This document shows positions 1-35,895 of a stretch of DNA of 35,895 nucleotides, one piece after another; position 1 is the stretch's first letter, and each line of letters begins with the position of its first letter. Under the pieces are notes generated by a model. The model had not been told where the DNA came from and did not search any database. It saw nothing but the letters and a program-made list of their open reading frames with translations. Both the position numbers and the translations under genes were made by a program. The stretch comes from Alphaproteobacteria bacterium (GTDB taxonomy: Bacteria; Pseudomonadota; Alphaproteobacteria; JAEUKQ01), in assembly GCA_016794225.1 (NCBI GenBank), contig JAEUKQ010000010.1, forward strand, positions 1-35,895. Reading direction: 5' to 3'.

Positions 1-720
1 CTTTCGAAAAATGTAAAAAATAATTTAGAAAGTATTATTGCTATAAGACATGAAGTTGAACATAAATTATTTTCTCGAGCAGATCCAATATTTTTCTCAA
101 AATTTCAAGCCAATGCTCTAAATTTTGATAAGACTATTCGTGAATTATTTGGAGAGAAATTATCGCTTAATAGCGAATTATCACTGGCATTACAATTTTC
201 AAAATTACAATTAGATCAAATTAAAGTTTTACAAGAATATGATGTTCCTCCCTCCATCCAAGCTTTAGATGCCCAGTTAAATTCTAATCTAACTGAAGAG
301 GAAAAGGAAAGTATCGAATATCAATTTAAAGTTATTTATTCTTTAGAAAGCTCTTCAAAATCAAAAAATCATTTCCAGTTCATTCAACCGGGATCTGTAG
401 AAGGGAAGCAGATCCATAATATTCTTACAAAACTTAAATTTGCTGATGATCATTATCCTTATAGAACAAAAGATGTATATAGCGAAATAATAAATAAAAC
501 AGGTGAAAAATTTAATCAACATCATCATCGGCAAGCGTGGAGTCTTTACCAAATTCGTCCTAAAGGAGGAGCAAAAAATCCAGAAAATACAAATAAAGAG
601 TTTTGTGTGTATAATAAGGTATGGAAGGGCTATAGTTATTCGCAATCTTGGGTTGATTATTTAGTTGAGTGTATAAAGGATAAAGAGAAGTATAAAGACA
701 TTCTTGCTCACAAGCCATAG
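1..720 (+). CDS. DUF3644/HEPN-like protein, 5' end outside window
   Basis: The reading frame is open from base 1 to a TAG at 718-720, giving 239 residues with no start, so the gene begins upstream. Near the visible N-terminus is RHEVEH (bases 46-63), an R-x4-H motif preceded by a hydrophobic helix. This matches the catalytic signature of HEPN RNases, and the surrounding pattern (NNLESIIAIRHEVEH, then FSKFQANALNFD) resembles DUF3644, a HEPN-clan family. The C-terminal half is basic and Trp/Tyr-rich (HHHRQAW, VWKGYSYSQSWVDY). It may bind nucleic acid, but I do not recognise it. HEPN proteins are often toxins or abortive-infection effectors; that role is inferred. The gene converges on the small XRE gene at 741-1010. 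Confidence 0.6.
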   Translation, partial: LSKNVKNNLESIIAIRHEVEHKLFSRADPIFFSKFQANALNFDKTIRELFGEKLSLNSELSLALQFSKLQLDQIKVLQEYDVPPSIQALDAQLNSNLTEEEKESIEYQFKVIYSLESSSKSKNHFQFIQPGSVEGKQIHNILTKLKFADDHYPYRTKDVYSEIINKTGEKFNQHHHRQAWSLYQIRPKGGAKNPENTNKEFCVYNKVWKGYSYSQSWVDYLVECIKDKEKYKDILAHKP

Positions 721-740
721 TTCACTTGTCATAAAGCGTT

Positions 741-1010
741 TCAACACATCATCAATACTTTTAAAATTAGATTAAAACACCCAACACTTATACCACTCCT
801 TCCAGCCTCATATTTCTGAATCTGCTGGTAGGTAACACCTAACATTTCGCCCAATTGTTTTTGAGTTATGCCATGCTTACGGCGCAGGGTGCGGATGAGG
901 TTGCCAACTTGTTGATTCACCTGCCGTTCATAATCATGCCGTGCCTGTTTATTTGTAAAATCAAGCGGCGCAAATAAATCTAACTGACTCTTGGATTGCT
1001 GGCAACACAT
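741..1010 (-). CDS. Small XRE-family HTH regulator
   Basis: This is an 89-residue protein. Residues about 34-80 form a helix-turn-helix of the XRE/Cro type: LIRTLRRKHGITQKQLGEML, then GVTYQQIQKYEAG and SGISVG. The TYQQIQKYE recognition helix is common in alphaproteobacterial XRE proteins. It ends at LILKVLMMC, directly after the HTH fold, where relatives usually carry more sequence, so it may be a minimal or C-terminally clipped form. The ATG at 1010 has no clear Shine-Dalgarno sequence. It is divergent from the HTH gene at 1134 and shares with it a 124-bp intergenic region with an inverted repeat. It probably binds DNA locally; the target is unknown. Confidence 0.75.
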   Translation of the reverse strand: MCCQQSKSQLDLFAPLDFTNKQARHDYERQVNQQVGNLIRTLRRKHGITQKQLGEMLGVTYQQIQKYEAGRSGISVGCFNLILKVLMMC

Positions 1011-1050
1011 TTGACTCGATGATTTTTACAATATTTATGCGTTAAAATAA

Positions 1051-1079
1051 CAAATTTTAAGTATTTTAATTAAAATTTG
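1051..1079. promoter_or_regulatory. Inverted repeat between divergent HTH genes
   Basis: CAAATTTTAA at 1051-1060 is matched by its exact reverse complement TTAAAATTTG at 1070-1079, with a 9-base AT-only spacer. It sits in the middle of the 124-bp region between two divergent XRE genes. This is the expected place for an operator used by one or both. The arms are AT-rich, so chance symmetry is possible. Confidence 0.45.
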
Positions 1080-1133
1080 AGAAAATGTAAATACGCTACT
1101 TGCTATCCTGATGAAAAAGAATAGCAGGATGTC

Positions 1134-1409
1134 ATGAGTAATCAAAAATCCCCACCAAGTGCCAATATCTGTGGCCACCGCATTAAGATAGCGCGGGTTG
1201 AAGCAAATATGAATCAGTTGGAATTAGCTACGTTACTGAGTACCGACTATGACCTAATAGTGGACCAAAACGCCATTTCCAGAATGGAAAAGGGGGAGCG
1301 GTTTGTAAGAGATTACGAAATTATCATCCTCGCCAAGGCCCTGAACAAGCACCCCATGTGGCTGCTGTTTGGCGACCAAATTCCCGCGGAATTTCGGCAA
1401 AAGAATTAG
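1134..1409 (+). CDS. Small XRE-family HTH regulator (second)
   Basis: This 91-residue protein is almost all HTH: ICGHRIKIARVEANMNQLEL, LATLL, then QNAISRMEKGERFVRDYEII, ending in LNKHPMWLLFGDQIPAEF. The closing HPMWLLFG motif is typical of short XRE repressors of mobile or accessory loci. The ATG at 1134 is preceded by AGGA five bases upstream (1126-1129). It is divergent from the XRE gene at 741-1010. A decayed second copy of its last 17 codons lies at 3874-3927, so the gene has been duplicated with its neighbourhood. The regulated gene is unknown; the secreted-protein gene 100 bases downstream is a candidate by position only. Confidence 0.8.
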   Translation: MSNQKSPPSANICGHRIKIARVEANMNQLELATLLSTDYDLIVDQNAISRMEKGERFVRDYEIIILAKALNKHPMWLLFGDQIPAEFRQKN

Positions 1410-1511
1410 GGCAAGCGGGCATCTGCTAAAAAATTTGATAGTTATAAATCAGGGCATAGTAATATTGGGGGAGGTATTTGAGTGTATCAAGCTGATATTC
1501 TTGAGGTAAAA

Positions 1512-2969
1512 ATGAAATTGCACCGAATTCTTAGGCTTGCCCGGTGGGGGATATTACTTAGCTTCATCAGCAACTTTAGCCATGCCCAAACCCCCCTTGT
1601 CACTTCTGTTGTTACGACAGAAAAACTTCCACCAGTGGGAAAATATAACCTTTTGAATTGCGGCTTTTACGGCAGCCCTGATCAGCAATCCACTTGGTGG
1701 GCATGTAACCTTTACCCAGATGATTTCCCTGAATCAGGAACTCCGGAACAAATGGAACAATTTCATAAGGCGATGATAAAGGCCCCGGCTTTATGGTTAA
1801 CACCGCTTCAAGATAACGGGGAATTGGGGAGGGGACAGTCAGTATCACTATCATTAAAGGCGGATTTTAATTTACCCTTCAGTCAATTACTTACTTTAGG
1901 AAATGATGGTCATTTATTGATTTCCCTAAGATCAACCTTAGAACAGGTTCCCTTTATTATTCTTTTAAAACTTCCTTCCTTGGTGAAGGATAATAACAAC
2001 CCCTTGCAAGAGAAATTATTTTATAGATTCTTCGATTTTTATTATAGCTTAATTCAGACAATAGCTATGAGAGAAGGGGGTTATACGCTATTATTGCATG
2101 GATATGATTCGATTAATCCTCCTCAACAAAATAACCAGTTTATTGTAGTCAAATTAAATAATAAAGGGCAAGAATTGTGGCGCTATATTTATCCTAAGCC
2201 AGTTTCAGAGGAAGGAGTGCCACAAGAACAGATGTTTTTAACGGCGGATGATAAAACGGTTCTTTTTTGGGCTAATTATAATGAATATGATTATAACCAA
2301 GATAATGACAACAATGATTATGGAGCTGTTGGAACCAAGCTGGTATGTCTAGATAAGAATGGTCAAGTCATCAACAATAATGTCGTTCCAGGTTCTTCTA
2401 TTGATAATCCAGTTGCCTTGCAAAACGGTGAATTTGGTTTTACGCAGTACCTGTATGATAAAACGATTGATAGGCATAAGCCCTATTTTCTAAGGTTTAG
2501 CAAAAACTGCGAAAAAATAAGTCAAAGAATTCTAGAATTTCCAATTCACCCCAGGCATAACTCAGATTTTAATAATATTAAATCAATTCTTTTATTACCA
2601 AATGGACATTTGTTGATTGGCTATATACAACAACAATATGTTTTGGACGCCGAAAAAGGTGCCACCGATTCTTACAATAGTTTTTATTTGGCTGAATTTG
2701 ACGATGGCTTAAAAGTCATTCGAGATATAGAGGTTATTGGTGGCCAGAATCCTGATCGTGATTATTTGGAAAGTATTACCGATACCAATGGTGAAGATTA
2801 CATCGATATAACTTTTGCCTTGCTGCCGAAAAGAAATGAAATATTGGTTTCCATCCATAATATGTGGGCTGGGGCAGAATTTGCTTCGGAAGAAAGGGCG
2901 CCTCGATTGCTACCCAATAAATACTTATTGCCCAAAATCTACCGTGTCCAATTGCCTTTCAGCAATTAA
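1512..2969 (+). CDS. Secreted protein, probable beta-propeller, unknown function
   Basis: From the ATG at 1512 this gives 485 residues. It begins with a clear signal peptide (MKLHRILRLARWGILLSFIS, then NFSHA before QTP), so export to the periplasm or outside is likely. That ATG has GAGG five bases upstream. A GTG at 1482, with GGGGGAGG before it, is a possible alternative but would put ten extra residues ahead of the signal peptide. The body has recurring strand-turn blocks of the kind found in propeller repeats: FIVVKLNNKGQELWRYI, LTADDKTVLFW, LVCLDKNGQVI, LLLPNGHLLIGYI. I do not recognise a named family or catalytic residues. It converges on the HdeA-like gene across a terminator. Confidence 0.7.
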   Translation: MKLHRILRLARWGILLSFISNFSHAQTPLVTSVVTTEKLPPVGKYNLLNCGFYGSPDQQSTWWACNLYPDDFPESGTPEQMEQFHKAMIKAPALWLTPLQDNGELGRGQSVSLSLKADFNLPFSQLLTLGNDGHLLISLRSTLEQVPFIILLKLPSLVKDNNNPLQEKLFYRFFDFYYSLIQTIAMREGGYTLLLHGYDSINPPQQNNQFIVVKLNNKGQELWRYIYPKPVSEEGVPQEQMFLTADDKTVLFWANYNEYDYNQDNDNNDYGAVGTKLVCLDKNGQVINNNVVPGSSIDNPVALQNGEFGFTQYLYDKTIDRHKPYFLRFSKNCEKISQRILEFPIHPRHNSDFNNIKSILLLPNGHLLIGYIQQQYVLDAEKGATDSYNSFYLAEFDDGLKVIRDIEVIGGQNPDRDYLESITDTNGEDYIDITFALLPKRNEILVSIHNMWAGAEFASEERAPRLLPNKYLLPKIYRVQLPFSN

Positions 2970-3021
2970 AGGTTGTTTTCTATATTGCAAAATAGAAAAA
3001 GGTAAACGATTTATGTAGAAT

Positions 3022-3061
3022 AAAGGTTGACAAAGTTTTGCTGTTCTTTTGCCAACCTTTT
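3022..3061. terminator. Probable bidirectional terminator
   Basis: AAAGGTTG (3022-3029) pairs with CAACCTTT (3053-3060). Partial inner pairing (CAAAG with CTTTTG) extends the stem. It lies between two convergent genes ending at 2969 and 3069. The T-run is short on both sides, so efficiency is uncertain. Confidence 0.5.
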
Positions 3062-3068
3062 CCAATTC

Positions 3069-3665
3069 TTAGCGGGTTTTAACAATCTCTTGCATCATGG
3101 GCAGCAGAATGCTTGTTGGCTGCTGTTGGCATTTCTTGAAAACCATGTTGATCATTTCTGATTGTTTTGCTAGGTTAATAAAAGGTTTCTTGGAAAGATG
3201 CCCCTCCATCCATATAAGCAAAGCCCTTGAGTCGCTTGTCCATTCACCATTTTGTTTTTCCAAATTCTGGCATGTCAATTTGGTTATGTCTTGTCTATCC
3301 CTATATTCCTTTATGGCCAAACTTTTATAAGTCGAATTCATGGTCGACAAAAGTAAGGAAGAATTTTTTTTGTCACAGTTTTCTAAAGATTGCTCGATTA
3401 GATCAAATGTTATGGTTTCAGAATAAAAATCATCTTTGATAACCTGCCCACTAGCCCACACAAGAATTTCTAATGACATATCACCACTTGCGGCTATATC
3501 TGCGTCATCATCTTGCTGTATCTCTTCCAAAAAAAGATTAATAAATTGCTGGCAGGTAAATTTTTGTAGGTCAATCGATGTTGGGGGTGCGGCGATTACG
3601 GAGTGACTTATTGCCCAAATTAATCCACCTAAAGCAAAACATAGGTTTTTCAAATAATTAATCAT
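3069..3665 (-). CDS. Exported protein with two HdeA-like domains
   Basis: From the ATG at 3665 this gives 198 residues. AAGGA lies 8 bases upstream, and a signal peptide follows (MINYLKNLCFALGGLIWAIS, cleavage near VIAA). The longer frame to 3716 lacks such signals. The mature part appears to be two similar halves: C38...ILVWASGQV...C97 and C132...LLIWMEGHL...C179. Each has a TC start, a W-x-x-G centre, and a second Cys 47-59 residues on. HdeA/HdeB acid chaperones have this plan, with one disulfide about 48 residues apart. A periplasmic chaperone or acid-stress role is inferred. The fold assignment is by motif only. A decayed copy of the C-terminus lies at 4034-4132. Confidence 0.6.
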   Translation of the reverse strand: MINYLKNLCFALGGLIWAISHSVIAAPPTSIDLQKFTCQQFINLFLEEIQQDDDADIAASGDMSLEILVWASGQVIKDDFYSETITFDLIEQSLENCDKKNSSLLLSTMNSTYKSLAIKEYRDRQDITKLTCQNLEKQNGEWTSDSRALLIWMEGHLSKKPFINLAKQSEMINMVFKKCQQQPTSILLPMMQEIVKTR

Positions 3666-3873
3666 AGGAATAATCCTTATATTTATTTTGATAACAATAT
3701 AATAATCAATGTTCAAAATTATTTATCATAAACGCATCTTAAAAGCATTAGATTTAGATAATCTACGGGTACAATAAAACAGGAATAATTAATTTTGTTT
3801 ACTTTATTTGTGAAAAGGGAAGTAAAAATAAAATAATGATTGCGATGATCAATCTATATCAATGTTGTTGTAA

Positions 3874-3927
3874 AAACACCCAATGTGGCTGCTGTTCGGC
3901 GACCAAATTCCCAAAGAATTTAAATAA
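3874..3927 (+). pseudogene. Remnant of the 1134-1409 HTH gene (C-terminus)
   Basis: The translation KHPMWLLFGDQIPKEF plus K and a stop matches the last residues of the XRE protein at 1134-1409 (KHPMWLLFGDQIPAEF). An in-frame TAA sits directly before it, and nothing upstream reads as the rest of the gene. Sequence after the stop also resembles that after 1409 (GGGCAAG...ATCTGCTA), so DNA was duplicated and then decayed. Confidence 0.75.
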
Positions 3928-4033
3928 TAACGAATGCTAAGATAGGAAAAATAGGGGGAAGGGCAAGTTTTTATCTGCTATATCCAGCTCATGCCCCTAA
4001 TCTGATACCAATCCAATATGAAATTTCCTTGTT

Positions 4034-4132
4034 TTATTGAGAATCAATAATATTTTTAACAATGGGTAGCAGAGGCACAGCGGGCTGCTGATATTTAGTA
4101 AGATTACAAGAAGAGCAGCTATTTGACACCAG
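4034..4132 (-). pseudogene. Remnant of the HdeA-like gene (C-terminus)
   Basis: Read on the minus strand, the frame encodes KYQQPAVPLLPIVKNIIDSQ and a stop. It aligns with the end of the protein at 3069-3665 (KCQQQPTSILLPMMQEIVKT). The open stretch is only 33 codons and begins right after an in-frame TAA. Strand and order relative to the HTH remnant match the intact cassette. The middle gene (secreted propeller-like protein) is missing. Confidence 0.65.
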
Positions 4133-4187
4133 TTAAATTTTCTTATACACCTGATTTCAAATAATAATGGAAGCCAGGGATATTCAC

Positions 4188-5645
4188 ATGCCATCTATCT
4201 CATCATCTCTTTATAACGACGATTTAGCGGCGGTTCCCGAAAGCCACCGTACCTGGAACACCTGGAATTATGCCGCACTTTGGATTAGCATGAGTTTGTG
4301 TATTCCAACCTATATGTTAGCAAGTTCACTTATTAGTGGGGGTATGAATTGGTGGCAAGCTATTCTTACGGTTTTCTTAGGTAATTTTATTGTTCTTATT
4401 CCGATGATTTTGAATGGGAAGGCGGGTGCAAAATATGGTGTTCCTTTTCCAGTATTAGCCCGAGCCAGCTTTGGGGTACGTGGCGCTAATATTCCAGCTA
4501 TTTTACGTGCAATTGTGGCGTGTGGATGGTTTGGCGTTCAAACTTGGATTGGTGGATTTGCCCTGTATCAAATGTTGCGCCTGTGGTGGCCGACCCTGGG
4601 TATTATGGAGCCTATATTTCCCAATTCGTTCGGCTTAGAAACCGGGCCTGCTATTTGTTTTATGATTTTTTGGTTGCTAAATATGTTAGTGGTGCTTTTA
4701 GGAGTTGAAAGCATTCGCCGATTACTGGTATTTAAGGCTGCCATCTTGCCGTTATTTGCTTTGACGCTGCTATTCTGGGCGATTGACGTTAGCAACGGGT
4801 TAGGGCCAATTTTAAGTCAGCCATCCAAATTTGCCACCAGCAGTGAATTTTTCCAGTTTTTCTTTCCCGGCTTAACTGCCATGGTAGGGTTCTGGGCCAC
4901 TTTGTCCCTAAATATTCCTGATTTCACGCGCTATGCCAAAAGCCAAAAGGCACAAATGCTGGGGCAGGCTATTGGGTTACCACCAGCCATGACTCTATTC
5001 GCTTTTATCGGGGTGGTGGTGACATCAGCCACCATCATTATTTACGGCCATGCTATCTGGGATCCGATTGTACTGGCTGGTAAATTTACCGATAAGATTT
5101 TAATTAGTGTGGCGATGGTGGTAATTGTGTTATCGACTCTGGCCACTAACATTGCAGCCAATATTGTTAGCCCAGCAAATGATTTTTCTAACCTGGCACC
5201 AGCGCATATCGGTTTTAAAATGGGTGGTCTGATCACCGGCATTATCGGAATTTTGATTTTCCCCTGGAAATTGTTGGCTGATCCCAGCGGGTATATTTTC
5301 ACTTGGTTGGTCGGATATTCCGCTTTGCTTGGACCCATTGGCGGCATTATGATTGCCGATTACTTTTTCATTCGTCGACAACAATTGGCCGTAAATGACT
5401 TATATCAATTACAAGGTCAATATAGCTATAGCAGCGGATTTAACATTCGGGCTATTCTAGCTTTGGTTATTGGTATCATACCTAACGTGCCAGGATTTTT
5501 ATCAGCTGTTGGGCTATTGGTGGCCAGCAGTATGCCAACCTGGGTTATTGACCTTTATCATTATGCTTGGTTTGTTGGATTTTTCTTATCAGGGCTAGTT
5601 TATTGGGTACTTATGCCAAAAAAGCTTTTGCCGAAGCATTCTTAA
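4188..5645 (+). CDS. NCS1-family nucleobase/hydantoin:cation symporter
   Basis: This 485-residue membrane protein has about 12 hydrophobic segments. It starts SLYNDDLAAVPESHRTWNTW and then NYAALWISMSLCIPTYMLAS, the N-terminal signature of NCS1 permeases (Mhp1, PucI, cytosine/uracil/allantoin types). Further family motifs are GVPFPVLARASFGVRGANIP, GWFGVQTWIGG, and NIPDFTRYAKSQ. The ATG at 4188 has CAGGGA about 7 bases upstream; the earlier ATG at 4167 has none. Substrate cannot be fixed from sequence; allantoin, hydantoin, uracil and thiamine-type pyrimidines are all transported by relatives. No catabolic genes for these sit beside it. It stands alone between remnants and the FMN reductase gene. 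Confidence 0.9.
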   Translation: MPSISSSLYNDDLAAVPESHRTWNTWNYAALWISMSLCIPTYMLASSLISGGMNWWQAILTVFLGNFIVLIPMILNGKAGAKYGVPFPVLARASFGVRGANIPAILRAIVACGWFGVQTWIGGFALYQMLRLWWPTLGIMEPIFPNSFGLETGPAICFMIFWLLNMLVVLLGVESIRRLLVFKAAILPLFALTLLFWAIDVSNGLGPILSQPSKFATSSEFFQFFFPGLTAMVGFWATLSLNIPDFTRYAKSQKAQMLGQAIGLPPAMTLFAFIGVVVTSATIIIYGHAIWDPIVLAGKFTDKILISVAMVVIVLSTLATNIAANIVSPANDFSNLAPAHIGFKMGGLITGIIGILIFPWKLLADPSGYIFTWLVGYSALLGPIGGIMIADYFFIRRQQLAVNDLYQLQGQYSYSSGFNIRAILALVIGIIPNVPGFLSAVGLLVASSMPTWVIDLYHYAWFVGFFLSGLVYWVLMPKKLLPKHS

Positions 5646-5876
5646 TAATAAGCTCTTTCCCCAATCACCCATCAGGTAGGACAGTGAAGTAAAAGTGTTT
5701 TGGTGTGTAAACATGAATTTGTTCTTTGGGTTAGTGGGATCACCAATGGCTACTTTGTTTTTAGTGCTTTATGTATAAAGCTTTAAAAGTAGCCAATATT
5801 GACCACAAACTTTATCTCGTTCTACTTGTAAAGATAAAAATATGTTGACAAGTATCCGAATGTCTAATGCAAGCCA

Positions 5877-6482
5877 TTATTGCCCGTAAGGAAATTGTTT
5901 GTAATCAATAATACCACTGGCGCGTACCGTTTTTAAGGCGTTGGCATAGGCAGTTAAAACCTTCAAATGATAGACGGCACGATTGCGAATTTCTTGGTCA
6001 AGTTGTGGGTTTGTGGAAGGATTTTTCCATATGTTTGTAACGGTGCGTATAATAACATGATCCGGCATCCAACAAATACGTGTGTTTTTATAGCTGCTCA
6101 TCCGCAGTTCAGCAACCGGATAAGCGCCCCCCATACCCGAAGAAACCGCAACAATCAAGCCCGGTTTATGGGCTAATTCATGCGCATCACACAAGACAAA
6201 GAAATTTTTAAGCCCTGGGGGCACCATGCCACTCCATTCCGGTGATACAACAACAAACCCATCTGCTTTTTGCAATTGTTGGCTAACCGGCGACCAAATT
6301 TTTTGCCAACGTTCGGCTTTGCCCCAAACACCATCATCCCACATCGGAAGCTTCAATTCCTGTAAATCCAGCAGGGTTGTTTTAGCGTTTAATTCTTTGG
6401 TCAATATGTCGTTTAACACGTTGCTAATGCGGCGTGATTCCCCTTGGGTTCTATGGCTACCCGAAATAATGGCAATGTTCAT
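5877..6482 (-). CDS. NAD(P)H-dependent FMN reductase, flavodoxin-like
   Basis: This 201-residue protein has the flavodoxin-like fold of the NADPH-dependent FMN reductase family. It starts MNIAIISGSHRTQGESRRIS, where GSHR...S is the FMN phosphate loop. SPEWSGMVPPGLKNFFVLCD is the family's SPEYN-G-x-P-x-x-LKN region. SSGMGGAYPVAELR is the next loop. It should reduce FMN, quinones or azo compounds with NAD(P)H in the cytoplasm. The ATG has AGGA six bases upstream. It is divergent from the Nudix gene across a 170-bp region that holds a palindrome at 6551-6570. The physiological substrate is unknown. Confidence 0.85.
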   Translation of the reverse strand: MNIAIISGSHRTQGESRRISNVLNDILTKELNAKTTLLDLQELKLPMWDDGVWGKAERWQKIWSPVSQQLQKADGFVVVSPEWSGMVPPGLKNFFVLCDAHELAHKPGLIVAVSSGMGGAYPVAELRMSSYKNTRICWMPDHVIIRTVTNIWKNPSTNPQLDQEIRNRAVYHLKVLTAYANALKTVRASGIIDYKQFPYGQ

Positions 6483-6550
6483 GATTATTCCTATGATATA
6501 ATTTATAATAAAATCGATAAAAAAGTCTGCTTAATATGGCATCATGCAGC

Positions 6551-6570
6551 ATATTCTTTTTAAAGAATAT
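6551..6570. promoter_or_regulatory. Palindrome in FMN reductase/Nudix intergenic region
   Basis: ATATTCTTT-TT-AAAGAATAT is a perfect 9+2+9 palindrome, roughly midway between two divergent starts (6482 and 6654). It could be an operator; no regulator gene is adjacent to assign it to. Confidence 0.35.
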
Positions 6571-6653
6571 AAGAAGAAAAAAGTAATTGTGAAGATGCTG
6601 CCGTTCTATATAGACTTATTCTTATATTTGATGTTAATTGCCAAAAGAAAATA

Positions 6654-7025
6654 ATGATTATTTGCGCCTGTTTATTATCCACGACGGAAGATCATATTTT
6701 GTTGGTGCGTGCGCACGGCAAAAGGGTATGGTATTTGCCAGGTGGTAAAATTAATCCAGGTGAACAGCCAGTTTATGCCCTGTGCCGCGAGTTATTTGAA
6801 GAATTGGGTGTGGAAATCAAGCCAAAAGATTGTTTTTATCTGAAAACTATTGTAGGGCCAAGCCACAACCTGCGCGACAAGGTGCAGCTTATATGTTTTG
6901 CGGCTACTTTGCCGCCACAGATGCAAGCGAAAGCCGAGATCGCAGAAATTGCTTGGATTCCCAAGAAATTTTTACATATAATGGCACCCGCTGTGCGCTT
7001 ACTGGTCACAAACCACAACAGCTAA
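6654..7025 (+). CDS. Nudix hydrolase
   Basis: This 123-residue single-domain protein has a complete Nudix box from residue 31: G31-x5-E37-x7-R45-E46-L-x-E49-E50-x-G52. The preceding VWYLPGGKINPGE is also typical. Such enzymes hydrolyse nucleoside diphosphates linked to another group, using Mg bound by the box glutamates. The substrate here cannot be told. No strong Shine-Dalgarno sequence is visible before the ATG. The gene is divergent from the FMN reductase and converges on the small Sel1-like gene. Confidence 0.85.
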   Translation: MIICACLLSTTEDHILLVRAHGKRVWYLPGGKINPGEQPVYALCRELFEELGVEIKPKDCFYLKTIVGPSHNLRDKVQLICFAATLPPQMQAKAEIAEIAWIPKKFLHIMAPAVRLLVTNHNS

Positions 7026-7051
7026 GCTAATTGCCATACCACCGACAAGCA

Positions 7052-7444
7052 TTATTTTACAGGGGGTAAGCGGCCTGGTTGCCATTCCAGTAATTGTTTG
7101 GCAATACGGTGTTTTTGCTGAATTGTGAGATCGCGTTCTAATTGTTCAATGGTGTTTAAAACCGCTTTGGCCATTGGTGTGGCTGAATCTTGTTTTTGTT
7201 GGGTTATTCGGTATATAGCACGGTGACACCAAAAATATGCTTTCTCAAGATTCCTCTCGCCTAGATCGCCACTAAAATAAGCAAGGCACAACTGCATTTG
7301 CGCCTCTGCTTTATCGAGCACAGCTTGCTGAAGTTGATCAGCATGTTCCGGTTCGGTTGATGTCTGACCAAGGGCGGCATTTCCTAGAAAACAGCAGGCG
7401 GACAAAACCAAAAACATTCTTCCCATGGGGTTCTCATATCTCAT
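7052..7444 (-). CDS. Small exported protein with Sel1-like repeat
   Basis: This 130-residue protein begins with a hydrophobic leader (MGRMFLVLSACCFLGNAALG before QTS). It therefore probably goes to the periplasm; an ATG at 7426 (seventh codon) may be the true start. AEAQMQLCLAYFSGDLGERN then LEKAYFWCHRAI is one Sel1-type TPR-like unit. A charged helix (TIEQLERDLTIQQKHRIAKQL) and LPPVK end the protein. Function is unknown; Sel1 units generally mediate protein binding. The two Cys in the repeat could pair in the periplasm. Confidence 0.6.
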   Translation of the reverse strand: MRYENPMGRMFLVLSACCFLGNAALGQTSTEPEHADQLQQAVLDKAEAQMQLCLAYFSGDLGERNLEKAYFWCHRAIYRITQQKQDSATPMAKAVLNTIEQLERDLTIQQKHRIAKQLLEWQPGRLPPVK

Positions 7445-7715
7445 GATTATACCGCACCATTCTATAGATTAATATCACAAATGCTAGTAACTAACTGATT
7501 ATGTGGTATGATCTTGAAATAGAATGCCATGTCCATTGGTTAGTGAAGATATGCTATTAAGTCTATATCCCAAATGCTTAACAGATAAATATACCAAAGT
7601 TGCTTGTTTTTTGTTGGGATATAATAAAAGGAGGAGTATAAGGTTCGTCTTGTTTGCGAACATGATGAAGCTGCTAGCTGACAGGGGAACATGGGAATCT
7701 AGGTCAAAAAGGGTG

Positions 7716-8432
7716 TTAAAAATTACGAAAGATGACACGGTAATTTCTTGGGGTATTCAAAAGATTTTTATTAATTATCCTGGTTTGTGGTAACATGTGG
7801 TCCAATGTCGCACGACCATCACTTTCAGTAAAATTTTGAATTGTATAGATTCCAGTAAAACTCCTATGTTCCAAGTCATTTATGATGGCATTCAAATCCT
7901 CTTCATTCAGCAGGTCTGTATGTACAGTCGTTCGCACTTCAAAAACTCCTGGCATCATTTTACATAAATAATCAAGCGTTCTTGAAAAAGAATCATATTT
8001 TACAGTTTGTGTAACATGGCGGAATTTTTGTGGAGGTGCCTTGTAGTCAAGCGCGATAAAATCAAGATATCCTTGCTTATGTAACAGCATTATTTTTTCT
8101 GGATATAAACCGTTAGTATCCAATTTGATGGGGTATTCCATCGTTTTTATCTGGGCAACAAAATCTATCAGTTCTCCGTAGACTAAAGCCTCGCCACCAG
8201 ATAAAACAACCCCCTCCAAAAGACCTTGGCGTTTTTTTAAAAAATCCAGGACGTATGCCGTATTAAAACGCCCATTTCCCCTAACGATTTGAGGGTTATG
8301 GCAGTAACGGCAACGCATGTTACAACCGCTGAACCAGACAATGCAGGCTGGGCGACCAGGATAATCAATCAGGGTAAATGGTGTAAGGTCATAAACTGGC
8401 AAAACATTGACACTAGAGCGGTGACGATCCAT
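7716..8432 (-). CDS. nrdG: Anaerobic ribonucleotide reductase activating enzyme
   Basis: This 238-residue radical SAM protein has CNMRCRYC, the CxxxCxxC that binds the [4Fe-4S]-SAM cluster, after TPFTLIDYPGRPACIVWFSG. GVVLSGGEALVY and KLDTNGLYPE are further radical SAM motifs. TLIDYPG and the length fit the longer NrdG branch (about 230 aa) rather than the short E. coli type (154 aa). It creates the glycyl radical on NrdD. The ATG at 8432 has GGAGAG upstream; the longer frame starts with a TTG that lies inside this site. It lies 53 bases after nrdD on the same strand, so an operon under the FNR box at 10634 is likely. Confidence 0.9.
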   Translation of the reverse strand: MDRHRSSVNVLPVYDLTPFTLIDYPGRPACIVWFSGCNMRCRYCHNPQIVRGNGRFNTAYVLDFLKKRQGLLEGVVLSGGEALVYGELIDFVAQIKTMEYPIKLDTNGLYPEKIMLLHKQGYLDFIALDYKAPPQKFRHVTQTVKYDSFSRTLDYLCKMMPGVFEVRTTVHTDLLNEEDLNAIINDLEHRSFTGIYTIQNFTESDGRATLDHMLPQTRIINKNLLNTPRNYRVIFRNF

Positions 8433-8485
8433 CACAAAACTCTCCAAGGGTTATTAGATTACGAATTGGAAAATTTTTATTCAAA

Positions 8486-10516
8486 TTACGTAAAGAAGTC
8501 TGGGGATTGAATCTTCCTTTCGATAAAATGCTTGCGCTGGCGATGTTCACCCTGTTTTCCCTTATTGAAACTGTCAATTGGGCGAAAATATCCCATAACG
8601 CGGGTCCAGATTTTTGTTTTGGCTTTACAGTGTGGGCACTCAGGTTGTTCGCCATTTAGATAACCATGCACGTCGCAGACAGAAAAAACAGGCGTTACAG
8701 TAATATAAGGTAGTTGGTAAGTACTGATCACTTTTTTTACAAACCGTTTGCAGGCTTCTGCACTAGAAAGTTTTTCGTTCATGTATAAGTGCAGAACAGT
8801 TCCGCCTGTATATTTGCACTGAAGTCGATTTTGAAGTTCTAGCGCCTCAAAGGGGTCTTCGGTGAAGTCGACTGGAATTTGTGAAGAATTAGTATAATAA
8901 ATATTCTCACCAACACCTGCCTGAATTATTCCGGCAAACCGTTTTTTATCTTCCTTAGCAAAGCGATATGTTGTGCCCTCTGCGGGGGTGGCCTCGAGAT
9001 TGTAAAGATTACCTGTTGTTTCCTGGTATTGAATCAGACGTGTACGCATATGATCGAGTATTGCAAGGCACAGATCTATACCGTATGTATCAGTCAAATC
9101 ATGTTGGTCGTTCGTGAAGTTGCTTACCATTTCATTCATGCCATTTACGCCAATGGTTGAAAAATGGTTGCGGAAAAATGGCAGATAACGAGCTGTGTAT
9201 GGGTAAAGACCCTGATTATACATTTTTTGGATAAATAACCGTTTTTTCTCGAGGGTAGATTTAGAAATATCCATCAGACGATCAATTTCTGCGAATAAAC
9301 CATCCCGATCACCCTTAAACCGGTACCCGAGTCGCGCCATATTAAGGGTAACAACACCGACAGAACCAGTCATTTCGGCTGAACCAAAAAGACCGTTTCC
9401 ACGCTTTAGCAACTCACGTAAATCCAACTGCAGCCTGCAACACATTGAGCGAACAGCACCCGGAGAGTAAGCTTCTGGGTTGTGTTTACGTTCTTTGGTT
9501 ATTGGGTCAATAATAAACTGGCTACCAATAAAATTCTGAAAGTAAGAAGAGCCAAATTTGGCTGTGTTTTCAAAGATAGCATTGGCTACCTTGTTTTCCC
9601 AATCAAAATCCTGAGTTATGTTAATAGTGGGGATGGGAAAAGTAAATGGCTGACCATTTGAATCTCCCTCTGTCATCACCTCGTAATAAGCCAGGACGAT
9701 CAGCTCCATTTCTGAGGCAAAGTGTTCGAAAGTTAAGTCCTCCAATGAACGAACGGCAATATCACGTTGTTGTGCTTTTTGTAAAAGGGCTTCGTTTTTC
9801 ACATTTTTAAACAAGTGTAAATTGCGATAAGTGGGAAATTGGCCTTTTAGATCCTCTGGCACTACAATGTCAAGCGTTATATTGGTAAAAGGCGACTGAC
9901 CCCAACGTGCAGGAACATTAAGGTTATAAATAAACTGGCGAATAGCTTTTTTCACTTCTTTAAAAGAAAGATTATCGTAGAAAACGTAGGGGGCTAGATA
10001 GGTATCAAAGCTAGAAAAAGCCTGTGCCCCTGCCCACTCTGATTGCAAAATACCTAAAAAATTGCTCATCTGCCCAAGAGCTTCGCGAAAATGCCGCGGT
10101 GGGTGTGAAGAAACACGGCCAGCAACGCCGTTGAATCCATCGTTTAGCAGCGACCGTAAAGACCAACCAGCACAATACCCTGTTAAGCAATCCAAATCGT
10201 GAATATGAAGATCACCCCGTCTATGGGCCAATGCTTCTTCAGCACTGTAAACTTCATCCAGCCAAAAATTGGCAATTACTTTGCCTGCAATATTATTGAT
10301 CATGCCTGCATTGGAATATCCAGCATTAGCGTTAGCTTTTACGCGCCAGTCCATACCAGAAATATATTCACTAACGGTTTCAGAACAATCAATTTTGGTG
10401 CCTCCGTATATTGTTACAATCTGGCCGTCATGGTACTCAGATCGTCTTGGAAGCGTTGTTGATTCGCAGACCATTGATAAAAAAGATTCAGAAAAGTTAA
10501 CAGCAGATTCCGGCAC
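8486..10516 (-). CDS. nrdD: Anaerobic ribonucleoside-triphosphate reductase
   Basis: This 676-residue class III ribonucleotide reductase makes dNTPs without oxygen. RRGDLHIHDLD near residue 100 and the C-terminal CDVHGYLNGEQPECPHC (a zinc site of form CxxH...CxxC) followed by RVMGY (radical glycine) are diagnostic. NKGKQGEHRQR follows, as in the family. The start is GTG at 10516 with AGGAGGA about five bases before it. The N-terminus goes straight into the catalytic barrel and shows no ATP-cone, unlike E. coli NrdD. nrdG follows downstream. An FNR box lies 118 bases upstream, fitting anaerobic induction. Confidence 0.95.
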   Translation of the reverse strand: MPESAVNFSESFLSMVCESTTLPRRSEYHDGQIVTIYGGTKIDCSETVSEYISGMDWRVKANANAGYSNAGMINNIAGKVIANFWLDEVYSAEEALAHRRGDLHIHDLDCLTGYCAGWSLRSLLNDGFNGVAGRVSSHPPRHFREALGQMSNFLGILQSEWAGAQAFSSFDTYLAPYVFYDNLSFKEVKKAIRQFIYNLNVPARWGQSPFTNITLDIVVPEDLKGQFPTYRNLHLFKNVKNEALLQKAQQRDIAVRSLEDLTFEHFASEMELIVLAYYEVMTEGDSNGQPFTFPIPTINITQDFDWENKVANAIFENTAKFGSSYFQNFIGSQFIIDPITKERKHNPEAYSPGAVRSMCCRLQLDLRELLKRGNGLFGSAEMTGSVGVVTLNMARLGYRFKGDRDGLFAEIDRLMDISKSTLEKKRLFIQKMYNQGLYPYTARYLPFFRNHFSTIGVNGMNEMVSNFTNDQHDLTDTYGIDLCLAILDHMRTRLIQYQETTGNLYNLEATPAEGTTYRFAKEDKKRFAGIIQAGVGENIYYTNSSQIPVDFTEDPFEALELQNRLQCKYTGGTVLHLYMNEKLSSAEACKRFVKKVISTYQLPYITVTPVFSVCDVHGYLNGEQPECPHCKAKTKIWTRVMGYFRPIDSFNKGKQGEHRQRKHFIERKIQSPDFFT

Positions 10517-10633
10517 AGCTTCCTCCTGTCAATAGTACAAAATCACAAAGACACTTCGAATTGAGTGAGTGAATAGAACCACCATCAATAGTGGCTGATA
10601 AAACAGAATTACACCATAAGTAGAAAAATGAAT

Positions 10634-10647
10634 TTGACTTAAGTCAA
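10634..10647. promoter_or_regulatory. FNR/DNR box upstream of nrdD
   Basis: TTGACTTAAGTCAA is a perfect palindrome of the FNR type (TTGAC-N4-GTCAA). If it sits at -41.5, transcription toward nrdD would start near 10599, with TAATTC on the minus strand (10606-10611) as -10. The box overlaps the stop codon of the ubiM-like gene (10639-10641). Confidence 0.7.
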
Positions 10648-11829
10648 GCGAGTAGCTGTTATCGATTGTGTTAGTCGGTTTACAATAAGTCTTCGAGCTG
10701 GCTTAACATGGTTGCCAAGCCTTAGTAAGGCTTTTCGCACGATTTTTGCGTAGAAATGTGTGTCGGTATAAAGGCGTACCAAGTGATTGGTAGCAGTATA
10801 AATGGGATACGAGGTGCGGTGGTGGTGGCGATGATAGACTTCTAATATTCTTGTACTCCCTATGTCTTGGTTAGAAGCGATAGCTTTACTAACTTCCTCA
10901 GCTAAAGCATTGATACTGAGTAGACCTAAATTAAAGCCTTGGGCAGTTACAGGGTGCATGCCTATAGCCGCATCTCCCACCAGTGCAAAACGTTTTGTAT
11001 AAAATTGGCTGGCATAGGTGGCAACGAGAGGATAGGAATATAGCTCTGAAACCAGCTGAATATTGCCGAAACGATCTTCAACCTGCTGTGCCAAATAGGC
11101 TGAAAAATAATCAGGTGATAATGATAGAATTTTGTGGCGTTGATCGGTTTTAATTGTAATAACAACCGAAAGTTCATTTGGTCCTAGAGGTAAAAGAGCT
11201 AGAGTTTGGTTGTATTGAAACCATTCAGTAGCAATATGATCATGTGGTTTTGTAACTGCTACCCTGCAGACAATACACGTTCTACCAAAATCAAGCATAT
11301 TACAAGATATACCAGATAATTGACGTAATTTTGAAAAACGAGAGTCAGCTGCAACAACAAGTCGGGCAGATAGTGTACTACCATCATTGATGTAAACTGT
11401 TGCCGAATCATTATTAAAATTGATGTTCGTGACTTCGCGCCCAAAAAGAAAATCGATGGAATTATTATCTTGCACGGCTGTAAAAGCTGCTTTGCGGATG
11501 TTGTGGTTGGAAATAATATAGCCAAGACGGTCGTTATGAGCATTCTGAGGTATAAACTTTAGAAAATAGGGTGAATTCCCGTCTAAAACCCGTGCGGATT
11601 GAATAAGGTGAATATTTTTATCAGGGATTAATTGCCATTGCCCAAGCTGAGACATGATTTGTTGTGAGGCGATGGTTAAAGCGATTTCACGACCGTCATA
11701 TTGAGGGAATTCGATTTTTTCTTGGGGTAATTTATCAATCACTATTACTTTCAGATTAAGGTTGACTAAGGCCTTAGCCAGGCTGAGTCCCGCCGGACCG
11801 CTGCCGATAATTACAACATCGTTAATCAT
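10639..11829 (-). CDS. ubiM: FAD-dependent ubiquinone-biosynthesis hydroxylase, UbiM-like
   Basis: From the ATG at 11829 this gives 396 residues, the usual length for the UbiH/UbiF/COQ6 family. The longer frame adds 48 residues ahead of the FAD fold. VVIIGSGPAGLSLAKAL (GxGxxG at residues 9-14) binds the ADP of FAD. DGREIALT replaces the usual D-x-R motif and points to the UbiM branch. FALVGDAAIGMHPVTAQGFN is the second FAD motif (GD...HP...G-x-N). These enzymes hydroxylate the ubiquinone ring with O2. UbiM is my best guess; UbiH or UbiL is possible. It is divergent from moeA. Confidence 0.65.
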   Translation of the reverse strand: MINDVVIIGSGPAGLSLAKALVNLNLKVIVIDKLPQEKIEFPQYDGREIALTIASQQIMSQLGQWQLIPDKNIHLIQSARVLDGNSPYFLKFIPQNAHNDRLGYIISNHNIRKAAFTAVQDNNSIDFLFGREVTNINFNNDSATVYINDGSTLSARLVVAADSRFSKLRQLSGISCNMLDFGRTCIVCRVAVTKPHDHIATEWFQYNQTLALLPLGPNELSVVITIKTDQRHKILSLSPDYFSAYLAQQVEDRFGNIQLVSELYSYPLVATYASQFYTKRFALVGDAAIGMHPVTAQGFNLGLLSINALAEEVSKAIASNQDIGSTRILEVYHRHHHRTSYPIYTATNHLVRLYTDTHFYAKIVRKALLRLGNHVKPARRLIVNRLTQSITATRLT

Positions 11830-11946
11830 GCTTGAAAAACTTTCTATTTCAGGTTTAATCAATATTGGTTGAGGCCAATTAGTCAGCTCTATCTTTAACT
11901 TGCTTAAAACTTTCTTTAATAACATGCCGGCGAAAATTATATAGCC

Positions 11947-13173
11947 ATGATTTCTTTTACTCAAGCACAACAAAAGATACAGGAAATTGCATCAAGTAAG
12001 GTGCTGGGCGCTGAAAAAGTTTCGCTGGAACATGCGGTTTTTCGTATTTTAGCCGAAGATATTTTTGTACCCTTTGATGTGCCAACTTTTGACAATGCGG
12101 CTATGGATGGTTTTGCAGTGTATTGCACTGATCTTGCTGCTGCAACAAGCGAATTTCCCATATCGCTGCCGAAGGCCGGTATTGTTGCTGCCAAGAATTA
12201 TAACAAACTTCCTGTCCTTAATCGCGGAACATGTCTTCAAGTGATGACCGGTGCACCTGTACCCATTGGAACAGAAGCGGTTATTCCTGTTGAAGATGTG
12301 CTGAATGCAGAAAAGCATATTATATACAAATCTCTTCCGGCAATCGGGGCGCATATTCGCTTGAAGGGGCAAGATTTTAGCAAGGGTAACTGTTTCCTAA
12401 CTAGAGGCACAAAAATAAGCAAGGCTCATATCATGGTATTGGCTACACTTGGGTGTGCTGAAGTTACGGTTTTTAAAAAACCGAACGTGCTTTTTATATC
12501 AACCGGGGCTGAAATCGTTGATGATATGGCCAGTCCGTTAAATCTTGGTCAGATTTATAATTCTAATCATCATTATGCCCGTGTTTTGCTTGAAGATTGG
12601 GGATGTATTTATCATCACCAACCATTAAGAGAGGACAAAATGGCTTCCTACGTTAATATGCTGCAAGATTCTGATAAGGCTGGTTACGATCTTGTTCTCT
12701 CGTCTGGTGCGGTATCGGCAGGTGCATATGATTTTGTTCAGGAAGGTCTTAAAAAAATAGGGGCTACGATTTTATATCATAAAATCAAGCTAAAACCCGG
12801 CAAACCCAATTTATTTGCTGTATTGCCATCGGGTGGATTGTATTTTGGGTTGCCAGGAAACCCTGTATCAACCGCGGTTGGATTACATTTTTTAGTTGGA
12901 TTGGCATTCACGATTATAACAGGTCAGCAACGCCCCCCTAAATTTTACGCGCGCCTTACGCGGCATATAGAAAAAAAGCAACCGCTGCATCTTATTCTCA
13001 AAGGGCAATATCGCCAGCTTCAAGATGGGACAATGACGGTTGATATCCTAGATGGTCAAGAATCGTTTATGGTACATCCTTTTGTTAATATGAATTGCTG
13101 GGTCTTTATTGACGAACAAAAACGTTCTTTACATAAGGACGAGGTGGTTGAATTTTATCCCCTGAGCATTTAA
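11947..13173 (+). CDS. moeA: Molybdopterin molybdotransferase MoeA
   Basis: This 408-residue protein inserts molybdate into adenylylated molybdopterin, the last step of Moco synthesis. PTFDNAAMDGFAVY is the MoeA signature. VMTGAPVPIGTEAVIPVED, VLFISTGAEIVDD, LVLSSGAVSAGAYDFVQEGL and LYFGLPGNPVSTAVG follow in the normal order; the last is the catalytic and substrate-binding region. The C-terminal domain (about 330-408) is the MoeA domain IV. No strong Shine-Dalgarno sequence is visible. It stands apart from the moa cluster at 28412 and overlaps the convergent regulator by four bases. It supplies Moco for NarG. Confidence 0.95.
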   Translation: MISFTQAQQKIQEIASSKVLGAEKVSLEHAVFRILAEDIFVPFDVPTFDNAAMDGFAVYCTDLAAATSEFPISLPKAGIVAAKNYNKLPVLNRGTCLQVMTGAPVPIGTEAVIPVEDVLNAEKHIIYKSLPAIGAHIRLKGQDFSKGNCFLTRGTKISKAHIMVLATLGCAEVTVFKKPNVLFISTGAEIVDDMASPLNLGQIYNSNHHYARVLLEDWGCIYHHQPLREDKMASYVNMLQDSDKAGYDLVLSSGAVSAGAYDFVQEGLKKIGATILYHKIKLKPGKPNLFAVLPSGGLYFGLPGNPVSTAVGLHFLVGLAFTIITGQQRPPKFYARLTRHIEKKQPLHLILKGQYRQLQDGTMTVDILDGQESFMVHPFVNMNCWVFIDEQKRSLHKDEVVEFYPLSI

Positions 13174-13913
13174 TGGGACATACAAACCTGGCAGCTACTT
13201 TTGTCATGGCGTTGGCAAAGCGCGGTGGTATCGGCATCACAAAAGTGACATAAAGCATAAGCATCCTTTAGACGGATCGTATTGTCGTCTGTATCAACGC
13301 CCAGTTCTTTCAACTGTTTTAAAACGCGCGAGAATGTTTCCGGTGTCATCCCCAGGTAATTGGCGATAATCTGTTTCTTGAAAGGCAGTTTTAATTCAAA
13401 ATTTTCGTGCCCGGCCTCAAGGTGTTTGGTTAAAAAATAATATCCAACCCGTTGCAGGGGTGATTTAATATGCATGGCATCAATCTGGTGCATGGCGTTT
13501 TTGTAATGGCGCGTAACAATTCTTAAAAGGTTAACCGCGAATTCATTGTCCTCAAGAACGCGTGTTTTAACCACCTTTTCAGGAATAAGTAACAAACGAC
13601 TTTTACCAATCGTTTGTACTGTAATAGGGGATGGCCCACCCATAAATAATACTGCTTCAAGGCAGGTATCGTTGGCCCCTAACAAGCGGATGGTTGCTTC
13701 TTCGCCATCGGCGTTCATGCGCAAGGTCTTGACCGACCCCTCAAGTATTAGAAATATACCAGGGGCTGCATCTCCTTGGTTTAATAAGATCTTATTAGCA
13801 TCGTGCTCTTGAATGACCGAGCATGACAGAATTTTTTCAAGGTTCTCCGGGCTTATGTGATCAAAAAGCTGTGGCTTTTTATTTTCATCCATAAACGGGT
13901 GAAATCGAGGCAT
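13170..13913 (-). CDS. Crp/Fnr regulator with C-terminal Cys cluster
   Basis: This 247-residue protein has a cNMP-type sensor barrel (about 30-150) with a long helix, then a winged HTH. In the recognition helix TPETFSRVLKQL, E-x-x-S-R is what FNR uses to read TTGAT. The N-terminal Cys cluster of E. coli FNR is missing. Instead the last 26 residues carry C222, C225, C233, C241 and C244 (CX2C-X7-C-X7-CX2C), with H223 and H236 nearby. This could hold an Fe-S cluster or zinc, giving a different oxygen sensor; Bacillus Fnr also uses C-terminal Cys. It is divergent from narK1 over paired FNR boxes, so autoregulation plus nar activation is likely. Confidence 0.85.
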   Translation of the reverse strand: MPRFHPFMDENKKPQLFDHISPENLEKILSCSVIQEHDANKILLNQGDAAPGIFLILEGSVKTLRMNADGEEATIRLLGANDTCLEAVLFMGGPSPITVQTIGKSRLLLIPEKVVKTRVLEDNEFAVNLLRIVTRHYKNAMHQIDAMHIKSPLQRVGYYFLTKHLEAGHENFELKLPFKKQIIANYLGMTPETFSRVLKQLKELGVDTDDNTIRLKDAYALCHFCDADTTALCQRHDKSSCQVCMSH

Positions 13914-13936
13914 TTTTCTCTCTTAGCGCAAATTGT

Positions 13937-13969
13937 CTGATTTGAATCAAGTCACTTGATTCAAATCAA
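13937..13969. promoter_or_regulatory. Paired FNR boxes between fnr-like and narK1
   Basis: TTGATTCAAATCAA (13956-13969) is a perfect FNR box. CTGATTTGAATCAA (13937-13950) is a second box with one mismatch; centres are 19 bases apart. Their inner halves form a perfect 23-base palindrome (13942-13964). With the right box at -41.5, narK1 transcription would start near 14004, with CATAAT (13992-13997) as -10. The left box lies 24 bases before the regulator gene start, suited to autoregulation. Confidence 0.8.
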
Positions 13970-14063
13970 GTCGGTTATGGCAGTGTATCGTCATAATAAA
14001 AAAATATCAAAAAATATTTTCTTACTCAGGCCGTATCAAGAAAACAATTCCAAGGATTTAACC

Positions 14064-15353
14064 ATGCTATCAAAAACAAATCAATCCCTTGCTCTTACTA
14101 TGTCAACAATTGCTTTTACGGTTTGTTTTGCTGTTTGGACAATTTTTGCCATCATCGGCGTTCAGATTAAGCAAGATTTGCAGCTAAGTGATACACAATT
14201 CAGTCTTTTAATTGGGATACCGATTCTAACAGGATCGTTGGTGCGTTTGTTTCTTGGTATCTGGGCCGACCAATATGGCGGACGGCCTATTTTTATGGTT
14301 ATTATGCTATCATCTGCGCTGTTTACCTGGTGTTTAACGTATGCCACTACCTATAATATGTTGCTTTTGACAGCTCTAGGGGTTGGATTATCTGGCGGAA
14401 GTTTCGTGGTTGGGATTTCCTATTTGTCAAAATGGTATGACAAACAGCACCAGGGTACGGCGCTTGGTATTTATGGTATGGGAAATATTGGGGCGGCTGT
14501 TACCAAATTTGTTGCCCCAATTATTATGGTTCATTATGGCTGGCATGCCGTTGCCAAAATATGGGCTATTTCCCTTGTTTTTATGGCGGTTTTGTTTTGG
14601 TTTTTTACCAAGGACGAGCCACAAATTCAGGCGCAGCGGGCTGCTAAGGCCTCTCCAAAATCCATGCTCGAATCTTTAAAGCCGCTTAAAAAATTACAAG
14701 TTTGGCGGTTTTCTTTTTATTATTTCTTTGTTTTTGGTGGCTTTGTGGCTTTAGCCTTGTGGTTGCCCCGCTATTATATTGGGGTTTACAAATTGGATAT
14801 CGAAATTGCTGGAATGCTTGCGGCCTCTTTTTCAGTTGCAGGGTCTTTGTTCCGGGCTGTTGGGGGTTATTTGTCTGATAAGTATGGGGCGCGAGCGGTA
14901 ATGTACTGGACCTTTATTGTATGTGCCTTGTGTTGTTTTTTGTTGGCTTATCCTGAAACGGAATATGTAATTCACGGAATTAAAGAAAATAAGTTCTTCA
15001 GCTTTGGTTGGGGTTTTATTCCATTTACCATTATCGTTTTCGTTCTTGGCTTTTTTATGTCCCTTGGTAAAGCTGCTATTTATAAACACATTCCGGTTTA
15101 CTATCCCAATGACGTTGGATCAGTTGCAGGTGTTGTGGGGTTGATTGGTGGTCTTGGCGGGTTCTTTTTACCAATCGGCTTCGGTCTTATGAATGACACG
15201 ATTGGTGTGTGGACCAGCTGTTTTATGTTGATGTTTATCCTTGTCGCTACGGCACTTGTCTGGATGCATGTTACGATTGTCCTTAAAGAACGCAACTTGA
15301 AAAAATCAAAATACCTACCCGAACTTGGCGAAGCACCAATAAAAACAAAATAA
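14064..15353 (+). CDS. narK1: Nitrate transporter, NarK1 type (MFS)
   Basis: This 429-residue, 12-segment MFS protein belongs to the nitrate/nitrite porter family. GLSGGSFVVGISYLSKWYDK then HQGTALGIYGMGNIGAAVTK is the nitrate signature of the first half; GVVGLIGGLGGFFLPIGFG is that of the second. NarK1-type proteins usually bring nitrate in with protons. The ATG at 14064 has AAGGA seven bases upstream. The longest frame starts at a TTG inside the FNR box and was rejected. narK2 follows 11 bases after the stop. In Paracoccus-type bacteria the two are fused; here they are separate. Confidence 0.88.
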   Translation: MLSKTNQSLALTMSTIAFTVCFAVWTIFAIIGVQIKQDLQLSDTQFSLLIGIPILTGSLVRLFLGIWADQYGGRPIFMVIMLSSALFTWCLTYATTYNMLLLTALGVGLSGGSFVVGISYLSKWYDKQHQGTALGIYGMGNIGAAVTKFVAPIIMVHYGWHAVAKIWAISLVFMAVLFWFFTKDEPQIQAQRAAKASPKSMLESLKPLKKLQVWRFSFYYFFVFGGFVALALWLPRYYIGVYKLDIEIAGMLAASFSVAGSLFRAVGGYLSDKYGARAVMYWTFIVCALCCFLLAYPETEYVIHGIKENKFFSFGWGFIPFTIIVFVLGFFMSLGKAAIYKHIPVYYPNDVGSVAGVVGLIGGLGGFFLPIGFGLMNDTIGVWTSCFMLMFILVATALVWMHVTIVLKERNLKKSKYLPELGEAPIKTK

Positions 15354-15364
15354 GGAGACAGAAT

Positions 15365-16972
15365 ATGAGCAAAGATATTTTAAAATGGGACCCCGAAAAT
15401 GAACAATTCTGGGGAAAAGAAGGCAAAGCAGTAGCTTGGCGAACATTAGCATTATCTATCCCTTGCTTGCTGTGTGGCTTTGCCGTTTGGATTTATTGGA
15501 GTGTTATAACCGTACAAATGCTTAATCTTGGATTTCCATTTAGCCAGCTAGAGTTGTTTACGCTAAATTCAATTGCTGGGTTTACTGGGGCAACTTTACG
15601 TATTCCTTCTTCCTTTTTTATCCGAATCGCGGGTGGTCGTAATACCCTGTTTTTGACAACGGCACTGCTGATTATTCCGGCACTTGCAACCGGAATTGCA
15701 TTGCAAGATGTTAATACCCCCCTTTGGGTATTCCAGATATTGGCATTACTTTGTGGATTTGGAGGAGGTAACTTTGCTTCTTCCATGTCTAACATCAGTT
15801 TTTTCTTTCCTAAGAAAATGCAAGGGTTGTCATTAGGGCTTAATGCCGGGCTTGGCAATTTTGGGGTTACAACAGCACAAATTGTTATTCCACTGGTTAT
15901 GACGTTTGGAGTATTTGGTGGCGATCCTATGAAGCTCAAAAGCGCCTCTGGAACGCTGATTGGGAAGATACCGGCTGGGGCTGAAACCTGGATTTTCAAT
16001 GCTGGATATGTTTGGGTTGTCATTCTTATACCGCTGGTTCTTCTGGCCTGGTTTGTTTTTCGCAATATACGTACGGAACATGTGTCACCTCAAATCGGGA
16101 ACCCAATGTCTTCTTTTGCAAAAATTATTATAATGTTAGTGGTGGGGTTGGTAACTTCGGTGGTTGGCCTTTGGTTAATGCTTCCAGAAAAAGCACATGG
16201 GTCTGGTTTAAATATTAGTAAATGGCTTGTGATGCCACTGGTTATTATGGCGACAATTGCTGTTTTGGCATTATTGCCGGGGTTAAGTGCACGGGTGCGT
16301 AGCCAGTATAAAATTTTTGCTCACCCTCATACCTGGATAATGACGATCATCTATACGATGACTTTTGGTTCGTTTATCGGATATTCAGCCGCTTTACCCC
16401 TATCAATCAAGGTTATTTTTGGATTCAAGCATCTAGTTGGACCAGATGGTGTTGTAACGCATACGATGGCCAACCCTAATGCACCCAGTGCATTAACATA
16501 TGCGTGGATTGGGCCATTTATAGGCGCTGTGATTAGACCATTTGGCGGGTGGCTATCGGATAAATTTGGTGGTGCACTGGTAACCCAGGTTTGTTCAGCT
16601 ATCATGATAGGGGGAGCGGTAGGTGCTGCTTATTACATGCAAGCGGCCTATGCTTCGCCCACACCAGAAGTGTATTTTATGCCGTTCTTTCTGACCTTTA
16701 TGGGGTTATTTCTTGCAGCAGGCATCGGCAATGGTTCAACTTTCCGCACAATCGCGGTTGTATTCGATCGCCAGCAAGCGGGACCAGTTCTGGGCTGGAC
16801 ATCAGCTATAGCGGCCTACGGTGCTTTTATCATTCCAATTGTTTTTGGTGATCAAATCGAAAAAGGATTTCCTGAATATGCCCTTTATGGTTTTGCCGTT
16901 TTCTATGGGATTTGTCTTTTACTAAATTGGGCAGCTTATCTACGTCCAGGCGCTAAATATAAAAACCCCTAG
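15365..16972 (+). CDS. narK2: Nitrate/nitrite antiporter, NarK2 type (MFS)
   Basis: This 535-residue MFS porter has the signature GGGNFASSMSNISFFFPKK then MQGLSLGLNAGLGNFGVTTA, and IGPFIGAVIRPFGGWLSDKF in the second half. It is longer than E. coli NarK (463 aa), with extra residues between the early helices (around the SGTLIGKIPAGAETW loop) and near the middle. NarK2-type proteins exchange external nitrate for internal nitrite. That is needed here because no nitrite reductase is present in the window. AGGAGA precedes the ATG. It is probably cotranscribed with narK1; the FNR box at 16985 follows its stop. Confidence 0.88.
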   Translation: MSKDILKWDPENEQFWGKEGKAVAWRTLALSIPCLLCGFAVWIYWSVITVQMLNLGFPFSQLELFTLNSIAGFTGATLRIPSSFFIRIAGGRNTLFLTTALLIIPALATGIALQDVNTPLWVFQILALLCGFGGGNFASSMSNISFFFPKKMQGLSLGLNAGLGNFGVTTAQIVIPLVMTFGVFGGDPMKLKSASGTLIGKIPAGAETWIFNAGYVWVVILIPLVLLAWFVFRNIRTEHVSPQIGNPMSSFAKIIIMLVVGLVTSVVGLWLMLPEKAHGSGLNISKWLVMPLVIMATIAVLALLPGLSARVRSQYKIFAHPHTWIMTIIYTMTFGSFIGYSAALPLSIKVIFGFKHLVGPDGVVTHTMANPNAPSALTYAWIGPFIGAVIRPFGGWLSDKFGGALVTQVCSAIMIGGAVGAAYYMQAAYASPTPEVYFMPFFLTFMGLFLAAGIGNGSTFRTIAVVFDRQQAGPVLGWTSAIAAYGAFIIPIVFGDQIEKGFPEYALYGFAVFYGICLLLNWAAYLRPGAKYKNP

Positions 16973-16984
16973 CAGAAAATAGTC

Positions 16985-16998
16985 TTGATCTTAATCAA
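16985..16998. promoter_or_regulatory. FNR box upstream of narG
   Basis: TTGATCTTAATCAA matches the FNR consensus exactly. It lies 52 bases before the narG ATG, between narK2 and narG, so narGHJI probably has its own anaerobic promoter. A -10 element is less clear (TAAGAA at 17025-17030 is possible). Confidence 0.8.
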
Positions 16999-17050
16999 GG
17001 CAATAAAAATGTAACGTGTCAGAGTAAGAATATGTAAGGAGTTATTGCAC

Positions 17051-20000
17051 ATGAGCTATTTTATTGATCGGATTAGCTATTTTACCCGCACGCGTGAGTC
17101 TTTTGCCAATGGACATGGCATAACCACCAATGAAAATAGGGCATGGGAAAAAGCTTACAGGGATCGATGGGCCCATGACAAGATTGTGCGGTCAACACAT
17201 GGCGTTAATTGTACTGGTTCTTGTTCGTGGAAAATTTATGTTAAGAACGGTCTAGTTACCTGGGAAACCCAGCAAACAGATTATCCGCGTACCCGTCCGG
17301 ATTTACCAAACCACGAACCGCGGGGTTGTTCTCGAGGAGCCAGTTACAGTTGGTATATATATGCGGCCAATCGCCTTAAATATCCGATGGTGCGCAAGCG
17401 ATTGCTTGATTTATGGCGTGCCACAAAACAACGGGTTGGTGGTGACCCGGTTGTTGCTTGGAAGTCGATTCAATCCGATCCGGCGGCTCGCCAGTCTTAT
17501 CAACAGGTGCGGGGGCGTGGTGGATTTGTTCGCGCTGCTTGGGAAGAGGTAAACGAAATAATTGCTGCGGCTAATATTTATACAATTAAGGAATACGGGC
17601 CGGATCGTGTTATTGGGTTTTCACCTATTCCTGCAATGTCAATGGTTTCTTATGCTGCCGGGTCGCGGTATCTTTCACTTTTGGGTGGTGTATGTATGAG
17701 TTTTTACGACTGGTATTGCGATTTACCTCCTTCCAGCCCTCAAACATGGGGTGAGCAGACAGATGTGCCGGAAAGTGCAGATTGGTACAATGCGGGCTTT
17801 ATTATTATGTGGGGATCTAATGTACCGCAAACCCGTACACCTGATGCCCACTTTATGACCGAAGCACGCTATAAGGGTACCCAGGTTGTTACAATTACCC
17901 CCGATTATTCCGAGGCATCAAAATTTGGTGATATTTGGTTAAATCCACGTCAAGGTACTGATGCAGCCCTTGGAATGGCAATGGGGCATGTGATTTTACG
18001 GGAATTTCACCTTGATCAGGCTTCAAGTTATTTTGATGATTATTGCCGTACTTATACCGACATGCCCTTCCTGGTGAAGCTTGAGATGCAGAATAACACC
18101 TATGTTCCAGGGCGAATGGTGCGTGCTTCTGATTTTAAGAATAATCTTGATGAAACAAATAATCCCGAGTGGAAAACGGTTTGTTTTGACCAAGATACCG
18201 ATACGATTACTGTGCCAACAGGATCGATAGGCTTTCGATGGGGCGAGCAAGGGAAATGGAATATAGTTCCTAATGATGCCAAGACTGGTAAACCCATACG
18301 TCCACGCAAGACACTGCTTGGAGTTCAGGATGCTATAGTAAAAGTGGCTTTCCCATATTTTGGTGGCCAAACGCACGAACATGATTACTTTAAATCCAAT
18401 GCCCGCAAAGATGTTCTTGAGCGTAATATTCCTGTTCGATATCTCGAATTGAATGGCAAAAAAGTTCCGGTTGCCTGTGTTTTTGATTTGCTATGTGCCC
18501 AATATGGATTGCACCGAGATGGATTAGATGGTGATCATGTTGCGCGCAACTATGATGAAAATGTTCCGTATACACCAAAATGGCAAGAGGGCATTACAGG
18601 TGTTTCTGCAGAAAAGGTTATACAGGTTGCCAAGGCCTTTGCCAAAAACGCTGATATGACCAAGGGAAAATCAATGATCATCATTGGTGCTGCCATGAAT
18701 CATTGGTATCATATGGACATGAATTATCGCGCCTGCATTAACATGCTGGTTTTTTGTGGGTGTGTTGGACAATCGGGTGGTGGTTGGTCTCATTATGTTG
18801 GGCAAGAAAAGTTGCGGCCACAAACCGGTTGGGTGCCACTTGCTTTTGCTTCGGATTGGAATCGCCCACCGCGGCAACAAAACTCGACATCTTTTTTCTA
18901 TGCACATACAGACCAGTGGCGCTACGAAACCTTGGAACTCAGTGAAATACTATCTCCTACTGCGGACCGTAGCAAATGGACTGGATCGCTTATGGATTGT
19001 AATGTTCGGTCTGTCCGTATGGGATGGCTACCATTTTTTCCCCAGCTTGAAGAAAATTCGATAGAACTTGTCAAAATGGCAGAAAAAAATGGGCAAGACC
19101 CAGTTGATTATGTTGTAAATAGACTAAGCCAGGGCAATTTGCGCATGTCGGTTGAAGACCCTGACAATCCTAAGAACTGGCCTAGGAATTTATTTGTTTG
19201 GCGTTCGAATTTACTGGGGTCTAGTGGTAAGGGGCATGAATATTTTCTAAAGTACTTTTTAGGTACACAGCATGGTGTTCAGGGAAAGGATTTGGGGGTT
19301 GAAGGTAAACGTCGTTCGACGGAGGTTGTATGGCACGACCAAGCTCCTGAAGGTAAGCTAGATCTGCTTGTAACCCTTGATTTTAGAATGTCTACAACCT
19401 GTGTCTATTCGGATATTGTTTTGCCAACGGCGAGTTGGTATGAAAAGAATGATTTGAACACATCCGATATGCATCCCTTTATCCATCCTTTGTCCAAGGC
19501 TATTGATCCTGTTTGGCAAAGTAGATCGGATTGGGAAATTTATAAAGGCATCGCCCAAACTTTTTCGGCGTTGTGTGTTGGTCATTTAGGGGTTGAAAAG
19601 GAAATCGTCCTAAGCCCTATTCAGCATGATACGGCTGGCGAGTTGGCGCAACCCGATGTCAAAGACTGGCGTAAGGGTGAGAACAAATTAATCCCTGGAA
19701 AAACCGGACCATCGATGAAAGTTATCGAGCGGGACTATCCAGCGACCTTTAATCGCTTTACCAGCTTGGGGCCGCTTCTTGAGAAATTGGGTAATGGTGG
19801 CAAGGGAATTAACTGGGATACCAATCATGAGGTTGAATTTTTAAAGAAATTAAATGGCGAGAAACAGGGACGCGTTAAGATAGACAGTGATATTGATGCT
19901 TGCGAAGTTATTCTGTCCCTTGCACCTGAAACCAATGGTGAAGTTGCAGTCAAAGGTTGGGAAGCTTTAAGCAAAATTACTGGACGGGATCATACCCATC

Positions 20001-20782
20001 TGGCTTTACCGAAAGAAGAAGAAAAAATTCGCTTTCGTGACATTCAGGCACAACCACGCAAGATTATTAGTTCGCCTACCTGGAGTGGCCTTGAGTCGGA
20101 ACATGTTTGTTATAACGCAGGTTATACAAATGTCCACGAATATATTCCATGGCGTACTTTGACGGGGCGTCAGCAATTATATCAAGATCACCCATGGATG
20201 GTTGATTTTGGTGAAGCCTTGGTTTCATATCGACCACCAATTAATACGCGCACTGTACAACATATGCTTAATAAGCATGGGGCTGAGTCACCAACGATTG
20301 TCCTAAATTTTATTACTCCGCATCAAAAATGGGGCATACACTCAACCTATACTGACAATTTGCACATGCTTACCCTTTCACGTGGCGGGCCAATTGTTTG
20401 GATCAGCGAGGTGGATGCCAAAAAAATTGGTGTTCAAGATAACGAATGGCTTGAAGTGTTTAATATTAACGGGGCGATTGTTGCACGTGCGGTTGTTTCG
20501 CAGCGGGTAAATGAAGGCATGATGATGATGTACCACGCGCAAGAAAAATTGGTACATACCCCCGGTAGTAAAATTACCAATGCGCGGGGGGGTATTCACA
20601 ACTCGGTTACGCGTGCTACGGTAAAGCCCACACACATGATTGGTGGTTATGCGCAGTTATCCTATGGGTTTAATTATTATGGCACTGTTGGTTCGAACCG
20701 GGACGAGTTTGTTGTTGTCCGAAAACTGGGACAGGTTGATTGGATGGACGAACCAGCGCAAGTAGGGGGTAATAAATCATGA
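17051..20782 (+). CDS. narG: Respiratory nitrate reductase alpha subunit
   Basis: This 1243-residue Mo-bisMGD subunit reduces nitrate to nitrite on the cytoplasmic face. H50, C54, C58 and C93 fall at the same positions as in E. coli NarG and bind the FS0 [4Fe-4S] cluster. SFYDWYCDLPPSSPQTWGEQ contains the Asp that coordinates Mo. The C-terminal HQKWGIHSTYTDN and GGYAQLSYGFNYYG are typical. The ATG at 17051 has AAGGAG upstream; a TTG at 17045 is too close to it. It overlaps narH by four bases. There is no Tat signal beyond the usual NarG N-terminus. It needs NarJ and the Moco genes of this window. Confidence 0.97.
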   Translation: MSYFIDRISYFTRTRESFANGHGITTNENRAWEKAYRDRWAHDKIVRSTHGVNCTGSCSWKIYVKNGLVTWETQQTDYPRTRPDLPNHEPRGCSRGASYSWYIYAANRLKYPMVRKRLLDLWRATKQRVGGDPVVAWKSIQSDPAARQSYQQVRGRGGFVRAAWEEVNEIIAAANIYTIKEYGPDRVIGFSPIPAMSMVSYAAGSRYLSLLGGVCMSFYDWYCDLPPSSPQTWGEQTDVPESADWYNAGFIIMWGSNVPQTRTPDAHFMTEARYKGTQVVTITPDYSEASKFGDIWLNPRQGTDAALGMAMGHVILREFHLDQASSYFDDYCRTYTDMPFLVKLEMQNNTYVPGRMVRASDFKNNLDETNNPEWKTVCFDQDTDTITVPTGSIGFRWGEQGKWNIVPNDAKTGKPIRPRKTLLGVQDAIVKVAFPYFGGQTHEHDYFKSNARKDVLERNIPVRYLELNGKKVPVACVFDLLCAQYGLHRDGLDGDHVARNYDENVPYTPKWQEGITGVSAEKVIQVAKAFAKNADMTKGKSMIIIGAAMNHWYHMDMNYRACINMLVFCGCVGQSGGGWSHYVGQEKLRPQTGWVPLAFASDWNRPPRQQNSTSFFYAHTDQWRYETLELSEILSPTADRSKWTGSLMDCNVRSVRMGWLPFFPQLEENSIELVKMAEKNGQDPVDYVVNRLSQGNLRMSVEDPDNPKNWPRNLFVWRSNLLGSSGKGHEYFLKYFLGTQHGVQGKDLGVEGKRRSTEVVWHDQAPEGKLDLLVTLDFRMSTTCVYSDIVLPTASWYEKNDLNTSDMHPFIHPLSKAIDPVWQSRSDWEIYKGIAQTFSALCVGHLGVEKEIVLSPIQHDTAGELAQPDVKDWRKGENKLIPGKTGPSMKVIERDYPATFNRFTSLGPLLEKLGNGGKGINWDTNHEVEFLKKLNGEKQGRVKIDSDIDACEVILSLAPETNGEVAVKGWEALSKITGRDHTHLALPKEEEKIRFRDIQAQPRKIISSPTWSGLESEHVCYNAGYTNVHEYIPWRTLTGRQQLYQDHPWMVDFGEALVSYRPPINTRTVQHMLNKHGAESPTIVLNFITPHQKWGIHSTYTDNLHMLTLSRGGPIVWISEVDAKKIGVQDNEWLEVFNINGAIVARAVVSQRVNEGMMMMYHAQEKLVHTPGSKITNARGGIHNSVTRATVKPTHMIGGYAQLSYGFNYYGTVGSNRDEFVVVRKLGQVDWMDEPAQVGGNKS

Positions 20783-22425
20783 AAGTTCGTGCACAGATTG
20801 GGATGGTTTTGAATTTGGATAAATGCATAGGCTGTCACACCTGCAGCGTCACGTGCAAGAACGTTTGGACGTCGCGCGAAGGTGTAGAGTATGCCTGGTT
20901 TAACAATGTTGAAACGAAACCGGGTATAGGATATCCGAAAGAATGGGAAAATCAAAAAAAATGGAAGGGTGGTTGGAATCGTAAATCAAATGGTCAAATA
21001 GAACCCCGCCAGGGAGGTCGTTGGCGTATTTTAGCGAATATTTTTGGCAATCCCAACCTACCAGAAATTGATGATTACTACGAACCATTTACATTTGATT
21101 ATGATCATCTTCAAAAAGCGCCAGAAATGAAAACAATGCCAACAGCGCGCCCACGTTCGCTTATTACGGGCGATCGGATGGAAAAAGTAAACTGGGGCCC
21201 TAACTGGGAAGAAATTCTGGGAACTGAGTTTGAAAGCCGCAAAAGAGATTATAATTTCAGGGATATTGAAAAAGAAATATATGGGGAATACGAAAATACA
21301 TTTATGATGTATCTTCCCCGTTTATGCGAACACTGTTTGAATCCAACTTGCGTGGCATCGTGCCCATCTGGGTCTATATATAAGCGCGAGGAAGATGGTA
21401 TAGTTCTGGTTGACCAGGATAAATGCCGTGGTTGGCGCATGTGTATTTCTGGCTGTCCGTATAAAAAAATCTATTACAACTGGAAAACTGGCAAAGCTGA
21501 AAAATGTACTTTCTGCTATCCACGCATAGAAAGTGGTGAACCAACGGTTTGCTCTGAGACTTGTGTTGGGCGTATTCGGTATTTAGGGGTTATTTTATAC
21601 GATGCTGATCGCATCCAAAATGCCGCTAGTGTTGCTAAAGAAGAAGATTTATACCAGGCTATGTGCGATATATTTCTTAATCCGCATGACCCAGCGGTTA
21701 TTGCGCAAGCGCGTAAAGATGGTATCCCTGATAACTGGATTGAAGGGGCACAGAGTTCGCCAGTCTATAAGATGGCTATTGAGTGGAAAGTTGCTTTCCC
21801 GCTTCATCCAGAATATCGGACACTACCAATGGTTTGGTATATACCTCCGTTGTCACCTGTTCAGTCGGCCATTACGCAAGGCAAGTTGCCGATAAATGAT
21901 GACGGGGTTGTGCCAAAAATCGATAATATGCGAATCCCAGTTAAATACTTGGCGAACATGTTAACCGGTGGCAATGAAGCGCCGATTCGCCTTGGGCTCG
22001 AGCGAATGATTGCCATGCGATATTATATGCGTAGTAAACTTATTGAAGGCAAGCCTGTCGAAAGATACTTAACAGAAGTTGGTCTTACTACTGCATTAGT
22101 TGAAGATATGTATAAAATTATGGCGATTGCAAATTACGAGGATCGCTACGTTATCCCAACTGGACACCGCGAAGAAACAATAGATGCTTTTGCTGAAAGC
22201 GGTGCTTGCGGTTTTTCTTTCGGCAATGGGTGTGCTGCGCACAGCAATAGCCAGACCGATATCTTTGAAGCCCCAAGACATTCACGCGGCCAGTCTGGTA
22301 GTATAAAAAGCAACCGCGTCAACACGATATTCGAGAGGGATTATTACGAAGGTAATGCAGCCACAAAAAGTAGCTGTAAAAGTGGGTGTGGTAGCTGCGG
22401 CGGTAATACTGGCGGGTGTGGCTAA
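20779..22425 (+). CDS. narH: Respiratory nitrate reductase beta subunit
   Basis: This 548-residue electron-transfer subunit has four Cys groups: CIGCHTCSVTC (C16, C19, C22, C26), CEHCLNPTCVASCP, CRGWRMCISGCP and CTFCYPRIESGEPTVCSETC. The Trp in CRGWRMC marks the [3Fe-4S] centre, as in E. coli NarH. So three [4Fe-4S] and one [3Fe-4S] centre pass electrons from NarI to NarG. It is about 36 residues longer than E. coli NarH. The extra end is rich in Gly and Cys: C533, C537, C540 and C547 in the last 18 residues. This tail is not part of the usual fold. It overlaps narG (ATGA). Confidence 0.95.
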   Translation: MKVRAQIGMVLNLDKCIGCHTCSVTCKNVWTSREGVEYAWFNNVETKPGIGYPKEWENQKKWKGGWNRKSNGQIEPRQGGRWRILANIFGNPNLPEIDDYYEPFTFDYDHLQKAPEMKTMPTARPRSLITGDRMEKVNWGPNWEEILGTEFESRKRDYNFRDIEKEIYGEYENTFMMYLPRLCEHCLNPTCVASCPSGSIYKREEDGIVLVDQDKCRGWRMCISGCPYKKIYYNWKTGKAEKCTFCYPRIESGEPTVCSETCVGRIRYLGVILYDADRIQNAASVAKEEDLYQAMCDIFLNPHDPAVIAQARKDGIPDNWIEGAQSSPVYKMAIEWKVAFPLHPEYRTLPMVWYIPPLSPVQSAITQGKLPINDDGVVPKIDNMRIPVKYLANMLTGGNEAPIRLGLERMIAMRYYMRSKLIEGKPVERYLTEVGLTTALVEDMYKIMAIANYEDRYVIPTGHREETIDAFAESGACGFSFGNGCAAHSNSQTDIFEAPRHSRGQSGSIKSNRVNTIFERDYYEGNAATKSSCKSGCGSCGGNTGGCG

Positions 22426-22439
22426 GGGTGGATAAAAAC

Positions 22440-22496
22440 ATGAATATTTTGCAAAAAGACATTGATAGTAAGGTGCTTATCCTAATTGCAGAATAG
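22440..22496 (+). CDS. Possible 18-residue small ORF between narH and narJ
   Basis: ATG at 22440 opens 18 codons (MNILQKDIDSKVLILIAE) to a TAG, and AAGGGTGG lies about eight bases upstream. It fills part of the only real gap in narGHJI. It could be translated and couple narH to narJ. It is too short to judge by composition. Confidence 0.25.
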   Translation: MNILQKDIDSKVLILIAE

Positions 22497-22533
22497 ATAT
22501 TGATCTTTGATTTACTACAAAAGAAGCGTTACT

Positions 22534-23235
22534 ATGAGAACATTAAAAATACTTGGTTTTTTCTTAAGTTACCCTGACCACAGACATCAGGAGATGGCTG
22601 TTGAATCCTATGAATTACTGGCTCTGGAGAAATGGTTGGATGCAAGAACTATCAAAGATATTGGTGCATTCTTTGCTATGTTTAACAGCCGCAATCTGCT
22701 TGATACACAGGAAGATTATGTTGCGCTTTTTGACCGTACACCGTCGCTATCGTTGCATCTTTTCGAACATGTTCATGGAGATTCGCGCGATCGTGGTCAG
22801 GCCCTTGCCGATTTGTTACAGGTTTATAAAGATGCTGGGCTTTCCATCAATATAGAGGAAACACCAGATTACTTGCCACTGTTTTTAGAATATACATCGA
22901 CATTAACCCCCCAGGAAGCATCAGAAACCTTAGGAAGTGTTGTTGATATTTTAAGTTCTTTGGCATTAAGGCTTAAAAATCGTGATTCCCTTTACGCCAA
23001 AATTCTAGAAGGGCTGGTTACTGTTGCCTCACAAAAACCCAGTAGAAAGGTCATCGATTCGTATTTAGAAAAATCTTCAGGCGCTATGTTGACAACACAA
23101 GAAATTGACAAAACTTGGGAAGAGCAGTTTGCTTTTGAGCAATCAGGGCGAACTATCAACCAAGCTGGGTCATGTCCTATCTCTGAAGAAATGCTTGAAC
23201 GAATAAAAAATATTCAGTCAAAGGAACAAGTTTGA
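22534..23235 (+). CDS. narJ: Nitrate reductase assembly chaperone NarJ
   Basis: This 233-residue protein is the cytoplasmic chaperone that helps insert Moco and Fe-S into NarGH before membrane docking. MRTLKILGFFLSYPD at the start, then LFEHVHGDSRDRGQALADLL and DYLPLFLEYTSTL are hallmarks of the NarJ/TorD-like family (helical). The ATG at 22534 was chosen over an earlier TTG because the family begins just before LSYPD. The C-terminus carries SCPISEEMLERIKN. It follows narH after 108 bases and abuts narI. Confidence 0.92.
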   Translation: MRTLKILGFFLSYPDHRHQEMAVESYELLALEKWLDARTIKDIGAFFAMFNSRNLLDTQEDYVALFDRTPSLSLHLFEHVHGDSRDRGQALADLLQVYKDAGLSINIEETPDYLPLFLEYTSTLTPQEASETLGSVVDILSSLALRLKNRDSLYAKILEGLVTVASQKPSRKVIDSYLEKSSGAMLTTQEIDKTWEEQFAFEQSGRTINQAGSCPISEEMLERIKNIQSKEQV

Positions 23236-23237
23236 TC

Positions 23238-23924
23238 ATGCCACATTTTCTTGATTTTTTCCTGTTTCAAATACTTCCCTACATCGCAATTGTTACGTTT
23301 ATTATGGGTACGATTTTACGCTTTGATCGTGATCCCTATTCATGGCGGACAAAATCAAGCCAGCTTCTACGCCGTAAACAATTGGTTGTTGGTAGCATTC
23401 TGTTTCATCTAGGTATTTTAGTCGTTCTAGCAGGCCATCTGGTTGGGCTTTTAACACCTATCGAAGTTTTTGATGCCTTGGGGATTTCCCACCGTGCAAA
23501 GCAAATATTGGCGATTATACTTGGTGGAATCGCAGGTGTGTTTTGCTTGGTTGGGTTGTGTCTTTTACTACACCGGCGTCTTTTTGATGCGCGAATTCGT
23601 AAAAACAGTTCGTGGGCTGATATTATGGTTCTTTTATTGCTGCTGATTCAGCTTGTTTTAGGATTGATAACTATTCCTTTTTCTATGGCGCATTTGGATG
23701 GACATGAAATGGTAAAATTTATGAACTGGGCACAGCATATTGTTACATTTGGTGGCAACGCACATCTATTTATAGCAGATGTTGCCCTTGTTTTTAAACT
23801 GCATATCGTATTTGGTCTTTTGATCTTGGTGGTTTTTCCGTTCACACGGTTGGTTCATGCTTTAAGTGCGCCAATAGGTTATGTTATACGGCCGTACCAA
23901 ATTGTTCGTAAGCGGGCGAAATAG
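23238..23924 (+). CDS. narI: Respiratory nitrate reductase gamma subunit (cytochrome b)
   Basis: This 228-residue membrane subunit has five predicted helices. It takes electrons from quinol and holds two hemes b. H57 and H67 in LFHLGILVVLAGHLVG, and the two His in FKLHIVFGLLILVVFPFTRL plus VHAL, are the four heme ligands in the usual places. The start is uncertain. ATG at 23238 aligns with E. coli NarI, but AAGGA is 12 bases away; a TTG at 23232, 6 bases after AAGGA and overlapping the narJ stop, is equally possible. Confidence 0.93.
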   Translation: MPHFLDFFLFQILPYIAIVTFIMGTILRFDRDPYSWRTKSSQLLRRKQLVVGSILFHLGILVVLAGHLVGLLTPIEVFDALGISHRAKQILAIILGGIAGVFCLVGLCLLLHRRLFDARIRKNSSWADIMVLLLLLIQLVLGLITIPFSMAHLDGHEMVKFMNWAQHIVTFGGNAHLFIADVALVFKLHIVFGLLILVVFPFTRLVHALSAPIGYVIRPYQIVRKRAK

Positions 23925-23936
23925 GTAGTTGTTAAT

Positions 23937-24722
23937 ATGAAAGGTCGTGCGTTAGGCATTATTGTTAATGGTGTCCAGATATCGTCGGCAGAAATTAATG
24001 CCGAGGTTCAACATCAACAGGCAGGCGATCCTGGGGCTGCTGCGTATACAGCAGCCCGCGCGCTGGTCATCCGCGAATTATTAATTCAGCGTGCCGTTGA
24101 ACTTGGATTAAGCCAGCGTGCAGAAGCCATTCAGAATTCCGATGCCATTATTGACGATTTGTTGGCACAGGAAATCAAAACACCACTCGCTGATCAAGAA
24201 ACTTGTTTGCGTTATTATAATCATAACCGTCCCAAGTTTGTAACCTCACCTATTTTTGATGTTTCGCATATCCTATATATTGCGGCACTTAACAGACCTG
24301 ATCAACGTCAATGGGCTAAGAATAGGGCTGAGGAATCATTATTACGCCTTCGATCTGCCCCAACATTGTTTGAACAGATTGCTCGAAGCGATTCAGCATG
24401 TTCATCGGCCGCGCAAGGGGGACGTTTAGGTCAAATTATACGAGGGCAGACAACACCAGCCTTTGAAGAAGCATTGTTGCAGATGGAAGCAGGGGATCTT
24501 ACAACCCAACCTGTAGCCACTGAGGTAGGGTATCATATTATCAAGGTACATGATAAAGCAAACGGCAAGCAATTGCCCTTTGAGACAGTTAAAGCATGGA
24601 TTGCAGAAAGTTTGCATGCTCGCAGCTGGAACAGGGCATTCCAGCAATATATCACACTTCTTGCCGGGCGCAGTCAGATGAGCGGTTTTACTTTTGAAGA
24701 AACTATGCAGTTTTTAATGTAG
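23937..24722 (+). CDS. Parvulin-type peptidyl-prolyl isomerase, NifM-like
   Basis: This 261-residue protein has no signal peptide, so it is probably cytoplasmic. Residues about 105-210 form the parvulin (PpiC) domain: FDVSHILYIA, ARSDSACSSAAQGGRLGQI, PAFEEALLQMEAGDL, then VGYHIIKVHDKANGKQLPFE. The N-terminal 100 residues are helical, as in NifM, which matures nitrogenase Fe protein. Relatives often sit directly after narI, where a role in folding nitrate reductase is likely but, to my knowledge, not proven. It is 12 bases after narI, hence in the same operon. Confidence 0.85.
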   Translation: MKGRALGIIVNGVQISSAEINAEVQHQQAGDPGAAAYTAARALVIRELLIQRAVELGLSQRAEAIQNSDAIIDDLLAQEIKTPLADQETCLRYYNHNRPKFVTSPIFDVSHILYIAALNRPDQRQWAKNRAEESLLRLRSAPTLFEQIARSDSACSSAAQGGRLGQIIRGQTTPAFEEALLQMEAGDLTTQPVATEVGYHIIKVHDKANGKQLPFETVKAWIAESLHARSWNRAFQQYITLLAGRSQMSGFTFEETMQFLM

Positions 24723-24774
24723 TAGTTTTCTTAAATAGAGTTGTTTTTAAAATACCCTTTAATAAGAGAACCTG

Positions 24775-26118
24775 ATGTTAACTATCAACCAGCTTTCTAA
24801 GCTCATAAGCAAATATGATAAACCTGTTCCTCGTTATACGAGCTTTCCGACAGCTGTAAATTTTCATCCGGGATTTGGATCAGGGGATTATATCCGGTCT
24901 TTAGGGGAGCTTGGTCCTATCAAACCAGTATCGATATATGTGCATATCCCATTTTGCCATCAGCTTTGTTATTATTGCGGGTGTCATACAAAAATTACGC
25001 ATAAAAACCAGATAATATCAAATTACATAAATCTTCTGGTAGAGGAAATCAAAATTGTTGCTGGCAGAATCCCATATAGGCTTGATATAAGTCGTATTCA
25101 CTTTGGGGGGGGATCGCCAAATTATGCATCGATTAGAGATATCAGCAAGATTTTAGATTATCTTAAAGAACATTTTAATATCCACACCGAAACTGAAATT
25201 GATATGGAGTGCGATCCACGGCTTCTTTGTGAGCAAAATATCAAAGAACTTTGCATGCTTGGGGTGGGGAGGGTTAGTTTGGGTGTTCAGGATTTTGATA
25301 TAAAAGTACAAAAAGCCATTAACCGTATTCAATCGTTTGAGCTGATCGCACAGCATACGCAAGTACTTCGCCGTGAAGGAATTAAGAGCATTAACTTCGA
25401 TTTGATTACAGGGTTGCCAGAACAGACGTCAGAAACAATACAGGATACAATTGACAAAGTCATAGAGTTGAGACCCGACCGGATCGCTGTTTTCTCTTAC
25501 GCACATGTTCCATGGATTAAAAAACATCAGAAAATTCTTGGAAGATATACACTGCCACCACCATCTGTTCGATTTAGTTTGTCCATGCAAATTAGGGAAT
25601 GTCTTAAAAAGAACGGATATAAACAGATTGGAATAGATCATTATGGATTACCAAATGATAAATTGTCTGTTGCGTCAGAAGGATTTGGGATAAAGCGTAA
25701 TTTTCAAGGGTATAGTGATGATCAAGCGGATACAATTATTGGATTTGGCCTTTCAGCAATTAGTCAATTTTCTTTTGTGTATGCCCAGAATACAGTAGAA
25801 TTTGATGTTTATTCGCGATCAATTAATCAGGGACAACTACCTACAAGCAGGGGTATTAAAGTTTCTCGAGAGGATAGTTTAATACGCGATATTATAATGG
25901 CTCTGATGTGTCTGTTTGAAGCTGATATATCAAGGTACCCCTATAGAATGCGAATTATGAATCTTTTGGAAGATTTGCAGAAGGAAGGGTTGGTAGAGTT
26001 AAAGGGCAATATTCTGGCGCTCACTGAGCTGGGTATGCCCTTTGTACGCACAGTGGCTGCCGTGTTTGATCCATATTATGAACAGTCGGAAGGAAATCGT
26101 CATGCCAGGGCTGTTTAA
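24775..26118 (+). CDS. hemN: Oxygen-independent coproporphyrinogen III oxidase
   Basis: This 447-residue radical SAM enzyme converts coproporphyrinogen III to protoporphyrinogen IX without oxygen. YVHIPFCHQLCYYCGC carries the CxxxCxxC cluster site plus the extra Cys of true HemN. RIHFGGGSPNY and RVSLGVQDF follow in the usual order. Heme b is needed by NarI, and heme iron by NnrS. AGAG precedes the ATG. Its end overlaps the start of nnrS by 17 bases, so translation may be coupled. The length matches HemN (E. coli 457). Confidence 0.95.
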   Translation: MLTINQLSKLISKYDKPVPRYTSFPTAVNFHPGFGSGDYIRSLGELGPIKPVSIYVHIPFCHQLCYYCGCHTKITHKNQIISNYINLLVEEIKIVAGRIPYRLDISRIHFGGGSPNYASIRDISKILDYLKEHFNIHTETEIDMECDPRLLCEQNIKELCMLGVGRVSLGVQDFDIKVQKAINRIQSFELIAQHTQVLRREGIKSINFDLITGLPEQTSETIQDTIDKVIELRPDRIAVFSYAHVPWIKKHQKILGRYTLPPPSVRFSLSMQIRECLKKNGYKQIGIDHYGLPNDKLSVASEGFGIKRNFQGYSDDQADTIIGFGLSAISQFSFVYAQNTVEFDVYSRSINQGQLPTSRGIKVSREDSLIRDIIMALMCLFEADISRYPYRMRIMNLLEDLQKEGLVELKGNILALTELGMPFVRTVAAVFDPYYEQSEGNRHARAV

Positions 26119-27256
26119 TTCTCCTTTCTGGAGTCGGGGATTTAGACCTTTCTTTTTTCTGGGGGCAATCCAAAGTATTGTAAGTATTCTTTTGTGGGGT
26201 GGGGTTTACGCAGGATATATTTTGCCATCCGGTTATTGGATGGATCCTGTTTTGTGGCATGTGCATGAAATGATTTATGGATTTGTGGTAGCAATTGTAG
26301 CTGGGTTTTTATTGACGGCGGTAGCCAATTGGACTGGAGGTGCGCCAGTCCGAGAAATTCATCTGATTGTTCTTGTTTTGATTTGGAGTTTGGGGCGGAT
26401 ATTTGTCAGCTTCGATGTGGGGTTGCCCAAAGCAATTCAAATATTGGGTGTCACATTATTCGTTCCGTGTCTCACAATTTCTTTAATGATACCCCTTATG
26501 CGAAGTTGGAGTAAAAGGAATTTCATTTTTTTAATTCTACTTTGTATCTTATTTGGATGTGATATATGGTTTCTGATTTCAACAGATATGCGCGCCATGC
26601 ACATGGCCTTATTTATGATTCTGGCCATGGTGTCGTTGATTGGAGGGCGCGTAATCCCGGCCTTTACAGTGGCTGCGCTTCGTCGTCGCGGTATTGTTGT
26701 TTATCAAACAAATCAAAATAGGCTGGACGTTATGGCTTGGCTATCCCTTCTTGTTGTTGCGGTGGCTGTGACTCTTTCGGAAAAAGGGGTGTTACTGGGA
26801 GTTACGGCAGGGGGTTCGTGTTTGATTCACGCATTACGGATGCGGTACTATCGTACCCTAAGAGTTTGGAGTGATCCATTGTCGTGGATTTTGCATATAG
26901 GGTATAGTTGGCTTGTATTAGGCTTGGGATCTTTATCTTTGGCAGGATTTCGTTATATTAACACAACAATCGCAATTCATGTGCTTACTGTTGGATGTAT
27001 CGGATCGATGATTTTGGGTATGATGTGCCGCGTTACGCTTGGGCACACGGGACGCAATTTGAAGATCTCAGGCGCGACCATTTTTTCTTTTATCTTGATG
27101 CAAATAGCTGTTTTCATACGGATTTTGGGACCCATATTAATACCTCAACACACGGTGGTTTGGATTGGTTTAACCGCTTGTTTGTGGGGTGTATGCTTTT
27201 CGCTTTTTCTTGTATGTTTTGGGCCGATCCTATTTGCAAAGTCCTTCGATCAATGA
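26102..27256 (+). CDS. nnrS: NnrS family heme-copper membrane protein
   Basis: This 384-residue protein has about 12 transmembrane helices. SPFWSRGFRPFFFLGAIQSI at the start, DPVLWHVHEMIYGFVVAIVAGFLLTAV, and GGRVIPAFTV are conserved in NnrS. MILGMMCRVTLGHTGRNL near the C-terminus is the most typical motif. NnrS binds heme and copper and lowers cell damage from nitric oxide. The ATG at 26102 has AGGAA upstream. As the last gene of the nar group it links NO defence to nitrate respiration. It converges on the DNR-like gene with a gap of five bases. Confidence 0.93.
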   Translation: MPGLFNSPFWSRGFRPFFFLGAIQSIVSILLWGGVYAGYILPSGYWMDPVLWHVHEMIYGFVVAIVAGFLLTAVANWTGGAPVREIHLIVLVLIWSLGRIFVSFDVGLPKAIQILGVTLFVPCLTISLMIPLMRSWSKRNFIFLILLCILFGCDIWFLISTDMRAMHMALFMILAMVSLIGGRVIPAFTVAALRRRGIVVYQTNQNRLDVMAWLSLLVVAVAVTLSEKGVLLGVTAGGSCLIHALRMRYYRTLRVWSDPLSWILHIGYSWLVLGLGSLSLAGFRYINTTIAIHVLTVGCIGSMILGMMCRVTLGHTGRNLKISGATIFSFILMQIAVFIRILGPILIPQHTVVWIGLTACLWGVCFSLFLVCFGPILFAKSFDQ

Positions 27257-27261
27257 GAACT

Positions 27262-27963
27262 CTAGTAGAAAACTTCTGATAACGATAAATCACAAAAATC
27301 AACCAACGCCTTCATATCACTAATAAAGATAACCCGGTTTTTAATGGACACACCGAATGGCTTTAACTTAGCCAAAGCGCGGGAGAAAGTTTCTGGTTTT
27401 ATATTCAAACGCGTGGAAATGATTGATTTGTCGTAGGGTAGATCAACCATCCATTCTTCCTTTGCGAGTTGGTATTTTTGGCAGAAACGAATTAAAAAAG
27501 CACCAATCCGTTGCGAAGCACTACGGGTGGTAACTTGTTCGAGTTGTTGTACTAAGTAGTGCTGGCGCGCTGCTATGGACCCAAGCATACGCAGAGCAAA
27601 ACGACTGTCCTGTTCGATTTTATGCACAAAAAAGTTACGAGGTACTTCTATAACAACTGAGTCTTCAAGTGCTTGTGCATTAACAGGGTAACTTTTATGA
27701 GTACCAAAAACGGCGGCTTCAGCGAAGGATTCACCAGGGCCAAAAATATGCACAATTACTTCCTCTCCATCTTTGGAAGAACGATATAACTTAATCCAAC
27801 CATGTATGATAATAAAAAAAACATTTGCCAGATCTCCCATCGCAAAAAGATCGCAACCTTTCGTACAAAATTTTTGATGGCACTGTGTAGCCAATTTTTC
27901 AACGGTAGCGTCATCTATACCCTGAAAAAGCGGAACTTTTTTGACGATTTTGGCGAGATCCAT
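27262..27963 (-). CDS. dnr: DNR/NnrR-type Crp/Fnr regulator
   Basis: This 233-residue Crp/Fnr protein has a sensor barrel (FFIIIHGWIKLYRSSKDGEE) and GPGESFAEAAVF, close to DNR of Pseudomonas (a heme-based NO sensor). The recognition helix KPETFSRALAKL has E-x-x-S-R, so it should bind TTGAT-N4-ATCAA sites. It lacks an FNR Cys cluster, with only scattered Cys. The ATG at 27963 has AGGGG six bases upstream; the earlier ATG at 27969 does not fit. Its place next to nnrS supports an NO-related role, though this is inferred. It may share targets with the other regulator at 13170. Confidence 0.8.
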   Translation of the reverse strand: MDLAKIVKKVPLFQGIDDATVEKLATQCHQKFCTKGCDLFAMGDLANVFFIIIHGWIKLYRSSKDGEEVIVHIFGPGESFAEAAVFGTHKSYPVNAQALEDSVVIEVPRNFFVHKIEQDSRFALRMLGSIAARQHYLVQQLEQVTTRSASQRIGAFLIRFCQKYQLAKEEWMVDLPYDKSIISTRLNIKPETFSRALAKLKPFGVSIKNRVIFISDMKALVDFCDLSLSEVFY

Positions 27964-28180
27964 ATACATCCCCTATTATGACACATCAAACGGGATAAAA
28001 TAGATCACTAATTAATGGATAAAGCAATAAGGATGAAATTATATGGTAAAGAAAACGTGCTTAAAATATTTTTTATAAGAGTTTTTTGCTACTTTTATTT
28101 TTTAAGCACCCTAATTAACCAAAAAACATCTTTACAACCGCGCCAGCTGATTTCAGTGTTGCTTTGTTCTTTTCCTTGAC
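27964..28180. other. AT-rich spacer with a long inverted repeat
   Basis: Between the DNR-like gene and the moaA promoter. GTGCTTAAAA (28057-28066) is matched exactly by TTTTAAGCAC (28100-28109) over a 33-base AT-rich loop. It could be a structural or regulator site for the gene on the minus strand. No gene was found here. Confidence 0.4.
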
Positions 28181-28221
28181 TTGATTTTAATCAAGGTATT
28201 AGGATAACTTTCTGTTATAGT
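28181..28221 (+). promoter_or_regulatory. FNR-dependent promoter of the moa operon
   Basis: TTGATTTTAATCAA (28181-28194) is a perfect FNR box centred at 28187.5. TATAGT at 28216-28221 is at the right spacing for a class II FNR promoter, predicting a start near 28229. The transcript would then carry the whole Moco riboswitch. Confidence 0.75.
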
Positions 28222-28264
28222 TTGACAGGAAAATTTGAATTTGACTGTGTCGATACAAGCACAG

Positions 28265-28375
28265 TTCTCCGAGCTAGTTGTTCCTAAGTTCTTTTGGTAA
28301 GTCCTGCTTTAAGAATATGGGCAATTAGCCGGGGTCGATGGTGGAAACATCACGGCCTCCCTTAGGGATTGGAAT
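28265..28375 (+). ncRNA. Molybdenum cofactor riboswitch (Moco RNA motif)
   Basis: Upstream of moaA. CTCCGAG (28267-28273) and, farther on, GGAAACATCACGGCCTCCC (28343-28361) are the most conserved blocks of the Moco RNA motif. A CCCTTAGGG turn follows, and a small hairpin (ACTGTG...CACAGT, 28244-28265) lies just upstream. In relatives this RNA senses Moco (or tungsten cofactor) and shuts off moa expression. End points are approximate. Confidence 0.88.
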
Positions 28376-28380
28376 AGTCC

Positions 28381-28411
28381 TATCCCTAACCTTGGAAAGG
28401 AGATTAGGATA
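28381..28411 (+). promoter_or_regulatory. Hairpin covering the moaA ribosome binding site
   Basis: The segment from TATCCCTAACCTT to AAGGAGATTAGGATA folds on itself. CCTT pairs with the AAGG of the Shine-Dalgarno sequence (AAGGAG), CTAA with TTAG, and TATC with GATA. It ends at the base before the moaA ATG at 28412. It is the likely expression platform of the riboswitch, working on translation. Confidence 0.6.
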
Positions 28412-29398
28412 ATGCATGAACCGTTGTTGACGGATGGTTTTGGGCGTCACTTCCCCTACCTGCGTTTATCAATTACCGATGTTTGTAATTTTCGCTGTTC
28501 TTATTGCTTGCCCAATGGCTACCACCAAACCGGTCGGGAAGATTTTTTAACTATTCATGAAATACAGCGTTTGGTAAGGGCTTTTACCGGGCTTGGCGTT
28601 TGGAAATTTCGCCTTACCGGTGGTGAGCCAACAATTAGGCCAGATTTTCTTGATATAGTGTCTGCGGTGGCTGAGGTGCCAGGGGTTAGAAAACTTGCTT
28701 TTACAACCAACGGATATAAACTGCGCGATCGGGCAAATTCCTATTATAACGCCGGGTTGCGGGCGGTTAACGTCAGCATCGATTCACTCGATCCACACCA
28801 ATTTGCCCGCATAACTGGTCATGAACGGTTGCCGGAAATTCTTGAAGGGATAGATTTATGCTTGAAGATTGGGTTTCACCCAGTCAAGATTAATACGGTT
28901 TTATTGAAGAACCTTAATGATGCTGAACTTGACACATTTATTCAATTTGTAGCTGATAAGCCAATTTCATTGCGGTTTATCGAGCTGATGCGTACGGGTG
29001 AGAATAAAACCTATTTTGACCAACACCATCTGCCCGGACATTACATTGTTGAACGTCTGTTGGCAGGCGGTTGGTGCTTGCAAGAGCGGTCGGGTGGTGC
29101 CGGACCAGCCCAAGAGTTTGGACACCCGCAAAGCCTTGGGACAATTGGATTAATTGCGCCATACAGCAAAGATTTTTGCCAGACTTGCAACCGATTGCGT
29201 ATATCTGCAAAAGGGGCGCTCCATTTATGTCTTTTTGGCGAGGGTGGCTATTCGTTGCGCCATCTTTTGCAAGCTGATGATCAATTAGAAAAGCTACAAC
29301 AACAAATACTTGATTTGTTGCAGTATAAAAAATCCAGCCATTTTCTACATCAGGGTATTACCGGTATTACACCTCATTTAGCGTCAATTGGCGGTTAG
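28412..29398 (+). CDS. moaA: GTP 3',8-cyclase MoaA
   Basis: This 328-residue radical SAM enzyme starts Moco synthesis from GTP. CNFRCSYC near residue 25 binds the SAM cluster, and FCQTCNRLRISAKGALHLCLF near the C-terminus carries the second [4Fe-4S] site that holds GTP. The last residues are GG, as required for MoaA activity. FRLTGGEPTIRPDF and FTTNGYKL are further family motifs. It is the first gene of the Moco operon, controlled by the FNR box and the riboswitch. It ends 12 bases before moaCB. Confidence 0.96.
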   Translation: MHEPLLTDGFGRHFPYLRLSITDVCNFRCSYCLPNGYHQTGREDFLTIHEIQRLVRAFTGLGVWKFRLTGGEPTIRPDFLDIVSAVAEVPGVRKLAFTTNGYKLRDRANSYYNAGLRAVNVSIDSLDPHQFARITGHERLPEILEGIDLCLKIGFHPVKINTVLLKNLNDAELDTFIQFVADKPISLRFIELMRTGENKTYFDQHHLPGHYIVERLLAGGWCLQERSGGAGPAQEFGHPQSLGTIGLIAPYSKDFCQTCNRLRISAKGALHLCLFGEGGYSLRHLLQADDQLEKLQQQILDLLQYKKSSHFLHQGITGITPHLASIGG

Positions 29399-29410
29399 GG
29401 AGATTGGTTG

Positions 29411-30436
29411 ATGAACAAGCCTATGGAACATATTCAGTTCTCTAAAGAACAAACAAATTTTCGGATGATTGATGTTGGGCGTAAAAGACCTACGCATCGG
29501 CGGGCTGTTGCTTGTGGTTCAATCAAAATGAACAGCAAAGCTTTTCAAGCGGTATGGGATAAAAAACTGCCCAAAGGGGATGTATTGGCACTGGCCGAGA
29601 TAGCAGGGATTATGGCCGCTAAAAACACCCCGTCTATTATCCCAATGTGTCATACATTACCACTTGATCAGGTTACACTTCATTGCATGTTGGATCAAAA
29701 AACACATAAAATTACTGTTTATGCCCAAGCTGTTGCTTTTGCCAAAACAGGTGTGGAGATGGAGGCTTTAGCCGCTGTTAATGCTGCCTTGCTAACAATA
29801 TGGGACTTAACCAAGGGAACAGACCCACACCTATTAATAGAAGATGTGCGCCTACTGGTTAAAACGGGCGGCAAAAGCGGCGTTTGGATTCATCAGGAAG
29901 GAATTCCTGATTGGCTTGCGGCTGAATTGCCTGAAACACAGTTTTTAAGACACAAAGTTGCTGCTATTTTGGTGATGAGCGACCGCGCATCCAAAGGCAT
30001 ATATACGGATGATTCTGGCCCATTGTTGCGCACATTGCTGCACCAAGCTGGAGCGCAGGTTGTTGGCCCTAAAGTTATTCCGGATCAAGAAGCCGATATT
30101 ATTCAGGCTGTTGCTGATCTTTGTTCAAAAAACCGTCCTGATATCTTAATTGCATCCGGCGGGACAGGGCCAGGCCCAAGAGATATTACACCAGATGTGC
30201 TGCGCAAAATATGTGACCGTATGTTGGATGGTCTTGGGGAAGTATTGCGTGCGGAAAGCATGTATCATACGGGTACTGCCTGGCTATCACGTATGACGGC
30301 TGGCATGTATGGTTCAACGCTTATTGTTGCCTTTCCAGGCTCCCCTAAAGCAGTACAGGAATGTTGGGATATTGTAAGCCCTTTTTTGGGTGATGCCATT
30401 GCCAAAATTAGAAAACAAGGTTTTGAAAAGCCATGA
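29411..30436 (+). CDS. moaCB: MoaC-MoaB/Mog fusion, Moco biosynthesis
   Basis: This 341-residue fusion has two halves. Residues about 1-160 are MoaC, which makes cyclic pyranopterin phosphate: MIDVGRKRPTHRRAVACGSI, LAEIAGIMAAKNTPSIIPMCH, and VEMEALAAVNAALLTIWDLT. Residues about 180-341 are MoaB/Mog-type: VAAILVMSDRASKGIYTDDS, then ILIASGGTGPGPRDITPD, a fold that binds molybdopterin for adenylylation. Joining them is known in some bacteria. The start is ATG 29411, with AGGGAG before it. Stop and moaD start overlap (ATGA). With moeA this covers the late Mo-insertion steps, so no separate mog is needed. Confidence 0.92.
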   Translation: MNKPMEHIQFSKEQTNFRMIDVGRKRPTHRRAVACGSIKMNSKAFQAVWDKKLPKGDVLALAEIAGIMAAKNTPSIIPMCHTLPLDQVTLHCMLDQKTHKITVYAQAVAFAKTGVEMEALAAVNAALLTIWDLTKGTDPHLLIEDVRLLVKTGGKSGVWIHQEGIPDWLAAELPETQFLRHKVAAILVMSDRASKGIYTDDSGPLLRTLLHQAGAQVVGPKVIPDQEADIIQAVADLCSKNRPDILIASGGTGPGPRDITPDVLRKICDRMLDGLGEVLRAESMYHTGTAWLSRMTAGMYGSTLIVAFPGSPKAVQECWDIVSPFLGDAIAKIRKQGFEKP

Positions 30437-30675
30437 TCATCACCATACAAACTTATGGAGCGTTTCGTAAATTTGGTACGATGATCGAACTGGATATTCC
30501 GTCAGGGGTAACGATTGGGATGATCAAACAAAAACTTTTACTTAGGCTTGGGTCAGCTGAACAGGAACTGGTTCGGGTTTCGGTTTTGGCCTCGTCAACT
30601 GAGATATTGGCAGACGATGTGTTGTATCAAGATGGGCAGAAGTTGGCTATTTTACCACCTGTTTGTGGGGGGTGA
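30433..30675 (+). CDS. moaD: Molybdopterin synthase sulfur carrier MoaD
   Basis: This 80-residue ubiquitin-like protein ends in CGG. The free Gly carries the thiocarboxylate used by MoaE. KLAILPPVCGG is the normal C-terminus. It starts within the moaCB stop and is followed at once by moaE. MoeB, which activates it, is not in this window. Confidence 0.9.
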   Translation: MIITIQTYGAFRKFGTMIELDIPSGVTIGMIKQKLLLRLGSAEQELVRVSVLASSTEILADDVLYQDGQKLAILPPVCGG

Positions 30676-30677
30676 TT

Positions 30678-31124
30678 GTGGCATATCATGTTTTGATTAG
30701 AGAACAAAATATCTTGGTTGAGCAAGCATTACCGATGATTAAAAGTGATCACCATGGGGCTATTGATATATTTGTTGGTGTTGTGCGCAATCATCATCAA
30801 GGGCAAATTGTCACGGGTATTACCTATGATGTTCATATCTTGCTAGCCAAGGGTGTTCTTGCGACCATATGTCAGGAAGCAGAAAAAAAATGGCAGGGAA
30901 CAAATTATTATGTAGCTCACTATCATGGGTATTTGCCGGTAGGGGGTATAAGTGTATTAATCGCGGTAAGTGCCCCCCACAGGGCAGATAGTTTTGATGC
31001 CTGTCGCTATGTTATTGAAGAAATAAAGAAAAGGGCACCTGTTTGGAAGCGCGAACATTATCCTGATGGGTCAAGCACTTGGCTACCTGGGCATAGTTTA
31101 CATCAGGGGTTAGGTAATGGATAA
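30678..31124 (+). CDS. moaE: Molybdopterin synthase catalytic subunit MoaE
   Basis: This 148-residue protein converts cyclic pyranopterin phosphate to molybdopterin with sulfur from MoaD. AIDIFVGVVRNHHQG and IEEIKKRAPVWKREHYPDGS are diagnostic; the latter has the catalytic lysines. The start is GTG at 30678, with GGGGGG just upstream overlapping the end of moaD; GTG at 30672 is an alternative. The C-terminus reads GSSTWLPGHS. It overlaps mobA by eight bases. Confidence 0.9.
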   Translation: MAYHVLIREQNILVEQALPMIKSDHHGAIDIFVGVVRNHHQGQIVTGITYDVHILLAKGVLATICQEAEKKWQGTNYYVAHYHGYLPVGGISVLIAVSAPHRADSFDACRYVIEEIKKRAPVWKREHYPDGSSTWLPGHSLHQGLGNG

Positions 31125-31647
31125 AGCTAAAAATTATGCTGGTGTGGTTTTGGCAGGCGGGCGTTCTAGTCGTATGGGCAGCAATAAGGCTTTTTTAAAG
31201 TATCAAGGGCGGTTTTTGATTGATCATATGATGGATATTCTTTTAAAAACGGGCTGCACACCTGTTTTTATTTTGGGGTCTGTGCCAGGATATAACTGTG
31301 TAGCCGATGATAAAATCTTTGCCGGCCCGGCACATGCAATGAGTTCATTCATGCATAAGAAACTTGCTTATTCAGGGTTTTTGGTTGTTCCAATTGATAT
31401 GCCGTTGTTAACACCTTCAATTCTTTACCGTTTAACCACATACCCCAAAGGTGCTTATTACAAGGATTGTCCATTACCGGCCTATATTCCCCAAGAACCA
31501 ATTTCGGCTCATTTAATATCGATGCATGATCTGCTTGATGAATTAGGTGCAAGTGCCGTTGCATGTGATGAGGGTAATGAACTTTTGATGAAAAACATCA
31601 ATACCCCCAACGAATGGAAGGAATTTACCACATCACATGAATGTTAA
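31117..31647 (+). CDS. mobA: Molybdenum cofactor guanylyltransferase MobA
   Basis: This 176-residue nucleotidyltransferase adds GMP to Mo-MPT to form the bis-MGD cofactor used by NarG. VVLAGGRSSRMGSNKAFLKY is the GTP/Mg-binding loop of the family, and VVPIDMPLLTPS contains the metal-binding Asp. It is somewhat shorter than E. coli MobA (194 aa). Overlaps with moaE and the next gene indicate one operon. Confidence 0.9.
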   Translation: MDKAKNYAGVVLAGGRSSRMGSNKAFLKYQGRFLIDHMMDILLKTGCTPVFILGSVPGYNCVADDKIFAGPAHAMSSFMHKKLAYSGFLVVPIDMPLLTPSILYRLTTYPKGAYYKDCPLPAYIPQEPISAHLISMHDLLDELGASAVACDEGNELLMKNINTPNEWKEFTTSHEC

Positions 31648-31993
31648 AATTGCCGAACATGCTGTAACCTTTAAAATTACAGAACACGAATTACACAGCC
31701 TTCAACTTGGGCATAACCTAAAGCAAAAGGTTAAGATAGGCCAAAATTTTATGGAAATTACCATTAACCAGGATTCTGGCGGTCAAGCCGATGATCGCTT
31801 CAGGCAGTTACCTTTAAAGTTGGTTTTTGATCATCCTGGTGCCCGTTTAACCCTTTATGCACCACCCGCTACAATTAGCGACCTGGCCAACCTTGGTCGA
31901 AACCGTGCAGGGATAATAGTCCAGCAAGATGATTTGGAATTAACTTTGCAGGTTGATGTGCGTTCGCGGCCATCAATCCATCAACAATTTTAA
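31637..31993 (+). CDS. Small protein of Moco operon, DUF7009-like
   Basis: This 118-residue protein has no signal peptide or membrane segment. MNVKIAEHAVTFKITEHELH at the start and ARLTLYAPPATISDLANLGR resemble the DUF7009 family; I am not certain. It overlaps mobA by 11 bases and is followed by the TauE gene, so it is translated with Moco genes. It may act in handling the cofactor or in regulation, but no function is known to me. Confidence 0.65.
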   Translation: MNVKIAEHAVTFKITEHELHSLQLGHNLKQKVKIGQNFMEITINQDSGGQADDRFRQLPLKLVFDHPGARLTLYAPPATISDLANLGRNRAGIIVQQDDLELTLQVDVRSRPSIHQQF

Positions 31994-32007
31994 GGGGCTT
32001 CCTAGAT

Positions 32008-32772
32008 ATGTTAGGTCTTGGCGCATCATTCTTTCTGACAGCCTTGCTTTACGCCTGTGTTGGATTTGGCGGAGGGTCAACCTATAACGCATTGCTGGTT
32101 CTTGGTGGCACTGATTACCGCATTATTCCCACCCTATCCCTAATTTGTAATATTATTGTTGTTTCAGGGGGGGCATGGCATTTTTATAGGGCAAAATACC
32201 TGAACATAAAACTTCTGGTACCCTGGCTTGTAACATCGATCCCCGCATCTTTTATTGGGGGGTTAATTCCCATGCCCGAGAGAATTTTTACGGGTCTTTT
32301 AGGGATTATATTGTTTTTGGCGGGATTGTATTTGATTGTATCGGTCTTTCTCAAAAGATTTAGACAGCAGATTCGTTCTTTTAAACCATATTCTTTTTTT
32401 AATGCGGCATCTTTGGGCGGTATTTTAGGGCTACTTGCCGGTATCACGGGTATAGGGGGTGGGATATTTCTGGCACCCATTCTTCATTTCAGTCGGTGGG
32501 GTTCAGAAAAACAGATTGCCGGAGGGTGCGCGTTTTTTATTTTGGTTAATTCCGTTGCGGGACTAATTGGACAATTCCTGAAATTGGACGTACAAGAAAT
32601 AAGGCTAGTTTTATTACCATATTGGATTTTATTACCAGCTGTACTTGTTGGGGGACAAATTGGCTCCTGGCTGGGATCAACTAAAATACACCCTAACATC
32701 ATTCGTGTTGGCACGGGGGTTTTAATTCTTTATGTAGCCTTCAGGCTTATGCGTAAATTTATGCAGTATTAG
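32008..32772 (+). CDS. TauE/SafE family permease (sulfite exporter-like)
   Basis: This 254-residue protein has about eight hydrophobic helices. LYACVGFGGGSTYNALLVLG and ITGIGGGIFLAPILHFSRWG are the two glycine-rich repeats of TauE/SafE (UPF0721). Family members export sulfite or other organosulfur anions. Because it ends the Moco operon, it may move a sulfur compound or an oxyanion linked to molybdenum or nitrate metabolism; this is inference. The ATG follows AAGGGG by about 11 bases, a long gap. Confidence 0.85.
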   Translation: MLGLGASFFLTALLYACVGFGGGSTYNALLVLGGTDYRIIPTLSLICNIIVVSGGAWHFYRAKYLNIKLLVPWLVTSIPASFIGGLIPMPERIFTGLLGIILFLAGLYLIVSVFLKRFRQQIRSFKPYSFFNAASLGGILGLLAGITGIGGGIFLAPILHFSRWGSEKQIAGGCAFFILVNSVAGLIGQFLKLDVQEIRLVLLPYWILLPAVLVGGQIGSWLGSTKIHPNIIRVGTGVLILYVAFRLMRKFMQY

Positions 32773-33112
32773 AAATTTCAGCTAAAAGAACTCCTAAAAG
32801 TAACGAGAATTTTTATTAAGATATAATCTTATATGAGGCTAGATACAAACATAATTCTTTTAAAAGCACAAATTTAACAGTTTTTACGAGTCGATTGCAG
32901 GTGTGGCAATGATCAGTTACCGGAGTTCGTAAAATAATTTAACAGCATCTTAGGGTTGTTCCGAGACCCGGATATCTTTTATTGGTTGTTGGCACATTCG
33001 ACTTTTAGTTGGTTAGAAAACCAATATAGGCCAGACATTTTATTTTTACGGATATTAGGTTTTGAAAAGTTATAACAGAAATATACAACACGCTTGGATT
33101 TAATCTTAAGAT
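32773..33112. other. Non-coding spacer between convergent genes
   Basis: The stretch is AT-rich with no convincing ORF or tRNA. The only structure seen is a perfect small hairpin TTGGTT-AGAA-AACCAA (33009-33024), with no T-run. It may hold terminators for tauE and the permease gene, but I cannot show one. Confidence 0.5.
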
Positions 33113-34186
33113 TTAATGATTATGGCGGTGGTGGATGTCTGGGTAGTGGGGGTGGCTGTGTAATAAGGGTGTATGCTGGTGCAAGTGGGAATGTGATGCC
33201 CCATGTGCATGTTCAGGTTGATGTGGATGTTGGTGATGTTGATCATGGACGTGTTGGTGTTGGTGCAGCAGTGATTCATGCCGATGTTCATGGGCATGAT
33301 GTTCGGTTAGATGAAGCAGGAGGCCTAAAAACATTAAAACGCCTGCCAATATTAATGGACTTGATAAAGTGTCACCCAGGAAAAATATAGAAAAAATTAC
33401 CCCAATAAAAGGTGCTAATGCAAAAGCCGCACTGGTGCGCCCGGTGCCAATGTGTCGTAGCCCTAAAATAAAACATAAAATACTAAGACCATAGCCAACA
33501 AACCCAATAATTGTCCCTATAAGCACAGGTGCCCAGCTGTTGAATAACTGGGCACCCAGTAAAAAGGCCAACCCGACATTCGTACTTCCAGCAACCAAAC
33601 TTTTTATTGCAACAATTTTAAGCGGGTTTGCTGTAGAAATTTTACGGGTGATATTATTATCAACAGCCCAGGCAAGGCAAGCGGTGATAACCATAGCGGC
33701 CCCTAATATGCTTTCTATTTTGCTTTGCTCAGACCATGCAAGAATTACGCCACCAGCCACAATCAGCACCATACCCAAAATCAGACGACCATTTGTATAT
33801 TCTTTTAATAAAAGCCAGGCAATTAAGGCAGTTAATACAGTCTCGAAGTTTAATAATAACGAAACGCTTGCAGCTGTCATAACAGCTAAGCCAAACATCA
33901 ACAAAACAGGGGCGATAACACCGCCAAATAATGTTGCAAGAGCCAGCCAAATATAATCTATCTGGGTAAAAGGTGTAACTTGCGGTATCTTTTTTGGAAT
34001 AAAATGGCCTATCGTTAAAACAAGACCCAACCCTAACCCCGATCCCAGATATAAAATGCCTGCGAGCAACCATGAATCGATAGTGCCAAGTAAATATTTT
34101 GTGGCAGGAGTACTTGCGCCAAATAACACGGCCGATGCAATAGCAAAACCATAACCAAAATTGGGTTTCCGTAGTGTATTATGCAT
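33113..34186 (-). CDS. DMT/EamA-family permease with His-rich tail
   Basis: This 357-residue protein has ten hydrophobic helices in two EamA halves (FAIASAVLFGASTPATKYLL; SVSLLLNFETVLTALIAWLL; TGRTSAAFALAPFIGVIFSI). Residues 292-357 carry 27 His in 66 positions, with HxH runs and few other charges. Such tails bind Ni, Co, Zn or Cu in other metal transporters. It might therefore export a metal or metal chelate, or sense one; no substrate can be read from the sequence. The ATG is at 34186. A candidate operator lies 18-38 bases upstream. Confidence 0.8.
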   Translation of the reverse strand: MHNTLRKPNFGYGFAIASAVLFGASTPATKYLLGTIDSWLLAGILYLGSGLGLGLVLTIGHFIPKKIPQVTPFTQIDYIWLALATLFGGVIAPVLLMFGLAVMTAASVSLLLNFETVLTALIAWLLLKEYTNGRLILGMVLIVAGGVILAWSEQSKIESILGAAMVITACLAWAVDNNITRKISTANPLKIVAIKSLVAGSTNVGLAFLLGAQLFNSWAPVLIGTIIGFVGYGLSILCFILGLRHIGTGRTSAAFALAPFIGVIFSIFFLGDTLSSPLILAGVLMFLGLLLHLTEHHAHEHRHESLLHQHQHVHDQHHQHPHQPEHAHGASHSHLHQHTPLLHSHPHYPDIHHRHNH

Positions 34187-34632
34187 AAAAATTGTTTTGT
34201 TGTGATATTATTGATAATGGTATCTTCAAAAATCCCTAAAACAGTTATGTGTCAATAACCGGCGTAAGCGGTATATTATGCTGGCATTATAAGGTTTTTC
34301 AACAAACCACAGCATATAATTCGGTAACTAAAGTTTTAATAATCAAGCATAATTATTACCAAAATATAGCCCGCTTCTGAATTGACCGAAATAGGTGTAC
34401 AAAATTAATAAACTGGCGGTGGGGTGACGTCCACATTATTTAATTAAGGTATTGATATAAATTGATAATAAAATACAGCCATTTATTATGTACCCGTATT
34501 TATACCCTTAAATCATAATAATTAAAAAATGGAAATTACTTTTTGGTATAATCTCATACAAACTGAAAAAATAGGAATAAGTTAATTTTCAGCTAATAAA
34601 CTATACAAAATACGTAGTGCTATTTAATGTTT
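34187..34632. promoter_or_regulatory. Non-coding region with a candidate metal-regulator site
   Basis: No ORF was found. At 34204-34224 there is an imperfect palindrome, GATA-N2-ATT-N3-AAT-N2-TATC (14 of 21 positions symmetric), close to the permease start. Its look is loosely Fur/Zur-like. The rest is AT-rich spacer. Confidence 0.4.
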
Positions 34633-35826
34633 TTATTCAGTAATAATCTGTATGTTTTTAATAGCTTTAGAGCAAATAGCATCAGATACTTGAGTGTTAT
34701 TGCCTTTTGCTATAACATGACCAGAACGATCATTTGAACTCAAAACCTCTTTTACGACAGAACCTTTTTTAACTGATAGAATAATTTCTTCGACTCCCTC
34801 AATATTTTTAGTTTCTTCCAGGCCAGAAATTAACTTAACCTTACCAGGAGTGGGGGTGAAAAAAGCAATAGTGGCCCCTCCGTCTGGTTTCTCATAAATT
34901 TTAGGTGGGCTAATATTTGCCAATTTTGCAGCCATCCAAGCAATAGGATGGCACCCATAAACCATTTCACATAACCTGCCAATTCTATCGCCCCCTACAC
35001 GATTATGAGTTTCTACTACTCTGGGTCCCTGTTTTGTTAGAATTACTTCAGTATGAGCCGGACCAAAATTAAGTTTAAGGCTGGTTAGTACTGCACAAGC
35101 TGATTCAGCAATTTGCTTTTTCAAATCTTCTGCGAGTTGTGAAGGTATTCTATGCCCAATTTCAACAAAATTATTATTTTTATGTTTATCAGTTACTGTA
35201 ATCACATAATGCCGACCGTTTTCTGTAACGGTCTCCACACTAAACTCTGGCCCCTCTAAAAAAACTTCTGCCAACCACCCTGTTTCTTCGAGTTTGACTA
35301 ATTTTGCCCACAATTCTTTTGCTGCTTCTATATTAGAATTGACCTTATAAATATTGCGACTTCCCCTCCCATCTACAGGTTTTATTATAATAGGGCCAGG
35401 ATATTTAGTCATAAAACCAACTAAATCACTTTCTTTTTGTACATGTTGCCAGGGCACAGAAGGTATGCCTATCTCATCTAAAATCTTACGCATAAGATCT
35501 TTGTTAAGCATAGCGAGAGTGGTTTCAGGGCTAGCCCCAAGGCAACCAAAAGCCTTATTTAAATGTGAAACAATAAGTAACCAAGGATCTGAAACAGCAA
35601 TAAAACCTGCCGGCTTTCGAGGACTTACGCTAGCAATCATCTTAAATAAATCATCAAACTTGATGGAGACTATATCAATTGCCAATGCTTTATCCGCTAA
35701 ACGAATAGCTGCCGGATCAATCTCGGTGGGTAGATCAATTAGCAGTACTTCGACCCCTACACTTTTTACAATCCGAACAATCGTTTCCTTAGCACCAACA
35801 AGAACAATTAAAGGTTTATCTGACAT
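34633..35826 (-). CDS. ATP-grasp ligase, probable amino acid ligase type
   Basis: This 397-residue enzyme has the N-terminal Rossmann-like part (residues 1-100), the ATP-grasp core (about 105-290) and a C-terminal domain. GPIIIKPVDGRGSRNIYKV (144-162) is the nucleotide loop with Lys149. E260, E272 and N275 in ETHNRVGGD (272-280) are the Mg and catalytic residues. The pattern matches the BacD/L-amino-acid ligase and dapdiamide-synthetase group, which joins a carboxylate to an amine with ATP. Substrates cannot be told. No other biosynthetic gene is visible; the window ends 69 bases upstream of its start, so partners could lie beyond. Confidence 0.8.
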   Translation of the reverse strand: MSDKPLIVLVGAKETIVRIVKSVGVEVLLIDLPTEIDPAAIRLADKALAIDIVSIKFDDLFKMIASVSPRKPAGFIAVSDPWLLIVSHLNKAFGCLGASPETTLAMLNKDLMRKILDEIGIPSVPWQHVQKESDLVGFMTKYPGPIIIKPVDGRGSRNIYKVNSNIEAAKELWAKLVKLEETGWLAEVFLEGPEFSVETVTENGRHYVITVTDKHKNNNFVEIGHRIPSQLAEDLKKQIAESACAVLTSLKLNFGPAHTEVILTKQGPRVVETHNRVGGDRIGRLCEMVYGCHPIAWMAAKLANISPPKIYEKPDGGATIAFFTPTPGKVKLISGLEETKNIEGVEEIILSVKKGSVVKEVLSSNDRSGHVIAKGNNTQVSDAICSKAIKNIQIITE

Positions 35827-35895
35827 AAGAATGTTTCCAGCTTAAAGTAAGGGGAATAGAAATTATTAATATTAATAATCCGAAAAAAGCATATG

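Follow-up and report, generated by a model that had tools for sequence, protein, structure and literature searches.

Genomic Context and Domain Organization of P0001

The stretch of alphaproteobacterial DNA analyzed here (hereafter referred to as the window; 35,895 nt) encodes a 247 aa Crp/Fnr-family regulator, P0001, on the reverse strand (13170..13913), recognized from its translation, its Pfam matches and its membership in a conserved family. The gene is divergent from a narK1-narK2-narGHJI cluster and convergent with moeA, and nrdDG and moa genes lie on the same contig. Translation and synteny place narK1 (14064..15353), narK2 (15365..16972) and narGHJI (17045..23924) on the forward strand. 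The narK1 frame begins with an ATG at 14064 after an AAGGA element; the TTG start given in the ORF list is unlikely because it overlaps an FNR box. The moeA gene (11947..13173, forward strand; identified by translation) is a conserved neighbor in loci L002, L038, L039 and L040. Two further groups of genes are putative targets of regulation: nrdD and nrdG (7716..10516, reverse strand), encoding an anaerobic ribonucleotide reductase and assigned by translation and synteny, and the Moco synthesis genes moaA, moaC/mog, moaE and mobA (28412..31647, forward strand), assigned by translation.

Two Pfam models, PF00027 and PF13545, match P0001 above their cut-offs, and structure comparison also retrieves Crp/Fnr proteins; the best PDB match is DNR. 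The cNMP_binding-like sensor domain (PF00027, E 3.6e-14) spans residues 36–115 (13569..13808, reverse strand) and is not preceded by the FNR N-terminal Cys motif, while HTH_Crp_2 covers residues 154–223; the NIT domain (PF08376) was absent from P0001 in the Pfam search. The best NCBIfam match is FtrB, but its score of 135.2 bits falls short of the curated cut-off of 211 bits, and P0001 is therefore not assigned to FtrB (PRK09392/NF006901). The recognition-helix motif ETFSR (residues 192–196; 13326..13340, reverse strand), identified by translation, Pfam and an alignment of 39 homologs, corresponds to the E-x-x-S-R of E. coli FNR and is invariant across the alignment except at its third residue. 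Cysteines occur at positions 31, 84, 222, 225, 233, 241 and 244, and the final five form an exact CX2C-X7-C-X7-CX2C pattern within the last 26 residues (13173..13250, reverse strand), a tail that we propose as a [4Fe-4S] site on the basis of its conservation, fixed spacing and predicted fold. No CX2C-X5/7-C motif was found in residues 1–70. The translation thus bears out the three structural claims of the first-pass annotation: an FNR-type E-x-x-S-R helix, no N-terminal cluster cysteines, and a C-terminal CX2C-X7-C-X7-CX2C array. P0001 shares with canonical FNR proteins the E-x-x-S-R helix and, as predicted sites, TTGAT-N4-ATCAA boxes; it is nevertheless not itself a canonical FNR of the E. 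coli FNR, FnrP or FnrN type, since it lacks the N-terminal motif and falls outside the FNR clade in the tree described below.

FNR Boxes in the Window and at Homologous Loci

A pattern search identified four FNR boxes in the window, preceding nrdD, narK, narG and moaA. The first (13956..13969; TTGATTCAAATCAA) is a perfect box between P0001 and narK1, and is also seen in homologous promoters. A -10-like CATAAT element for narK1 (13992..13997, forward strand), proposed from the sequence, would put this box at approximately -41.5, a class II position and the site reported in most Fnr-activated Sphingopyxis promoters (PMC7713065). The second box (16985..16998; TTGATCTTAATCAA) lies before narG, the third (10634..10647; TTGACTTAAGTCAA) lies upstream of nrdD, where it overlaps the very end of the ORF before it, and the fourth (28181..28194; TTGATTTTAATCAA) separates moaA from a second Crp/Fnr gene. 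Boxes before nrdD were also found in L039, L040 and L043. The moaA leader further contains a Moco riboswitch (RF01055; 28255..28417, forward strand; Rfam 54.3 bits, E 1.7e-10), and because this element sits between the fourth box and moaA, the Moco genes appear to be under both transcriptional and riboswitch control.

The genome to which the window belongs contains 34 perfect FNR boxes. Five of these are non-coding, and four of the five are in the window; the 30 boxes outside the window all fall in predicted coding regions, bar one (L056). Among 44 family loci, in which the usual divergent neighbor of the tail-bearing gene is narK1, a perfect TTGA[CT]N4[AG]TCAA is present in the promoter region of 35, and the reversed control pattern in none. 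The count rises to 37 of 44 if two loci are added by eye: L001, whose box (at 5923) lies inside an upstream-extended ORF, and L146, which matches in tail sequence and layout. Synteny and predicted boxes together connect P0001 with both the nar and the Moco genes, as had been suggested from the window sequence, and P0001 probably controls the adjoining nitrate-respiration genes.

Other Crp/Fnr Proteins in the Genome

The window assembly, estimated by the completeness tool at 100%, encodes three Crp/Fnr proteins: P0001, its paralog P0002, and a protein without a Cys motif located beside a YcaO-like gene. P0002 (27262..27969, reverse strand; assigned by sequence and tree) adjoins nnrS, carries ETFSR and lacks the Cys tail, yet its C-terminus is otherwise similar (ALVDFCDLSLSEVFY), as in L144 and L145; it is perhaps an NO-responsive DNR-type regulator. 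A search with an Fnr model (E 1e-12) did not find a canonical FNR in this genome. The possibility that one is encoded elsewhere in the assembly was set aside on the strength of that search and of inspection of all three Crp/Fnr proteins. A canonical FNR was likewise not recovered from most genomes carrying standalone tail-bearing proteins.

Conservation of the Cysteine Tail

The 39-member alignment, built from searches over alphaproteobacterial genomes, reveals that the family-constant tail consists of four cysteines, LCx2C(D)x6Cx7C(P). C222, C233 and C241 are each present in all 39 homologs, C225 and Asp226 in 38, and the CX2C-X7-C-X7-C spacing is free of insertions and deletions throughout. 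The tail is kept in homologs down to 26–35% identity, more than chance would give, and the first-pass annotation withstood its own test, variation of the cysteines among homologs. In one homolog (G290, locus L043) a Tyr occupies the C225 position, leaving three Cys and a His. The fifth cysteine, C244, occurs in only 10 of the 39. All five are retained in two named MAG homologs with 57–65% identity to P0001. The conserved unit is therefore four cysteines, and the first-pass view of a five-cysteine motif holds for its first four members but not for C244. The same count leads us to reject a family-wide CX2C-X15-CX2C zinc ribbon. AlphaFold2, run with the 39-member alignment, assigns pLDDT values of 84–89 to residues 221–240 and thus predicts a folded tail as far as about residue 240. 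In genome G119 the regulator copy is split over two frames (L040:9760-10513), through sequencing error or else gene decay; this genome also encodes the second tail type described below (L186).

Distribution, Phylogeny and NIT Fusions

A sample of 385 genomes spanning the class Alphaproteobacteria yielded the four-Cys tail in 11 (the Tyr-bearing G290 being one of them), and a family match was obtained in 41 of 249 genomes of a single order, where the tails read from the matching loci were all of the four-Cys type. The family comprises two subclades, one of standalone proteins like P0001 and another whose members are mostly 510–590 aa long. Every relative of the 510–590 aa class that was scanned carries an N-terminal NIT domain (PF08376, nitrate/nitrite-sensing; E 1e-26 to 1e-40), and by length there are about 29 such NIT-type relatives. 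Both forms co-occur in some genomes. The NIT-cNMP-HTH-Cys-tail fusions (L044:2556-4223, L045:5-1438, L092:9507-11228, L093:9748-11313 and L150-L175) are mostly divergent from narK1, and it is possible that they act as one-protein sensors of nitrate and oxygen. NIT-Crp proteins were not found on named plasmids, and the five Crp/Fnr proteins taken from records of named plasmids lack the Cys tail. An FNR box and cbb3-oxidase-like genes, in place of nar genes, come immediately downstream of one standalone tail-bearing member (G115; L094:9619-17298).

Several genomes with NIT-fused proteins (G384, G293 and G680) also encode a canonical FNR with an N-terminal CX2C-X7-C. Since canonical FNR is missing from most standalone-tail genomes and kept in several NIT-fused ones, the Cys tail could substitute for FNR in the former and supplement it in the latter, where it may sense something other than O2.

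In a tree computed on the protein core, with the tail left out, FnrP, FnrN and FnrL form a separate, strongly supported clade. The hypothesis that all tail-bearing proteins constitute a single clade received a p-AU of 0.28.

A Sister Group with Three Tail Cysteines and a Hinge Cysteine

A sister Crp/Fnr group of 15 proteins (L005, L067, L081, L085, L108, L137, L142, L186, L188, L189, L192, L198, L205, L207 and L208) bears a C-terminal CX2C-X5-C tail with the spacing of E. coli FNR, as illustrated by CNFCSISEEC in L005 versus CQDCSISQLC in E. coli FNR (Cys20/23/29). All 15 possess an invariant fourth Cys in the DNA-binding domain, 34–37 residues before the HTH motif. This hinge Cys is found in none of 40 four-Cys-tail proteins; it does occur in two tail-less proteins, L074 and L187, the latter resembling a truncated tail. 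The complementarity between three tail cysteines plus one hinge Cys and four tail cysteines is hard to explain other than by a four-ligand center. Some sister-group genes adjoin hemN (L081/L096 and L067/L098) and cbb3-oxidase-like genes (L067/L098).

Nature of the Cysteine Site

On this comparative evidence, the four tail cysteines of the P0001 family very probably constitute a metal site, and we consider it likely, with somewhat less confidence, that the tail of P0001 is a relocated FNR-like [4Fe-4S] sensor of O2 or NO. The first three tail cysteines have the same CX2C-X7-C arrangement as the N-termini of the canonical FNRs found among the surveyed genomes. The earlier proposal of a different cluster or a zinc site stands insofar as a metal or cluster sensor apart from the N-terminal FNR site is the best reading; the cluster itself need not be different, however, because this spacing exactly matches that of the FnrP/FnrN [4Fe-4S] ligands (PMC4771820).

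For P0001 we infer a cluster type, a signal, a direction of regulation and a mechanism, as follows. P0001, a Crp/Fnr protein of the DNR/FtrB-like kind, would govern anaerobic nitrate respiration, its sensor having been displaced to the C-terminal end of the DNA-binding domain. There C222, C225, C233 and C241 would hold a metal center, in all likelihood a [4Fe-4S] cluster labile to O2 and NO. Under anoxia this cluster would assemble and hold the tail in an ordered state on the helix-turn-helix domain; the dimer would then bind TTGAT-N4-ATCAA boxes and activate narK1K2, narGHJI, moa and nrdDG; O2 or excess NO would cause loss of the cluster and end activation. The N-terminal NIT of many relatives would add nitrate/nitrite sensing, so that a single polypeptide would register “no O2” as well as “nitrate present”, a task split between FnrP and NarR in Paracoccus.

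The four cysteines might instead bind a structural or redox-responsive zinc, the signal (nitrate, nitrite or haem-NO) arriving through the cNMP-like domain or, in relatives, through NIT. Zinc is commonly bound by a CX2C with two further Cys and zinc sites use the same ligands, the NIT fusions show that the signal can come from another domain, some carriers keep a canonical FNR, and the three Cys and His of G290 speak against a [4Fe-4S] site. A CX2C...CX2C zinc ribbon, however, fits poorly with a dispensable fifth Cys (10/39) and an obligatory central C233 (39/39); the tail reproduces the FnrP/FnrN cluster-ligand spacing; the sister tail, spaced as in E. coli FNR, and its hinge Cys (15/15) resemble FNR; and FNR boxes are present in the window genome in the absence of a canonical FNR. 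Spacing, targets and the missing FNR thus favor Fe-S, and we regard the zinc reading as unlikely. Less likely again is that the FNR boxes are read by P0002 or by some undetected factor, so that P0001 does not drive the regulon and its tail only modulates autoregulation: P0002 shares the ETFSR motif and is encoded on this contig, next to nnrS and the moaA box, but the gene across the box from narK in conserved loci is the tail-bearing one and not a P0002 ortholog. Crp/Fnr precedents for thiol-disulfide switching exist in CprK and FLP, and P0001 has five thiols close together, but a metal-free tail in which disulfide formation inactivates DNA binding is very improbable given two hallmarks of metal coordination, the constant four-Cys geometry without length change in 39 proteins and the 3+1 complementarity of the sister group.

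Returning to the Fe-S reading, the fixed tail and the NIT fusions point to a largely undescribed O2- or NO-sensing branch of a well-known family. A broader interpretation, which we hold tentatively and at slightly below even chances, is that the Alphaproteobacteria possess a second FNR-like branch with a C-terminal cluster motif in two layouts (either four Cys in the tail, or three there and one at the hinge), the four-Cys branch often being fused to NIT to form an AND gate in a single component, which responds to “no oxygen” together with “nitrate present” and takes the place of FNR plus NarR. If true, it would mean that an O2-sensing FNR-like cluster changed its place on the Crp/Fnr scaffold in an event separate from that in Bacillus, and it would explain the working of FNR-box regulons in bacteria without FNR and provide nitrate-respiring Alphaproteobacteria with a compact nitrate-plus-oxygen sensor. 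The two Cys layouts yield clean ligand predictions.

Comparison with Known Systems

A C-terminal cluster is already known in the Crp/Fnr superfamily from Bacillus Fnr, where a [4Fe-4S] cluster is held by three C-terminal Cys (CX2C-X4-C) and a remote Asp (PMC3520743; PMC12937710), and an FNR-like protein with such a cluster is therefore not new in itself. Like P0001, the Fnr proteins of B. subtilis and B. cereus are Crp/Fnr regulators with a C-terminal Cys-rich extension, which in B. subtilis houses the O2-sensing cluster. The layout differs, however: the third ligand follows after X4 in Bacillus Fnr, X7 in the P0001 family (39/39) and X5 in the sister tail, and the P0001 family has four local Cys, belongs to a DNR/FtrB-like alphaproteobacterial branch and is often fused to NIT. 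Compared via the published spacing, direct homology between the two tails is not supported.

Our search of open-access papers found no account of an alphaproteobacterial C-terminal-Cys Crp/Fnr branch, with either tail, or of a NIT-Crp fusion, and any claim to priority is accordingly tentative. Corynebacterial ArnR is a [4Fe-4S] protein that regulates narKGHJI and bears C-terminal Cys (PMC12343034), but it is a repressor with a MarR/ArsR-like fold, unrelated to P0001. The putative role of P0001 resembles that of NarR, which controls nar, as suggested by its location beside narK. In Sphingopyxis granuli, a NarR-like “ftrB” is divergent from narUGHJI (PMC4741004; PMC7713065) and may be a member of the P0001 family. 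The long relatives of P0001 share the PF08376 NIT domain with NasR-type nitrate receptors, but whereas the latter act through an ANTAR output, these relatives do so through a Crp/Fnr DNA-binding domain.

FnrP, FnrN and FnrL share with P0001 the E-x-x-S-R helix, FNR boxes and CX2C-X7-C spacing. The [4Fe-4S] ligands of P. denitrificans FnrP are Cys14, 17, 25 and 113, that is, CX2C-X7-C plus one (PMC4771820), the layout peculiar to FnrN proteins of Alphaproteobacteria (PMC7713065). In these proteins the cysteines are N-terminal, with one more at about position 113, whereas P0001 adds a fourth Cys seven residues past an FnrP-like CX2C-X7-C.
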